From: Serratia grimesii NBRC 13537
GTDB lineage: Bacteria; Pseudomonadota; Gammaproteobacteria; Enterobacterales; Enterobacteriaceae
Assembly: GCF_001590905.1 (NCBI RefSeq)
Contig: NZ_BCTT01000011.1
Coordinates: forward strand, 62,001 to 126,000
Direction: 5' to 3'
DNA length: 64,000 bases
Numbering within the stretch: position 1 is the first letter of the stretch; every line of letters begins with the position of its first letter. The translations under genes and the position numbers were made by a program. Below, one piece after another: positions 1-64,000 of this stretch. The notes under the pieces were generated by a model that saw only the letters and a list, made by a program, of their open reading frames with translations, was not told the DNA's origin and searched no databases.

Positions 1-586
1 TTATCTCATCTAATGGGAATAATCCGTTTCGGGATGCTAGCATTAATGAGAAGAAAATTAAAAATAATAGTAGTGGTATTGCTTTTTTGTTTAATTTCAT
101 CATGATAAGGATGGAAAATGCTAGGTAAAAGAACATTTCATATATCAGAGTCCATCCTTGAGCTAGTATTGGTGGCGTGATTTTACCATTGGTTATGCCA
201 TACGGAACTAAGAGATATGATGCGATGATTTGCCCTATGTCAAAATTATATGTACGCATGGCTAGGCCAACTGCCCATAATGATATAAATACTGTCAGGT
301 ATATCCAATATAAAGGATAGATCCTTACTATCCTTTTCCTCAAGAAAATTAATCCATATTGCAAGTCAAATATTTTATTCTTGGTGGTGTAAGACATTAT
401 ATAACCACTTATGGCAAAAAACACATATACCCCTATATTACCCATGTTAATCGTTTTTTTTAGGAGCGTATCAACGAAAGGCATTCCCGTCGAATGATAA
501 AGTGAGAACTGAGTTACTGTATGATCTATGACAACCAGCATTGCGGCTATTGCCCTAGCATACTGTAATGATTCTAGTTTTTTCAT
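1..586 (-). CDS. Acyltransferase 3 family membrane protein (partial)
   Basis: Reading frame open from an ATG at 586 to the left window edge, so only the first 195 or so residues are visible and the C-terminus is outside. The start MKKLESLQYARAIAAMLVVI followed by DH is the family signature of acyltransferase 3 (OafA/YrhL-like) integral membrane enzymes, which move acetyl or other acyl groups onto polysaccharides; the histidine after 'VVID' is the usual conserved one. Hydrophobic stretches follow at about residues 50-65, 90-112, 145-160 and 168-185. The gene is distinctly AT-rich compared with the core genes from 2.6 kb onward, which suggests horizontal acquisition. The substrate cannot be told from sequence; surface polysaccharide modification is the usual role. 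Confidence 0.75.
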   Translation of the reverse strand, partial: MKKLESLQYARAIAAMLVVIDHTVTQFSLYHSTGMPFVDTLLKKTINMGNIGVYVFFAISGYIMSYTTKNKIFDLQYGLIFLRKRIVRIYPLYWIYLTVFISLWAVGLAMRTYNFDIGQIIASYLLVPYGITNGKITPPILAQGWTLIYEMFFYLAFSILIMMKLNKKAIPLLLFLIFFSLMLASRNGLFPLDEI

Positions 587-1380
587 GGCTACCTTTTCAT
601 TAAAGTGATTATGGTATGTGTAATGTCAACTTTGTGGCATTTTGGTTTGTATGATCTCTACTCAATAGATTAGTCTAATCTTGAACTATCCCATTGGACC
701 ACCCATAAAAAGAGATAAAAAACCACTGAATATTTCCATTTATTAATTAATTGTAAATATAGCAGCTGAGTGGTACTCATTCATTCTCCAGACAGAATTG
801 GTTAGGTATGACTCTGACCTAGACATCTGCTTATGATATGGGGATTTAAAGTTGTATTCCAGCAACTATTTCTCTAGTTAGTGTCCTTTTGTCTTTGCCA
901 TGTAAAAGTCATAACGCACTGTTGCAGTTTTTTCAGCTTGAGCAATCTTATGCTTGTGCGCTGAAGCCAAGAGTGTAAATGTGTCCTGTTCGTCTAGGTT
1001 CTACATATAATGTCTGAAGGGAATTACATGAGTAAGTTATGCTTGATTTTTCTATTGTTAGTATCATTTCATGCACTAACTTAGCGTGGAAAATGGCCAA
1101 TCTAATGCAGGGTTACAATGATTTTTTTTCAATATTTCAGAATAATCCCATAAAAAAGGGGGCCTAATGCAGCATAACATGTTAAGCCTATACCCACTGA
1201 TTTTCTAAATGCTACATTGATTATAACCATGTAGATTTCGGGTGTAATTTAAAGTTAAAGAATGCGAAAGATTAACCTTAATGCCTATATGTGATTTTTT
1301 ATGACTACACCAATGGCATTAAATCTATGTGCGTTGTGCGTTGTGCGTTGTGCGTATGGATGGTTGATCGTTTTATCTTC
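587..1380. other. AT-rich intergenic stretch without a recognisable gene
   Basis: Nearly 800 bases of AT-rich DNA between the acyltransferase start and the IS remnant. I see no long reading frame on either strand. It contains a very short frame at 1028-1084 (18 codons, hydrophobic, with a GAAGGGA sequence upstream) and a four-copy 7-base tandem repeat at 1328-1355. Promoters for the acyltransferase must lie near 590-720 but none is convincing. Confidence 0.6.
1328..1355. repeat. Four tandem copies of TGTGCGT
   Basis: Four perfect head-to-tail copies of the heptamer TGTGCGT lie 26 bases before the terminal inverted repeat of the IS remnant. Perfect short tandem repeats of this kind vary in copy number by replication slippage. 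No reading frame crosses it, so phase variation of a protein is not supported. Confidence 0.85.
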
Positions 1381-1409
1381 TGACCTGCCCCCAGTATTAG
1401 ATACAACCG

Positions 1410-2275
1410 TCAGTTAGTAATGTCGGTTTGTTTATCTTCACATTTTCCATTTCGCCACCGTGCTGCAAACTCTGATGGCGTCTGATAATTCAGTGCCGAA
1501 TGTGGACGACACTCGTTATAATCCTGCCGCCAGTCATTAATGATTTTCCTGGCGTAAACGATATCGCTGAACCAGTGCTCATTCAGACATTCATCGCGAA
1601 ATCGTCCGTTAAAACTCTCAATAAATCCGTTCTGCGTTGGCTTGCCCGGCTGGGTTAAGCGCAACTCAACACCATGCTCAAAGGCCCATTGATCCAGTGC
1701 GCGGCAAGTGAACTCCGGCCCCTGGTCAGTTCTTATTGTCGCCGGATAGCCTCGAAACAGTGCAATGCTGTCCAGAATACGCGTGACCTGAGCGCCTGAA
1801 ATCCCGAATGCGGTGGTAATTGTCAGACACTCCTTCGTGAAGTCGTCTACACAGGTCAGGCACTTTATCCTGCGGCCGATGGCCAGCGCGTCCATGACGA
1901 AATCCATCGACCAGGTTAGGTTGGGTTGGGCGCTGCTGGGCGGAGCAGCGGCAGATGTTCCATTGCCAGTCCTTTACGACGTCGTCTGCGTTTTACACCC
2001 AGCCCACTGAGATGATAAAGGCGGTACACGCGTTTGTGATTAACCTGAAGGCCTTCACGGCGCAGTAACTGCCAGATGCGGCGGTAGCCAAAACGCCTGC
2101 GCTCCAGTGCCAGCTCAATAATGCGCCCTGATAAATGCGCATCAGCCGCCGGACGCTGAGCCTCGTAGCGGCAGGTTGACAGAGACAAACCTGTAAGCCT
2201 GCAGGCACGACGTTGCGACAGACCGGTCGCATCACACATAAACTCAACGGCTTCCCGCTTCTGGCCTGTCGTCAG
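1410..2275 (-). pseudogene. IS3-family transposase orfB, frameshifted
   Basis: Two frames together make one orfB product. The N-terminal part (2275 down to 1916) carries the HTH_21-like region with RRFGYRRIWQLLRREG. The C-terminal part (from about 1925 to 1410) is the rve integrase core: MDFVMDAL with the first Asp, IRTDQGPEF with the second Asp, and [19 protein letters not shown] with the Glu, a complete DDE triad. The break lies near 1920, where the gene-sense sequence has CCCAA twice in tandem; removing one copy restores the expected A-P-N-L-T-W-S-M-D reading. The 5-base duplication therefore inactivates the gene. Part of the IS remnant next to dusA. Confidence 0.85.
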
Positions 2276-2508
2276 TACTTTCGCCCCAGAGCCACCTGAA
2301 GTGCCTCCTTATCCAGCATGGCTTCGGCAAGCAGCTTCTTGAGTCTGGCATTCTCTTCCTCAAGCGACTTCAGGCGTTTAACCTCGGGCACCTCCATACC
2401 GCCATACTTCTTGCGCCAGGTGTAAAAGGTGGCGTCGGAAATGGCGTGCTTACGGCAGAGTTCACGGGCAGAAATCCCGGTTTCAGCCTCGCGGAGAATA
2501 CTGATGAT
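2272..2508 (-). pseudogene. IS3-family transposase orfA, 5'-truncated
   Basis: Frame reading IISILREAETGISARELCRK then an HTH and a C-terminal leucine-zipper-like run (LEEENARLKKLLAEAML), typical of IS3-family OrfA, the DNA-binding partner made alone or fused to OrfB by -1 frameshifting. Only 78 codons remain. The codon before the first Ile is TAG, and upstream of it the similarity ends without a start codon, so roughly the first dozen residues and the IS end are gone. The stop TGA at 2274-2272 overlaps the beginning of orfB, as is usual. Confidence 0.8.
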
Positions 2509-2578
2509 CTAGTAGGTAACGGTTTAATCATGCTTTTGTATTCATTTTCCTTTTTTGTCGTCTGGCTACACGGCAGTT

Positions 2579-2607
2579 TTCCCAATACCACCGATTGTCG
2601 GTATAAT
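2579..2607 (+). promoter_or_regulatory. Candidate sigma-70 promoter of dusA
   Basis: A perfect TATAAT -10 hexamer lies at 2602-2607, 65 bases before the dusA start, just beyond the IS remnant. The -35 region (TTCCCA, 17-base spacing) is poor. Confidence 0.45.
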
Positions 2608-2671
2608 AGCCGTTTGCGGCAGTACGCCGTTTGTTGAATCCCAGACAGAATCAGGTAGCCAGTAGCCCAGC

Positions 2672-3691
2672 ATGACGACAGACAATAACGCCTCAAAATA
2701 CGCCGCCAATCGTTTCTCCATCGCGCCAATGCTCGACTGGACCGATCGTCATTGCCGTTACTTTCACCGCCTGTTGACCAAGGAAACGCTGCTGTACACC
2801 GAGATGGTGACTACCGGGGCGATTATCCACGGTAAGGGTGACTATCTGGCTTATAGCGAAGAGGAACATCCAGTTGCACTGCAACTCGGCGGAAGCGATC
2901 CGGCTGCGTTAGCGCACTGTGCCAAACTGGCTGAGCAGCGCGGTTATGACGAGATCAACCTCAATGTCGGTTGCCCATCCGATCGCGTTCAGAATGGCAT
3001 GTTCGGGGCCTGCCTGATGGGGCAGGCAACGTTGGTTGCTGATTGCATTAAGGCGATGCGCGACGTGGTGTCGATCCCCGTGACGGTGAAAACCCGTATT
3101 GGCATTGACGACCAGGACAGTTACGAATTTTTGTGTGATTTTATCGATACCGTTGCCGGGCGTGGCGAGTGCGATATGTTCACAATTCATGCGCGTAAAG
3201 CCTGGCTCTCAGGTCTGAGCCCGAAAGAGAACCGTGAGGTACCGCCATTGGATTATCCACGTGTGTACCAGTTAAAACGTGATTTCCCAACGCTGACCTT
3301 GGCCATTAACGGTGGGGTAAAAACGCTGGAAGAGGCGAAACAGCACCTGCTGCATCTGGATGGCGTAATGATGGGGCGCGAAGCCTATCAGAATCCGGGT
3401 ATTTTGGCGCGGGTTGACAGTGAACTGTTTGGCAAGAAGACAGACGTTATGGACAGCATAGCGATTGTCGAGTCGCTGTATCCGTACATCGAACGCGAGC
3501 TGTCGAATGGCACTTATTTGGGTCACATTACCCGCCATATTCTAGGTTTGTTCCAGGGAGTTCCGGGAGCACGTCAGTGGCGCCGGCACCTGAGCGAAAA
3601 TGCACATAAGCCAGGGGCCGATGCGCGTGTGGTTGAGCAGGCGCTGAATTTAGTGCGTTTGCCGCGTACCGAGATGGCGGAATCGGTATAA
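2672..3691 (+). CDS. dusA: tRNA-dihydrouridine(20/20a) synthase DusA
   Basis: Reduces uridine 20 and 20a in the tRNA D-loop using FMN and NADPH, in the cytoplasm. The 339-residue protein fits the DusA family (E. coli about 330-345). Visible marks are the N-terminal FMN-barrel start [20 protein letters not shown], the catalytic cysteine at about residue 101 in [19 protein letters not shown], and [19 protein letters not shown] with conserved barrel residues. It opens the block dusA-pspG-qorA seen in E. coli. The gene is intact although dusA is a known attachment target for islands and prophages, and foreign DNA lies directly upstream. An intrinsic terminator follows. Confidence 0.97.
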
Positions 3692-3720
3692 AATTTGACT
3701 AAAAGTTAGTTTTTTTGACC

Positions 3721-3754
3721 AGGCATGTTGCGCGCTGTGACATGCCTTTTTTTT
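3721..3754 (+). terminator. Intrinsic terminator of dusA
   Basis: AGGCATGT at 3721-3728 pairs with ACATGCCT at 3740-3747, followed by seven T. Lies 30 bases after the dusA stop. Confidence 0.85.
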
Positions 3755-3785
3755 AATTTCAATCACTTAGTTCCGTCGTTGTTTC

Positions 3786-3801
3786 TGGCATGCTTTTTGT
3801 A
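3786..3801 (+). promoter_or_regulatory. Sigma-54 promoter of pspG
   Basis: TGGCATG (3786-3792), four bases, TTGTA (3797-3801): the -24 GG and -12 element of an RpoN promoter with the correct spacing, close to the consensus TGGCACG-N4-TTGCA. In E. coli pspG is driven by sigma-54 with the enhancer-binding protein PspF; the upstream enhancer site is not identified here. Confidence 0.8.
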
Positions 3802-3841
3802 ATAACTCAGCAGATACCTCGTTTTGCGAAGGAGCAAAATC

Positions 3842-4060
3842 ATGCTGGAACTCTTCTTTCTTATCGGTTTTGTCGTCATGCTGATGGTGACCGGGATTTC
3901 GCTGTTGGGCGTGTTCGCCGCGTTACTGGTGGCAGCGGCATTTATGTTGATTGGCGGTCTGTTTGCGATGGTGATTAAGCTGTTGCCGTGGCTGATTCTG
4001 GCTGTTGTGGGTGTGTGGATATACCGTTCGATGCAGAAACCACAAATCCGGCGTTATTGA
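3842..4060 (+). CDS. pspG: Phage shock protein G
   Basis: A 72-residue inner-membrane protein (E. coli PspG 80) with hydrophobic segments at about residues 3-40 and 43-60 and a basic tail. It belongs to the phage shock response that protects membrane potential under envelope stress. The ATG at 3842 is preferred over one at 3824 because AAGGAGC sits 7 bases upstream and the protein then begins MLELFFLIGF like its homologues. The gene is monocistronic: a sigma-54 promoter stands 40 bases upstream and a hairpin at 4151 follows. Position between dusA and qorA is as in E. coli. Confidence 0.93.
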   Translation: MLELFFLIGFVVMLMVTGISLLGVFAALLVAAAFMLIGGLFAMVIKLLPWLILAVVGVWIYRSMQKPQIRRY

Positions 4061-4150
4061 TTTTTTGTCGAATAATCAGTCGGTCACGCTGAAATATACG
4101 CAACAGACTTGCTCTGAATGCGGCAGCGATCACAGCTTGGTGCTTTAAAT

Positions 4151-4177
4151 GCTAATGCGCCGCATTAGCCATGTTTT
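4151..4177 (+). terminator. Terminator-like hairpin after pspG
   Basis: GCTAATGCG (4151-4159) and CGCATTAGC (4161-4169) form a 9-base perfect inverted repeat followed after four bases by six T. Confidence 0.6.
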
Positions 4178-4323
4178 TTGCGTTTCCGGGCTGTTAGGAT
4201 GTTTGTCGATGCAGCGATGCGACCTATTTCATCACCGCAAGAGACAGTAATACCAAATATGCGTGTTGCTCAAGCAACCCCTGTCTCTGGCGGACTCTGC
4301 TCTACCCCTACAAACGCAGTAAT

Positions 4324-4351
4324 AAAAAGGGCTCCTTACGGAGTCCTTTTT
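4324..4351. terminator. Intrinsic terminator of qorA, usable in both directions
   Basis: AAAAAGGGCTCC, loop TTAC, GGAGTCCTTTTT. A-run and T-run flank the stem, so it can stop transcripts of qorA (minus) and any plus-strand transcript from the pspG side. Confidence 0.8.
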
Positions 4352-4379
4352 ATTTGTCATAACGGCCCAGTGGGCGATC

Positions 4380-5369
4380 TCAACGCCCAGGAATCAGCAG
4401 GCTTGAACCGCTGGTGTTGCGGCTTTCCAGTACCTGATGCGCGCGCTGTGCGTCGGCCAATGCAAACTTCTGCTCTTCTTTAACGTCGACCTTGATGGCT
4501 CCGCTGCCGATCAGTGAGAACAGTTCATTACTGGCAAACTGCAGTTCAGCACGGTTGGTAATGTAGCCGTTAAGGGAAGGGCGGGTGACATACAGCGAAC
4601 CTTTTTGGTTAAGCAGCGCCAAATCGACACCGGTAACCGGGCCGGAGGCATTGCCGAAACTGACCATCAACCCACGTCGCTTCAGACTATTGAGCGAGCT
4701 CTGCCAGGTACTTTGCCCAACAGAGTCATACACCACACCGACTTTCTCCCCCTGCGTCAGTTCAGCCACGCGCTGGGCGATGTCTTCCTTATGGTAATTG
4801 ATGGTTGCCCACGCACCGGCACGTTTTGCCAGCTCGGCTTTGTCGTCGGAACCTACGCTGCCAATCAATTTTGCCCCAAGCGCTTTGGCCCATTGGCAGG
4901 CAATCAACCCGACGCCACCTGCGGCGGCATGGAACAGGAATATTTCACCTGGCTGTACTTCATGAGTTTGTCGCAAGAGATAGTGTACCGTCAGCCCTTT
5001 AAGGAAAGAGGCTGCGCCTTGCTCAAAGCTCAGGTTGTGCGGCAATATCGCCACTTTTTCAACCGCAACGTTGTGCACTTCACTATAGGCACCGAGTGAC
5101 GACTGAGCGTAAACCACCCGGTCACCGGGCTTCAGTGCGGTGACACCCGCACCGACCTTAATGACGACGCCGGCGGCTTCGGTACCCAATCCACTGGGCA
5201 GGGTGGCCGGTGGGTACAGCCCACTACGCACGTAGGTGTCGATATAGTTGATGCCGATCGCTTTGTTTTCGACCTGCACTTCGCCGGCGGTTGGGTCTAC
5301 GGGTGTAAAATCAACGTATTGCAACACTTCTGGGCCGCCGGTGGCGGAGAATTGAATGCGCTTTGCCAT
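4380..5369 (-). CDS. qorA: NADPH:quinone oxidoreductase QorA
   Basis: Cytosolic zinc-free member of the medium-chain dehydrogenase/reductase family that reduces quinones with NADPH. Length 329 residues against 327 in E. coli. The N-terminal GroES-like domain (VLQYVDFTPVDPTAGEVQVE, GLGTEAAGVVIKVG) is followed by a Rossmann domain with the nucleotide motif AAAGGVGLIACQWAKALGA at about residue 150. No zinc-binding cysteines are present, as expected. A GAGGT ribosome site lies 6-10 bases before the ATG at 5369. It is convergent with pspG and divergent from dnaB, as in E. coli. Confidence 0.95.
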   Translation of the reverse strand: MAKRIQFSATGGPEVLQYVDFTPVDPTAGEVQVENKAIGINYIDTYVRSGLYPPATLPSGLGTEAAGVVIKVGAGVTALKPGDRVVYAQSSLGAYSEVHNVAVEKVAILPHNLSFEQGAASFLKGLTVHYLLRQTHEVQPGEIFLFHAAAGGVGLIACQWAKALGAKLIGSVGSDDKAELAKRAGAWATINYHKEDIAQRVAELTQGEKVGVVYDSVGQSTWQSSLNSLKRRGLMVSFGNASGPVTGVDLALLNQKGSLYVTRPSLNGYITNRAELQFASNELFSLIGSGAIKVDVKEEQKFALADAQRAHQVLESRNTSGSSLLIPGR

Positions 5370-5549
5370 TTCATTACCTCGTGTGGGTGTCTCATTTCAC
5401 CCTACGCGTTTTAGTATCGGTGATCCAGTTTGCCCTTGCGCAGATTGATACCTTTTTTGCATCGGTTATGCCGCAGGAATCACAGATAAAAATCACGTAT
5501 ACTCTCGCGTCAGGATTCTCCATTCGCAACCGGATAAAGAATACGCTTC

Positions 5550-6974
5550 ATGGCAGGAAAAAAACCAACCAACAAAACAAACGCGGACGAAGCCAGAGAT
5601 CGTCCACGAGATCGCCAGATGGAAGGGCTGAAGATGCCGCCACATTCGCTGGAGGCGGAACAGTCCGTGTTGGGCGGTTTGATGCTGGATAACGAACGCT
5701 GGGACAACGTGGCGGAACGCGTTGTTGCCAACGACTTCTTCAGCCGCCCGCACCGTCTGATCTTTACCGAGATGCAGCGCCTGCTGGAAATGAGCCGGCC
5801 TATCGATCTGATCACGCTGTCCGAATCGCTGGAACAGCGGGGCGAGCTGGATTCTGTCGGTGGCTTCGCCTATTTGGCAGAGCTATCGAAAAATACCCCA
5901 AGTGCTGCCAACATTGGCGCTTATGCAGATATCGTACGCGAACGTGCGGTAGTGCGTGAGATGATCTCGGTGGCTAATGAGATTGCTGACGCCGGTTATG
6001 ATCCGCAAGGGCGCAGCAGTGAAGACTTGCTCGATCTGGCTGAATCACGTGTATTCCAAATTGCGGAAAATCGCGCCAGCAAAGATGAAGGCCCGAAAGG
6101 TATCGAACGCATCCTGGAGGATACGGTTGCACGCATTGAGCAGTTGTATCAGCAGCCGCATGATGGCGTTACCGGGGTGGATACCGGCTATCAGGATCTC
6201 AATAAGAAAACCGCAGGTTTGCAAAAGTCGGATCTGATCATCGTTGCCGCTCGTCCTTCGATGGGTAAAACCACCTTCGCCATGAACTTGTGCGAACACG
6301 CTGCGATGACGCAGGAAAAACCGGTACTGATCTTCAGCCTTGAAATGCCAGGCAACCAGATCATGATGCGTATGCTGGCGTCGCTGTCGCGCGTTGACCA
6401 AACACGTATCCGTACCGGCCAGCTTGATGACGAGGACTGGGCGCGTATTTCCAGCACCATGGGCATTTTGCTGGAGAAGCGCAATATGTACATTGATGAC
6501 TCCTCCGGCCTGACGCCAACCGAAGTACGTTCCCGTGCGCGTCGTATTTTCCGTGAGCATGATGGCCTTAGCCTGATCATGATTGACTACCTGCAGTTGA
6601 TGCGTGTGCCCTCTTTGTCCGACAACCGTACGCTGGAGATTGCTGAAATCTCCCGTTCACTGAAAGCGTTGGCGAAAGAGCTGCAAGTGCCTGTGGTGGC
6701 GCTGTCGCAGTTGAACCGAAGCCTGGAGCAGCGTGCCGACAAACGTCCGGTCAACTCCGACCTGCGTGAGTCTGGCTCCATCGAGCAGGATGCCGACCTG
6801 ATTATGTTCATCTACCGTGATGAGGTTTATCACGAGAACAGCGATCTGAAAGGGATTGCCGAAATTATTTTAGGTAAGCAACGTAACGGCCCAATCGGTT
6901 CCGTGCGCCTGACCTTTAACGGCCAGTGGTCGCGTTTCGATAACTACGCGGGGCCACAATATGATGACGAATAA
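5550..6974 (+). CDS. dnaB: Replicative DNA helicase DnaB
   Basis: Hexameric 5'-3' helicase that unwinds DNA at the replication fork and recruits primase. 474 residues (E. coli 471). The N-terminal primase-interacting domain starts at SLEAEQSVLGG (about residue 33); the RecA-like motor has Walker A ARPSMGKTT at 234-242, Walker B LSLIMIDYLQLM and the arginine-finger region near the C-terminus. It is divergent from qorA and followed 17 bases later by alr. The ATG at 5550 gives the basic leader MAGKKPTNKTN seen in enteric homologues. Confidence 0.98.
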   Translation: MAGKKPTNKTNADEARDRPRDRQMEGLKMPPHSLEAEQSVLGGLMLDNERWDNVAERVVANDFFSRPHRLIFTEMQRLLEMSRPIDLITLSESLEQRGELDSVGGFAYLAELSKNTPSAANIGAYADIVRERAVVREMISVANEIADAGYDPQGRSSEDLLDLAESRVFQIAENRASKDEGPKGIERILEDTVARIEQLYQQPHDGVTGVDTGYQDLNKKTAGLQKSDLIIVAARPSMGKTTFAMNLCEHAAMTQEKPVLIFSLEMPGNQIMMRMLASLSRVDQTRIRTGQLDDEDWARISSTMGILLEKRNMYIDDSSGLTPTEVRSRARRIFREHDGLSLIMIDYLQLMRVPSLSDNRTLEIAEISRSLKALAKELQVPVVALSQLNRSLEQRADKRPVNSDLRESGSIEQDADLIMFIYRDEVYHENSDLKGIAEIILGKQRNGPIGSVRLTFNGQWSRFDNYAGPQYDDE

Positions 6975-6991
6975 TCAGCTAAGGAACTGAA

Positions 6992-8071
6992 ATGAAAGCG
7001 GCAACCGCTGTAATCGACCGCCGCGCTCTGCGACATAATCTGCAACAGGTGCGCCGCCAGGCGCCACAAAGCCGCCTGATTGCCGTTGTGAAAGCAAACG
7101 CTTATGGACATGGCCTGCTGGAAACAGCGCACACCCTGCAAGATGCCGACTGCTATGGCGTGGCACGCATTGGCGAAGCGCTGATGCTGCGTTCTGGTGG
7201 CATCGTCAAACCCATCCTGATGTTGGAAGGCTTCTTCTCCGCCGAAGATCTGCCGGTGTTAGTGGCCAATAACATTGAAACTGCCGTGCATAGTATTGAA
7301 CAGCTTGAAGCACTGGAGCAGGCCACGCTGTCACGTCCGGTGCCGGTGTGGATGAAGTTGGACACCGGCATGCATCGCCTGGGCGTACGCCCGGAGCAGG
7401 CTGAGGCCTTCTATCAGCGTTTGAGTGCCTGCCGTAACGTCGTACAGCCGGTCAATATCATGAGTCACTTCAGCCGCGCCGATGAACCTGAATCCGACAC
7501 GACGCTGAAGCAAATGCAGTGTTTTGAGAACTTTGCCCGTGGCAAGCCGGGCCAGCGTTCGATCGCTGCCTCTGGTGGTACTCTGCTGTGGCCGGATGCA
7601 CACAATGAATGGGTTCGTCCGGGTATTATCCTATACGGTGTTTCGCCGATGGAAGGTTCTAATGGCTGTCAGTTCGATCTGCAACCAGCCATGACGCTGA
7701 AATCGAACCTGATTGCGGTACGTGAGCACAAGGCCGGTGAATCTGTAGGTTACGGCGGCACCTGGGTGAGTGAAGGGGATACCCGCTTGGGCGTGGTGGC
7801 GATGGGCTATGGCGACGGCTATCCGCGCAGTGCACCTTCCGGCACCCCTGTGTGGCTCAACGGTCGTGAAGTCCCCATAGTCGGTCGCGTGTCGATGGAC
7901 ATGATGTCGGTCGATCTGGGGCCTGATGCGACGGATAAGGTTGGCGATGAAGTGGTGTTGTGGGGGAAAGCGTTGCCCGTTGAACGCATTGCAGCCTGCA
8001 CCGGCATCAGCGCTTATGAACTGATTACCAAGCTGACACAGCGTGTAGCGATGGAATATATCGGCGAATAG
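6992..8071 (+). CDS. alr: Alanine racemase, biosynthetic
   Basis: PLP enzyme interconverting L- and D-alanine, supplying D-Ala for peptidoglycan. 359 residues, the same as E. coli Alr. The PLP lysine is K34 in [11 protein letters not shown] and the second catalytic base is Tyr254 in [10 protein letters not shown]; the C-terminal beta domain contains [11 protein letters not shown]. It starts 17 bases after dnaB with AAGGA as ribosome site, so it is probably cotranscribed. In E. coli tyrB follows directly; here two extra genes intervene. Confidence 0.98.
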
Positions 8072-8118
8072 CTTCTCGTGGGGCCAGCAACCATGTGCTG
8101 GCCCTGATCATGTTCGTG

Positions 8119-8886
8119 TTACTTCTTTACTGCCAACCATTGATCGATAATGCTTTGATACTCACCGGTCGCTTTGGCCAGGTGCAGCCACTGATCCACA
8201 TACAATTTCCAACTCAAATCATCACGCGGCAGCATGTAGGCTTTTTCGCCGTATTGCATCGGTTTGTTCGGGTTTACCGCACACAGCTTCGGATAGCGTT
8301 TTTGCTGATATAACGCTTCGGAAGCGTCGGTGATCATCACATCGGCTTTCTTGTCGACTAACTGCTGGAAAATTCCCACATTATCATGGGTTAGCGTCAG
8401 CTTGGCTTTGGGCAGATAGGCGTGAACGAAGGCTTCGTTGGTGCCACCCGCCGGTTCAAGCAGGCGTACCGACGGTTTATTGATCTGGTCGATGGTGCGG
8501 TATTTCTTCACGTCGGTGCAGCGCACTAACGGGATTTTGCCGTCCGTATCCAGCTTATCGGCAAAGAACACTTGCCTCTGTCGTTGCAGCGTGACGGAGA
8601 TCCCGCCCATAGCGATGTCGCACTTACCGGCGACAAAATCAGGCGTCAGGGTTTTCCAACTGGTTTTCACCCATTTCACTTTGGCTCCCAGGCTCTTTGC
8701 CAGCGATTCCGCCATAGTGATATCAATACCTTCATAGCTGCCGTCTTCTTTCAGGAAGGTATAGGGCTTGTAATCGCCAGTCGTGCACACTTCCAACGTG
8801 CCCTGTTGAATAACCTTATCCAGGTGTGATTGGGCGCTGGCGCTCCCGGCGGCAACCAGCAGTGCGAGAGGTAATAGCTTTTTCAT
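8119..8886 (-). CDS. pheC: Periplasmic cyclohexadienyl dehydratase-like protein (PheC family)
   Basis: 255 residues with a signal peptide (MKKLLPLALLVAAGSASA, cut before QSH) and the fold of a type-2 solute-binding protein. Sequence features match Pseudomonas aeruginosa PheC: TTGDYKPYTF, DIAMGGISVTLQRQRQ, PAGGTNEAF, a TDASEA segment carrying the catalytic-type glutamate, LCAVNP and EKAYMLPRDD. PheC decarboxylates and dehydrates prephenate or arogenate to phenylpyruvate or phenylalanine in the periplasm. A plain amino-acid-binding protein of an ABC transporter is the alternative, but no permease genes are adjacent. It sits between alr and an Lrp-type regulator with tyrB beyond, which suits aromatic amino-acid metabolism. 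Confidence 0.75.
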   Translation of the reverse strand: MKKLLPLALLVAAGSASAQSHLDKVIQQGTLEVCTTGDYKPYTFLKEDGSYEGIDITMAESLAKSLGAKVKWVKTSWKTLTPDFVAGKCDIAMGGISVTLQRQRQVFFADKLDTDGKIPLVRCTDVKKYRTIDQINKPSVRLLEPAGGTNEAFVHAYLPKAKLTLTHDNVGIFQQLVDKKADVMITDASEALYQQKRYPKLCAVNPNKPMQYGEKAYMLPRDDLSWKLYVDQWLHLAKATGEYQSIIDQWLAVKK

Positions 8887-9100
8887 CGGCGTCCTTTTTA
8901 TACATTCGTGGTTTTATGCGCTATTTAGCCGTTAATTGTTGCTGACTTGCGCGAGTTACCCACTTTTTATGCCATGAGTTGGTGGAAACGTTCGGCATTG
9001 CTGCTGTGCGCTTCACAACCTCGGCGGGGGAAGGGTATCCACAGTCAAAAAACTGATAGGCTGTAACGTCAACATTTATTAACACAGTTTACAGGTGGCT

Positions 9101-9568
9101 ATGTACAACATTGACGATTTTGATATGAAAATCCTGACGCTGTTACAGGCCAATGGCCGTCTGACCAATCAGGAACTGAGCGAACTGGTTGGGCTGTCTG
9201 CTTCCCAGTGTTCACGGCGGCGCATCAGCCTGGAGCAGGCGCAATTGATCCGTGGTTATCACGCACGGTTGGCACCAGAGGCGGTCGGACTGGGGCTTGT
9301 AGGGCTGATTGAAGTAAGCCTAACCCAGCACGGGCAGGAGCAAATTGACAGTTTCCATCAGATGCTGGAAGAAGTGGACGCCATTCTTGACGCCTATAAA
9401 ACCACTGGCGATGCTGATTATCTGCTGAAAGTCGCCGTAGCGGACCTGCCGGCGCTGGACGATTTCATCAGCCAGACGCTGTCTCGGCATAAAAGTGTGG
9501 CACATATCAAAACGGCGGTAGTGCTCAACCGTATCAAGGAAAACGGTTTGTTGCCTGTTGCGAGATAA
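9101..9568 (+). CDS. Lrp/AsnC family transcriptional regulator
   Basis: 155 residues: N-terminal winged helix-turn-helix (DMKILTLLQANGRLTNQELS, ELVGLSASQCSRR) and a C-terminal RAM ligand domain (GDADYLLKVAVADLPALDDF). Members bind DNA as dimers to octamers and respond to amino acids. ATG 9101 is chosen with AGG five bases upstream; GTG at 9095 in the same frame would add two residues but would overlap that ribosome site. It is divergent from the pheC-like gene and 83 bases before tyrB, so it may control one or both. The effector cannot be deduced. Confidence 0.9.
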   Translation: MYNIDDFDMKILTLLQANGRLTNQELSELVGLSASQCSRRRISLEQAQLIRGYHARLAPEAVGLGLVGLIEVSLTQHGQEQIDSFHQMLEEVDAILDAYKTTGDADYLLKVAVADLPALDDFISQTLSRHKSVAHIKTAVVLNRIKENGLLPVAR

Positions 9569-9651
9569 AGCTAAAACCGATCGCCGTTTTCCGTCTATAT
9601 TAGAGCGTAATACTGTGCCCCCGAACCCTAATAATCCAGGAGAACAACCCC

Positions 9652-10845
9652 GTGTTTCAGAACGTTGATGCCTATGCAGGTGACCCGATCCTGTCGCTGA
9701 TGGAAAAATTCAAAAAAGATCCCCGTTCGCACAAGGTTAACCTGAGTATCGGCCTTTACTATGACGAGCAGGGCATTATCCCGCAGATGAAAGCAGTTGC
9801 CGCAGCTGAAACGCAGTTGAACGCGGTGGATCAGGGCGCATCGGTGTATCTGCCGATGGAAGGCCTGCACCCTTACCGTACTGCGATTCAACATTTGCTG
9901 TTTGGTGCTGAGCACCCGATGTTGCAACAAGGCCGTATAGCCACCATTCAGACCGTGGGCGGTTCTGGCGCGCTGAAAGTCGGCGCCGACTTCCTGAAAA
10001 GCTACTTCCCGGATTCGCAGGTGTGGGTCAGCGATCCGACCTGGGAAAACCACATTGCTATCTTTGGTGGTGCCGGTTTTAAAGTGAACACCTATCCGTA
10101 CTTCGACAACGAAAGCTTGGGTGTGAAATTTGACGCCATGCTGAGCGCGTTGAAACAACTGCCAAAACACAGTATTGCGCTGTTGCACCCATGCTGCCAT
10201 AACCCGACGGGCTCTGATCTGACAAATGCCCAGTGGGATGACGTGGTCAAAGTGATCGCCGAACGTGAGTTGATTCCGTTCCTCGATATCGCCTATCAGG
10301 GCTTTGGCGGCGGGATTGCCGATGACGCCTATGCCATCCGCACTATCGCCGCGGCCGGTCTGCCGTGCCTGGTGAGCAATTCGTTCTCGAAAATCTTCTC
10401 GCTGTACGGCGAACGCGTCGGCGGCCTGTCGGTGGTGTGCGAAAGCGAAGAAGCGGCCGGGCGCGTATTGGGCCAGTTAAAGGCTACGGTTCGCCGCAAC
10501 TACTCCAGCCCACCGAACTTCGGTGCGCAGGTGGTGGCGAAGGTACTGAACGATACGCAGCTGAAAGCCCAGTGGCTGGCAGAAGTTGAAACCATGCGCA
10601 CCCGCATCCTGGAGATGCGCAAAACGCTGGTGGAAGCGCTGAAAGTTGCTCTGCCGCAGCGTAACTTCGATTACCTGCTGGAACAGCGCGGTATGTTCAG
10701 CTACACCGGTTTCAGCGCAGCACAGGTCGATCGCCTGCGAGAAGAGTTCGGTGTGTACCTGATTCACAGCGGCCGTGTCTGCATGGCCGGCCTGAACCAT
10801 AACAACGTGCATCAGGTGGCCGAGGCGTTTGCCGCAGTGCAATAA
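9652..10845 (+). CDS. tyrB: Aromatic amino acid aminotransferase TyrB
   Basis: Transfers the amino group from glutamate to phenylpyruvate, 4-hydroxyphenylpyruvate and 2-ketoisocaproate, the last step of Tyr, Phe and Leu synthesis. 397 residues, as in E. coli. Class I fold type I aminotransferase with PLP lysine K247 in [30 protein letters not shown] and the substrate-binding arginine in [11 protein letters not shown]. Translation starts at GTG 9652 with AGGAGA nine bases upstream. A strong intrinsic terminator at 10871 ends the transcript. AspC is a close paralogue, but position after alr supports TyrB. Confidence 0.95.
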
Positions 10846-10870
10846 TGTTGTTAGGGTTTGACGTTCGCAA

Positions 10871-10899
10871 GGGAGCGATAGCGATATCGCTCCCTTTTT
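10871..10899 (+). terminator. Intrinsic terminator of tyrB
   Basis: GGGAGCGAT (10871-10879) pairs with ATCGCTCCC (10886-10894), followed by five T. Confidence 0.9.
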
Positions 10900-10967
10900 G
10901 TTGTCGGTTTGCCGCCGGGGTTGCCGCAAACTGGATAGAGAATATACTGATTGAGGGGCGCTCACTC

Positions 10968-11384
10968 ATGTGGCATCAGCAAACGCTAATCCTCAGCGCA
11001 AAAGCGCGTGGTTTTCATCTGGTTACTGAAGAAATTACCGACCAGCTAACCCACTTACACCGCCTGCAAACTGGCCTGCTGCATCTGTTGTTGCAGCATA
11101 CCTCGGCTTCGCTGACGCTGAATGAGAACTGTGATCCTACGGTGCGAGCCGATATGGAGCAGCATTTCCTGCGTCAGGTGCCAGAGAACGCACCCTATCA
11201 ACATGACTATGAAGGGCCGGACGACATGCCGGCGCACATCAAATCCTCTCTGTTGGGCACGTCCTTGACGCTGCCTGTCGGTCACGGGCGACTGATGCTG
11301 GGCACATGGCAAGGAATTTGGCTGGGGGAGCACCGCATCCACGGCGGTTCACGCCGGATTGTGGCCACTTTACAGGGGGAATAA
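10968..11384 (+). CDS. yjbQ: YjbQ/UPF0047 family protein
   Basis: 138 residues, equal to E. coli YjbQ. The family signature is [18 protein letters not shown] and, further on, the [19 protein letters not shown] block. YjbQ proteins have weak thiamin-phosphate synthase activity in complementation tests; the physiological role is uncertain. The ATG at 10968 with GAGGGG upstream is chosen over upstream frames that overlap the tyrB terminator. yjbR starts five bases after its stop, so the two form an operon, as in E. coli. Confidence 0.93.
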
Positions 11385-11388
11385 CCCA

Positions 11389-11742
11389 ATGAATAACGCA
11401 GCACTGCTGGAATACTGCATGGCGAAGCCGGGCGCTGAACAGAGCGACCAGAACCAGTGGCAGGCAAGTCAGATTAAGGTCGGCGACGTGATGTTCGCTA
11501 TGGTGTGCGAGGTGCAGGGGCGTCCGGCGCTGGCGGTAAAATCCAGCCCGGAACTGGCGGAGAGCCTGCGGGAACACCATCCAGAGATTGTTGCCTGCGA
11601 GCGGCTGAACAAGGCTCACTGGAATACCGTGTTTCTCGACGGTAACCTGCCGAACTCCCAGTTCTATAGCTTGATCGACAGCTCGTATCAACTTGTGCTG
11701 CAAGGGTTACCTGATCACGTGCGTCAAGAGCTGCGCGCTTAA
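11389..11742 (+). CDS. yjbR: YjbR family (MmcQ/YjbR) protein
   Basis: 117 residues, in the length range of E. coli YjbR. Typical motifs are the CMAKPGAEQ start, FAMVCEVQGRPALAVKSSPE, HWNTVFLDGNLPNSQFYSLID and a C-terminal SYQLVLQGLP. The fold is a CyaY-like or double-wing type and DNA binding has been proposed, but no function is established. Overlapped ribosome site GGGGGA lies at the end of yjbQ. A hairpin with T-rich tail follows at 11751. Confidence 0.92.
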   Translation: MNNAALLEYCMAKPGAEQSDQNQWQASQIKVGDVMFAMVCEVQGRPALAVKSSPELAESLREHHPEIVACERLNKAHWNTVFLDGNLPNSQFYSLIDSSYQLVLQGLPDHVRQELRA

Positions 11743-11750
11743 ATCTCGAG

Positions 11751-11777
11751 GGCAGGTACGCACCTGCCTTCTTCGTT
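11751..11777 (+). terminator. Probable terminator of yjbQR
   Basis: GGCAGGT (11751-11757), loop ACGC, ACCTGCC (11762-11768), then TTCTTCGTTTTC. The T-run is interrupted. Confidence 0.6.
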
Positions 11778-11827
11778 TTCTCATTCTCTGTAGTTTATCT
11801 TCCAAACTGTGAACTCAATTTGGTTTT

Positions 11828-11886
11828 GGGAACGTTCCCTTTTTAATGTTTGATTGAAACGACTAGGCTTATTTAATCAATAAGCC
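11828..11886. promoter_or_regulatory. Two inverted repeats in the maa leader
   Basis: A perfect 12-base palindrome GGGAACGTTCCC (11828-11839) and GGCTTAT-N7-ATAAGCC (11866-11872 with 11880-11886) stand 70 and 24 bases before maa. They may be operators or, for the second, an RNA hairpin near the ribosome site. No regulator is assigned. Confidence 0.35.
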
Positions 11887-11909
11887 GTAAGACGAAAGGA
11901 TGTCATGAC

Positions 11910-12467
11910 ATGGCCATGAGTGAAGAAAAACGCAAGATGATTGCCGGTGAATTGTATGACGCCGGTGATGAGTTACTCCGCAGCGAGCGCAAGCGTGCAC
12001 GTCAGTTGGTACACCATTACAACCACTCGTCTCCGGATGAGGGAGGATTACGTAAACAATGGCTGGCGGAACTTCTGGGTCATTATCAGGGGGGAACCAT
12101 CGAACCGACGTTTCGCTGCGATTACGGCTATAACATTTATCTGGGCAAAAATTTCTACGCTAATTTTGATTGCGTGATCCTCGATGTGTGCGAAGTGCAT
12201 ATTGGTGATAACTGCATGTTGGCACCGGGCGTCCATATTTACACCGCTACCCATCCTCTGGATGCAGAAACACGTGTCGGCGGGGCAGAGTTTGGCAAAC
12301 CGGTACGCATTGGTGATAACGTGTGGATCGGCGGTCGCGCGGTGATAAATCCGGGTGTTACGCTGGGGGATAACGTGGTGGTGGCATCCGGTGCGGTAGT
12401 GACTAAAGATGTGCCAGCCAACTGCGTGGTCGGTGGCAACCCGGCACGAATCATTAAACAACTGTAA
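11910..12467 (+). CDS. maa: Maltose O-acetyltransferase Maa
   Basis: Cytosolic trimeric acetyltransferase that moves acetyl from acetyl-CoA to the C6 hydroxyl of maltose, glucose and related sugars. 185 residues. The N-terminal Mac domain ([18 protein letters not shown]) precedes a left-handed beta-helix of hexapeptide repeats (IHIGDN-type coils, [32 protein letters not shown]). The catalytic histidine lies in [12 protein letters not shown] 11910 and ATG 11916 are both possible. The gene is absent from this place in E. coli, so it and the following dehydrogenase are an insertion between yjbR and uvrA. Confidence 0.92.
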
Positions 12468-12469
12468 GA

Positions 12470-12495
12470 AAAACCGGGCGCCGCCATGGGCGCCC
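12470..12495 (-). terminator. Intrinsic terminator of the alcohol dehydrogenase gene
   Basis: On the minus strand GGGCGCC, loop, GGCGCCC, then GGTTTTTC. It lies between the convergent ends of maa and the dehydrogenase. Confidence 0.7.
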
Positions 12496-12502
12496 GCAGT
12501 GC

Positions 12503-13555
12503 TTAGGCTCGTAGTGAATTGATGTCTACCACGAAACGGTATTTCACGTCACTTTTCAGCATCCGTTCGAAGGCCTGGTTGATGTGCTGCATCGGGATCA
12601 GTTCAATATCTGAGGTAATGCCATGTTGGCCGCAAAAATCCAGCATTTCCTGGGTTTCGGCAATGCCGCCGATCAGCGAACCGGCGATGCGGCGGCGTTT
12701 CATGATCAGGTTGAACACTTGCGGTGACGGGTGATCGTGTTCCGGTGCGCCGACCAGCGTCAACGTACCGTCACGGCGCAGTAGGTTGAGGAATGGGTTC
12801 AGATCGTGCTGTGCCGCCACGGTGTTAAGAATAAAGTCGAAACTGTTCGTGTGTTGCGCCATCTCGTCCGGGTTACGCGAGATCACCACTTCATGAGCGC
12901 CGAGGCGTTTGGCGTCCTCGACTTTAGATGTTGAGGTGGTGAACAGCACCACATGTGCCCCCATCGCACGGGCTAATTTGACGCCCATATGCCCCAAACC
13001 ACCGAGACCGACGATGCCCACCTTTTTACCCGGCCCGGCGCCCCATTGGCGCAGTGGTGAATAGGTGGTGATACCCGCACACAGTAACGGCGCTACACCG
13101 GCTGGATCGAGGTTTTCCGGTACGCGTAGCACGAAGTCCTGATCAACCACCATGTCGGTTGAGTAGCCGCCGTAGGTGATAGCTCCGGTTTGTCGATCCT
13201 GGCCGTTATAGGTGCCCGTAAAGCCGTTTTCACAGTATTGCTCTAACCCTTCGTCACAGCTTGGGCAACTGCGACAAGAGTCGACCATACAACCGACCCC
13301 GACTAAATCGCCGATCTGATAACGTGAAACGTGGCTGCCGACGGCGCTTACACGCCCCACGATTTCGTGGCCGGGTACTACCGGGAAAATGGTATTGGTC
13401 CATTCGTTGCGGGCCTGATGCAAATCAGAATGGCAGACGCCACAGAACAGAACGTTGATTTGCACATCGTGTTCGCGCAGGGCGCGCGGTGTGTAATCAA
13501 AAGGAACTAGCGCTGACGTGGCGTCGTGCGCGGCATAGGCGTGCGTAATGTTCAT
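12503..13555 (-). CDS. Zinc-dependent alcohol/aldehyde reductase (YahK/CAD-like)
   Basis: 350 residues, close to E. coli YahK (349). Medium-chain dehydrogenase with catalytic zinc ligands in CGVCHSDLH, GHEIVG and the structural-zinc cysteines in CMVDSCRSCPSCDEGLEQYC. The Rossmann motif is GIVGLGGLGHMGVKLARAMG. Such enzymes reduce aldehydes with NADPH, with broad substrate range. ATG 13555 is chosen with TGGAG upstream and because homologues start here; a longer frame to 13723 adds unrelated residues. It is convergent with maa. The true substrate is unknown. Confidence 0.9.
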   Translation of the reverse strand: MNITHAYAAHDATSALVPFDYTPRALREHDVQINVLFCGVCHSDLHQARNEWTNTIFPVVPGHEIVGRVSAVGSHVSRYQIGDLVGVGCMVDSCRSCPSCDEGLEQYCENGFTGTYNGQDRQTGAITYGGYSTDMVVDQDFVLRVPENLDPAGVAPLLCAGITTYSPLRQWGAGPGKKVGIVGLGGLGHMGVKLARAMGAHVVLFTTSTSKVEDAKRLGAHEVVISRNPDEMAQHTNSFDFILNTVAAQHDLNPFLNLLRRDGTLTLVGAPEHDHPSPQVFNLIMKRRRIAGSLIGGIAETQEMLDFCGQHGITSDIELIPMQHINQAFERMLKSDVKYRFVVDINSLRA

Positions 13556-13745
13556 GGTAACTCCAGTCATCAATGAGTAGGGGGAAACGGCTTCCGGCAG
13601 TGGGATGCCGGTGAGACGTGGCCTGAGTAGAGCAAGGGGCCACAGAGGGAACATTGATGATAAAAGCTGCGAGCAAGGAGGGAAATGCCTGAAAATGTCG
13701 AAATCTTGCCTGTTTCTGTTCAATTTGAGCGAAACAGATAATAGT

Positions 13746-13770
13746 GCGGGCCGTCACAGGGACGGCCCGC
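13746..13770 (-). terminator. Hairpin downstream of uvrA
   Basis: Ten-base perfect stem GCGGGCCGTC / GACGGCCCGC with a five-base loop, 11 bases after the uvrA stop. No T-run follows, so termination is uncertain. Confidence 0.45.
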
Positions 13771-13780
13771 CGGGCAGGGA

Positions 13781-16612
13781 TTACTTCTTCTTCAGTAATG
13801 GCTTGAGGAAGCGTGCGGTATGGGATGCTTCACAGTTGGCCACGGTTTCCGGCGTACCGGCAACCAGGATCTCACCGCCGCCGCTGCCGCCTTCCGGCCC
13901 CAGGTCGACAATCCAGTCCGCGGTTTTAATCACGTCCAGGTTGTGCTCAATCACCACAATGGTATTGCCCTGATCGCGCAGTTGATGCAGTACCGCCAGC
14001 AGTTGCTGAATATCGGCGAAGTGCAGACCGGTCGTCGGTTCATCCAGAATATACAGTGTTTGGCCGGTACCGCGTTTCGACAGCTCACGCGCCAGTTTGA
14101 CGCGCTGCGCCTCACCGCCAGACAGCGTGGTCGCTGATTGACCAAGGCGAATATACGACAGGCCGACTTCCATCAAGGTTTGCAGTTTGCGCGCCAGTGC
14201 AGGCACCGCGTCGAAGAAATCACGCGCTTCTTCGATGGTCATCTCCAGCACTTCGTGGATGCTTTTGCCTTTGTACTTCACTTCCAGTGTTTCACGGTTA
14301 TAGCGTTTGCCTTTGCACTGGTCGCACGGCACATAAATATCCGGCAGAAAGTGCATTTCGACCTTGATCACACCATCGCCCTGGCAGGCTTCGCAGCGGC
14401 CACCTTTGACGTTAAAACTGAAACGGCCCGGGTTGTAGCCACGGCTGCGTGATTCCGGCACGCCGGCGAACAGCTCACGCACCGGGGTAAAGATACCGGT
14501 GTAGGTTGCCGGGTTGGAACGTGGGGTACGACCGATCGGGCTTTGATCGATATCGATGACCTTGTCGAAATGCTCCAGACCGTTGACCTCACGGAAGGGG
14601 GCCGGTTCGGCAATGGTAGCTCCGTTGAGTTGACGCTGGGCGATCGGGAACAGCGTGTCATTGATCAGCGTTGATTTGCCCGAGCCAGAAACCCCGGTAA
14701 TGCAAGTAAACAGTCCCACTGGCAGTGTCAGCGTCACGTCTTTCAGGTTGTTGCCACGTGCGCCGCTCAGCTTCAGCACCTTGGTTGGATCGGCGGGGAC
14801 GCGTTGTTCTGGAATAGCAATCTCACGTTTGCCGCTGAGGAACTGGCCGGTCAGTGATTCCGGCTGTGCCATGATGTCTTCGACAGTGCCTTCCGCCACT
14901 ACCTGACCACCGTGCACACCGGCACCGGGGCCGATATCGATCACGTGATCCGCAGCGCGGATGGCATCTTCGTCATGTTCTACCACGATCACTGTGTTAC
15001 CCAAGTTACGCAGGTGGATCAGGGTTTCTAACAGGCGCTCATTGTCGCGCTGATGCAGGCCAATCGACGGTTCATCCAACACGTACATGACACCCACCAG
15101 GCCGGCACCAATCTGGCTGGCCAGACGAATACGCTGTGCTTCACCACCGGACAGGGTTTCTGCTGAGCGTGACAGTGACAGGTAGTTCAGACCAACATTC
15201 ACCAGGAACTTCAGGCGATCACCAATTTCTTTCAGGACTTTCTCTGCGATTTGGGCACGTTGTCCGCTGAGCTTCATGTTCTGGAAGAAAGTCATTGCGT
15301 GACCGATGCTGAGATCGGAAATTTCCGGCAGCGTCGTGTCTTCAACGAACACGTTGCGTGCTTCTTCACGCAGACGAGTACCGTGGCACGAGGCGCAAGG
15401 ACGGTTGCTGATAAACTTCGCCAGCTCTTCACGTACTGCGCTCGATTCGGTCTCTTTATAGCGGCGTTCCATGTTGTGCAGCACGCCTTCGAACGGATGG
15501 CGGCGCACGGTGGTGTCACCGCGATCGTTAATGTATTTGAATTCGATCGACTCTTTGCCGGAGCCGCTGAGAACTGCTTTTTGCACGTCAGCGTCCAGGC
15601 TGTTGAAGGGGGCTTCAACGTCGAACGCGTAATGCTCAGCTAATGAACGCAGCATCTGGAAGTAATAGAAATTACGGCGATCCCAGCCGCGGATTGCACC
15701 ACCGGCCAGCGAAAGCTCGGGATTTTGCACCACGCGCTCAGGATCGAAGAACTGTTGTACACCCAGACCATCGCAGGTCGGGCAGGCACCGGCTGGGTTG
15801 TTGAACGAGAACAGACGGGGTTCCAGTTCACGCATGCTGTAACCGCAGATTGGGCAGGCAAAGTTGGCGGAGAACAACAGCTCATCCGCTTTTTCGTCGT
15901 CCATATCGGCGACCACCGCGGTACCGCCGGACAGCTCCAGTGCAGTCTCGAACGACTCTGCCAGGCGCTGGGACAGATCGTCACGTACCTTAAAGCGATC
16001 AACGACCACTTCGATGGTGTGTTTCTTCTGTAATTCCAGCTTCGGCGGATCGGACAGGTCACACACTTCACCGTCGATGCGCGCACGGATGTAGCCTTGG
16101 CTCGCCAGGTTTTCCAACGTTTTGGTGTGCTCACCCTTGCGGTCTTTCACCACCGGCGCCAGCAGCATCAAGCGTTTGCCTTCTGGCTGGTTGAGTACGT
16201 TGTCCACCATTTGGCTGACGGTTTGTGCCGCCAGCGGTACATGGTGATCCGGGCAGCGTGGTTCGCCGACGCGGGCAAATAACAGGCGCAGATAATCGTG
16301 GATCTCGGTGATGGTACCAACCGTAGAACGTGGGTTATGTGAGGTCGATTTCTGCTCGATGGAGATTGCCGGTGACAGACCTTCAATGTGGTCGACGTCC
16401 GGTTTTTCCATCAGCGAAAGGAACTGGCGTGCATAGGCGGAGAGCGATTCGACATAGCGACGCTGCCCTTCGGCATACAGAGTATCAAAGGCCAGCGAGG
16501 ACTTGCCTGAACCGGACAGGCCGGTGACGACGATCAGCTTGTCACGCGGGATAATCAGGTTGATGTTTTTGAGATTATGGGTTCGAGCACCACGAACTTC
16601 GATATTATCCAT
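13781..16612 (-). CDS. uvrA: Excinuclease ABC subunit UvrA
   Basis: DNA damage recognition ATPase of nucleotide excision repair; a UvrA dimer loads UvrB onto the lesion. 943 residues (E. coli 940). Two ABC modules: Walker [10 protein letters not shown] at 31-39 and GVSGSGKST near 640; signatures [14 protein letters not shown] and [14 protein letters not shown]; zinc modules CPICGYS and CEACQGDG with [11 protein letters not shown]. The UvrB-binding region between them is present. Divergent from ssb, with an LexA box in the shared upstream region, so it is SOS-induced. Confidence 0.98.
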
Positions 16613-16732
16613 TTACACTTCCCGTCTTGATGATACACCGCGCCTGTCTGGGTTATTTACAGGTTGTTTTGTGATCGAACGCGCAAAAAACCGGCACAGC
16701 CAGTACGAAACGCATAATTATGACACAAAAAA

Positions 16733-16752
16733 ACCTGAATGAATATCCAGTA
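16733..16752. promoter_or_regulatory. SOS (LexA) box shared by uvrA and ssb
   Basis: CTG (16735-16737), ten bases, CAG (16748-16750), the palindromic LexA motif. Read on the minus strand it nearly repeats the E. coli uvrA box. It is 120 bases before uvrA and 137 before ssb. Confidence 0.88.
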
Positions 16753-16889
16753 CATGAATGCAAGCAGGTCGATCGAAAGGACAATTCTGGAATACAATAC
16801 GCAGTAATCAACACGGGTGTCGTTTCAGGCTGAGCGTGTTAAACTTACTCGTTTATACTGTGTAAAAATCAATCATCAGGAGAGTTCTC

Positions 16890-17426
16890 ATGGCCAGCAG
16901 AGGCGTAAACAAAGTAATTCTGGTCGGGAATCTGGGCCAAGACCCGGAAGTCCGTTACATGCCGAATGGCGGTGCAGTGGCCAATATTACCCTGGCAACC
17001 TCCGAAAGCTGGCGTGACAAGGCGACTGGCGAGCAGAAAGAAAAGACCGAGTGGCACCGTGTGGTGTTGTTCGGCAAGCTGGCTGAAGTTGCGGGCGAAT
17101 ATCTGCGTAAAGGTTCCCAGGTTTATATCGAGGGCGCTCTGCAAACCCGTAAATGGACCGATCAGGCTGGCGTAGAAAAATACACCACCGAAGTGGTTGT
17201 GAACGTTGGCGGCACCATGCAAATGCTGGGCGGCCGTCAAGGCGGCGGTGCACCTGCAGGCGGCGGCCAGGCTTCTGGCGGCCAGGGCGGTTGGGGCCAA
17301 CCTCAGCAGCCACAGGGCGGCAACCAGTTCAGCGGTGGTCAGCAAGCTCGCCCAGCGCAGAATAACGCACCAGCAGCCAGCAGCAATGAACCACCAATGG
17401 ATTTTGACGACGACATTCCTTTCTAA
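16890..17426 (+). CDS. ssb: Single-stranded DNA-binding protein
   Basis: Homotetrameric ssDNA-binding protein for replication, recombination and repair. 178 residues (E. coli 178). The OB fold spans residues 1-112 ([46 protein letters not shown]). A Gly/Gln/Pro-rich linker follows, ending with the acidic interaction tip [16 protein letters not shown] ribosome site is present. It is divergent from uvrA across a LexA box, and a strong terminator follows. Confidence 0.98.
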
Positions 17427-17731
17427 GATTTGGTTTGGATATGTTGTAAAAAACCCGCTTATGCGGGTTTTTTTATGCCTGCAGCACAGTGGATAAGGCC
17501 AAATAAAACCACGGTTTTCCGGCCATCAGGCATGAATCAGCAAGGGCGGAGAGGAACGTTGCAGTCGGGGAAGACGTACGTCAGTGATACGTTTTTCGGT
17601 GCTGGTCGGCGGCGACAATAGCAGCCTGTCGCAAAATTGTGCTTTTAACTGCCCCTAAGTTCGAGTTGTTTGTCTGGCAAGTACTCGCTGGCGGGCCAAC
17701 TGGCCAGATGGCCCGCGAAATCCTCCAAACC
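17427..17731. other. Intergenic region after ssb
   Basis: Contains the ssb terminator; beyond it I see no gene, RNA or repeat up to the end of the convergent DUF1360-like gene. Confidence 0.6.
17450..17475. terminator. Intrinsic terminator of ssb
   Basis: AAAACCCGC, loop TTAT, GCGGGTTTTTTT. The A-run before the stem makes it usable in both directions. Confidence 0.92.
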
Positions 17732-18112
17732 TCATTGTTCATGTGGGTTCATGAGTTGTTGTGCTTCATGTTTCATCACGTGGGTATGAATCGCCGCCTG
17801 AAACGCTTTAAACAGCAGGCCGTTAATAAAGGTCGTGATGGTGAGTACGATAAAAGCTGTCATCACCCAGTCGATCAGAGCGATGTCACTGTTCAGTAGC
17901 GTGGGGCGGTAAATCAGCATTCCCGCAATGACTACCCAGTGACTCATGCAGTAGAAGCACTTAAAAAGATGGCCCAGTAGATCGTTTTTTCTCGCTGTCC
18001 ATGCTCGCAGAGCGGCGAAAAGTTCGGTCTGGGTCACCGTCATGGATATGCTGGCCGATGCCAGGGCAATCATCAGGCATACCGAGAGGTCCGAAGACAA
18101 TATGGCGGTCAT
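17732..18112 (-). CDS. DUF1360-like small membrane protein
   Basis: 126 residues, hydrophobic at about 5-25, 52-70 and 78-105, with a CFYCMSHWVVIAG segment. The Cys-x-x-Cys followed by a membrane helix resembles DUF1360 proteins, which have no known function; the assignment is tentative. The C-terminus is rich in His and Gln. It is divergent from an Rrf2-type regulator, with palindromes between the two starts, so it is probably that regulator's target. Confidence 0.6.
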   Translation of the reverse strand: MTAILSSDLSVCLMIALASASISMTVTQTELFAALRAWTARKNDLLGHLFKCFYCMSHWVVIAGMLIYRPTLLNSDIALIDWVMTAFIVLTITTFINGLLFKAFQAAIHTHVMKHEAQQLMNPHEQ

Positions 18113-18192
18113 AATGTTTTCCCCATTGTGGGTTGTTGAGTAACGGAACGAGGCTTTTCAAGAGGGGTCATTACGGTGACTCTCTTATGTAA

Positions 18193-18247
18193 CTTATAAG
18201 AGCACGTGATATTTGCCGTTGTCAATATCTTGTATCATTGTAAGATA
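18193..18247. promoter_or_regulatory. Candidate Rrf2 operator between divergent genes
   Basis: An imperfect 22-base palindrome at 18226-18247 has TATCTT and AAGATA as outer arms and also contains GTATC-N7-GATAC. A second palindrome CTTATAAG lies at 18193-18200. Both are in the 166-base gap between the DUF1360-like gene and the Rrf2 regulator, where an autoregulator would bind. Confidence 0.5.
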
Positions 18248-18278
18248 CATGAATAATGCATTGGGAAAGGGGGCTGAA

Positions 18279-18746
18279 ATGCGTCAGGACAATAAGCTTT
18301 CGCGCATGCTGCACGTGTTATTGCATATGGCGCGGCACAACAGTGTCTATACGTCGGAACAGATTGCGGTGATGTTGGGCACCAACAGTGCTGTTGTCAG
18401 ACGTACTCTGGCTGGCCTGCGTGATGCGGGTTTCGTTACATCAGAAAAAGGCCATCATGGTGGTTGGAGAATCGCCGTCGATCTGCGGGATATCAGTTTG
18501 CTCGATATTTACCGCGCGGTGGGGGTTAATCAGCTTTTCGCGATTGGTGGCGGAGAGCAGCATCCGGAGTGCGCGGTTGAAGCAGCGGTGAATCAGGCGT
18601 TGGGAAACGTATTGGATGAGGCTGAGCAGGCATTACTGGCTCGCTTTGCAGAAATCACATTGGAAAACCTGAAAGAGAAATTCGACCGTCACTTTCCCGA
18701 GGGATCCGAGGAAAATGGCGCTGCCTGCATCGACAGCGCCAAATGA
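18279..18746 (+). CDS. Rrf2 family transcriptional regulator
   Basis: 155 residues. The winged helix-turn-helix (LSRMLHVLLHMARHNSVYTS, EQIAVMLGTNSAVVRRTLAG, GHHGGWRIA) matches Rrf2 proteins of the YwnA/YwgB type. The three closely spaced cysteines that hold the Fe-S cluster in IscR and NsrR are missing; only isolated cysteines near 105 and 150 remain, so a cluster is unlikely. ATG 18279 is chosen with AAAGGGGGC upstream; an in-frame start at 18213 lies within the palindromic operator. Target probably the divergent membrane protein gene. Confidence 0.88.
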   Translation: MRQDNKLSRMLHVLLHMARHNSVYTSEQIAVMLGTNSAVVRRTLAGLRDAGFVTSEKGHHGGWRIAVDLRDISLLDIYRAVGVNQLFAIGGGEQHPECAVEAAVNQALGNVLDEAEQALLARFAEITLENLKEKFDRHFPEGSEENGAACIDSAK

Positions 18747-18757
18747 TAATGGCGCGT

Positions 18758-20299
18758 TTATGGCTTAACGGCAGCGCCTTCCTTTTTTTCTGGGGCAGGC
18801 GTACTTCTGGGGTTATCCATCGCCTTCTGTTTGCGCGCTCGCTCGTCCATGATCAGTCGATAAGCGATGTAGTATTTGTAGATATTACTGACATAAGTCA
18901 CTGTTTCGGCACCGATCCGCTCGGCGGCCAGGTATTCCACGTTGCCGAACCAGACATTGGGGTTAAAACCGCGTTTTTTGGTTTCGGCTTGCAGGCGGGC
19001 AATACGGGCCGGGCCGGCGTTGTAGGATGCGAATGAGAAGAGCACCTTGTCGAGAGGTGTCATAGGTTCGTCAGCGTAGTATCGGTCGATCATCCAACGC
19101 ATATATTTAACCCCGGCATTGATATTGGGATCCAGATTGCGTATGTCACCGACTTTCAGTTCCTTGCCCGTACTTGGCATCACCTGCATGACACCAATGG
19201 CGCCAACCCGGCTACGGACCGATTGGTTGAGGCGTGATTCCTGGTAGCCCTGGGCCACCATCAGCAACCAGTCCACATCATATTGATCGCCATATTTTCT
19301 GAATATGTCCACCATCGCCAGAAACTTGCTGCGCTCCTTCTCTGCTGCGGCATTCTTGACATATTTTGCGCTCTTCAGGTAGCGCAACAGAATGGTGTTT
19401 CCTAACTTGCTGCCCTGACGGTTATCCTTGACGAAGTTATTAAGCAACGCGAGAAGCTGCGGGCTGTTCTTGCGAACGGCCCAGGCAATGTTGGCATCGT
19501 CACGCAGTACCACATCTTCGTGTATCTGAATTTTTGGGAACACTTGTTTCCAGAACAAAGCCTTGTGCCGATCGACCACGATCAGAGGGATAAGACCGGC
19601 GTTCAGCATCTCAATCAGATCTTCATCCTCAAGTGCTTCGGGAGCCGCTTCAAGGGTCACGGGAGGAAGAGATTCTTTGGCGAAGTGTGCATTCAGCGCC
19701 ACCAGGCTTTCGTGATAGCTCGATGAAGGGCGCACGAATACTGTCTTGCCGGAGAGTTGCTCCAGACTTTCTACCTTGGGTGAGGAAGGACCAGAGAGCA
19801 GCAGTTCCTTAACTTTTGGATAGAGAGGGGTAGTGAATGCCGCCAGTTCCTGACGTGCTGGGGTAATCGTCAGGTTGGCTGCCGCGATGTCTCCTTTACC
19901 TTCGTTGAGCGCATTGAAGAGCTGATCGCGTGCGACCGGTACAAAGATGATCCTTACCTTGAGGTGACGGTGTTTGAGCTTATTTTCCTTCATCAACGTA
20001 AGGTTAAGGTTGCGCTCGAACTCCAAAAATATGTCATGGGTGAGACCTCGTTGAGTCCCCTTGTTGATGAAGAAGAAGGTCTTGCTGTAGGTGGTCAACA
20101 CCCGGATCACCCGTCGATCGAGCATGCCCGGCAAGTCCCCCTTCCAGGGTTGCATGATGTCGTCCATGTTGACTTCCAGAGTATCGCGTTCTTCCTGTTT
20201 CGGCGGCTTATCTTTCACCGTAGCAGCATGAACTGAACCAACGAGCAGTAGGGCAGTGAAGCAGGCGATGAGCAATCGATGAAAAGAGATAGCATTCAT
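18758..20299 (-). CDS. MltF-like lytic transglycosylase with solute-binding domain
   Basis: 513 residues with a signal peptide (hydrophobic to about residue 25, ending VHAA). Residues about 60-290 form a bacterial type-3 solute-binding domain (RVIRVLTTYSKTFFF, GDIAAANLTITPAR). Residues about 340-470 are an SLT lytic transglycosylase with catalytic Glu in GYQESRLNQ, then GAIGVMQVMPSTGKEL, LFSFASYNAGPARIARL and the TYVSNIYKYYIAYRL tail. This domain order is that of MltF, which cleaves peptidoglycan to 1,6-anhydro products; the sequence is diverged and may be a paralogue, so no symbol is given. ATG 20299 has GGAG eight bases upstream; GTG 20308 is possible. Confidence 0.87.
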   Translation of the reverse strand: MNAISFHRLLIACFTALLLVGSVHAATVKDKPPKQEERDTLEVNMDDIMQPWKGDLPGMLDRRVIRVLTTYSKTFFFINKGTQRGLTHDIFLEFERNLNLTLMKENKLKHRHLKVRIIFVPVARDQLFNALNEGKGDIAAANLTITPARQELAAFTTPLYPKVKELLLSGPSSPKVESLEQLSGKTVFVRPSSSYHESLVALNAHFAKESLPPVTLEAAPEALEDEDLIEMLNAGLIPLIVVDRHKALFWKQVFPKIQIHEDVVLRDDANIAWAVRKNSPQLLALLNNFVKDNRQGSKLGNTILLRYLKSAKYVKNAAAEKERSKFLAMVDIFRKYGDQYDVDWLLMVAQGYQESRLNQSVRSRVGAIGVMQVMPSTGKELKVGDIRNLDPNINAGVKYMRWMIDRYYADEPMTPLDKVLFSFASYNAGPARIARLQAETKKRGFNPNVWFGNVEYLAAERIGAETVTYVSNIYKYYIAYRLIMDERARKQKAMDNPRSTPAPEKKEGAAVKP

Positions 20300-20342
20300 G
20301 GAGGACACTCCGAATGGTGCATCTTTTCATTGTAGTCAAACT

Positions 20343-20366
20343 AAAAAAGCCCCGAGTGGGGCTTTT
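20343..20366 (-). terminator. Intrinsic terminator of the SDR gene
   Basis: On the minus strand AAAGCCCC, loop, GGGGCTTTTTT. It stands 17 bases after the SDR stop. Confidence 0.88.
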
Positions 20367-20382
20367 CGCTTATGTGGAAATA

Positions 20383-21132
20383 TTACGCCGAGAACCCGCC
20401 GTCAATGCTCAGGCTGGCACCGGTGATATAACCGGCTTCGGGCCCGGCGAGGTAGGCGACGAAACTGGCGATCTCTTCATCTTTGCCATAGCGGTTGATG
20501 GCCATCATTGCTTTCAATTGATCGGCGAAATCACCGTCATCCGGATTCATATCAGTATCCACCGGACCGGGTTGCACGTTATTGACGGTAATGCCACGTG
20601 GCCCAAGATCGCGTGCCATGCCTTTGGTCAGGCCGACCAGCGCGGATTTACTCATGGCATACACAGCACCGCCGGCAAACGGCATACGTTCGGCATTGGT
20701 ACTGCCAATATTGATGATACGGCCGCCCTCATTCATGTGGCGCGCTGCTTCCTGACTGGCGACAAACACGCTGCGCACGTTAACTGCCAGTGTGCGGTCC
20801 AGATCTTCCAGCGGCAGTTCTTCGATACTGCCCATCGCCAGCACACCGGCGTTGTTCACCAGAATATCCAGATTGCCCAAGCTATTTACGGCCTGGCGTA
20901 CCGCTTGTTGCAATGCGGTAGCGTCGGCGCTATCGGCCTTGATGGCCAGGGCTTTACCGCCAGCGGCGAGGATGTCACGGACCACTGCATCGGCTTTGTC
21001 GGCAGAGGCCACGTAGGTTAATGCTACGGCGGCACCTTCACGTGCCAGACGTTTAGCAATGGCGGCACCAATGCCACGTGAGCCGCCCTGAACGAATGCG
21101 ACTTTGCCTTTCAAAGAGAGCGTTGCGGACAT
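20383..21132 (-). CDS. Short-chain dehydrogenase/reductase (BdcA-like)
   Basis: 249 residues, classical SDR: cofactor motif GGSRGIGAA at about 16-24, NNAG at about 92, catalytic Ser in INIGSTNAERMP, YAMSK with Tyr and Lys, and PGPVDTDMNP. Asp/Ser arrangement after the first strand suggests NADPH. The closest named relative I recognise is E. coli BdcA, linked to biofilm dispersal, but general oxidoreductases of this type are common. GGAGA upstream of the ATG at 21132. Divergent from a LysR regulator that probably controls it. Confidence 0.88.
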   Translation of the reverse strand: MSATLSLKGKVAFVQGGSRGIGAAIAKRLAREGAAVALTYVASADKADAVVRDILAAGGKALAIKADSADATALQQAVRQAVNSLGNLDILVNNAGVLAMGSIEELPLEDLDRTLAVNVRSVFVASQEAARHMNEGGRIINIGSTNAERMPFAGGAVYAMSKSALVGLTKGMARDLGPRGITVNNVQPGPVDTDMNPDDGDFADQLKAMMAINRYGKDEEIASFVAYLAGPEAGYITGASLSIDGGFSA

Positions 21133-21218
21133 AATGTTTCTCCAAGGTGGGGATGAGGTTAAAAAATCTACCGTTTCAGTATCGGAGAAACACGGATCGG
21201 TGACTAGCCCAAAAGAGC

Positions 21219-21243
21219 TATAATCAGATTAAACCATAGGTTT
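21219..21243. promoter_or_regulatory. Promoter and candidate LysR operator
   Basis: A TATAAT hexamer (21219-21224) oriented towards the LysR gene is followed by the perfect inverted repeat AAACC-ATA-GGTTT (21231-21243), which fits the T-N11-A rule for LysR-type sites and would overlap the transcription start. Confidence 0.45.
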
Positions 21244-21261
21244 GAAATCAGCGGGAAAACC

Positions 21262-22179
21262 ATGCTTGGTCATCTGGAATGTTTTGTCAGCAGTGCAGAG
21301 AGTGGCAGTTTTTCCGCTGCCGGTCGTAAGCTAGGTATCAGCTCTGCCGCGGTGGGGAAGAACGTCACCAAACTGGAGACGCTGGTGGGCGTACGGCTAT
21401 TTCAGCGTAATACGCGCAAGCTGACTCTGACTGAAGAGGGTGAACGTTTTTTGCAGGAGGTTAGCGGCGGATTACTGTCGATCCAGTGCGCATTGAAAGG
21501 CTTGAGCAGCAGCGGTGGAGTCGCTGTTGGGACATTGAAGGTCAGTATGGGGACCGCCTTTGGTCTGCATTTTGTGCTGCCAATGTTGCCGGAATTTCTG
21601 GCGCGATATCCGGCTATTGTTCCTGACTGGCATTTTGATAATCGTCAGGTGGATCTGATCGGCGAGCATTTCGATGCGGCGATGGGCGGCGGCATCGAGC
21701 TGGCGCAAGGCATGATCGCACGCGAATTGGCACCGGCACACGGCGTTTTGGTCGCTTCCGTCGAGTATCTGCAACGCCACCCACGACTTCAGCAGCCAGA
21801 GCAGTTGGCGGAACATGCGGGTATTTTTATCCGTTCGCCGCAAACAGGGCGAATTCGTAACCTGCCGTTGAGAAACGCAGATAATGAACAACGGGTACCG
21901 GCAATGGTGATAAAAATGACGGTGAATGAGCCGGAAGCGGCGGCCCAGGCGGCGGAAATGGGATTGGGTATTGCACTTATCAGTATGCCAAATGCCTTGC
22001 CCTACCTGGAAAGTGGCCGCTTGGTACGGGTATTGCCAGGTTGGTATGTCGATCGCGGTAGTTTGTGTCTGTACTTTCCCACCACCAAATTCTTGCCAAC
22101 CAAAACCCGAGTATTCGTCGATTATATTACCGAACAATTTCGGCAGCAGAAGCTGGCCACACGTTTTGACGCCCGTTAA
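21262..22179 (+). CDS. LysR family transcriptional regulator
   Basis: 305 residues: N-terminal helix-turn-helix (LECFVSSAESGSFSAAGRKL, GISSAAVGKNVTKLE) and a C-terminal periplasmic-binding-like effector domain. The group resembles regulators of divergently encoded SDR enzymes (AaeR/DsdC-unrelated, PA-type 'YhjC' group), and the adjacent SDR gene is the obvious target. Starts at ATG 21262 within 20 bases of the palindromic operator. Ligand unknown. Confidence 0.92.
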   Translation: MLGHLECFVSSAESGSFSAAGRKLGISSAAVGKNVTKLETLVGVRLFQRNTRKLTLTEEGERFLQEVSGGLLSIQCALKGLSSSGGVAVGTLKVSMGTAFGLHFVLPMLPEFLARYPAIVPDWHFDNRQVDLIGEHFDAAMGGGIELAQGMIARELAPAHGVLVASVEYLQRHPRLQQPEQLAEHAGIFIRSPQTGRIRNLPLRNADNEQRVPAMVIKMTVNEPEAAAQAAEMGLGIALISMPNALPYLESGRLVRVLPGWYVDRGSLCLYFPTTKFLPTKTRVFVDYITEQFRQQKLATRFDAR

Positions 22180-22185
22180 AAACGA

Positions 22186-22211
22186 GAAAAGCCCCTTTCG
22201 GGGCTTCTTTC
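22186..22211. terminator. Intrinsic terminator between LysR and DUF1471 genes
   Basis: GAAAAGCCCC, loop TTTC, GGGGCTTCTTTC. A- and T-rich flanks on both sides allow use by both convergent genes. Confidence 0.85.
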
Positions 22212-22235
22212 TTCCGTCAGTTAACTGTCTGACGA

Positions 22236-22496
22236 TCAGTTGAAGATTTCTGCGGTACCGTAAAGTTTGTTCTGGCCGCCGGCAGCAATGATGCGGTAAG
22301 AGTTAGCGCCTGATGCTGCAGCCTTGTTAGCCAATTCACTTTCCAATGCACTCAGGTTAGAAGCACCGCTAACGGATACGACACCGATTTTCTGGGCGTC
22401 GGCAGCAGGTTGGCTGGTTGGTTGGTCAGCGGCAACGCTAGCGAAAGAAGCGGTAGTCAGCAGCAAAGCAGTAGCAAAAATTTTGATGTTTTTCAT
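22236..22496 (-). CDS. DUF1471 (YhcN/BhsA-like) periplasmic protein
   Basis: 86 residues with signal peptide MKNIKIFATALLLTTASFAS-VAA, cut before DQPT, and a DUF1471 domain (KIGVVSVSGASNLSALESEL, AGANSYRIIAAGGQNKLYGTAEIF). DUF1471 proteins are small secreted proteins of enterobacteria made under acid, peroxide or biofilm conditions; members include BhsA, McbA and YhcN. The exact member cannot be decided. GAGGA ribosome site; monocistronic, convergent with the LysR gene through a shared terminator. Confidence 0.88.
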   Translation of the reverse strand: MKNIKIFATALLLTTASFASVAADQPTSQPAADAQKIGVVSVSGASNLSALESELANKAAASGANSYRIIAAGGQNKLYGTAEIFN

Positions 22497-22706
22497 GATT
22501 CAATCCTCAGGGTATTTTTTAGGTGAGAGGTTGTTGCCTCTCGATGTGTTAGATAATAGGCCGACATGTTTGAAGAGAAAATCGGAGAGTTTTGAGTATC
22601 TCGGTCAAATAAATTGACTTATTTTTGCGCGGTACTGCTTGCGCTGGCGCGCTGGAAAAATCACCACTACCCTTTACGTCAGCAGAATCCTTAAAGGAGT
22701 TCTCTC

Positions 22707-23375
22707 ATGATCACTGTTCACCATCTAAATAACTCGCGCTCGCAGCGCATCCTGTGGTTTTTGGAAGAGTTAGATGTGCCCTACCAGGTACAGCGCTATG
22801 AGCGTGATCCACAAACTATGCTGGCACCACCGGCTTTGAAGAAGATCCATCCGCTGGGTAAGTCGCCAGTGATTGTCGATGGCGATCTGACGCTGGCGGA
22901 ATCCGGCGCCATTATTGAATACCTGCAGGAAGCCTACGACGCGCAGGGGCAGTTTATTCCCACCGACTATCATGCCCGTCAGCAGTACCGGTATTGGCTG
23001 CATTATGCCGAGGGTTCGCTAATGCCGTTGCTGGTGATGAAATTGGTGTTCAGCCGTTTGGGTCAGCCACCGATCCCCTGGCTGTTAAGACCCGTTGCGG
23101 GCGCCATTGGCAAAGGCGTACAGCGTGAATATCTGGACAAACAGATCGCCCCGCACTGCGATTATTTGGAACAGCACCTGAGTAAAAGTACCTGGTTTGT
23201 CGGTAATGAGTTCAGTGCGGCAGATATCCAAATGAGTTTCCCACTGGAAGCGATGGCGGCACGCGGCGCACTGGACGGTTGCCCTAAACTACGTGGTTAT
23301 CTGCAGCGTATTCATTCACGTCCGGCCTATCAGCGCGCACTGGAGCAGGGTGGGCCTTATGATCTGCTGAACTGA
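22707..23375 (+). CDS. Glutathione S-transferase family protein
   Basis: 222 residues. N-terminal thioredoxin-like domain (ITVHHLNNSRSQRILWFLEE, GKSPVIVDGDLTLAESGAII with the cis-Pro and the ESGAI glutathione motif) and an alpha-helical C-terminal domain with the N-capping box (FSAADIQMSFPLEAM). The Ser in NNSRSQR is the likely glutathione-activating residue. It is a cytosolic detoxification or reductase enzyme of unknown substrate. AAAGGAG ribosome site. The glyoxalase-fold gene 47 bases downstream may be cotranscribed. Confidence 0.92.
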   Translation: MITVHHLNNSRSQRILWFLEELDVPYQVQRYERDPQTMLAPPALKKIHPLGKSPVIVDGDLTLAESGAIIEYLQEAYDAQGQFIPTDYHARQQYRYWLHYAEGSLMPLLVMKLVFSRLGQPPIPWLLRPVAGAIGKGVQREYLDKQIAPHCDYLEQHLSKSTWFVGNEFSAADIQMSFPLEAMAARGALDGCPKLRGYLQRIHSRPAYQRALEQGGPYDLLN

Positions 23376-23422
23376 GGCGATGGGCTATACTCGATGAGGT
23401 CACTCTTCATCGGAGGTAGCCC

Positions 23423-23830
23423 ATGGCTACGCAAATTTTTGTTAACCTGCCGGTGGGCGATCTGCCCGCATCTATGGCGTTTTTCACCCAGCTGGGCTTC
23501 AGCTTTAATCAACAGTTTACCGACGACACCGCCGCCTGCATGGTAGTTAGCGACAGCATTTATGTGATGCTGCTTACCCATGACAAATTCAAAATGTTCA
23601 CCCCGAATCCGATTGCTGATGCCAGAAAGGCCACTGAAGTGTTGGTGTGTCTGTCTCAACCCAATCGGGCGGCGGTAGATGCTCTGGTACGCAAAGCCAT
23701 CGCCGCGGGTGGCAATACCTATAATCAACCGCAAGATTATGGCTTTATGTATGGGCATGGTTTCCAGGATCTGGACGGACATATCTGGGAACTGACGTAC
23801 ATGGATGAAAATGCAGTGCGAACTCAGTAG
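23423..23830 (+). CDS. VOC family (glyoxalase/bleomycin-resistance fold) protein
   Basis: 135 residues with the paired beta-alpha-beta-beta-beta modules of the vicinal oxygen chelate fold (IFVNLPVGDLPASMAFFTQL, GHGFQDLDGHIWELTYMDE). Metal ligands are partly recognisable, the C-terminal Glu in HIWEL among them. Members include glyoxalase I, dioxygenases and drug-binding proteins; this short form is usually annotated only as a VOC protein. GGAGG ribosome site seven bases before ATG 23423. A G/C hairpin follows. Confidence 0.88.
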   Translation: MATQIFVNLPVGDLPASMAFFTQLGFSFNQQFTDDTAACMVVSDSIYVMLLTHDKFKMFTPNPIADARKATEVLVCLSQPNRAAVDALVRKAIAAGGNTYNQPQDYGFMYGHGFQDLDGHIWELTYMDENAVRTQ

Positions 23831-24177
23831 TTGTTTTTGCCCCCCGATAGGGGGGTGTTCCCATCGGATTTACCTATGTGACAAATACCGTATTTTCAAT
23901 AATGATGGTTCCCCATGCTTTTTGCATAAATTGCCGCGATCTTTGGTTGATCAGAGGGTATAGAAGGCTGGATAATCGTTTGCCTTGAATAAACCACCAT
24001 AAATCACTCGCACCACGCAATGGGAGTTAAACGTTTGCCTTTTATGTAATGCCGATTGGCGACATGAGTGAAGAGCAATGAAGCAAACGTGACGGAAACG
24101 ATACCGTAATGAACAGGCGTGGGCGGAATAACAAGCCTTTTGAAACGGGCTGGCAATGAAACACAGGGGACAGCAAC
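23831..24177. other. ghxP upstream region with candidate PurR half-sites
   Basis: Begins with a CCCCCC-GATA-GGGGGG hairpin (23840-23855), the probable terminator of the preceding pair, though with little T-run. Further on CGTTTGCC occurs at 23977-23984 and 24032-24039, and GCAAACGT at 24083-24090. These resemble arms of the PurR operator (consensus ACGCAAACGTTTGCGT). No gene is seen. Confidence 0.45.
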
Positions 24178-25539
24178 ATGTCGAATTCTCAAGCGAACAA
24201 CGCCGTTAAACCAAAAGGCGGGCTTGATGGTTATTTTAATATTTCTGCGCGTGGCAGCACCGTGCGTCAGGAAGTGGTGGCGGGGTTAACCACCTTCCTG
24301 GCGATGGTTTACTCGGTGATTGTCGTGCCGAGTATGCTCGGCAAGGCGGGTTTCCCACCAACTGCGGTGTTTGTCGCGACCTGTTTGGTCGCGGGTCTTG
24401 GATCGTTACTGATGGGTCTGTGGGCGAATTTGCCAATGGCTATCGGTTGTGCGATTTCACTGACCGCGTTTACCGCTTTTAGTCTGGTATTGGGTCAGCA
24501 CATCAGCATTCCTGTGGCGCTGGGCGCGGTATTCCTGATGGGCGTGCTCTTTACCATTATCTCGGTAACCGGCATTCGTGCCTGGATCCTGCGCAATTTG
24601 CCGATGGGCGTGGCGCACGGCACCGGTATCGGCATTGGCCTGTTCCTGTTGCTGATCGCCGCTAACGGCGTGGGCCTGGTGGTGAAAAATCCGCTGGATG
24701 GTTTGCCTGTGGCGCTGGGCGCATTTACCTCTTTCCCGGTTGTGATGACGTTGCTCGGGCTGGCGGTGATTTTCGGTTTGGAAAAGTTGCGCGTACCTGG
24801 CGGTATCCTGCTGGTGATTATCGCCATTTCGATCATCGGTCTGCTGTTTGACCCGGCGGTGAAATATCAGGGCCTGTTCGCGATGCCTAGTCTGACGGAT
24901 GCTAACGGCAAGTCATTGATTTTCAGTCTTGATATTATGGGCGCATTGCAGCCTGTGGTATTGCCAAGCGTGTTGGCGTTGGTCATGACGGCGGTGTTTG
25001 ATGCAACCGGTACTATTCGCGCGGTGGCCGGTCAGGCCAACCTGCTGGATAAAGATGGGCAGATCATCAACGGCGGTAAAGCGCTGACCTCGGACTCCCT
25101 GAGCAGCATTTTTTCCGGCCTGGTGGGTGCAGCGCCAGCGGCAGTGTATATCGAGTCTGCTGCGGGCACTGCGGCTGGCGGTAAAACCGGCCTGACAGCG
25201 ACCGTAGTAGGTCTGTTGTTCCTGTTGATCTTGTTCTTGTCACCGTTGTCTTATCTGGTACCGATTTATGCTACCGCACCAGCGCTGATGTATGTCGGTC
25301 TGCTGATGTTGAGCAACGTCACCAAACTGGACTTCAACGACTTTGTTGATGCCATGTCCGGCCTTCTGTGTGCGGTATTTATCGTGCTGACCTGTAACAT
25401 CGTGACCGGCATCATGTTGGGCTTTAGCGCATTGGTCATTGGCCGTATTTTCTCGGGCGAATGGCGCCGACTGAATATTGGCACCGTCGTGATCGCTGTG
25501 GCCCTGGTGGCGTTCTATGCTGGCGGCTGGGCGATCTAA
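24178..25539 (+). CDS. ghxP: Guanine/hypoxanthine permease (NCS2/AzgA-like)
   Basis: 453 residues, proton-purine symporter of the inner membrane with about 12-14 helices. Family motifs: [18 protein letters not shown] near the N-terminus, the pore helix segment [17 protein letters not shown], and [21 protein letters not shown]. coli GhxP (YjcD, 449 residues) and AdeP are paralogues; GhxP is preferred because yjcE follows directly, as yjcD-yjcE do in E. coli. Candidate PurR half-sites upstream would fit purine repression. Confidence 0.85.
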
Positions 25540-25553
25540 TCGCATTGTCGTTT

Positions 25554-25580
25554 CCCCCGTCGTTTCGGCGGGGGATGTTT
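25554..25580 (+). terminator. Hairpin after ghxP
   Basis: CCCCCG (25554-25559) pairs with CGGGGG (25569-25574), then ATGTTTTAT. A weak terminator. Confidence 0.5.
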
Positions 25581-25719
25581 TATCTCCGCTTCAGATAAGT
25601 CTCCTTCTGCCTGTGCTGCAATTTGAAAGGCACAACAAGCTTTAACCGCTGTAAAAAAAGTGATCTACTATCGGGGCATACTCAGAGATGTAGTCTGAAC
25701 CCTAGAGTCTAAGGAAAGC

Positions 25720-27369
25720 ATGGAAATCTTTTTTACAATCCTCATTTTAATTTTGGTGGTCTCCCTGTCAGGGGTGGTAACGCGCATGTTGCCGTTCCAG
25801 GTGCCACTACCGTTAATGCAAATCGGTATCGGGGCCCTGCTGGCTTGGCCGCATTTCGGGTTACACGTCGATTTCGACCCTGAATTGTTCCTGGTATTGT
25901 TTATTCCACCGTTGCTGTTTGCTGATGGTTGGAAAACCCCAACGCGAGAATTCCTGCACCACGGACGAGAAATCCTTGGTCTGGCGCTGGTGCTGGTCCT
26001 GATTACAGTGGTTGGCGTCGGTTACCTGATTTACGCCATGGTACCGGGTATCCCGCTGGTGGCAGCGTTTGCGCTGGCTGCTGTACTGTCACCAACCGAT
26101 GCCGTGGCGCTGTCCGGTATCGTCGGTAAAGGGCGTATACCGAAGCCGATCATGGGCGTGTTGGAAGGCGAGGCGCTGATGAATGACGCGTCCGGCCTAG
26201 TGTCACTTAAGTTTGCGATTGCAGTGGCAATGGGGACCATGGTGTTTACCGTGGGGGGAGCGACGCTCGAATTCCTCAAAGTGGCGATTGGCGGCCTATT
26301 GGCTGGGGTTGCAGTCACTTGGCTCTACAGTAAATCACTGCGTGTGATGAGCCGCTGGAGTGGGGATGACCCGGCGACGCAAATCGTATTCCTGCTGTTA
26401 TTACCGTTTGCCTCTTATTTGATTGCCGAACACATCGGCGTCTCTGGTATTTTGGCCGCTGTTGCTGCGGGGATGACCATCAGCCAATCTGGCGTGATCC
26501 GCAACGCCCCACTGGCGATGCGCCTGCGCGCCAACAGCGTTTGGGCGATGCTGGAGTTTGTGTTTAACGGCATGGTCTTCATCATGTTGGGCTTGCAACT
26601 GCCGGGGATCCTGGAAACCTCTATCTTGCAGGCAGAGCTGGATCCGACCATACAGACCTGGTACCTGTTTGCCGATGTCGCCATTATCTACGCCGCGTTA
26701 CTGGTGCTGCGTTTCACCTGGCTATGGTTGATGAAAAACGCCAGCCGCCGCTTTATGAAAAAACGGCCGTTGCAGTTTGGCGATTACACCACCCGTGAAC
26801 TGTGGGTCGCATCGTTCGCCGGAGTGCGTGGGGCGATTACGTTAGCCGGTGTGCTGTCGATTCCACTGTTACTGAGTGATGGAACGGCTTTCCCGGCGCG
26901 TTACCAACTGGTGTTTATTGCTGCCGGGGTCATCTTGCTTTCACTGATGGCCGGCGTCATGGCGCTGCCATTGTTATTGCGCGGGGTACAGGTGGCGGAC
27001 AAGAGCGCCAGCAAGAGTGAAGAACGGATGGCGATTGCCATGGCGGCGGAAGTGGCGATCGAAAGTATCAACAAAATGGAAGAACGGTTGGCTGTTGATA
27101 CCGAAGAAAACATTGATCCACAGGTGTTGAAAGAGATCAGTTCGCGTGTGGTAGGGACGCTGCGGCGGCGTATTACCACCAAAGACGATATCGAAAATGC
27201 GCTGATGCTGGAAAACCTTGAGCGACGTTTCCGCCTGACGGCGCTGCGTGCGGAACGGGGTGAGTTGTACCACCTGCGTGCCACGCAGAAAATCAGTAAT
27301 GAGACGCTGCAAAAGCTGTTGCACGATCTCGACCTGCTGGAAGCGCTGCTGATAGAGCGCGAAGGGTAA
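25720..27369 (+). CDS. yjcE: Na+/H+ antiporter, CPA1 family (YjcE)
   Basis: 549 residues, equal in length to E. coli YjcE. Twelve or so membrane helices occupy the first 420 residues, with the ion-binding motif ALSPTDAVALSGIVG and LEGEALMNDASGLVSLKFA, and GVRGAITLAGVLSIPL. A charged, helical cytosolic tail of about 125 residues follows. It exchanges Na+ (or K+) for protons. AAGGAAAGC ribosome site. It follows ghxP as in E. coli and ends at a strong terminator that overlaps the stop of cidR. Confidence 0.93.
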   Translation: MEIFFTILILILVVSLSGVVTRMLPFQVPLPLMQIGIGALLAWPHFGLHVDFDPELFLVLFIPPLLFADGWKTPTREFLHHGREILGLALVLVLITVVGVGYLIYAMVPGIPLVAAFALAAVLSPTDAVALSGIVGKGRIPKPIMGVLEGEALMNDASGLVSLKFAIAVAMGTMVFTVGGATLEFLKVAIGGLLAGVAVTWLYSKSLRVMSRWSGDDPATQIVFLLLLPFASYLIAEHIGVSGILAAVAAGMTISQSGVIRNAPLAMRLRANSVWAMLEFVFNGMVFIMLGLQLPGILETSILQAELDPTIQTWYLFADVAIIYAALLVLRFTWLWLMKNASRRFMKKRPLQFGDYTTRELWVASFAGVRGAITLAGVLSIPLLLSDGTAFPARYQLVFIAAGVILLSLMAGVMALPLLLRGVQVADKSASKSEERMAIAMAAEVAIESINKMEERLAVDTEENIDPQVLKEISSRVVGTLRRRITTKDDIENALMLENLERRFRLTALRAERGELYHLRATQKISNETLQKLLHDLDLLEALLIEREG

Positions 27370-27376
27370 TGCCAAC

Positions 27377-27401
27377 GGGGCCGCGGAAGCGGCCCTTTTT
27401 A
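27377..27401 (+). terminator. Intrinsic terminator of yjcE
   Basis: GGGCCGC (27378-27384), loop GGAA, GCGGCCC (27389-27395), TTTTTATTT. The T-run overlaps the cidR stop codon. Confidence 0.9.
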
Positions 27402-28286
27402 TTTAGCAGGTGGCCAATAGTCGCGACAGCAGGCGATCCACGCTTGGGCACTGTGCGACAGGTAACTGCCCTGACGCCAGATCAATCCGACTTTCCATTC
27501 CATACGCGGCTCCAGGGGCAGCCAGATCAGGTTCTCCTTATCCAGCCATTGGCAGACCGGTTCCGGTAGAGTGGCGATGCCAACCCCAGCCTGTACCATG
27601 GATGCAAGAAAATCCCACTGTCCGCTGCGGACGGCAATTTGTGGCTCAAAACCCGCCTGACGGAAAGCCTTCATCAGCATTTTGTAGAGTGAAAAGTCTT
27701 CGTTATAAATCAGGATCGGCCATTCGGCCAATTCAGTGATATTGATGCTGGTGCGATTAAGCCAATGTGGGGTACGCGGTGTGACGACACACATCGGATG
27801 GTCGAGTAGCGGTAAGAACGTCAAGGGTTGTTCCGAATCGACTGGCAATATGGTCATCGCCAAATCCAACTCACCCGACATCACGGCTTGCTCAACCGAC
27901 AACCCACCCAACTCGGAGATTTTCAGCTCAATGCCGGGATAGGTTTGACGAAACTGGCGGATCAAATCGGCGATCTGTCGGCCAACCATTGGCGGAATAC
28001 CCAGTCTCAATACGCCTTTTTTGACCGAGCTAATGTCTTCCAGCTCCGCTTCCAATTGGCGAAACTCATCGAGGATTGCCAGCCCACGCTGATATACCGC
28101 TTGGCCGCTGTCGGTCAGATGCAGTTTACGCCCCTCACGGATCAGCAGCGTGCACTCTAACTCTTCTTCCAGATTACGTAGCATTTTGCTGATGGTCGGT
28201 TGGGTGACGAACAGCTTTTCTGCTGCGCGGGTAAAGCTTTGCTGGCGCACGACTTCCACGAAGTAGCGCAGAGTGCGGACATCCAC
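27399..28286 (-). CDS. cidR: LysR family regulator CidR
   Basis: 295 residues. Helix-turn-helix (RYFVEVVRQQSFTRAAEKL, FVTQPTISKMLRNLEEEL) and an effector domain. LysR regulators divergent from holin-like cidAB are called CidR and respond to acetate or pyruvate metabolism in the species studied. The next genes on the opposite strand are cidA and cidB, which fixes the name by context. The stop codon lies inside the yjcE terminator. Confidence 0.82.
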   Translation of the reverse strand: MDVRTLRYFVEVVRQQSFTRAAEKLFVTQPTISKMLRNLEEELECTLLIREGRKLHLTDSGQAVYQRGLAILDEFRQLEAELEDISSVKKGVLRLGIPPMVGRQIADLIRQFRQTYPGIELKISELGGLSVEQAVMSGELDLAMTILPVDSEQPLTFLPLLDHPMCVVTPRTPHWLNRTSINITELAEWPILIYNEDFSLYKMLMKAFRQAGFEPQIAVRSGQWDFLASMVQAGVGIATLPEPVCQWLDKENLIWLPLEPRMEWKVGLIWRQGSYLSHSAQAWIACCRDYWPPAK

Positions 28287-28315
28287 GTTGGGTTCTCCTC
28301 AGGGGCAATACCGGC

Positions 28316-28329
28316 GGGAAACTATTCCC
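28316..28329. promoter_or_regulatory. Candidate CidR operator
   Basis: Perfect inverted repeat GGGAA-ACTA-TTCCC in the 138-base gap between cidR and cidA. Confidence 0.4.
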
Positions 28330-28424
28330 TGATGGCATGATATTAATGATTTTAATTCATTTCAGGCTAGGTTTCCTGGCTGCGTATACTGTAAACCGTG
28401 AATTTTTGTTTGAGGTTAGTTTCC

Positions 28425-28847
28425 ATGTTACTGGCGTTACGCCATGCTGCCCCCAACGTGTTGAATCGACTACAGGTGCCAATCCAGGTTGCTTTGTATG
28501 CGGGGTTATTTCTTCTCGCCGATCGGCTGGTACAACAGTTTCATCTGCCGCTGCCTGCCAACATTGTCGGCATGCTGATGATGTTGGCGCTAATCCTGCT
28601 GCGCATTTTGCCATTGAACTGGGTCAAGGCCGGTTCTCGCTGGTTGCTGGCTGAGATGTTGCTGTTTTTCGTACCGGCAGTGGTCGCCGTGGTTAACTAT
28701 GCCCAATTGCTGATGGTCGAAGGCTGGAAGATTTTTTTGGTGATTGCGATTAGTACCATGTTGACGCTGGGAGCGACGGGGTTGGTGGTTGATCGTGTCT
28801 ATCGGCTGGAGGTCTGGTTACGTCGCCGGAAGCAGCACGATGAATGA
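28425..28847 (+). CDS. cidA: Holin-like protein CidA (LrgA family)
   Basis: 140 residues with four membrane helices (about 20-38, 45-65, 75-95, 105-128) and a basic tail WLRRRKQHDE. LrgA/CidA proteins are holin-like; with CidB-type partners they act in autolysis control or as pyruvate/acetate carriers. The ATG at 28425 has TGAGG nine bases upstream; a GTG at 28398 would add nine residues. The stop overlaps the cidB start. Confidence 0.87.
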   Translation: MLLALRHAAPNVLNRLQVPIQVALYAGLFLLADRLVQQFHLPLPANIVGMLMMLALILLRILPLNWVKAGSRWLLAEMLLFFVPAVVAVVNYAQLLMVEGWKIFLVIAISTMLTLGATGLVVDRVYRLEVWLRRRKQHDE

Positions 28848-29529
28848 TTTTATCCTCAGTATTGTCTGTTTTTTGGCGACATTGGCGCTCTATTTCGCCA
28901 ATAAAAAGCTTTATCGCCGTCGCCGTACTCTGCTGTTGATGCCGCTGGTACTGACACCGATGATCCTGGTGCTGTTGCTGGTGGTGACCCACACCTCATA
29001 TCAGGATTACATTGGCGAAACACACTGGTTGCTGTGGTTGTTGGGGCCCGCCACTATCGCCTTTGCGGTACCGGTATACGAGAATTTGCATATTATCCGT
29101 CGTCACTGGCTGTCGCTCAGCGCTGGGGTACTGACGGCAGTGTTGGTTGCAGTTTACAGCTCGGTATGGCTTGCTCGCGTGCTAACGTTGCCGGAAGAGG
29201 TTCAGCGCAGTCTGGCTGTGCGCTCCATAACCACACCATTTGCGCTGGAGGCCGCCAAGCAAATGGGGGGCCAACCGGATCTGGTGGCACTGTTTGTTGT
29301 GATCACCGGCGTGTTTGGCATGGCAGTGGGCGACATCCTGTTTTTGCGGCTGGCTGTACGCAGTAGCCTCGCGAAGGGAGCTGGGCTAGGTGCATCATCG
29401 CACGGTGCCGGCACGGCGAAGGCGTATGAAATGGGACAAGAAGAGGGTGTTGTATCCAGTCTGGTGATGATGTTAGCAGGGATTATTACGGTTATTGCCG
29501 CACCTTTGATTGGACAGCTGATGTGGTAA
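28840..29529 (+). CDS. cidB: CidB/LrgB family membrane protein
   Basis: 229 residues with about six membrane helices. LrgB motifs: GPATIAFAVPVYENLHIIRR, SITTPFALEAAKQMGG, and SSHGAGTAKAYEMGQEEG. It works with CidA, as pore or transporter for overflow metabolites and in programmed lysis. The start ATG lies in ATGAATGA, overlapping the cidA stop by eight bases, which implies translational coupling. Convergent with swrW. Confidence 0.9.
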   Translation: MNDFILSIVCFLATLALYFANKKLYRRRRTLLLMPLVLTPMILVLLLVVTHTSYQDYIGETHWLLWLLGPATIAFAVPVYENLHIIRRHWLSLSAGVLTAVLVAVYSSVWLARVLTLPEEVQRSLAVRSITTPFALEAAKQMGGQPDLVALFVVITGVFGMAVGDILFLRLAVRSSLAKGAGLGASSHGAGTAKAYEMGQEEGVVSSLVMMLAGIITVIAAPLIGQLMW

Positions 29530-29563
29530 ACCTGCGGCAACGTACGCCGCAGGTAGGTTAGGT

Positions 29564-32500
29564 TCAACGGATATCGGTTGATATAGCGGGAGATCGTGAA
29601 GACTCACGCAACACGCGGCCGATTTCGTCATGGTTGAAAATAATGGAGTGATGGTTACAGGCCAGAGGCTGTATGTGCAAATGATGACTAATCGAAGATA
29701 GCCCATTGTCCGCAATCGCCAAAAGCTCTTGCCCATCTCCCTGGTCGGTCATACTCAAATTCACGTCTTCGGTTGCCTTGAAGAGCGTAATGCGCGCGTG
29801 TTGCAAGGGAGCGCTGAGCGTTTCCTTATTCAGGGAGAGTTCTGTCGGCTCCGCACGCAATGCCCTTGCCGCAGCGTCACCCTCAATGCCTAGCATAGCC
29901 AGCATAGCCGCCAGCAAACCCGGCTCGCTGCGTATCTGGAAGGCCGTTTGATAGAAGGTATCCAGCAAAAATACCTGGATGTCACGGAAGCCTCGACTTT
30001 CAAGCTGCGCGGCCATTTCCAGAGCAATGAGCCCTCCCAGCGACCAACCTAAAAGGCGCACAGGGCGGGTGGGTGACAGCTTCATATGACCGAGATAATG
30101 GGATGCCAGTTCGCGCAATGAGGTGATATGCGGGTGGATAAACAAATTGTGGTTGTTGAGCCCCAATACGTTGAAAGAGCCCTCTAGCGAGATAGCCAAA
30201 TCATGGTAAATATCGCATCCGGTTACCGCGGGATGAACCATCCAGATATCGTCGGCGGCAATGGTCCGATTAAGACGCATCACCTGTTTAAAGTTAAAGT
30301 TGGTTTGATTTAGCCGCGCCAGTAGCTGCTGCAGAGGAGCCGCAGAAATCGGGGCGGTGGCATCAGAGACCGTTTCTGCCGTCAATGCGCGTGCTTGAGC
30401 GCGCAACGTTGGGTGAGCAAACAGGGTTTTTATGACCACCGGATAGCCACAGCGCTTCAGCTTGACCAAAAGTTGAATGGCATGCAGCGAATGCCCACCG
30501 AGTTCAAAGAAATCATCATCAAGACCAATCTGCGCGACGCCAAGCAGTTCCGACCATAATGCAGCAAGCTGTTGCTCTAATGCAGTTTGAGGGGCTTCAT
30601 ATTGCAACGAAACCTGCGTGGTCGCTGCGGGTGCCGGCAAGGCTTTGCGATCTAACTTACCGTTGGGCGAGAGTGGTAGAGCTTTTAGTCTGACAAAGGT
30701 AGAAGGCACCATATAATCTGGCAGGTGTTGCTGTAGCTGATGGCGCCACTGTGTTGAATGTGAGCCCTCATCCGGAGCGACAACATAAGCCACCAGGCGT
30801 TTTCCTCCGTGCCCATCTTCTCTTGCCAGTATTGCGGCATCCTCGACGCCTTCACATTGGCGTAGTTGCTGCTCGATTTCGCCCAGTTCGATACGCACTC
30901 CATGGATCTTGACCTGGAAATCATTTCTGCCCAAGTATTCGATGTTGCCATCCGGCAACCAGCGTGCGAGGTCACCCGTTTTATACAGACGTGCCTGAGG
31001 ATCAGGATTGAAAGGATCGGCAATAAAACGTTCTGCGTTTAACTCTGGACGATTCAGGTAACCGCGTGCGACCTGAATACCACCAATATGTAACTCGCCA
31101 GCTACGCCAGGCGGAAGGGGTTGTAACTGGGCATCCAAAATATGGAGCTGCGTATTGGCAATTGGTTTGCCAATAGGCACCAATGTCCGCTCGTCATTAG
31201 GGTGGCATTGCCAACTGGAAACATCCACGGCGGCTTCCGTTGGTCCGTAGAGATTGTGCAATTCCGCCTGAGGTAACTGTTGCAGGCAGCGGTGCACAGT
31301 GGCAAGCGGCAATGCCTCGCCACTGCACATAATACGGCGCAAGGAACCGCACTGCGCCATTTCGCCGTGCCGCAGAAACAGTTGCAGCATTGATGGGACA
31401 AAATGCAGTGTGGTTACGCGGTGTTGTGCGATACAGCTGCCGAGATAGTCGGGGTCTTGATGGCCGCCAGGTTTGGCAATCGCTAACTGTGCGCCGACCA
31501 TGAGCGGCCAGAAGAACTCCCAAACCGAGACATCAAAACTGAACGGCGTTTTTTGCAATACCACATCGTCGTGCGTCAGCGGATACGCGTGCTGCATCCA
31601 GAGCAGGCGATTGATAACTCCGCGGTGTTCATTCATGACCCCCTTGGGTTTTCCGGTCGAACCGGAGGTATAAATCACATATGCCAGGCTGCGCTGTGGG
31701 TCAGACACTTGCGGCGTAAGATTATCCTTGGGCTCCTGCTGCCACAGATGGCTATCATGTTGTAGGTGCAGCCGTGGAATAGCGATATCAAGGATGGGAT
31801 TCAATGCCTGTTCGCCTGCCGGGTCAATCAGGATGTATTTCGCACCACAATCTTGCAGCATATGGCGCAAACGATCTTGCGGGTAATCGGGATCAATGGG
31901 GACATAGGCCGCGCCAGACTTCAAAATGGCATACAGTGCTATCACCATTTCTGGGCTGCGATTGACGCAAACGGCGATGCGATCATCAGGCCGTATCCCT
32001 TGCTGGCGTAGATACCCGGCAAACTGATTTGCCTGCTGGTTCAACTGCAAATAGCTTATCTGCTGCTGCTCATAGCACAGCGCAGGTGCGTTTGGTGTAC
32101 GTAATACCTGCTGTTCTAGAAATTGATGTATGCCCTGCGGCATAGCCCAGGATTGCTGCGTATTATTCCATTCGTGGAAAATATGTTGCTGCTCGGCAGG
32201 CAGTAACAGTGGTAGTTGTCCCAGTGGCAGATTAACTTCGCCATCTAACAAGGTATCAAGCATTTGCACCACGCGGTTGGCAATACGCTCCCCGTCTTCA
32301 TGGCTAAACCAGGCTTGATTGAGATTGAACTCCAGTACTGGGTCATCGCCTGGGTGGTAGTGACGTAAGTAGATGCCCAATGGCAATTGTTCGTAGCCAT
32401 GATGCATGTTCTCAACTTTAAACTGACTCCCCTCCAGCTCAATGTCAGTCGGGAAGACTTCCAGCGAAAAGCTGACGTCAAATAGCTGACGTCTTCCCTG

Positions 32501-33508
32501 TTGATGCAGGTTCAGTTGGCGGTTAAGTTCGGCGATAGGGAACCGCTGATGACGGTAGCATTTACGCAGTTCGCTACCAATGTGCTGCAACAGGTGGGAA
32601 AAGGGTTGCTGTACGTCCACGTTGATATTAAGCGGAATCATGGAGGAGAACATGCCAAGCGTTTGCTTATGATCGCTGGTGCTGCGGTTATGCACTGGCA
32701 CCCCGATGGTGACATTATCCACCTGCCAAATGCGTGCGAACCAACTGGCAAGCAGAGCTACCATGAAGTGCATTGCCGAGCCGCCGTGATGAGCGGCATA
32801 GCGCTCCAACTGCAAGAAACGTTCTCGTGGCAAACGCTTTATGATTTGGCTGCTGGGATAGGTTTGCTGTTCGGTGTAATTGGGGCGGCGTTCCAATACG
32901 GATGGCGGAGCCGCTGCGAAACGTTCGAGCCACCAATCCCGATCGCGCTGATAGCGTGATGACTGAAGATAGGCGAGATCGCTAACCACGAAATCACTGT
33001 AACGTGAGTAACTTATTTCACTCTTCTCTCCCAGTTTTAGCTGCTTATACCGATCCATAATCATTCGGCTTAGTAACGAGATCGACGTACCATCCGCAAT
33101 CAGGTGATGGGATGCTAATAACCATAGCGTTGTTGAATCGTCGATTTTGGTTAAATGGCAACGCCATAACAGGTCTTCATAGAGTTGATAAGGTTGGATA
33201 AATATTTCCCGCAGATGGTTCTGTGCCTGACTGGCTGCATCTTCCTGATGTGAAAAATCGTTATAGTGAAGTTCAATGGATTTTTGACTGAGTGGGTGTT
33301 GAATGACGCCTTGTGGTGTTTCCTTCAGCGCGGTTTGTAACGCATCATGCTGTTGCTGAATATACTGGATAGCTTCTTTAAACAGTGGGAAAGAAATCTC
33401 CTTATCCACGCGCCAGAGGCATCCTACATTATACATTGGAATATCAGGGTTTAAGGTCTGATCTAACCATACGGCCTGTTGTACCGTCGTGAGAGAATAA
33501 GCGGACAC
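29564..33508 (-). CDS. swrW: Single-module nonribosomal peptide synthetase, serrawettin W1 synthetase type
   Basis: 1314 residues in the order C-A-T-TE. Condensation: HHLIADG at about 134-140. Adenylation: YTSGSTGKPKG near 615; pocket residues read from FSFDVSVWEF, TLHFVPSML, IMCSGEAL and NLYGPTEAAVD give D-V-W-H-M-S-L-V-D, the serine pattern of EntF. Carrier: FELGGHSLHAIQLL near 1004. Thioesterase: LLGWSLGGLIALE near 1156. Serratia marcescens SwrW/PswP is a lone enzyme of the same architecture and about 1310 residues that joins 3-hydroxydecanoyl and serine and dimerises the product. EntF is the alternative, but no enterobactin genes are nearby. GTG 33508 with GGAGGT seven bases upstream is chosen over ATG 33577. 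Confidence 0.82.
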   Translation of the reverse strand: MSAYSLTTVQQAVWLDQTLNPDIPMYNVGCLWRVDKEISFPLFKEAIQYIQQQHDALQTALKETPQGVIQHPLSQKSIELHYNDFSHQEDAASQAQNHLREIFIQPYQLYEDLLWRCHLTKIDDSTTLWLLASHHLIADGTSISLLSRMIMDRYKQLKLGEKSEISYSRYSDFVVSDLAYLQSSRYQRDRDWWLERFAAAPPSVLERRPNYTEQQTYPSSQIIKRLPRERFLQLERYAAHHGGSAMHFMVALLASWFARIWQVDNVTIGVPVHNRSTSDHKQTLGMFSSMIPLNINVDVQQPFSHLLQHIGSELRKCYRHQRFPIAELNRQLNLHQQGRRQLFDVSFSLEVFPTDIELEGSQFKVENMHHGYEQLPLGIYLRHYHPGDDPVLEFNLNQAWFSHEDGERIANRVVQMLDTLLDGEVNLPLGQLPLLLPAEQQHIFHEWNNTQQSWAMPQGIHQFLEQQVLRTPNAPALCYEQQQISYLQLNQQANQFAGYLRQQGIRPDDRIAVCVNRSPEMVIALYAILKSGAAYVPIDPDYPQDRLRHMLQDCGAKYILIDPAGEQALNPILDIAIPRLHLQHDSHLWQQEPKDNLTPQVSDPQRSLAYVIYTSGSTGKPKGVMNEHRGVINRLLWMQHAYPLTHDDVVLQKTPFSFDVSVWEFFWPLMVGAQLAIAKPGGHQDPDYLGSCIAQHRVTTLHFVPSMLQLFLRHGEMAQCGSLRRIMCSGEALPLATVHRCLQQLPQAELHNLYGPTEAAVDVSSWQCHPNDERTLVPIGKPIANTQLHILDAQLQPLPPGVAGELHIGGIQVARGYLNRPELNAERFIADPFNPDPQARLYKTGDLARWLPDGNIEYLGRNDFQVKIHGVRIELGEIEQQLRQCEGVEDAAILAREDGHGGKRLVAYVVAPDEGSHSTQWRHQLQQHLPDYMVPSTFVRLKALPLSPNGKLDRKALPAPAATTQVSLQYEAPQTALEQQLAALWSELLGVAQIGLDDDFFELGGHSLHAIQLLVKLKRCGYPVVIKTLFAHPTLRAQARALTAETVSDATAPISAAPLQQLLARLNQTNFNFKQVMRLNRTIAADDIWMVHPAVTGCDIYHDLAISLEGSFNVLGLNNHNLFIHPHITSLRELASHYLGHMKLSPTRPVRLLGWSLGGLIALEMAAQLESRGFRDIQVFLLDTFYQTAFQIRSEPGLLAAMLAMLGIEGDAAARALRAEPTELSLNKETLSAPLQHARITLFKATEDVNLSMTDQGDGQELLAIADNGLSSISHHLHIQPLACNHHSIIFNHDEIGRVLRESSRSPAISTDIR

Positions 33509-33755
33509 GGAACCACCTCCATAAATATAGGAAATAATCGACTTAAATAGGTGCGTAGTCGGTAAGTACTCGAACATTATAAGAGGTGATATTAGATTCG
33601 CCCAATTTCACATTAAACATTTTTAATTGTCTATGAAAATGATTTGAATTTAATTTATATTAAATTAAATGATTTGGATTTTTTTGTATTTTAATTTTCA
33701 TAATATCAATAGCAATTAAAAAGGGTTTATCATCTTATAAATATCCCGTTACGAT

Positions 33756-33780
33756 GACGACTATGTCGTCTTTTTGTTTT
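33756..33780 (+). terminator. Orphan intrinsic terminator on the plus strand
   Basis: GACGAC, loop TAT, GTCGTC, then TTTTTGTTTT. No plus-strand gene precedes it, so it may end a small RNA that is antisense to the swrW leader. Confidence 0.6.
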
Positions 33781-34161
33781 GTATTTATATGTTTTTTAAG
33801 GTTTTTTATGTCGTATGTACTGTGTTTGGATGAGGTTTTGTCAACAGTGCAGTGATGCCAGACTTCGACTTTATCTCGATTTTTTGCAGTAAGGATAAGT
33901 GAGCATACGTACCGGGTTCTCTATTTCAATTTTGCCAAATTGTCATCGATAGATTGCCAGGCCACTTTAAGTATCAGAGTTGCTAATGATATATTATTTA
34001 GTAATAAATAAGAGTTTTATCTACTTATTTAATTATTGGTGGGTTTTTATATACACGAGTTTAACGGTGGGCGTAAAAATGACAATTAAATTAAATTGGA
34101 ATGAATAATATGTTTTTATAATAAGTCAATTTACTAATTTATTGTGAAGATACCCTTATTC

Positions 34162-34187
34162 ATGGGGCCACGATGGCGTGGCCCCAT
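34162..34187 (-). terminator. Hairpin after the amidotransferase-like gene
   Basis: Eleven-base perfect stem ATGGGGCCACG / CGTGGCCCCAT with loop ATGG, 20 bases after the stop at 34208. No T-run follows on either side. Confidence 0.45.
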
Positions 34188-34207
34188 GGTATCTCAATCT
34201 TTGACGA

Positions 34208-34906
34208 TCAAATTGTTGCGGCAGTTTTGATCAGTTCTACGACCAGCGGGGACAGTTCGTTGCGTAATGCGGCCCGTTCGGACTGGAACAGTGTGGCGGC
34301 GTAAAAACGGTGCCCTGGCAGTTCTACCGATCGCACATCACCTTCGCTGTCGTGGCCGCTGATAATGAGTGGGTGCTGCTGTAGATCGGCGACAAACTCC
34401 GGATTAACACCAAAATTGCAGTGATAGCCTTCGTGCGTTTCAAGCTTGCCATATGTGCGTGCAGCCAGCGTATCCGGCTGGAAAATGATCGTGCCGCTTT
34501 TCTCGACTAACGAACAGCTCAGCGGGGCAATGACCAATCGACCGCCACTATCAGTCTCTGCATGGCCTGCATCATGCCAACCCATGACGTTACGGGCGTA
34601 TTCCACAATGGCATACTGGAATCCGCCGCAGGAACCCAGGAAGGGTATGTTTTGCTCACGTGCATAGCGGATAGCCATAAAGGCACCGTCATCATGATTG
34701 TACGGGCTACCAGGGACTACCCAGATCGCATCAAAATCTTGCAGTACTGAGGTAGCGGTAATGCTCTCTGTAGGTAGCCAGTGGGATTGAATATCGACGT
34801 CAAGGTGTGCAGCAGTGAGTTGGAGAGCAATAGGGATGGCCTGGTGAGAGACGGCCTGAGGAAGGTAATCACCGACCAGAGCAATGCGAACTTGAGCTTT
34901 CATCAT
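34208..34906 (-). CDS. Class I glutamine amidotransferase-like protein (CTP synthase C-terminal type)
   Basis: 232 residues. The fold is that of the CTP synthase glutaminase domain: VALVGDYL-type start, IWVVPGSPYNHDDGAF with the oxyanion strand, and the nucleophile elbow GSCGGFQYAIVEYARNVMG. Instead of the usual Phe-His-Pro-Glu near the C-terminus it has FQSER, so the catalytic histidine is replaced by glutamine and glutaminase activity is doubtful. No synthase domain is attached. Position between swrW and lpxP does not reveal a role. Alternative starts are the two adjacent ATG codons at 34906 and 34903. Confidence 0.8.
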   Translation of the reverse strand: MMKAQVRIALVGDYLPQAVSHQAIPIALQLTAAHLDVDIQSHWLPTESITATSVLQDFDAIWVVPGSPYNHDDGAFMAIRYAREQNIPFLGSCGGFQYAIVEYARNVMGWHDAGHAETDSGGRLVIAPLSCSLVEKSGTIIFQPDTLAARTYGKLETHEGYHCNFGVNPEFVADLQQHPLIISGHDSEGDVRSVELPGHRFYAATLFQSERAALRNELSPLVVELIKTAATI

Positions 34907-34984
34907 TTCATTTTCCTGTGCGGGTAAAAAAGGAGGTTACAGTAAAGCCGATCGCCAATCCGCAGTTTTTTAAACGCGGCGCAC

Positions 34985-35010
34985 AAAAAAGCCCGGCGTT
35001 GGCCGGGCTT
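34985..35010 (-). terminator. Intrinsic terminator of lpxP
   Basis: On the minus strand AAGCCCGGC, loop CAAC, GCCGGGCTTTTTTG. Confidence 0.9.
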
Positions 35011-35026
35011 GGAAATCAGGTTTTGC

Positions 35027-35947
35027 TCAGTACAGCGACGGGGCGCCGGCTGGCCGGGTTTTGAAGCGACGATGTAGCCACATATACTGTTCTGGAGCGC
35101 GCATGATCTCTTGCTCCACCACTTTATTCATGTAAGCCGCTGCGGCGATCTCATCGCCAATAGGATAATTCTCCAGCGCGGGTTGGATCAGCAAATCATA
35201 ACCACGGCCTTTCTCACGGCGAATCAATACGACCGGCACTAGCGCGGGTTTAGCCATACGTGCCAACATAAAGGTGCCGCTGGTGGTGGCCGCCTGATCG
35301 ACAGCAAAAAGAGGTGCGAACACGCTGCCACGTGGGCCGTAATCTTGATCCGGAGCGAACCACACGGCTTCACCGCGTTTGAGGGCCTGAACCATACCAC
35401 GCAGATCTTTGCGATCGAGCATGGCCTTGTTGGAACGCATACGGCCTTTGGTTTGCGCCCACTCCATCGCTTTATTATTATGCGGGCGATACATTGCCAT
35501 CATCGGCTGACAGAGCCCCATGGCACGGCCACCCAGCTCCAGCGACATAAAGTGCACACCAATGACCAGAACGCCACGCTGATTCTGCTGTGCGAATTTC
35601 AGGTGGTTGATACCGGAAACGTTGAACCAGCGTTTGACGCGCTTATCTGACCAGAACCAGGCCATGCCGGTTTCCAGCAGGCCCATACCGAGGGATTCGA
35701 AGTTGCCGACCACTTTGCGCTCGCGCTGCGCCACGTCCATGTCTGGGAAGCACAGTTCCAGGTTACGACGGGTAATAGAAACCCGGCGTTTCAGGAATCG
35801 CATTGAGGTACGCCCCATCCACACGCCAAGCTTGTGCAGCAGCGGGTAGGGGAGTTGAACCAGCAGGAACAGGCAAGCCAGGCCGAACCACGTAAACCAG
35901 TAGCGCGGATGCAGCAGGGCCAATTTGAATTTTTGCGGACGCTTCAT
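35027..35947 (-). CDS. lpxP: Kdo2-lipid IVA palmitoleoyltransferase LpxP
   Basis: Inner-membrane acyltransferase adding a secondary acyl chain to lipid A; E. coli LpxP adds palmitoleate in the cold. 306 residues (E. coli 306). A membrane anchor lies at about 17-35; the catalytic HX4E motif is HFMSLELGGR, followed by GLCQPMMAMYRPHNNK, GRMRSNKAML and FAPDQDYGPRGS. These blocks are closer to LpxP than to its paralogue LpxL (which has HFLTLELGAR and GVYRPNDNP). C-terminus MWLHRRFKTRPAG is common to both. No clear ribosome site before ATG 35947. Monocistronic with its own terminator. Confidence 0.88.
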   Translation of the reverse strand: MKRPQKFKLALLHPRYWFTWFGLACLFLLVQLPYPLLHKLGVWMGRTSMRFLKRRVSITRRNLELCFPDMDVAQRERKVVGNFESLGMGLLETGMAWFWSDKRVKRWFNVSGINHLKFAQQNQRGVLVIGVHFMSLELGGRAMGLCQPMMAMYRPHNNKAMEWAQTKGRMRSNKAMLDRKDLRGMVQALKRGEAVWFAPDQDYGPRGSVFAPLFAVDQAATTSGTFMLARMAKPALVPVVLIRREKGRGYDLLIQPALENYPIGDEIAAAAYMNKVVEQEIMRAPEQYMWLHRRFKTRPAGAPSLY

Positions 35948-36303
35948 ATGAACTCATTTATGCATTAAGAGGGGCAGCAACCTGTAACGCATAAAGATCC
36001 ACTCAATTGCGATACAACCACTCAGACACCCAGACATCACTATCGTTTAGCCAGATTCCATAATTGACTAAATCTTTACACTCGAAGGGCGGTTCGCGCT
36101 GCTATCAGGCTTCGGAGGGATGGCTGTAGGCCAGCGAAGGCGGCTCTAGGAATCTGTATTATACCACACAATACGAGCTCTAAAGGTAGAGTGGCATACG
36201 AATATTCTCATTCGTATTGACAGAAGATTGATATAACACCACATAAGAAAAAGGCGCCGCCTCTTTCGAGGTTGCGCCTTTTCAACATGCTAACTGACTA
36301 GTA
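35948..36303. other. lpxP-fis intergenic region
   Basis: Upstream region of lpxP and terminator of fis. It contains a perfect 8-base inverted repeat ATACGAAT-N6-ATTCGTAT at 36196-36217, about 250 bases before lpxP. No gene is seen. Confidence 0.5.
36247..36283 (-). terminator. Intrinsic terminator of the dusB-fis operon
   Basis: AAAAGGCGC...CCTC, loop TTTC, GAGG...GCGCCTTTT. Two stem blocks with a small mismatch between them. Confidence 0.88.
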
Positions 36304-36600
36304 TCAGTTCATGCCGTATTTTTTCAATTTCTTACGCAGCGTACCACGGTTGATGCCCATCATCAGGGCGGCACGGGTCTGGTTGCCACGGGTGTATTGC
36401 ATCACCATGTCCAACAGTGGCTGTTCAACTTCAGCCAATACCAGCTCATACAGGTCGTTAACGTCTTGACCATTCAGTTGAGCAAAATAGTTCTTCAGTG
36501 CTTGTTTAACCGAGTCACGCAGAGGCTTTTGAGTCACTTGATCCTGTGAGTTCACGGTTGAAACGGTCAGTACGTCAGAATTTACGCGTTGTTCGAACAT
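36304..36600 (-). CDS. fis: DNA-binding nucleoid protein Fis
   Basis: 98 residues, identical in length to E. coli Fis. The N-terminal beta-hairpin arm ([20 protein letters not shown]) that activates site-specific invertases is followed by four helices, ending in the helix-turn-helix [20 protein letters not shown]. Fis bends DNA, stimulates rRNA promoters and shapes the nucleoid in fast growth. Second gene of the dusB-fis operon, 21 bases after dusB. Confidence 0.99.
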
Positions 36601-36621
36601 AGTTCTGTCAGCTCTTTTTTG

Positions 36622-37587
36622 TTACGCAAGATTTTCGAAATATGCCTCCAACGCCTCCAGCTGTTCGCTGGCATCCTCTATGGCGTTGAATGTGCGCCGA
36701 AACTGGTCATTCGGGGCGTGCTCCTGGAGATACCAGGATACGTGCTTACGAGCAATCCGGAATCCCTTGCCTTGGCCATAAAAGCCGTGCAATTCCCGAA
36801 TATGCCCTATCAACAAACGCTTAACCTCGCCAAGTGGCAGAGGGGGCAGCAGTTCCCCAGTGTCCAGATAATGCTGGATTTCCCGGAAGATCCAGGGTCT
36901 CCCCTGAGCAGCACGGCCTATCATCAGGGCATCAGCCCCAGTGTAGTCGAGCACTGCTCTGGCTTTATGCGGGTCAGTAATGTCCCCATTCGCGATAATC
37001 GGAATGGAAACACTCTGCTTAACTGCCCGAATGCTGTCGTACTCCGCGTTGCCGTTGAACAGGCAGGCACGGGTTCGGCCATGAATAGTCAGGGCTTGTA
37101 TACCACAATCTTCGGCCAGTTGGGCAATCTCTACACAGTTACGGTGTTCTGGCGCCCAGCCGGTGCGAATCTTAAGCGTAACCGGCACATCCACAGCATT
37201 AACCACTGCGTGGAGGATCTGTTTAACCAGGTCCGGGTACTGCAGTAATGCAGACCCTGCAAGCTTCCGGTTCACTTTTTTGGCCGGGCATCCCATATTG
37301 ATGTCGATGATCTGCGCACCACTGGCCACGTTAATACGTGCAGCGGCAGCCATATCATCTGGGTCGCATCCGGCAATCTGCACGGAACGGATCCCTGGTT
37401 CATCGCTATGTACCATACGCAGACGCGACTTATCCGTCCGCCACACCTCCGGATTGGAGGAGAGCATTTCGGATACAGCCATCCCAGCACCCATTGCATG
37501 ACATAGGGTTCTAAATGGGCGATCTGTAATGCCGGCCATCGGGGCCGCAATCAGGCAATTTGTAAGCTGGTGGTGTCCAATGCGCAT
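36622..37587 (-). CDS. dusB: tRNA-dihydrouridine(17) synthase DusB
   Basis: FMN enzyme reducing U17 in tRNA. 321 residues, as in E. coli. Motifs: [20 protein letters not shown] at the barrel start, the catalytic cysteine in [20 protein letters not shown] at about 100, [13 protein letters not shown] and [16 protein letters not shown] 37587 ([10 protein letters not shown]) is chosen because it gives the family start; a frame extending to 37689 adds 34 unrelated residues. First gene of the operon with fis; the operon promoter must lie in 37588-37950. Confidence 0.96.
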
Positions 37588-38051
37588 AGACAAAGAGTAA
37601 CCATACTGTGTCCGCAAGGGCGCGTATATTACGCATTTTTGCGTTGAGATGAAAGGCCAAACTTTGACCAATTGGCCGTTATTCGGCAATCAAAATGCGT
37701 CTCGTCAGGATTAATAAAAATATTATATATATTTAACAATGAGTTGACGAAAATCGTTTAATTTGTGTGCTATAAAATATTCCCCACACAACAGAATTTT
37801 ATCTGTAATGAGTCTCGATTCAGCCAGAGATAGGCCGCAATATACGGCATCTATCAGGGGATTCCGTTGAGAATAGACCTAATTATGCTGGGATTACGTA
37901 CTGGGCATAATGGCGAAGAGTCTGGCGGTTCCGGCGAAGCGCCGTGCTAATACTTGCGGATAAAAGCATGGTTGCTTCGTGGTAGAACAGAATAAAAAAC
38001 CACCGTAACACGCTAAGTTATCGGTGGTTTTTATCAGGACGACAGGCTTAA
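37588..38051. other. Upstream region of dusB-fis and end of prmA
   Basis: Very AT-rich at 37690-37800. The growth-regulated dusB-fis promoter is expected here on the minus strand; a TATAAT (37727-37722) is visible but no clear partner -35. The prmA terminator occupies 37994-38032. Confidence 0.5.
37994..38032. terminator. Intrinsic terminator of prmA
   Basis: AAAAACCACCG and CGGTGGTTTTT form the stem with a 16-base loop; A- and T-runs flank it on both sides. Confidence 0.85.
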
Positions 38052-38933
38052 TTACTTACGTTGGCCTGTAATACGGCACCATTCTTCGCGTTCTGCGACC
38101 GGATCGAGTGTGAACTTGTCTTCATAGGCTTGAGCTACGCTTGCAGCCTGCGTGGCCAATACGCCAGATAACCCCAGATAGCCGCCGGACTTCGGCAGAC
38201 AGCCGATCAGTGGCGCTAATTCGCGTAATGGGCCGGCCAGGATGTTGGCGACGACGACGTCAGCCAGCAGATCGGCAGGTTGGTCTTTTGGCAGATATAG
38301 TTCCAGACGCTCTGAAACGCCGTTACGCTGCGCGTTATCACGACTGGCCTGAATGGCTTGGGGATCGATATCGATGCCGATAGCGCGCGCCGCACCGAGC
38401 TTCAGGGCGGCAATCGCCAGGATGCCTGAACCACAGCCGAAGTCGATAATAGTCTTACCGGCCAGATCGAGGCCATCCAGCCATTGTAGGCAAAGCGCGG
38501 TGGTTGGGTGGGTGCCGGTACCGAACGCCAGACCTGGGTCCAGCATCACGTTGACCGCGTCAGGATCGGGCACATCACGCCAGCTTGGGCAAATCCACAG
38601 ACGTTCACCAAAGCGCATCGGGTGGAAGTTATCCATCCATTCGCGTTCCCAGTCCTTATCTTCCAGTTGTTCGATCTTGTGGTGGAAACCGGTCCCCAGT
38701 AATGGATGCTGTTCCAGCATTGCCACCACGTCGGTCATATCGGTTTCAGCATCGTACAGCCCGATCACATCGGTATCGCCCCACAGCAGGGTCTCGCCTG
38801 GCAGCGGTTCGAACACCGGGTTGTCGTGGGTGTCCTGAAAGGTCACCGATACCGCACCGCTTTCAACCAGTGCATCGCTCAGGTCTTCTGCCTGGCTGCC
38901 GGTAGTATTCAGTTTGAGTTGGATCCAAGGCAT
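38052..38933 (-). CDS. prmA: Ribosomal protein L11 methyltransferase PrmA
   Basis: SAM-dependent enzyme that trimethylates Lys and the N-terminus of ribosomal protein L11. 293 residues (E. coli 293). The N-terminal L11-recognition domain ([20 protein letters not shown]) is joined to a Rossmann methyltransferase: motif [21 protein letters not shown] at about 163, [15 protein letters not shown], and the [12 protein letters not shown] block. It follows panF by 11 bases in the order yhdT-panF-prmA, as in E. coli. Confidence 0.97.
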
Positions 38934-38944
38934 AACAATTCTCT

Positions 38945-40390
38945 TTAAGAGGGTAATGATGACGCCACTCGGCGTTTTTCGCCGACGACGTTACCGATAT
39001 AAAACGCCAGCAAGCTCAGTAGCAGTGAAGGCACGATAGGGTGCAACCCTGCCAACTGCAGCTTGAAGCTGGCCAATAGCGTATAGCATACCGCACCTGT
39101 AACCATTGAGCTAAGGGCACCCTGCGCGTTGGCGCGTTCCCAGTACAGGCCCAATACCAACGGCCACAGGAATACCGCCTCCAGGCCACCAAACGCCAGC
39201 AGGTTTAGCCAGATGATCATTTCTGGTGGCCGCCAGGCCGCCAGTAGCACCAACAGGCCAAGTACGAGCGTAGTCAGGCTGGAGAAACGCTTGATCAAAC
39301 GCTCGTTCTGCATTTGCTGAGGACGCACGCCAAGGTAGAGATCTTTAATAATAGTGGCGGAAGATTGCAGCAGTTGAGCGTTAATGGTCGACATGATCGC
39401 CGCCATCGGTGCGGCCAAGAAAATACCGGCAGCATACGGCGGCAACACGGTGATCATCAGCGTTGGGATCACCTGATCCGGGATTTTCAGATCCGGCAGC
39501 ACAGCACGTCCCAGCGCACCGGCCAGGTGCATACCAAACATTAGCACCGCCACCACCATGGTACCGAGGATGATGCCACGATGAACTGCTTTGCTATCTT
39601 TGTACGAAATGCAGCGCACCGCAGTATGTGGCAGGCCAATCACACCAAAGCACACCAGGATCCAGAACGATGCCATAAACGGCAGACTAAGGATCTGTTC
39701 ACCGCCCTGAGGTGACACCAGTGCCGGGTCAATCTGTTGCAGTTTATCTACGGCGCTGTGCAGGCCACCTGCGGCGTGGATAACGGCAATCAACAACAGC
39801 ACGGTGCCGATCAACATCACCAACCCTTGCATGGCGTCATTTAGCACACTGGCGCGGAAACCGCCAAAAGCGGTGTACAGCGCGATGCTGAGGCCAAAGA
39901 TCAGCAGGCCGGTGTCGTACGGGATACCGGCAGCGGTTTCCAGCAGACGCGCACCACCGATAAACTGCACCGTCATGGCGCCCAGGAACGCCACCAACAG
40001 ACTCAGGCTGGCTAGCCAGACCAACAGTCGACTTTGGTAACGGCCGTATAGCATGTCATTGAGGGTGATAGCGTTGTAGCGCCGCGCCAGAATGGCAAAT
40101 TTCTTGCCCAGCACACCGAGCGATAACCATACGGCCGGCAGTTGGATCATTGCCAGTAGCACCCAGCCAAGGCCATATTTATAAGCCGCACCAGGGCCAC
40201 CGATAAACGAACTGGCGCTGATATAGGTCGCTGTTAACGTCATCGCCAGTACGAAGCCACCCATCGATCGACTGCCAAGGAAATATTCACTGAGGAAATT
40301 GCCCGTCTGGCGTCGGCTGTAGGCGTAAACCGACAGCCCAAACACCAGAAGCAAATAGGCAACCAGCGGCAGAATGACTTCAGTTTGCAT
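38945..40390 (-). CDS. panF: Sodium/pantothenate symporter PanF
   Basis: Imports pantothenate, the coenzyme A precursor, with Na+. 481 residues (E. coli 483), about 13 membrane helices. Solute:sodium symporter motifs: [55 protein letters not shown] and [23 protein letters not shown] 40390 (MQTEVILPL) is chosen over 40426 from the family start. It overlaps the end of yhdT by 11 bases. Confidence 0.97.
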
Positions 40391-40622
40391 CGCCGTCCTC
40401 CAATGAAATATTACGGAATATGCCACGCACCATCAGCCAGCACAGGCCGATAAACAACAGCGGTACCAATAAGCAGGCCATTTCGAACCAGTGTGGCAAA
40501 CCGGTAACGCCAGATGCGTTATCGGGTAGATAGGCCGCCAACGACCAGGCCAGCAGATAAAGTAGCGTCAGGCCGAGTGCCCATCGTGCTTCGCGGTGGG
40601 CTTGAATAAAGCGTTTGTCCAT
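40380..40622 (-). CDS. yhdT: DUF997 membrane protein YhdT
   Basis: 80 residues, equal to E. coli YhdT. Two membrane helices (about 14-33 and 47-68) with a charged start DKRFIQAHREARWALG. It precedes and overlaps panF, which suggests an accessory role in the symporter, but none is demonstrated. ATG 40622 is used; a longer frame runs back into the accC terminator and is not credible. Confidence 0.93.
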   Translation of the reverse strand: MDKRFIQAHREARWALGLTLLYLLAWSLAAYLPDNASGVTGLPHWFEMACLLVPLLFIGLCWLMVRGIFRNISLEDGDAN

Positions 40623-40722
40623 CCGTGTTCCCCATAGGTTTACGGTGATGGTTTTGCCAAAGGTAAGGAATTCTACGGCAAGGCCGGATTTTGCCAAGCC
40701 GTTACCGTGCCTGAGATGAAAA

Positions 40723-40752
40723 AGAAAAAGGCCGGTGATTAGCCGGCCTTCT
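40723..40752 (-). terminator. Intrinsic terminator of the accBC operon
   Basis: On the minus strand AAGGCCGG, loop, CCGGCCTTTTTCTTTTT. Confidence 0.85.
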
Positions 40753-40776
40753 GTCAGGCGATGCGAAAAGCCTGCC

Positions 40777-42126
40777 TTAGGTTTCTTGCAGACCCAGCTT
40801 CTTCTCCAGATAGTGGATGTTGGTGCCACCGTGCTGGAAGTTTTCGTCGCTCATGATCTTTTGTTGCAGTTCAACGTTGGTTTTGATGCCATCGATGATC
40901 AGCTCAGCCAGGGCGTTCTTCATGCGGGCAATCGCCACGTCGCGGTTTTCACCGAAAGTGATCAGTTTGCCGATCATGGAATCATAGTACGGCGGTACGG
41001 TATAACCGGCGTAAATATGAGATTCCCAACGCACGCCGAAACCACCTGGTGCATGGAAACGGGTGATCTTGCCTGGGCTTGGCAGGAAGGTGTTCGGGTC
41101 TTCGGCGTTGATACGGCATTCCACCGCGTGGCCGTGCACCTTCACTTCGTCCTGTTTGATCGACAGTGGCTGACCGGCAGCAATACGCAGCTGCTCTTTG
41201 ATCAGATCCACACCGGTGATCATTTCAGTAACCGGGTGTTCAACCTGAATACGGGTGTTCATTTCGATGAAATAGAACTCGCCGTTTTCATACAGGAACT
41301 CGAAAGTACCTGCGCCGCGGTAACCGATTTCCACACAGGCCTTCGAACAACGCTCGCCGATATAACGACGCATTTCGCTGGTGATGCCTGGTGCCGGAGC
41401 CTCTTCAACCACTTTCTGGTGGCGACGTTGCATGGAGCAGTCGCGCTCGGCCAGATAGATGGCATTACCCTGACCGTCAGCCAAAATCTGAATTTCGATA
41501 TGGCGTGGGTTTTCCAGGTATTTCTCCATGTAAACCATGTCGTTATTGAAAGCCGCTTTGGCTTCCGCTTTGGTCATGGTGATGGATTGCTCGAGGTCTT
41601 TGTCGCTGCGCACAACGCGCATGCCACGGCCGCCGCCGCCGCCTGATGCCTTGATGATCACCGGATAACCGATACGCTTAGCGAAGGCACGGTTTTTGTC
41701 CATGTCGTCGGTCAGCGGGCCATCGGAGCCAGGAACACAAGGTACGCCGGCTTTCTTCATGGCGTTGATAGCAGAAACTTTGTCGCCCATCAGGCGGATA
41801 GTTTCGGCTTTCGGGCCAATGAAGATAAAGCCAGAACGCTCGATTTGCTCGGCGAAGTCGGCATTTTCAGACAAGAAGCCATAACCCGGGTGAATCGCCA
41901 CTGCGCCGGTGATTTCCGCCGCAGAGATGATAGCCGGGATGTTCAGATAGCTTTTAACTGATGGCGCAGGACCGATACACACAGTCTCGTCAGCCAGCAG
42001 TACGTGTTTCAGATCGCGATCGGCTGTGGAGTGTACGGCAACAGTTTTGATGCCCAACTCTTTACAAGCACGCAGGATACGAAGCGCGATCTCGCCACGG
42101 TTGGCGATAACAATTTTATCAAGCAT
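40777..42126 (-). CDS. accC: Biotin carboxylase AccC
   Basis: ATP-dependent carboxylation of the biotin on AccB, first half-reaction of acetyl-CoA carboxylase. 449 residues (E. coli 449). ATP-grasp fold: [20 protein letters not shown] start, glycine loop [14 protein letters not shown] at about 160-170, [16 protein letters not shown] region ([20 protein letters not shown]), and [17 protein letters not shown] with the catalytic Glu and Arg. ATG 42126 is chosen; 42165 adds 13 unrelated residues. It follows accB by ten bases. Confidence 0.98.
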
Positions 42127-42136
42127 GTTCGCCTCG

Positions 42137-42601
42137 TTATTCGATGACGACCAGTGGCTCGTCAAATTCTACCGGTTGGCCGTTCTCTACCAGAATGGCT
42201 TTCACCACGCCGGATTTGTCCGCTTCGATCTGGTTCATCATTTTCATGGCTTCAACGATGCACAGCGTGTCGCCTGCATTCACTTTCTGGCCGACTTCGA
42301 TGAAGGCTTTCGCATCCGGGCTTGGCGTGCGGTAGAAAGTGCCGACCATTGGGGAACGGACGATGTGGCCACTCATGGCCGCTGGTGCTGCAGGCGTTTC
42401 AGCTGGTGCGCTGGCAACGGCGGTAGCCAAAGCTGGCTGCTGCTGTGCCGGCATTGCATATGCCTGCGGCATCATTGGGTAAGCCTGTACCGGAGCGGCA
42501 CGGCTGATGCGAACTGACTCTTCGCCTTCAGAGATTTCCAGTTCAGAAATACCTGATTCTTCAACCAGTTCGATCAGTTTCTTGATTTTACGAATATCCA
42601 T
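42137..42601 (-). CDS. accB: Biotin carboxyl carrier protein AccB
   Basis: Carries carboxybiotin between AccC and AccAD. 154 residues (E. coli 156). The N-terminal part ([20 protein letters not shown]) interacts with AccC, an Ala/Pro-rich linker follows, and the biotinyl domain has the modified lysine in [18 protein letters not shown]. Second of three genes aroQ-accB-accC, 32 bases after aroQ. Confidence 0.98.
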
Positions 42602-42633
42602 GAGTGTGATTCCGTACTCTTTTTGCGTAGCAA

Positions 42634-43086
42634 TTAGTGGGTTTTCGACAGACGGTTAACCGCTGCCTGTAAAGCAAATGTGTAGCCATCCGCGCCGAGG
42701 CCGCAAATCACACCTACCGCAATGTCGGAAAGGTAAGAGTGATGGCGGAAAGGCTCGCGGGCATGCACGTTGGACAAGTGGATCTCGATAAACGGGATCT
42801 GCACCGCCAGCAACGCATCACGCAACGCCACGCTGGTATGCGTGAACGCGGCAGGGTTGATCAGAATAAAATCTGTATTGCCGCGCGCCTCATGTATGCG
42901 GTCGATCAACGCATATTCGGCGTTAGACTGCAGATGGCTCAGGGTGATATCCAGTGCGGATGCCTGGTTTTCCAATCCGTTAACAATTTCTGTTAGCGTC
43001 GTGCTGCCGTACTTCTCCGGCTCACGCGTCCCCAGCAGATTCAGATTGGGGCCGTTTAGAAGCAAAATGTGAAACTTATCCGCCAT
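42634..43086 (-). CDS. aroQ: 3-dehydroquinate dehydratase, type II
   Basis: Third step of the shikimate pathway: 3-dehydroquinate to 3-dehydroshikimate. 150 residues. Type II signature [20 protein letters not shown] with catalytic Arg and Tyr, [35 protein letters not shown] and the catalytic His region [21 protein letters not shown] type II enzyme is usual in Serratia and Yersinia next to accB, while E. coli K-12 uses type I AroD. Probably the first gene of the acc operon. Confidence 0.97.
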
Positions 43087-43327
43087 TGTGCTGGTATCTC
43101 CGGCAATAAAACCATCATCGTAGAAAATAACCCGACGTCACCGATTTGTCACCTGTTAAGGGGAAAATTCACCCTGAGAACAGGAACAAGGTCGGGCATT
43201 ATAACGATATCGTAGCAATTCGCAGCTAAATACTGGTCTTATCAGCGAAGATATTCAACCCTAAATCAGCAAACTGACGGTGACGTTATCGCATTATGAG
43301 GGGTAGAACACAGAAAAGTTCCGCCTG

Positions 43328-43927
43328 TTAACGCCACCAATTGCGGAATTTCTTGTATCGCAACGCCAGCAGTATTACCGCCAGCAGAGCATAAATGAAA
43401 GGCTGCGGTGAAAAGGTTTTGACCGACCACAGGTAGTGAATCGGTGCCAGAATAGCCACCAGATACACCAAATTATGCAATATTTGCCATTTGGCGCCCA
43501 GTTTGCGCATCGCCCACAGCGTTGAGGTTGCGGCCAGCGCCAGTAGGATCAACCAACTGATAATGCCGAGTGTCAAATAAGGACGGGTGACCAGTTCGCG
43601 CCCCAGCAGGCCGATATTGCTTAGCCCTAGTTCAAGCGTCGAGTAGCTTATCAGATGCAGTGTGCCCCAGGCAAAACACCACAGTCCGACCAAGCGTCGG
43701 CAGCGTATCAATAGCGGTTGGCGGGTGTAGCGTGCCAACGGCGCGATCGCTAAGGTTGCCAGCAGCAATTTTAGCGTCATTCTGCCGGTAAAATGCTGGA
43801 TATCTTTGGCAGGATCGGCGCTGAACCATCCTTGGTCTACCGACAGCACCAGCCAGAGGAAAGGCAGAAATGCCGCCAGATAAATGCCGACCTTGATCCA
43901 TTTAATGTGAGTTAGGGTCAAACGCAC
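43328..43927 (-). CDS. msrQ: MsrQ heme subunit of the periplasmic methionine sulfoxide reductase
   Basis: 199 residues, six-helix ferric-reductase-like membrane protein (E. coli MsrQ 211). It passes electrons from the quinone pool or flavin reductase to MsrP. Conserved histidines in [17 protein letters not shown] and [19 protein letters not shown] are the likely heme ligands. Starts one base after the msrP stop, so the two are cotranscribed and translationally close. Confidence 0.93.
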
Positions 43928-44929
43928 TTAGAAATTCTCCCGCAGATCCAAGCCACGATACAGCGACGCGACCTGATCGGCATAGCCATTAAACAGAAGT
44001 GTCGGCTGGCGTTTGACGTCCAAAATACCGCCTGAACCGATAAAGCGCTCGGTGGCTTGCGACCAACGTGGGTGATCGACATGTGGATTCACATTAGCGT
44101 AGAAACCGTATTCATTTGGCGCAGATTCATTCCAGGTCGTCGGCGGTTGATCGCGCACCAGACGGATGTGCACAATGGACTTAATACCTTTAAAACCGTA
44201 TTTCCACGGGGTAATGAGTCGTAGTGGTGCACCGTTTTGCGGTGGCAGTGTCTTGCCGTATACGCCGACAGTCAGCAAGGCCAGTGGATTCATCGCCTCA
44301 TCAAGACGCAGCCCTTCGACATAGGGATACTTAAGACCACCGCCGATAAACCGGTCTTTCTGGCCCGGCATCTGTTCCGGGTCGTACAGTGTTTGGAAGG
44401 CGACGTAGCGAGCATTGCTGTTTGGCTCCGCCAACTTGAGTAATTTACCCAGTTCAAAGCCGATCCAGGGCACGACCATTGACCAGGCTTCCACACAACG
44501 CATGCGGTAGATACGCTGTTCCAACGGGAAGCGCTTCATTAAATCGTCGATGTCCAACGTGATGGGTTTAGCCACTTCGCCGTCGATGCGCACTTTCCAG
44601 CCTTCGGTTTTCAGCCCGCCAGCGTTAGCGGCTGGATCGGCTTTGTCGAGACCGAACTCGTAGAAATTGTTGTAGCCGGAAACTTTATCTTCCGGCGTCA
44701 GTGCCAGTTGGGCTTGCCAGGCGGCGGGCTTGGTGAACGTCAGCGGTTTGCCCGGTGGTGCCTTTGGCCGATCGTGGCCTTTGAACCATGACAGCAAATC
44801 AGCCCGTGCATGGGTGGGCAAGGCTAATGAAGCGGCGGTGATGCCTAATGCCTGCAACACTTTACGCCGTTGATAAAACACGGTTTCGGGTGTGACATCG
44901 GCTTCGGTTAATTTTCGTTGTTTATTCAT
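43928..44929 (-). CDS. msrP: Protein-methionine-sulfoxide reductase catalytic subunit MsrP
   Basis: Periplasmic molybdopterin enzyme that repairs oxidised methionines in envelope proteins. 333 residues (E. coli 334). A Tat signal with twin arginine is visible ([12 protein letters not shown]), cut near ARADLLSWF. The sulfite-oxidase-type core has the Mo-binding cysteine in [31 protein letters not shown] and [17 protein letters not shown] 44929 (MNKQRKL) is chosen; a frame to 44995 extends too far. msrQ follows directly. Confidence 0.95.
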
Positions 44930-45083
44930 GGCATTTTCTCCGCATCTCATCCCTATGGCTTTTAAGGGGCTGTTAACAACGCAACAACTCGACATTCATA
45001 GGGGATATATTGAGTAAGCATGGCGTGAAAGCACGCCATATGCGAGGGGCCACGGGAAAATATGAAATTTCGCAGGCGGATGT

Positions 45084-45103
45084 CCCCTCCGTTGCCGGAG
45101 GGG
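45084..45103 (-). terminator. Hairpin after acuI
   Basis: CCCCTCC / GGAGGGG with a six-base loop, nine bases after the acuI stop; no T-run. Confidence 0.4.
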
Positions 45104-45111
45104 CACTGGGG

Positions 45112-46089
45112 TTAGCAGATTTTCACCAGGGTACGGCCGGTAACTTGGTTAGCCAGCAGTGCGGCAGCGGTAGCCGGTGCCTGTTCTAACGTGATTTCTT
45201 GAGTCGCCTGTTGATAGAAGCTGTCTGGCAGGATACCGGCCAGGCGTTCCCAAGCGGTTTGACGGCGGTGCAGCGGTGTGTGTACCGAGTCGACACCTTG
45301 CAGGCGAACATTGCGCAAAATAAATGGCATCACTGTGGTCGGCAGGTGATAACCCCCAGCCAGGCCGCAGGCGGCGACCGTACCGTTATAATTCATTTGC
45401 GCCAATACGCGTGCCAGCAGTGTGTCACCCACCGTATCAACAGCACCCGCCCACAGCTGCTTTTCGAGTGGACGCGGGGCTTCGAGATAGCCGCTGCGTG
45501 AAAGCACCTCTTTGGCGCCAAGCGCTTTCAAATATTCGATATTGCTTTCACGGCCGCTGATCGCGGTAACGTGATAGCCCAGTGCTGCAAGAATGGCGAT
45601 CGCTGTGCTGCCTACGCCGCCACTGGCACCGGTAACTAAAATGTTGCCGTCATCGGGATGTACACCGCCTTCTTCCAGAGCCATCACGCACAGCATGGCG
45701 GTAAAACCGGCAGTCCCAAGGATCATTGCTTTACGTTCATCTAACCCGTTTGGGAGTGGTACCAACCATTCGCCGGAGATCCGCGCTTGTTCTGCCAGGC
45801 CGCCCCAATGGTTTTCACCCACGCCCCAGCCGGTAAGTACCACGCTTTGACCCTCTTTAAAGCGATCGTCGCGGCTATGATGCACCGTACCGGCGAAGTC
45901 GATGCCGGGCACCATCGGGAAATTGCGCACGATCTTGCCTTTACCGGTGATCGCCAACGCATCTTTATAGTTAATGCTGGACCAATTGACGTTTACCGTC
46001 ACGTCACCGTCGGGCAATTGATCGCTGCTGATATCTTTGACGTGAGCTAGAGTTTGATCGTCTTGTTGTTCCAATAACAGTGCGCGCAT
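45112..46089 (-). CDS. acuI: Acrylyl-CoA reductase AcuI (YhdH)
   Basis: NADPH-dependent reduction of toxic acrylyl-CoA to propionyl-CoA. 325 residues (E. coli YhdH 324). Zinc-free medium-chain reductase: NWSSINYKDALAITGKGKIV, VPGIDFAGTVHHS, the Rossmann loop VTGASGGVGSTAIAILAALGY and GVDSVHTPLHRRQTAWERLA. Divergent from csrD, as in E. coli. In the 295 bases between the two starts nothing specific is recognised. Confidence 0.94.
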   Translation of the reverse strand: MRALLLEQQDDQTLAHVKDISSDQLPDGDVTVNVNWSSINYKDALAITGKGKIVRNFPMVPGIDFAGTVHHSRDDRFKEGQSVVLTGWGVGENHWGGLAEQARISGEWLVPLPNGLDERKAMILGTAGFTAMLCVMALEEGGVHPDDGNILVTGASGGVGSTAIAILAALGYHVTAISGRESNIEYLKALGAKEVLSRSGYLEAPRPLEKQLWAGAVDTVGDTLLARVLAQMNYNGTVAACGLAGGYHLPTTVMPFILRNVRLQGVDSVHTPLHRRQTAWERLAGILPDSFYQQATQEITLEQAPATAAALLANQVTGRTLVKIC

Positions 46090-46384
46090 GTCACTCTTCC
46101 TCTCGTTTGCATTTTTGCCATAGATGACTGAATCAGATTTAAATGACTATATGCATAATAAGAAATTTATGTCCTGATAAAGGACAAAAAATGATGATTG
46201 AAGGTTTTCTTCGTTGGCGATGCTTGATAGCTTGAGCGGCAAGATCGGCTGGTGGATATCCTTGGGTTGAGCCAGTTACTCATTAAAATATCAAGGTATT
46301 GTGTTGGATTCATTTGAGAGGATTCGGGGCCTTTATACTTCCAAAGGTGAAAATTCACGTAACCATAACGGACAAGGCACAGGG

Positions 46385-48316
46385 ATGCGATTCACCACCA
46401 AACTCTCTGCATTGATCACCCTGCTTGTTGCTCTGGCGATGTTTTTGATGCTGATGGGCTGCTCATACAGCTTTTTCTACGTCACCCAAGATCGTCTGGA
46501 GCGTCGTTTCGACTCACTGATGACCTCGCTCGATCAGGCGATGGTGCGTGAATCCCCCCAAGAGCAGAAACAATGGTTGCCTTTGGTGATGCGCCCGCTC
46601 GGTATTGTGGCGGTCAGCGTAGATACCAGTAGCAGTAATCTTCTCTCTTATAAATTACCCACGGTAAAAGTGCCCTGGGAGCCGCTGAACGGCTATCGGC
46701 AAGTCACCCAGCCCCTAATGCAGCATCCTGGTGCATCACTGACGATTACGTATGTTGATCCTTTCGCCAGCGACGTGCGTTCGCTGCAATCAACTGCCGC
46801 AGTGACGCTGTCGATTGTCGTAATGGTCGTGATCCTGCTGTTCAGCCTGCGTTGGCTGCGGGAACAGGCCGACGGCGAGGATCGGCTCGAGCGACGTGCA
46901 CGCCGCATTCTGAATGGTGAACGAGAGAGCGTGATGCAAGGTGATGTGCGCGAGTGGCCCGCGAACGTTAGCGGTGCACTCGATCGTCTATTGGCGGACT
47001 TGGCGGAAGCGCGCGAGGAACGCAGCCGTGTTGATACGTTGATCCGTGCCTTTGCGGCCCAGGATGCCAAAACCGGACTAAACAACCGATTGTTCTTTGA
47101 TAACCAGCTCACTACCCAGTTGGAGGAGGTGGGCTCGCACGGCATTGTTATGATGGTGCGGTTACCTGATTTCGACACGTTGCGCGAAATTCACGGTAAC
47201 AGTGCAGTGCAAGAACTGATGTATTCACTGGTTAACCTGCTGTCGACCTTCGTGATGCGCTACCCGGCGGCGCTATTGGCACGCTATTTTCACAGTGATT
47301 TCACCGTTCTCTTACCGCACCGCACCTTGAAAGAAGCGGATGGTATTGCTTCGCAGCTGGTTCACGCGATTGATGCTTTACCTTCAACAGCACTTATCGA
47401 TCGCGAAGCGTTTTTGCACATAGGCATCGTGGCGTACCGCAGCGGGCAAACTACCGAACAGGTGATTGATTTCGCCGAACAGGCGACGCGTCATGCCACG
47501 CTGCAGGGGGAAAATGGCTGGTACGTTTACGACAGCCAGGTACCGGAAAAAGGGCGCGGCAGCGTCAAGTGGCGGACCCTGTTGGAACAAGTGCTGGCGA
47601 AGGGCGGCCCGCGCTTGTATCAGAAGCCGGCGGTGACGGTGGAAGGGGAAGTCCATCATCGTGAGATCATGAGTCGGATTTATGACGGGACTCAGGAACT
47701 GCTGCCATCTGAATATATGCCGTTAGTGCAGCAGTTGGGGCTGGCGGAAAGTTACGATCGTCAGCTGATTAGCCGGATCCTTCCTTTGTTGGCATTGTGG
47801 CCTGAAGAAACATTCGCATTTACGCTGTGTGTCGATTCATTATTGCAGCGTACTTTCCAGCGCTGGCTGCGTGATAGCCTGCTACAGTGTGAAAAAAGTC
47901 ATCGTCGGCGAATTCTGATTGAACTTGCAGAGGCAGATGTGTGTCAACATATCGACCGTTTGCGCCCGGTGCTGAGATTGCTCTCAGGATTGGGCTGCCG
48001 TTTGGTGGTTTCTCAAGCGGGATTAACCGTGGTCAGTACCTCTTATATCAAGTCCTTACCGGTAGAGCTGGTTAAGCTTCACCCTGGTCTGGTGCGGAGT
48101 ATTGATAAGCGTGATGAAAATCAGCTGTTCGTTCAAAGCCTGACCGGCGCTTGTGAAGGCACCAGTGCTCAGGTTTTTGCTGCGAGTGTGCGGACGCGCA
48201 ACGAATGGCAAACGTTGAAAGAACGCGGGATCCTCGGTGGGCAGGGCGACTTTTTCGCGTCTCCAGAGCCAATAGACGTCGGGCGTAAAAAATATTCACG
48301 CCGTTATCGCGTTTAA
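46385..48316 (+). CDS. csrD: RNase E specificity factor CsrD
   Basis: Inner-membrane protein that targets the small RNAs CsrB and CsrC for RNase E cleavage. 643 residues (E. coli 646). Two membrane helices (about 10-30 and 135-155) enclose a periplasmic domain; a HAMP-like segment, a degenerate GGDEF (HSDF in place of GGDEF near residue 335) and a degenerate EAL (REIM in place of EAL near 420) follow. Loss of both motifs is the family hallmark, so cyclic di-GMP turnover is not expected. ATG 46385 gives the MRFTTKLSAL start of homologues; 46301 adds 28 residues. Confidence 0.93.
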   Translation: MRFTTKLSALITLLVALAMFLMLMGCSYSFFYVTQDRLERRFDSLMTSLDQAMVRESPQEQKQWLPLVMRPLGIVAVSVDTSSSNLLSYKLPTVKVPWEPLNGYRQVTQPLMQHPGASLTITYVDPFASDVRSLQSTAAVTLSIVVMVVILLFSLRWLREQADGEDRLERRARRILNGERESVMQGDVREWPANVSGALDRLLADLAEAREERSRVDTLIRAFAAQDAKTGLNNRLFFDNQLTTQLEEVGSHGIVMMVRLPDFDTLREIHGNSAVQELMYSLVNLLSTFVMRYPAALLARYFHSDFTVLLPHRTLKEADGIASQLVHAIDALPSTALIDREAFLHIGIVAYRSGQTTEQVIDFAEQATRHATLQGENGWYVYDSQVPEKGRGSVKWRTLLEQVLAKGGPRLYQKPAVTVEGEVHHREIMSRIYDGTQELLPSEYMPLVQQLGLAESYDRQLISRILPLLALWPEETFAFTLCVDSLLQRTFQRWLRDSLLQCEKSHRRRILIELAEADVCQHIDRLRPVLRLLSGLGCRLVVSQAGLTVVSTSYIKSLPVELVKLHPGLVRSIDKRDENQLFVQSLTGACEGTSAQVFAASVRTRNEWQTLKERGILGGQGDFFASPEPIDVGRKKYSRRYRV

Positions 48317-49772
<1,456 letters not shown>

Positions 49773-49866
49773 TCAGCCCCAGGAAGGAGGAATCGTATCG
49801 GATGACTGCGCAAAGCGAAAATCAGGTACGGTTCCTCTTTCTGTTGTCGAGGAACACGCATAATTT

Positions 49867-50871
49867 ATGAAGCCGATTTTTAGCAGGGGCCCTTCTCTGC
49901 AACTACGACTTTTTTTGGCAGTGATTGCGGCGATTTGCCTGATCGTTGCTGATAGCCGTCTCGGTACGTTCGTGAAAATACGTAACTACATGGACACGGC
50001 CGTTAGCCCTTTCTATTTTCTGGCCAATGGGCCACGTAAAGTTTTGGACAGCGTTTCAGAAACGCTGGCTACCCGCCAACAGCTGGAGCTTGAAAACCGA
50101 GCTCTGCGGCAGGAACTGCTGCTGAAAAACAGCGATATTCTTCTTCTTGGTCAATTCAAGCAGGAAAACGCCCGCTTGCGCGAGCTATTAGGCTCACCGC
50201 TTCGCCAGGACGAACATAAAATGGTCACCCAGGTGATCTCGACTGGTTCCGATCCTTATAGCGATCAGGTGGTGATCGACAAAGGTTCGGACAATGGCGT
50301 TTATGAAGGCCAACCTGTCATCAGCGATAAAGGTGTTGTTGGCCAAGTCGTTGCTGTGGCGAAGGTGACCAGTCGCGTATTACTCATCTGTGATGCTTCA
50401 CACGCGCTGCCGATCCAGGTACTGCGTAACGATATTCGCGTTATCGCTGCAGGCAGTGGTTGTGCAGACGATTTACAGCTTGAGCATTTGCCGAACAACA
50501 CTGACATCCGCGTGGGTGATGTGTTAGTCACATCTGGCCTGGGTGGACGCTTCCCGGAAGGCTACCCGGTGGCCGTTGTGTCCTCGGTTAAAGTGGATAA
50601 TCAACGTGCCTATACCGTGATTCAGGCGCGGCCAACAGCTGGCCTGCAACGTTTGCGCTATCTGCTGTTGTTATGGGGCGCTGACCGCAACGGTGATATG
50701 CCGTTGCCGCCGGACGAAGTGCATCGCGTTGCCAATGAGCGCCTGATGCAAATGATGCCGCAGGTTTTGCCAGCTGCTGATGCTATGGGGCCACCGTTGC
50801 CTGTGCCGGCACCGGCAACAGGGGCTGCTGTGCCGCAAGCTGCCGCACCAGCCACTGGAGTTGCGCAATGA
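49867..50871 (+). CDS. mreC: Rod shape-determining protein MreC
   Basis: Bitopic membrane protein of the elongasome. 334 residues. One helix at about 12-30, a coiled coil at about 65-105 ([20 protein letters not shown]), then the periplasmic beta-barrel pair ([40 protein letters not shown]). The C-terminal 40 residues are Pro/Ala-rich ([18 protein letters not shown]), low complexity. Its last bases overlap the mreD start (ATGA). Confidence 0.96.
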
Positions 50872-51356
50872 ACCGCTACCGCAGCAACGGGCGCTGGATA
50901 ATCTGGCTGTCATTTTTGGTGGCTCTGGTGCTGCAAATCATGCCCTGGCCGGAACAGATCTACATGTTTCGACCGTCCTGGCTGGCTTTGATCCTGATCT
51001 ACTGGGTGATGGCATTACCACACCGGGTTAACGTCGGTACAGGTTTTGTACTGGGGTTGATTATGGATTTGATCCTCGGCTCCACGTTGGGCGTACGCGC
51101 ACTGGCGTTGGGGATCATTGCCTACCTGGTGGCATTCAAATTCCAGTTATTCCGCAATATGGCGCTTTGGCAACAGGCGCTGATTGTCGTGCTGTTATCA
51201 CTGGCTATGGACGTTGTGGTGTTCTGGGCCGAGTTTTTAGTGATCAACGTCTCTTTCCGCCCAGAGGTGTTCTGGAGTAGTGTGGTAAACGGCATCCTGT
51301 GGCCGTGGTTATTCCTGCTGATGCGCAAAATCCGCCGTCAGTTCGCCGTACAGTAA
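50868..51356 (+). CDS. mreD: Rod shape-determining protein MreD
   Basis: 162 residues (E. coli 162) with five or six membrane helices; elongasome partner of MreC. Recognised by [57 protein letters not shown]. The start ATG overlaps the mreC stop by four bases, so translation is coupled. maf follows 10 bases downstream. Confidence 0.96.
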
Positions 51357-51366
51357 GGGTATATCA

Positions 51367-51951
51367 ATGACTTCGCTTTATCTGGCCTCCGGTTCTCCCC
51401 GTCGACGTGAATTACTGACCCTTTTGGGCGTCCCGTTTGAAATCATTCTGACGGATACAGAAGAACAGCGGCGTGAAGGGGAAGCAGCAGAAGTCTATGT
51501 GCGCCGTTTGGCGCAGGATAAAGCCAGAGCGGGCGTGGCACTGGCGCAGAAAGATTGGCCGGTACTGGGTGCTGATACCATTGTTGTGCTCAATGGCCGG
51601 GTGTTGGAAAAACCTCGTGACGAAGCGCATGCGGCAGAAATGCTGGCGGCGTTGTCGGGTAAACAACATCAGGTGATGACCGCCGTGGCGATCGCCGATC
51701 ACCATGATGTTCTGTGCCAGCTAGTGGTGACAGACGTGACATTCCGCAACCTGTCACAGCAGGATATTTGCGACTATATTGCAACGGGCGAACCGATGGA
51801 TAAAGCGGGCGCCTACGGAATTCAAGGAAAGGGTGGTTGTTTCGTCAGAACGATAACCGGCAGTTATCACGCAGTGATGGGCTTGCCGTTAGTCGAAACA
51901 CATGAGCTGCTCAGTAATTTTGTCGCATTACGTGATGTAAGAACCGGTTGA
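51367..51951 (+). CDS. maf: Maf family nucleotide pyrophosphatase YhdE
   Basis: Hydrolyses dTTP, UTP and modified pyrimidine nucleotides to monophosphates and pyrophosphate; in E. coli YhdE overproduction blocks septation. 194 residues. Signature [20 protein letters not shown] at the N-terminus, [20 protein letters not shown] and [27 protein letters not shown]. Between mreD and rng, as in E. coli. Confidence 0.96.
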
Positions 51952-51978
51952 TGGGTGTTGCCATTATCGACCGGTTCT
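51940..51978 (+). other. Long stem-loop between maf and rng
   Basis: AGAACCGGT at 51940-51948 is the exact complement of ACCGGTTCT at 51970-51978; three more pairs including one G-U extend the stem inward. It spans the maf stop and ends at the rng ribosome site GAGGAGAGG, so it could influence rng translation or be processed. Confidence 0.55.
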
Positions 51979-51989
51979 GAGGAGAGGGC

Positions 51990-53459
51990 ATGACAGCTGA
52001 GCTACTGGTTAATATCACACCGTCTGAAACGCGGGTTGCCTATATTGATGGCGGCATCCTGCAAGAGATCCATATCGAGCGCGAATCCAAGCGCGGCATC
52101 GTCGGCAATATTTATAAAGGGCGCGTAAGTCGCGTGTTGCCAGGCATGCAGGCGGCCTTCGTCGATATCGGCCTGGATAAAGCGGCCTTCCTGCACGCCT
52201 CCGATATCATGCCACACACCGAATGTGTTGCTGGTGATGAGCAGAAGAATTTCCACGTGCGGGATATTGCCGAACTGGTACGCCAGGGGCAGGATCTGAT
52301 GGTGCAGGTGGTGAAAGATCCGCTAGGCACTAAAGGCGCACGCCTGACTACCGACATTACCTTACCTTCGCGTTACCTGGTGTTTATGCCAGGTGCAGCG
52401 CACGTTGGCGTTTCGCAGCGTATTGAAAGCGAAGCCGAGCGCGATCGCCTGAAAAAAGCCGTTGCCGGTTATTGCGATGAACTGGGTGGTTTTATCATTC
52501 GCACCGCGGCGGAAGGTATTGGTGAAGAAGAACTGTCGCAGGATGCTGCCTTCCTCAAGCGCCTGTGGACCAAGGTGATGGAGCGTAAAAAACGTAACCA
52601 GACCAAATACAAACTGTATGGTGAGTTGGCCCTGGCGCAGCGCATTCTGCGTGATTTCGCCGGTGCGGCGCTGGATAGGATCCGCGTGGATTCTCGTCTG
52701 ACTCACGATCTGTTGGTGGAGTTTACCGGTGAGTACATCCCGGATATCACTGCCAAGCTGGAGCTGTATACCGGTAGCCAGCCAATCTTTGACCTGTACG
52801 ATGTCGAAAATGAGATACAGCGCGCACTAGAGCGCAAGGTGGAACTGAAGTCCGGCGGTTATCTGATTATCGATCAGACCGAGGCGATGACCACCGTGGA
52901 TATCAATACCGGCGCTTTTGTCGGCCATCGTAACCTCGACGAAACCATCTTCAATACCAATATCGAAGCAACGCAAGCTATTGCCCGCCAACTGCGGCTG
53001 CGCAATTTGGGCGGCATAATCATCATTGACTTCATTGACATGAACAATGACGAACACCGGCGCCGGGTATTGCATTCGCTGGAGTTGGCACTGAGTAAAG
53101 ATCGGGTAAAAACCACGATTAACGGCTTCTCTCAGCTAGGCTTAGTTGAAATGACGCGTAAACGTACACGTGAAAGCATTGAACATGTGCTGTGTCATGA
53201 TTGTCCTACTTGTCATGGACGCGGCACATTGAAAACAGTGGAAACCGTGTGCTACGAAATCTTGCGTGAAATTGTGCGCGTGCACCATGCTTATGATTCT
53301 GATCGTTTCCTGGTATACGCGTCTGCGGCGGTGGGGGAAGCGCTGAAAAGCGAAGAATCTCATGCGTTGGCGGAAGTGGAAATCTTTGTTGGCAAGCAGG
53401 TGAAGGTACAGATCGAACCCTTGTACAGCCAGGAACAGTTTGACGTTGTCATGATGTAG
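51990..53459 (+). CDS. rng: Ribonuclease G
   Basis: Endoribonuclease that matures the 5' end of 16S rRNA and decays some mRNAs. 489 residues (E. coli 489). The S1 domain (SKRGIVGNIYKGRVSRVLPG, MQAAFVDIGLDKAAFLH) is followed by the RNase E/G core with Mg-binding DIDMN-type residues (IIIDFIDMNNDEHRRRVL) and the zinc-link CPTCHGRGTL. GAGGAGAGG ribosome site. A 30-base perfect palindrome stands after the stop. Confidence 0.98.
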   Translation: MTAELLVNITPSETRVAYIDGGILQEIHIERESKRGIVGNIYKGRVSRVLPGMQAAFVDIGLDKAAFLHASDIMPHTECVAGDEQKNFHVRDIAELVRQGQDLMVQVVKDPLGTKGARLTTDITLPSRYLVFMPGAAHVGVSQRIESEAERDRLKKAVAGYCDELGGFIIRTAAEGIGEEELSQDAAFLKRLWTKVMERKKRNQTKYKLYGELALAQRILRDFAGAALDRIRVDSRLTHDLLVEFTGEYIPDITAKLELYTGSQPIFDLYDVENEIQRALERKVELKSGGYLIIDQTEAMTTVDINTGAFVGHRNLDETIFNTNIEATQAIARQLRLRNLGGIIIIDFIDMNNDEHRRRVLHSLELALSKDRVKTTINGFSQLGLVEMTRKRTRESIEHVLCHDCPTCHGRGTLKTVETVCYEILREIVRVHHAYDSDRFLVYASAAVGEALKSEESHALAEVEIFVGKQVKVQIEPLYSQEQFDVVMM

Positions 53460-53488
53460 TCCGCCTGTTGGTGGCCAAAGTCCGGCAT

Positions 53489-53518
53489 CGGTGGGGCTCA
53501 GCATGCTGAGCCCCACCG
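53489..53518. repeat. 30-base perfect palindrome between rng and yhdP
   Basis: Every base from 53489 to 53518 is symmetric about the centre (arms beginning CGGTGGGGCTCAGCA). As RNA it folds into a long GC-rich hairpin without a T-run, so it may stabilise the rng 3' end or weakly terminate; as DNA it could extrude a cruciform or bind a protein. Confidence 0.85.
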
Positions 53519-53564
53519 TGCATAGATATTCCCGTTGCCAGGCAGCGGAAGCAAGGAGAACTGC

Positions 53565-56500
53565 GTGAGGCGACTGCCTGGGATTTTGTTAGCTACAGGC
53601 GCCAGTCTGATTGTAGTCGTGGCGTTGCTGATCAGCGGATTACGTTTGGCACTGCCTGAGCTGAACAACTACCGCCCTCAAATACTGGCAAAGGTCGAAG
53701 GCCTTTCCGGTGTGCCTGTGCAGGTCGATTTCATGCAAGGGAGCTGGGAAACCTTCGGCCCACAGCTTGAAATGGGCAACGTGCGTGCCACGTTGCCCAA
53801 AAGTAACCTGCATATTGAACGTGTTACGCTGGCGCTAGACGTGTGGCAGTCGCTGCTGCATTGGCGCTGGCAATTTCGCGATCTCACCTTTTACCAACTC
53901 CAGTTTGATCTGAACACCACGCTGGGTGGGGATGAACATCAAGGTAGCACCATCGAACCGGGTAAGATTACTGATCTGCTGTTGCATCAGTTGGATCATT
54001 TCGACCTGCGTGACAGCCGTCTCTCATTCCTGACACCCGCTGGTGCCCGTGCCGAATTCGAAGTCCCTCAGCTTACCTGGCTTAACGGTCGTGATCGTCA
54101 CCGTGCCGAAGGGCAGATTAGCCTGTCGACGCTGAACGGGCAACATGGCGTGGTGCAACTGCGTATGGACCTGCGTGATAATCAGGGGTTATTGAATACC
54201 GGTACGGTCTATATGCAGGCCGATAATATCGACATGAAACCTTGGTTTACTCGCTGGTTGCGTGCCAATACCGGTTTGGAAAGCGCCGATTTTAGCTTGG
54301 CTGCCTGGTTACAGATCCAGAACGGTGAGATCGCCGGCGGTAATGCATTGTTGAAGCAAGGCGCGGCCAATTGGAGCGTAGGTGCCCAGCAACACCGACT
54401 GGACGTGGACAACCTGGCATTAACGCTAAGCCGTCAGGGCACCGGCTGGCAGGTGGATGTACCACAGCTCAATTTGACCACTGACGGTCAGGCTTGGCCG
54501 CAGGGCCGGCTTTCCACGTTGTGGCTACCCGAAAACACCGAGTTTATGGGGCCGGGGCAGACTGAAGAACTGCGCGTACGTGCCACCAATATTCAGCTAG
54601 AACGACTGGCGGCGCTGCTGCCGACCTTCTCGTTCCTCAGCCCAGACGTGCTGGAGCGCTGGAACGATTTGCAACCGCAAGGCAAGGTCAATGCATTGGC
54701 GTTGGATATTCCGTTGAAACAGCCGGAAAAAACCCGTTTCCAGGCCCGTTGGCAGGACGTCAGTTGGCAGCCGTGGAAACTGTTGCCGGGGATAAATCAT
54801 TTCTCTGGCGCGCTGAGTGGCGGTGTAGAAAATGGCCGCCTGCAGCTTGATCTCAACGACAGCACCTTGCCGTACGGCGACATGTTCCGCGCCCCGTTGG
54901 AAGTCAGCAGCGCGCGCGGTGCGTTAACCTGGCTGAATAACCCACAAGGCTGGGAGCTGGCAAGTAAAAATCTGGATGTGAAAGCCAAATCGCTGTGGGT
55001 GAACGGTGATTTCCGCTACCAGCAGCCGGCCAAGGGCGACCCGTGGCTGAGCATTCTGGCCGGTATCCGCCTGTATGATGCCGCAGACGCCTGGCGTTAC
55101 TTCCCGGAACCCTTGATGGGCAAGCACCTGGTGGACTACCTCAGCGGTGCCATTCAGGGCGGGCAGGTGGATAACGCCACGCTGCTCTACAACGGTGACC
55201 CGCAGCATTTCCCTTACCGTAAACATGAAGGCCAGTTTGAGGTATTTGTCCCGCTGCGCCATTCGACCTTCCAATTCCAACCGGACTGGCCGGCATTGAC
55301 CGACCTGGCTATCGATCTCGATTTTGCCAATGAAGGGCTGTGGATGAATGCGCCACAGACCAAGCTGGGTAAAGTCGATGGCAAAAATGTTACCGCCGTC
55401 ATTCCGGACTACCTGAAGGAACGCCTGTTGGTTGACGCTGACGTGGCGGGTCAGGGCGCGGAAATCCATGACTATTTCGAGCAGACACCGCTGCATGATT
55501 CGTTGGGCGCTGCACTGAATGAGCTGCAGATTGGCGGTAATGTCAGTGGGCGCTTACATCTCGATATCCCCTTGAACGGCGAGCTGGTGCGCGCTACGGG
55601 TGAGGTGGCGCTGAACAACAACTCATTGCTGGTTAAGCCGATCGAAAGTGAGTTGAAAAAAGTCAGCGGCAAGTTCCGCTTCGATAACGGCAACCTGACC
55701 AGTGATAGCCTGTCGGCCAACTGGTTCGGGCAGCCGGTTGCGGTGAACTTCACCACACAGGAAGGTCAAAGCGACTACAAGGTCAATGTGGGTCTGAAGG
55801 CTGACTGGCAGCCGGGTAAATTCCCCGGTATTCCGCACGAAGTCGCCGATGCCCTGAGTGGCAGCGCGCCCTGGCAGGGCCAGGTTGCCATTACCTTGCC
55901 GCATAAGGGCAACGCCAGCTATGACATCGGCATTGATGCAGACCTCAAAAAAGTAAGCAGTCACTTACCTTCTCCGCTAGATAAACCGGCGGGTGAGCCA
56001 CTGCCGCTGAGTGTAAAAGTGAAAGGTGGCCTGAATGGCTTCATGCTGACCGGCAGCGCCGGCAAGCAGAACCATTTCAACAGCGAATGGACCTTTGCCA
56101 AACAGCAGGTGACGCTGGCACGAGCGGCATGGCAAACCGAAGGCGGTGGAACGCCACCTTTACCGGCCGGTAAATCTTTGACGCTCAACCTGCCGCCACT
56201 GGACGGTGAAAAGTGGCTGGGGCTAATGGCACCGGCGTTAAAACAAGGCGGTGGCTCGGGCCAGGTGGGTGGCTTCAACTTCCCGACCACCGTAGCGCTG
56301 AAAACACCGCAGCTGCTGTTGGGCGGCCAGGCCTGGCACAAGCTGACGCTCTCGGCCGAAAAACAGCTCGGCGGCACTCTGGTCAGCGCCAAGGGTGAAG
56401 AAGTCGACGGCAGTCTGCGGGTGACGGATCGTGGACCGTGGCGTGCCGATATCAATTATCTCTATTACAATCCGCAGTTTAGCGATGGTAAAGGGACGGC

Positions 56501-57380
56501 GGCGGCGGCGACCAACCCGCTGGCGACGGCAGAAAAGGTTTCTTTCCGTGACTGGCCGTCGTTGATGCTACGCTGCAAGTCGTGCTGGGTCATGGGGCAA
56601 AACCTCGGCAAGGTGGAGGCGGATCTGGCCAATCAGGGTGATACCCTGACCCTGGAGCATGGCTTGGTCGATACCGGTAAAGGGCGCATGACCGCCAGCG
56701 GCCTGTGGAAGCAGAACGCCCAGGAAGAACGCAGCTCGCTGAAAGGCAAGCTGCTGGGTGGAAAAATTGATGAAACCGCCGCTTTCTTCGGCATCACCAC
56801 GCCGCTGAAAGGCGCGCCTTATGACATTGATTTTGATCTGTATTGGCATGGGCAACCGTGGAAACCGCAAATGAGCACCCTCAGCGGTGCGTTGAAGGTC
56901 AACATGGGCAAAGGTGAGATCGAGAGTATGGGTGGTGGGCGCGCTGGGCAGCTATTGCGTTTGGTGAGCTTCGACGCCTTGCTACGTAAGCTGCAGTTCG
57001 ATTTCAGTGATACCTTTGGTAAAGGCTTCTACTTTGACTCCATCCGCAGCACGGCATGGCTGAAAGATGGCATAATGCATACCGATAACTTGTTGGTTGA
57101 CGGACTGGCAGCGGACATCGCTATGAGTGGCCAGATTGATCTGGCACGCCGTCGGATTGATATGGAAGCGGTAGTCGCGCCGGCCATTTCAGCCACCGTT
57201 GGTGTGGCTACGGCGTTCGTGATTAACCCGATTGTGGGGGCGGCGGTGTTTGCCGCTTCGCAGGTGCTCGGACCGCTATGGAGCAAGATTTCACTGATTC
57301 GCTACCATATCAGCGGTGATCTGGATCAGCCGAAAATCAACGAGGTTCTGCGTAAGCCAAAGGAGGATAAGGCGCCATGA
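53565..57380 (+). CDS. yhdP: AsmA-like inter-membrane lipid transport protein YhdP
   Basis: 1271 residues (E. coli 1266). One N-terminal membrane helix (about 5-27), then a very long periplasmic beta-rich bridge of the AsmA/TamB type that carries phospholipid to the outer membrane together with TamB and YdbH. Recognisable blocks: RVTLALDVWQSLLHWRWQFR, WRYFPEPLMGKHLVDYLSGA, GFYFDSIRSTAWLKDGIMHT and NPIVGAAVFAASQVLGPLWS. The start is GTG 53565 with AAGGAGA upstream, giving VRRLPGILLATGA like homologues. Its stop overlaps the next gene by four bases. Confidence 0.97.
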   Translation: MRRLPGILLATGASLIVVVALLISGLRLALPELNNYRPQILAKVEGLSGVPVQVDFMQGSWETFGPQLEMGNVRATLPKSNLHIERVTLALDVWQSLLHWRWQFRDLTFYQLQFDLNTTLGGDEHQGSTIEPGKITDLLLHQLDHFDLRDSRLSFLTPAGARAEFEVPQLTWLNGRDRHRAEGQISLSTLNGQHGVVQLRMDLRDNQGLLNTGTVYMQADNIDMKPWFTRWLRANTGLESADFSLAAWLQIQNGEIAGGNALLKQGAANWSVGAQQHRLDVDNLALTLSRQGTGWQVDVPQLNLTTDGQAWPQGRLSTLWLPENTEFMGPGQTEELRVRATNIQLERLAALLPTFSFLSPDVLERWNDLQPQGKVNALALDIPLKQPEKTRFQARWQDVSWQPWKLLPGINHFSGALSGGVENGRLQLDLNDSTLPYGDMFRAPLEVSSARGALTWLNNPQGWELASKNLDVKAKSLWVNGDFRYQQPAKGDPWLSILAGIRLYDAADAWRYFPEPLMGKHLVDYLSGAIQGGQVDNATLLYNGDPQHFPYRKHEGQFEVFVPLRHSTFQFQPDWPALTDLAIDLDFANEGLWMNAPQTKLGKVDGKNVTAVIPDYLKERLLVDADVAGQGAEIHDYFEQTPLHDSLGAALNELQIGGNVSGRLHLDIPLNGELVRATGEVALNNNSLLVKPIESELKKVSGKFRFDNGNLTSDSLSANWFGQPVAVNFTTQEGQSDYKVNVGLKADWQPGKFPGIPHEVADALSGSAPWQGQVAITLPHKGNASYDIGIDADLKKVSSHLPSPLDKPAGEPLPLSVKVKGGLNGFMLTGSAGKQNHFNSEWTFAKQQVTLARAAWQTEGGGTPPLPAGKSLTLNLPPLDGEKWLGLMAPALKQGGGSGQVGGFNFPTTVALKTPQLLLGGQAWHKLTLSAEKQLGGTLVSAKGEEVDGSLRVTDRGPWRADINYLYYNPQFSDGKGTAAAATNPLATAEKVSFRDWPSLMLRCKSCWVMGQNLGKVEADLANQGDTLTLEHGLVDTGKGRMTASGLWKQNAQEERSSLKGKLLGGKIDETAAFFGITTPLKGAPYDIDFDLYWHGQPWKPQMSTLSGALKVNMGKGEIESMGGGRAGQLLRLVSFDALLRKLQFDFSDTFGKGFYFDSIRSTAWLKDGIMHTDNLLVDGLAADIAMSGQIDLARRRIDMEAVVAPAISATVGVATAFVINPIVGAAVFAASQVLGPLWSKISLIRYHISGDLDQPKINEVLRKPKEDKAP

Positions 57381-58237
57381 GAAATGCTAACGTTGCGTTG
57401 TTACAGTTGTGCAGTGGCGATCGGGTGCGTGACAATCTGGCCCAGATTGAACAGCAGATTAAGCAACTCAATGCCGGGGTGAAACTGGTCATGACGCCAG
57501 AGAACGCATTGTTGTTCGCTAACTCCGCCGCTTATCGTGAGCATGCAGAGCAACAGGGTGACGGGCCGTTGCAGAATGCGGTGCGTGAAATGGCGCGGCG
57601 TTATGGCGTCTGGTTGCTGGTCGGTTCCATGCCGTTGATCAGCCGTGAGAACCCCGCACTTATCACTACCAGCAGCCTGTTGTTTGATGACCAAGGTGAA
57701 ATTCGTGCTCGTTACGACAAGCTGCACATGTTTGACGTGGACATTAAGGATACTCATGGCCACTATCGGGAGTCAGACACGTATCAACACGGTCAACAGC
57801 TAACGGTAGTCGATACTCCTGTAGGGCGCTTAGGGATGACCATATGTTACGATCTGCGCTTCCCTGCACTGTTTCAAGCGTTGCGGGCGCAGGGCGCCGA
57901 GTTGATTTCGGTGCCGGCTGCCTTTACCCGCGTGACTGGCGAAGCGCATTGGGAAATCCTGCTGCGTGCAAGAGCGATTGAAAACCAGTGTGTGATCCTG
58001 GCGCCAGCACAGGTTGGCAGCCATGGGCCTACGCGTCGCACTTGGGGCCATTCGATGGCCGTGGACGGTTGGGGCAAAGTACTGGCTGAAAACCCGGATG
58101 CAGTATCGGCGATGAAGGTGCGGGTCGATATTACTGGGCTCAAAACCATTCGCGAACAGATGCCGGTATTGCAACACAACAGATTCCAGACGTCGCTGAC
58201 CGCGCCGTTTGAAAAAAACTTCTCCATTAAAGAGTAA
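57377..58237 (+). CDS. Carbon-nitrogen hydrolase, deaminated glutathione amidase type
   Basis: 286 residues, nitrilase superfamily. Catalytic triad: Glu in MTPENALLF, Lys in [12 protein letters not shown], Cys in [10 protein letters not shown]. The [12 protein letters not shown] and [17 protein letters not shown] blocks are those of Nit1/NitA-like enzymes that hydrolyse deaminated glutathione, a metabolite repair reaction. The ATGA overlap with yhdP and seven-base gap to tldD make it part of one transcript. E. coli K-12 lacks a gene here. Confidence 0.88.
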
Positions 58238-58244
58238 AAAAATT

Positions 58245-59690
58245 ATGAGCCTGACGTTTGTCAGTGAGCAGTTACTTACTGCCAATAAGCTGAGCCACCA
58301 GGACCTGTTTTCCGTCTTGGGGCAACTGGCCGAACGCCGCCTCGATTATGCCGACCTCTATTTCCAGTCCAGCTATCACGAGGCCTGGGTGATTGAAGAC
58401 GGTATTATCAAGGATGGCTCTTACAATATTGATCAAGGGGTCGGGGTTCGCGCTGTCAGCGGCGAGAAAACCGGCTTTGCCTATGCCGATCAGATCACCC
58501 TGAACGCACTACAGCAGAGCGCCCAAGCTGCGCGCAGCATCGTACGTGACACGGGTAACGGCAAGGTGCATACCTTGGGCGAAATCAGTCATAACGTGCT
58601 GTACCCATTGCTCGATCCGCTGCAAAGCCTGCCGCGTGAAGAGAAAATTGCTTTGCTGCATCGCGTAGACAAGGTTGCCCGTGCTGCCGACAAACGGGTG
58701 CAGGAAGTGAGCGCCAGTATTACCGGTGTGTACGAGCAGATCCTGGTTGCGGCAACCGACGGAACGCTGGCGGCAGATGTTCGCCCGTTGGTACGTTTAT
58801 CTGTCAGTGTGCTGGTTGAACAAGACGGTAAGCGTGAACGCGGCTCCAGCGGCGGCGGCGGTCGTTTCGGTTACGACTATTTCCTTGAAATTGCCGAGGG
58901 CGAAGTTCGCGCTGATGCTTACGCCAAAGAGGCGGTGCGCATGGCGTTGATTAACCTTTCCGCCGTTGCGGCACCTGCCGGCAATATGCCGGTGGTTCTG
59001 GGTGCTGGTTGGCCGGGCGTGTTGTTGCATGAAGCGGTGGGCCACGGTCTGGAGGGCGACTTCAACCGTCGTGGTACTTCGGTGTTCAGTGGTCAGATGG
59101 GGCAACTGGTGGCATCCGAACTTTGTACGGTAGTGGATGACGGTACCTTACAAGGTCGCCGTGGTTCCCTGGCGATTGATGACGAAGGTGTGCCGGGCCA
59201 GTACAACGTGCTGATCGAGAACGGTATTCTGAAAGGCTACATGCAGGACAAACTCAACGCACGCCTGATGGGCGTTGCACCGACGGGTAACGGACGTCGC
59301 GAGTCTTACGCGCACTTGCCAATGCCACGCATGACCAACACCTACATGTTGGCGGGTAAATCCACGCCGGAAGAGATCATTGCCAGCGTTGAATACGGCC
59401 TGTACGCGCCTAACTTTGGTGGCGGTCAGGTAGATATCACCTCCGGAAAATTTGTGTTCTCCACCACTGAAGCCTATCTAATCGAGAAAGGCCGCATTAC
59501 CAAACCGGTGAAGGGGGCTACGTTGATTGGCTCAGGTATTGAGGCGATGCAGCAGATATCGATGGTTGGCAACGATCTGGCGCTGGATAAAGGCGTTGGT
59601 GTGTGCGGCAAAGAAGGGCAAAGCCTGCCTGTGGGCGTCGGTCAACCGACCCTGAAGCTGGACACTCTGACCGTTGGTGGGACCGCGTAA
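58245..59690 (+). CDS. tldD: Metalloprotease subunit TldD
   Basis: 481 residues (E. coli 481). With TldE/PmbA it forms a heterodimeric zinc protease that degrades unfolded peptides, matures microcin B17 and removes CcdA. The zinc motif is [11 protein letters not shown] (HExxxH); [20 protein letters not shown] and [20 protein letters not shown] are strongly conserved. ATG 58245 ([11 protein letters not shown]) matches homologues. A hairpin AGGGGCCG/CGGCCCCT at 59699-59719 follows. Confidence 0.97.
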
Positions 59691-59698
59691 TGTTCTCC

Positions 59699-59719
59699 AG
59701 GGGCCGGTTCACGGCCCCT
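59699..59719 (+). terminator. Hairpin after tldD
   Basis: AGGGGCCG (59699-59706), loop GTTCA, CGGCCCCT (59712-59719); only a distant TTTT follows. Confidence 0.5.
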
Positions 59720-59978
59720 ATCAGAATCCTGTTTTGTGGCACGCGTCGTATTAGCAGTAATTTTTCAGTTTAGTGGCAATTAAGAGCGATTCACTGTTTT
59801 TTCCTTTTTGTACAAATCAATAAGTTAAATTTAACTATTTCAAATAACTTTCTGCTGGTTGGTCTAGGAACATTCTTTTTTTGTTAGCCTGATTTAGTCA
59901 TCCGCTAATTATTTGCATCTTGTTACATTCTCCATCCCGTCGTTAAAATGCTGAAAAAACACACGGATGGTCTTCTGA

Positions 59979-60620
59979 ATGGATTCAGTTACTCAACGTC
60001 TCACGGCAGCTTTGCTGTGCATTTTCTTTTCCTCTGCCACCGGCGCTAACCTGCTGAGTCCGGCGGACCGCGACACTATCCAACAACAACAACGTGATTT
60101 ACTGGAGCAAAACCAGCTGCAGCGGCAGGAACTGCAACGCAGCCTGACGCCGACCTTGCCCGCAACCCCAATACCCAGCGCCAAAGTGGGTGGCCCTTGC
60201 TTCACCATCAACCGTATTCAACTGGAAGGCGCCGAGCATCTGCCTGCCAGTGCGCAACGCAAACTCACCCAGAATTACCTGCAACAATGCCTGGATCTGG
60301 GGCAAATCCAAACGCTGGTGCAGCAGGTTTCCGACTGGTACATCGGTCGTGGTTATATCACCAGCCGTGCATTCTTGACTGATCAGGATCTTTCGCGCGG
60401 CGAACTGCGGTTACTGGTGCTGGAAGGCCGTCTTGAGAAAATCCTGCTGGAGCAGCACCAAGATCGCATGCTGAAAATGGCTTTCCCTGGCTTGCAGGGG
60501 AACATCCTCAACCTGCGTGATATTGAGCAGGGCATGGAGCAGATCAACCGTCTGCGCCAGCAACCGGTGCAGATAGAAATCCTTCCCGGCAGCCAACCGG
60601 GCTACTGGTGGTCAATTTAA
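59979..60620 (+). pseudogene. cdiB: Truncated TpsB/CdiB outer-membrane transporter
   Basis: 213 residues. Signal peptide (1-23), a Gln-rich helix (QQQQRDLLEQNQLQRQELQR), POTRA1 (CFTINRIQLEGAEHLP to the RELRLLVLEGRLEKI region) and POTRA2 (MAFPGLQGNILNLRDIEQGM, NRLRQQPVQIEILPG). These are the periplasmic parts of the ShlB/FhaC/CdiB family that exports two-partner toxins. At 60600-60606 the frame breaks: the normal continuation (VVNLSAKPEFPL, GLGFDNS) lies one base out and stops after about 20 residues where CdiA sequence begins. Roughly the entire 16-strand barrel is missing, so export cannot work from this gene. Confidence 0.85.
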
Positions 60621-62554
60621 GCGCCAAACCCGAGTTTCCGCTGATGCTTGGGCTGGGGTTCGACAACAGCTGGCAGAAAGATGTTAGCGGTGGCGCGAGC
60701 TTTACTTTCGGGTCGATGAGCGGTTCTGCCTCGTTGAGTATGAGCCAGACTAAAATCGAGAGTGAATATGCCAGTGTGGGTGACCAAAGTGGTTTGTTTG
60801 CGGGAGATAAAGGCTTTGATATTAACGTTGGCAACCATACGCAACTGAATGGTGGGGTGATTGCTTCGACGGCTGACAGCATCAAAAATCAGCTCTCTAC
60901 CGGCTCGCTGGGTTGGGATGCCATTGATAATAAAGCGGAGTATAACGCCAGCAGCAGCGGTTTTGGTATTTCTACCAGTGGGCCAACCGGCGGCGGTCTC
61001 GCTAAGGAAAAAGGTAAGGCTGCCGGCACTACGCAGTCGGCAGTCGCCGCAGGCAATATTGATATCCGTAATACGGCAGCTCAGACACAAGATATCGCCG
61101 AACTAAGCCGCGATACGGACAATGCCAACGGACGTATCGATAAAATCTTCGATGAGGCGAAGGTGAAAGACAACTTGGCGTTTACCCAGGGAGTCACGCA
61201 GCTTGCGACGCAGTTGGTCAGCGATTATGGTAACAAGCAGATGCTACAGGCTCAGCGTGCCGCTGCGGAAAAACTGAGTAAGGATCCAGCCTACCTGAGT
61301 GCAAGTGCACAGGAACGCCAGAAAATGCTAGAGGCGTCGCCGGAGTATAAGGCGGCGCAGAAAGAGTACGGTATCGGCAGTAATTTCTGGGCTGCGGGGA
61401 CGGCTATCAGTGCGGCGCTGGCGGGAATTAGCGGCGGTGATATTGGCGCTGCGGCCGGTGGTGCGCTGGCACCGTATTTGGCACGGGAAATCAAAACCCG
61501 TACAGAAGGCAACACGGCAGCGAATGCGGCTGCACATGCGGTAGCCGGGGCATTGGTGGCATTGGTCTCGGGTAACAATGTGGCGTCGGGAGCTGCAGGC
61601 GCGGCAAGTGGGGAACTGGCTGCTAAAATTATCAGCGAACAGTATTATGGCAAGGATCCTTCAGCCCTGACGGAAGCAGAGAAGCAAAATGTCAGTGCGC
61701 TCAGCCAATTGGCGGCAGGGCTGGCAGGTGGATTGGTAGCGGACAGCACCGCAGGGGCCGTGGGCGGTAGCGTGGCCGGTAAGACGGCGGTGGAGAATAA
61801 CTTCCTCAGCGTAACTCAGCTTGATAACTTCGCGCAGAAATCCAGGACGTGTGAAGGTGCAGCCTGTCAGCAAGTGATTCAGGACATGGTAGAGACCAAC
61901 CTGAAACAGCAGAAGGAAATGCTGGCGTTCTGTAGCAGTCAGCCTGCTCAATGTGCGGATAAGTATGGTTATCTGGTTGAGCAGTGGGATGTGTTCGATC
62001 AAGCCATCAAGCAGTTGGACGCTGACGGCAAGCTACCTAACGAGTTCAAGAACTACCTGTCCGCAGTGTACAGTTCCAGTATGGAAGCCGAAGGGACAGT
62101 TGCCAATTTAGGGTGGCAACAGAAGTTCGAGGCGCTTGGACTGGACAAGGATACAGCGGCAGCAATGGCGGCTACCGTGCCTGCGCTGATTGCAGCGAAA
62201 GGACCGAAAGGAAGTGCAATACCTGTTCCTACTCCAACAAAAGCCAGCAATGGATTGGTTTATCAATCGAATTCCAAGCATACACTGGGTGGTGAAGGTA
62301 ACAGGCCTAATGCAGGTATTGAACCTAAAAACTCTCTAACCATTTTCGAAAACTCTGTACCTTTAGCAATAAAAGGCAGAGAACACAAAGCGCGATATGC
62401 GTTAGACAGCGATGGTAATGTACATAGATTTTCACCAGACAATACTGGTGGTTATCACTGGTCAGGAAGTACCGCCGACCAAAGAAATAAGCTAGAACTA
62501 CCAAATGACGTTAAAGCTGCCCTAAGAAAGCAAGAAGGATGGAAGTTAAAATGA
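60608..62554 (+). pseudogene. cdiA: CdiA C-terminal fragment fused behind cdiB sequence
   Basis: The open frame is 648 codons. Codons 1-20 are the start of the CdiB barrel (VVNLSAKPEFPLMLGLGFDN); from about codon 21 it is filamentous-hemagglutinin/CdiA sequence (SGGASFTFGSMSGSASLSMS, GLFAGDKGFDINVGNHTQLNG). Then come the pretoxin region (AGISGGDIGAAAGGALAPYL), the VENN motif at 395-398, an entry domain with Cys pairs to about 530, and the toxin tip (HTLGGEGNRPNAGIEPKNS, GGYHWSGST). The signal, transport domain and several kilobases of stalk are gone. There is no ribosome site at the GTG 60608, so independent expression is doubtful. The last 330 bases are AT-rich. Toxin activity is not assignable by eye. 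Confidence 0.82.
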
Positions 62555-63042
62555 TCATTGGAAATGCACTAGAGATAGCGATTCAGTTGGAATACATTAT
62601 CCCACTGAATTCACCAAGTGGCCTTTTTAATTTCATAATAGATGATGGCCTTATTCCAGGGAAAGGTACGGTAATAGATCTTTACATGGTGATATCGTCA
62701 CTCAAGGATAGTTTGGCTTACCATTTAAATTCAGGAATTCAAGATATTGGCGATATCAATTTAGAGAAGCTAGATTTCTCTGACGGAGCCCCAGAAAATA
62801 TAATCTGGCTGGACAGTGGTGAATTGTCTGACTATGGCTGTGTATTTTGGTTGGGATTTGATGGTGAGGAAGAAAGGTTTTTTTATTCAGTGGATTATGA
62901 AAAGACTATACAGGAGAAAAGGTATGCTCGAGGAACTATTGAGAAACTAATTAATAGTCTACCATCCCCTGAAAAGCTCAAAATAAAAAAAACTAACGAT
63001 ATAATATCCATTACAGATATTGATGATTCATATATAGTTTAG
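62551..63042 (+). CDS. cdiI: CDI immunity protein, Imm42-like
   Basis: 163 residues, acidic, no signal or membrane segment: a cytosolic antitoxin. The start MIIGN-ALEIAIQLEYI resembles the MIIGD-type opening of Imm42 immunity proteins; this family call is tentative. ATG 62551 is chosen because it overlaps the cdiA stop (ATGA) and has AAGGA about 14 bases upstream with GGAAG nearer; ATG 62539 would add four residues. Position directly behind a VENN-type toxin tip is the main evidence. The gene is AT-rich, unlike the upstream cdiA fragment. A strong terminator follows. Confidence 0.75.
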   Translation: MIIGNALEIAIQLEYIIPLNSPSGLFNFIIDDGLIPGKGTVIDLYMVISSLKDSLAYHLNSGIQDIGDINLEKLDFSDGAPENIIWLDSGELSDYGCVFWLGFDGEEERFFYSVDYEKTIQEKRYARGTIEKLINSLPSPEKLKIKKTNDIISITDIDDSYIV

Positions 63043-63053
63043 AGCTGATCGTT

Positions 63054-63080
63054 AACCCCGGCCAATTAGCCGGGGTTCTT
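63054..63080 (+). terminator. Intrinsic terminator of the cdi operon
   Basis: AACCCCGGC, loop CAATTA, GCCGGGGTT, then CTTACTT. It lies 11 bases after the immunity stop. Confidence 0.75.
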
Positions 63081-63251
63081 ACTTCTAAGCCCAAAATCCT
63101 CACACTTCCCACCGCTGCAACCGGAGCACACCGGGCGCAGCGGTCACTTCCAGTTGTTCAGCGTCGGTGATGCCCGAATCGGTCATCTAGTCGTGCCACA
63201 GAGCGCCGTTCCGGCGCTTGCGGGCACCGTCACAAAACCCGGAAAGCGGTA

Positions 63252-63875
63252 ATGGCAGCGGCTGACGCCGCTGCTATGATGTGGCGTTGGTGCTCTTTAA
63301 CAGCGTTGGGAAAATGGCGTAACGGGCTGAAGAATATCACCAGCGTTGATGCACAAAATCAGCAACAGATCCAAGACGCAATGATCAACTTCTTCATGAC
63401 AACCAAAGGAGTCGATTATGCAACAGCCAAAGATTATGCCGAGCTGAAGCAGGGTGCTGATATCTTTGTTGCTTCATTGACACCTGTATTGGGTGCCGCA
63501 GCAGCAAAACAACTGAGTAAGATTGTGGATGCGAATCTGAAAGTTGTCGCGAAAGGAAATGTTGATGGTAGCAAGTTCACTGATACAAATCAGGGAGTAA
63601 GACCGTCAAAATTAGCTGATTTTAACAAACCGACCTTAATCAATGACGTTGTACAGGCCAAAATAGATAAGCGTCCTGACAAAAATTATCCTAATGGAAA
63701 TATGGGTACTGCTCATGCAGAAATAGGTGTGATCCAACAGGCCTTTGATAAGGGGATGACCCAAGGGCGCGAAATGGCAATGAGTGTAGCAGGGAAAGAG
63801 GTCTGCAACTATTGCTTGAGTGATGTAAGGATCATGGCAGAAAAAGCAGGGCTTAAATCACTAACAATTTATTAA
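63252..63875 (+). CDS. Orphan CdiA-CT/toxin module, deaminase-like
   Basis: About 207 residues by an ATG start at 63252. From residue 26 (LKNITSVDAQNQQQIQDAM, KDYAELKQGADIF) it looks like the entry part of a polymorphic toxin; the C-terminal 75 residues carry GTAHAEIGVIQQAF and, 27 residues later, VCNYCLSDV. His-Ala-Glu plus Cys-x-x-Cys is the zinc site of the cytidine-deaminase superfamily, used by several CDI, T6SS and Rhs toxins against nucleic acids or nucleotides. No signal or secretion domain is attached, so it is a displaced toxin tip. The N-terminal 25 residues probably result from a frameshift. Possible immunity gene starts at 63944. Confidence 0.72.
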   Translation: MAAADAAAMMWRWCSLTALGKWRNGLKNITSVDAQNQQQIQDAMINFFMTTKGVDYATAKDYAELKQGADIFVASLTPVLGAAAAKQLSKIVDANLKVVAKGNVDGSKFTDTNQGVRPSKLADFNKPTLINDVVQAKIDKRPDKNYPNGNMGTAHAEIGVIQQAFDKGMTQGREMAMSVAGKEVCNYCLSDVRIMAEKAGLKSLTIY

Positions 63876-63943
63876 GAATCAACAGGTAACGTTCTGTTCT
63901 GGCAGCAGGGCATGAAAAAAATAGAAAATAAGGGGCCTGCAAA

Positions 63944-64000
63944 ATGATAATAAAATATGAGCTTTCTCGATTATGTTCAGGTGAGGAATATGTCAGAAAT
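63944..64000 (+). CDS. Start of a small gene, probable immunity protein (partial)
   Basis: ATG at 63944 opens 19 codons (MIIKYELSRLCSGEEYVRN) that run off the right edge, with AAGGGG nine bases upstream. It lies 68 bases after the deaminase-like toxin, the usual place of the matching immunity gene. Too short to assign a family. Confidence 0.4.
   Translation, partial: MIIKYELSRLCSGEEYVRN

Follow-up and report, generated by a model that had tools for sequence, protein, structure and literature searches.

Toward the end of the window (the 64,000-nucleotide stretch of Serratia grimesii NBRC 13537 DNA analyzed here), a shortened cdiB gene, the 3′ part of a cdiA gene, a putative immunity gene, and an orphan toxin/immunity module were found on the forward strand (Table 1). 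An initial search of 41 genomes (the strain's own and 40 relatives), with positions 59700 to 61100 as the query, returned some match in 17. The closest relative, Serratia proteamaculans UME734 (G012; contig NZ_SWDE01000004.1, locus extract L022), served as the yardstick, and the other relatives included a second S. proteamaculans genome (G008), Serratia inhibens (G002), and Serratia plymuthica (G019).

The cdiB remnant matched Pfam domains POTRA_2 (residues 75 to 150) and POTRA_3 (residues 151 to 203), in agreement with the initial annotation, in which the gene had been described as normal through both POTRA domains. The complete TpsB exporter of a functional CDI system was not found at this locus, since the frame with the POTRA domains ends at 213 amino acids (aa); the same cdiB encodes 557 aa in all eight relatives that have it (G012, G022, G011, G008, G014, G019, G002, and G043). 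An NCBIfam scan of the remnant produced one weak BamA match, far under the cutoff, and the three other frames scanned had no match. The cdiB frame departs after approximately residue 208 and reaches a stop at position 60620, whereas all seven aligned relatives stay in frame there, which confirms the single frameshift near position 60605 noted previously. Barrel-start sequence then runs on in another frame to about the motif FDNS and becomes cdiA sequence without a stop, also as described previously; this second frame is open from a GTG at position 60608 to position 62554 (648 aa), and its first ~20 residues are the start of the cdiB barrel. Nine promoter-like sites were counted between positions 59690 and 64000, compared to a mean of 4.8 in shuffled sequences.

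Table 1. Features of the decayed cdi locus and the adjoining orphan module (window coordinates)
Feature	Position	Strand	Basis
Sigma-70-like promoter match upstream of cdiB	59920..59949	+	Consensus match alone
cdiB 5′ remnant, 213-aa frame, two POTRA domains, without barrel	59979..60620	+	Frame list, Pfam, relatives
Frameshift site in cdiB	60598..60610	+	Window frame versus 7/7 relatives
Deletion join, imperfect 17-base repeat common to cdiB and cdiA	60663..60679	+	BLAST, base comparison
cdiA 3′ remnant	60671..62554	+	Frame list, BLAST
PT-VENN pretoxin domain	61658..61810	+	Pfam PF04829, E 2.1e-18
CdiA-CT, variable C-terminal region	61811..62554	+	Weak DUF6862 match at start, under cutoff
Putative immunity gene, Imm42 family	62539..63042	+	PF15593, 41.3 bits, cutoff 27.2, positions 1-57 of 162
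Terminator-like hairpin after immunity gene	63054..63077	+	9-pair stem, 7 G-C
Orphan cdiA-CT, Deam_C cytidine-deaminase-like domain	63252..63875	+	PF24241, E 9.5e-43
Orphan-module immunity gene start, putative	63944..64000 (continues to 64339 past window)	+	DUF6911, PF21852, E 3.6e-43

The retained cdiA sequence was 93.6% identical to that of UME734 at the amino acid level over 377 codons, and it contains the PT-VENN domain followed by a variable C-terminal toxin region that is found in functional CDI systems. From position 61813 onward, no DNA match to the cdiA of UME734 was found until the orphan module. The last 111 aa of the CdiA-CT matched no Pfam model and no PDB sequence at an E value of ≤1, and a CT with 52% identity was present in a 3,567-aa open frame of one (G013) of the 29 other genus genomes. 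An immunity gene directly after cdiA was recognized by sequence, in that the putative Imm42 frame overlaps the end of cdiA; no match to this protein was found among the other 29 genus genomes, and PADLOC gave one weak match to the frame (18 bits, 42 residues). The CT and the Imm42 frame are both open, in line with the earlier statement that the toxin tip and immunity gene had been retained. The TPS secretion domain (PF05860) was detected at two places in the genome, neither of which is in the decayed locus. Adjoining the terminator-like hairpin, a stretch at positions 63053 to 63193 that carries a broken reverse frame recurs over ~100 to 130 bases, at 77 to 80% identity, in the cdi regions of G008, G014, G019, and G002.

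Farther downstream, a Deam_C frame followed by a DUF6911 frame (positions 63252 to 64339) has the arrangement of an orphan cdiA-CT/cdiI module, and the same pair closes the intact cdiA of UME734. The VENN motif that is usual, but not universal, at the start of such modules was absent, the PF04829 matches of the genome being those at positions 61658 to 61810 and in a second locus described below. The orphan toxin frame closes 24 codons short of the matching cdiA end in UME734 (L022 position 12970), while positions 63332 to 64000 are 99.55% identical to that genome without a change in length. In 200-base bins, identity to UME734 was 97 to 100% from position 63400 to 66000 and 95.5 to 96.5% to position 66600; past this point it was 84 to 94%, save for one short bin at 97% and a last one-base bin. 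Identity in the cdiB and cdiA parts was 86 to 87%, and this difference points to recent exchange of the block containing the orphan deaminase module, as judged from sequence identity. The block, which spans 63332 to 66000 and so extends past the window (L037), also includes a gene whose HEAT-repeat match fell slightly under the cutoff.

Comparison of the upstream part of the locus with UME734 revealed a large gap. Two parts of the window align at positions 9 to 2183 and 10917 to 12066 of L022, 8.7 kb apart, in a locus that is intact, with cdiB at 1482 to 3155 (557 aa), cdiA at 3161 to 12970 (3,269 aa), and an immunity frame from 12967. Measured on this genome of another species, the missing piece amounts to ~8.73 kb. 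By the same yardstick, cdiA resumes at position 10917 of a gene spanning 3161 to 12970, so ~21% of it is kept, or about a fifth rather than the C-terminal third given in the initial annotation. The two-part alignment to intact loci confirmed the main observation of that annotation, a deletion fusion of cdiB to cdiA, and the 8.7 kb separating the parts in UME734 agrees with its proposal that many kilobases, including the barrel, the toxin signal, and most of the stalk, had been lost.

Intact cdiBAI counterparts were located at the same chromosomal place in related species. The adjacent cdiA is a single long frame in G012, G022, G011, G002, and G043 and runs off the contig end in G019. In G008 (L025) and G014 (L026), cdiA is split into two frames and cdiB is intact. 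Among 30 genus genomes, some match was found in 19, and one continuous match across the join was found only in the genome to which the window belongs. The possibility that the join is part of a normal gene common to many species was therefore rejected; its occurrence in many strains, which had been named as an observation that would count against a deletion, was not seen in the other 29 genus genomes scanned.

Alignment to the complete loci of relatives mapped both breakpoints to a short imperfect repeat. Window positions 59979 to 60679 align with the 5′ part of cdiB, and positions 60663 to 61812 align with the 3′ part of cdiA. Against UME734, the left BLAST match ends at window position 60679 and the right match begins at window position 60663, and the cdiB and cdiA copies of the 17-base repeat in UME734 agree at 12 of 17 positions. 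Across relatives, strong matches end at 60678 to 60679 on the cdiB side and begin at 60663 to 60666 on the cdiA side, at separate places. These match ends and a base-by-base comparison bore out the coordinates originally given for the join region. Up to position 60670, the window is identical at the join to cdiB of G012, G022, G011, and G014 (cdiB of G008, G019, and G002 has several third-position differences there), and from position 60666 it is identical to three of the five cdiA copies compared (the main copy of G008 and those of G019 and G002). The exact overlap, judged from these proxy relatives of several species, is the 5-base run ACAGC at positions 60666 to 60670; if G012 supplies both sides, the run falls to 4 bases, and within G008 it is shorter. 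Of the two short sequences earlier suggested to be shared at the breakpoints, AACAGC and CAGAAA, the first contains this 5-base run, while the second is not fully shared.

Among random junctions (two loci, 300,000 trials each), overlaps of at least 5 bases occurred in 0.7% and 0.9% and overlaps of at least 3 bases in 6%. The overlap at the join is thus above chance, though not strongly so, and gives moderate support to a deletion mediated by microhomology. Short identity at both breakpoints with one copy kept, as expected of such a deletion, was found at 4 to 5 exact bases by proxy. The join probably arose at the short imperfect repeat through illegitimate recombination of the microhomology type, and the resulting deletion, ~8.7 kb as measured on UME734, would have placed the last fifth of a cdiA directly after approximately codon 230 of cdiB.

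The draft state of the genome (40 contigs) and the location of the two parts on different contigs in G002 and G019, which shows that the locus is hard to assemble, would be compatible with an intact cdiBAI that was collapsed or misjoined during assembly. However, the join sits inside a 442,662-base contig, cdiB is also broken by a separate frameshift, and an assembler, with its much greater word length, should not be misled by an exact overlap of ~5 bases. In addition, a search of the strain's own genome with positions 2184 to 10916 of L022 returned two matches of 71 and 48 bases, located within the TPS-domain sequences of two further proteins. Apart from these matches, the assembly contains none of the missing 8.7 kb of cdi DNA, and an assembly artifact was judged extremely unlikely.

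In the cdiB remnant, over 207 codons, the ratio of nonsynonymous to synonymous divergence (dN/dS) was 0.10 to 0.13 against seven relatives, compared to 0.07 to 0.20 for pairs among relatives. For the cdiA remnant (373 to 377 codons), dN/dS was 0.04 to 0.05 against four relatives, compared to 0.06 to 0.11 for other pairs. No relaxation of constraint was seen in either half, a pattern that fits a recent break, though dN/dS cannot date one. Divergence from UME734 was unequal between the halves: dS was 0.27 in the cdiB part but 0.68 in the cdiA part, so the cdiA end has a history separate from that of the cdiB part.

The cdiA end may accordingly derive from an orphan module farther down, in which case the deletion was possibly longer and took more than one step. 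The form of this explanation in which the kept end is an orphan cdiA-CT module with upstream homology, the main toxin end having been deleted too, was considered unlikely. It would account for the unequal divergence, and in G002 the homologous end and cdiB lie on different contigs and the cdiA adjoining cdiB has another end. Parts of the stretch also recur past the end of the main cdiA of G008 (L025 positions 15019 to 15256 and 13532 to 13750), which makes the source of the kept end uncertain. On the other hand, the matching stretch in UME734 is part of the main cdiA frame, and homology that extends over 1,150 bases to the VENN region suits a main cdiA. An orphan-module origin would, moreover, alter a detail of the deletion but not the kind of event. 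Taken as a whole, the locus is very probably a decayed cdiBAI in which a deletion brought the last fifth of cdiA up against the start of cdiB, with a separate frameshift just upstream.

Two-partner secretion requires both a TpsB barrel and a TPS domain for the export of CdiA. Because both are missing here, the decayed locus would be unable to secrete CdiA. The toxin ends and immunity genes remain, and the latter may continue to give the cell protection. The barrel start and cdiA share one reading frame on the two sides of the join; the deletion alone would therefore yield a single chimera of the cdiB start, the POTRA pair, the pretoxin domain, and the toxin tip. It is very unlikely that the frameshift was a later, selected silencing of such a chimera as a harmful periplasmic toxin, leaving an immunity-only locus.

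Retention of the remnant by selection as an immunity-only locus, conferring resistance without delivery, is rather unlikely. Neither immunity frame is interrupted, whereas the orphan toxin frame falls 24 codons short of its UME734 counterpart, and the stretch with the orphan immunity gene is 98 to 99% identical to UME734 in 200-base bins. An orphan immunity gene of Escherichia coli EC93 is expressed and protective, according to Poole et al. (2011; PMC3150448). Recent decay accounts for the open frames equally well, however, and the first toxin end is likewise open; the break and the predicted terminator-like hairpin may also lower expression of the immunity genes. The remnant is most likely the nonsecreting product of an illegitimate deletion.

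The cdiBAI locus of UME734 resembles the present one in its chromosomal place (both flanks align), its cdiB family, the cdiA 3′ region up to VENN, and the deaminase module; it differs in that its cdiB and cdiA are intact and in that the deaminase end, an orphan in the window, serves there as the main toxin. The orphan cdiA-CT/cdiI modules described in PMC3150448 are likewise detached toxin ends with immunity genes behind a cdi locus, whereas in the window a cdiB remnant is fused to the first toxin end and the orphan deaminase end is without a PT-VENN match. The same paper describes a 3,557-bp deletion inside the cdi locus of Yersinia pestis Microtus 91001, which also created a new join; in that case an orphan toxin was loaded onto a full-length cdiA, whereas in the window the exporter barrel and secretion domain were removed. 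The present locus is a further instance of decay in a known kind of system.

A second CDI-type locus at C11:301365-313284 (L046 positions 1866 to 13785) contains a TpsB frame of 589 aa from the first start, an HlyC-family frame of 178 aa, and a CdiA of 3,198 aa with TPS and PT-VENN domains that shares 39.5% identity with the remnant across 415 aligned positions. From its sequence, this TpsB/HlyC-like acyltransferase/CdiA locus is apparently intact. A further POTRA_2 protein with a neighboring 1,620-aa TPS frame was found at C11:27247-29587. Given the second CDI-type locus, loss of the decayed one need not strip the strain of CDI. This locus, the orphan deaminase module, the smaller share of cdiA, and the possible orphan-module origin of the cdiA end go beyond the initial annotation.

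The locus reveals no new kind of system; it offers a clean and apparently recent illustration of a CDI system in which delivery has been lost while the immunity frames are still open, and the genome seems to retain another CDI-type locus in addition to the decayed one. The case could be used for asking whether immunity-only remnants protect.
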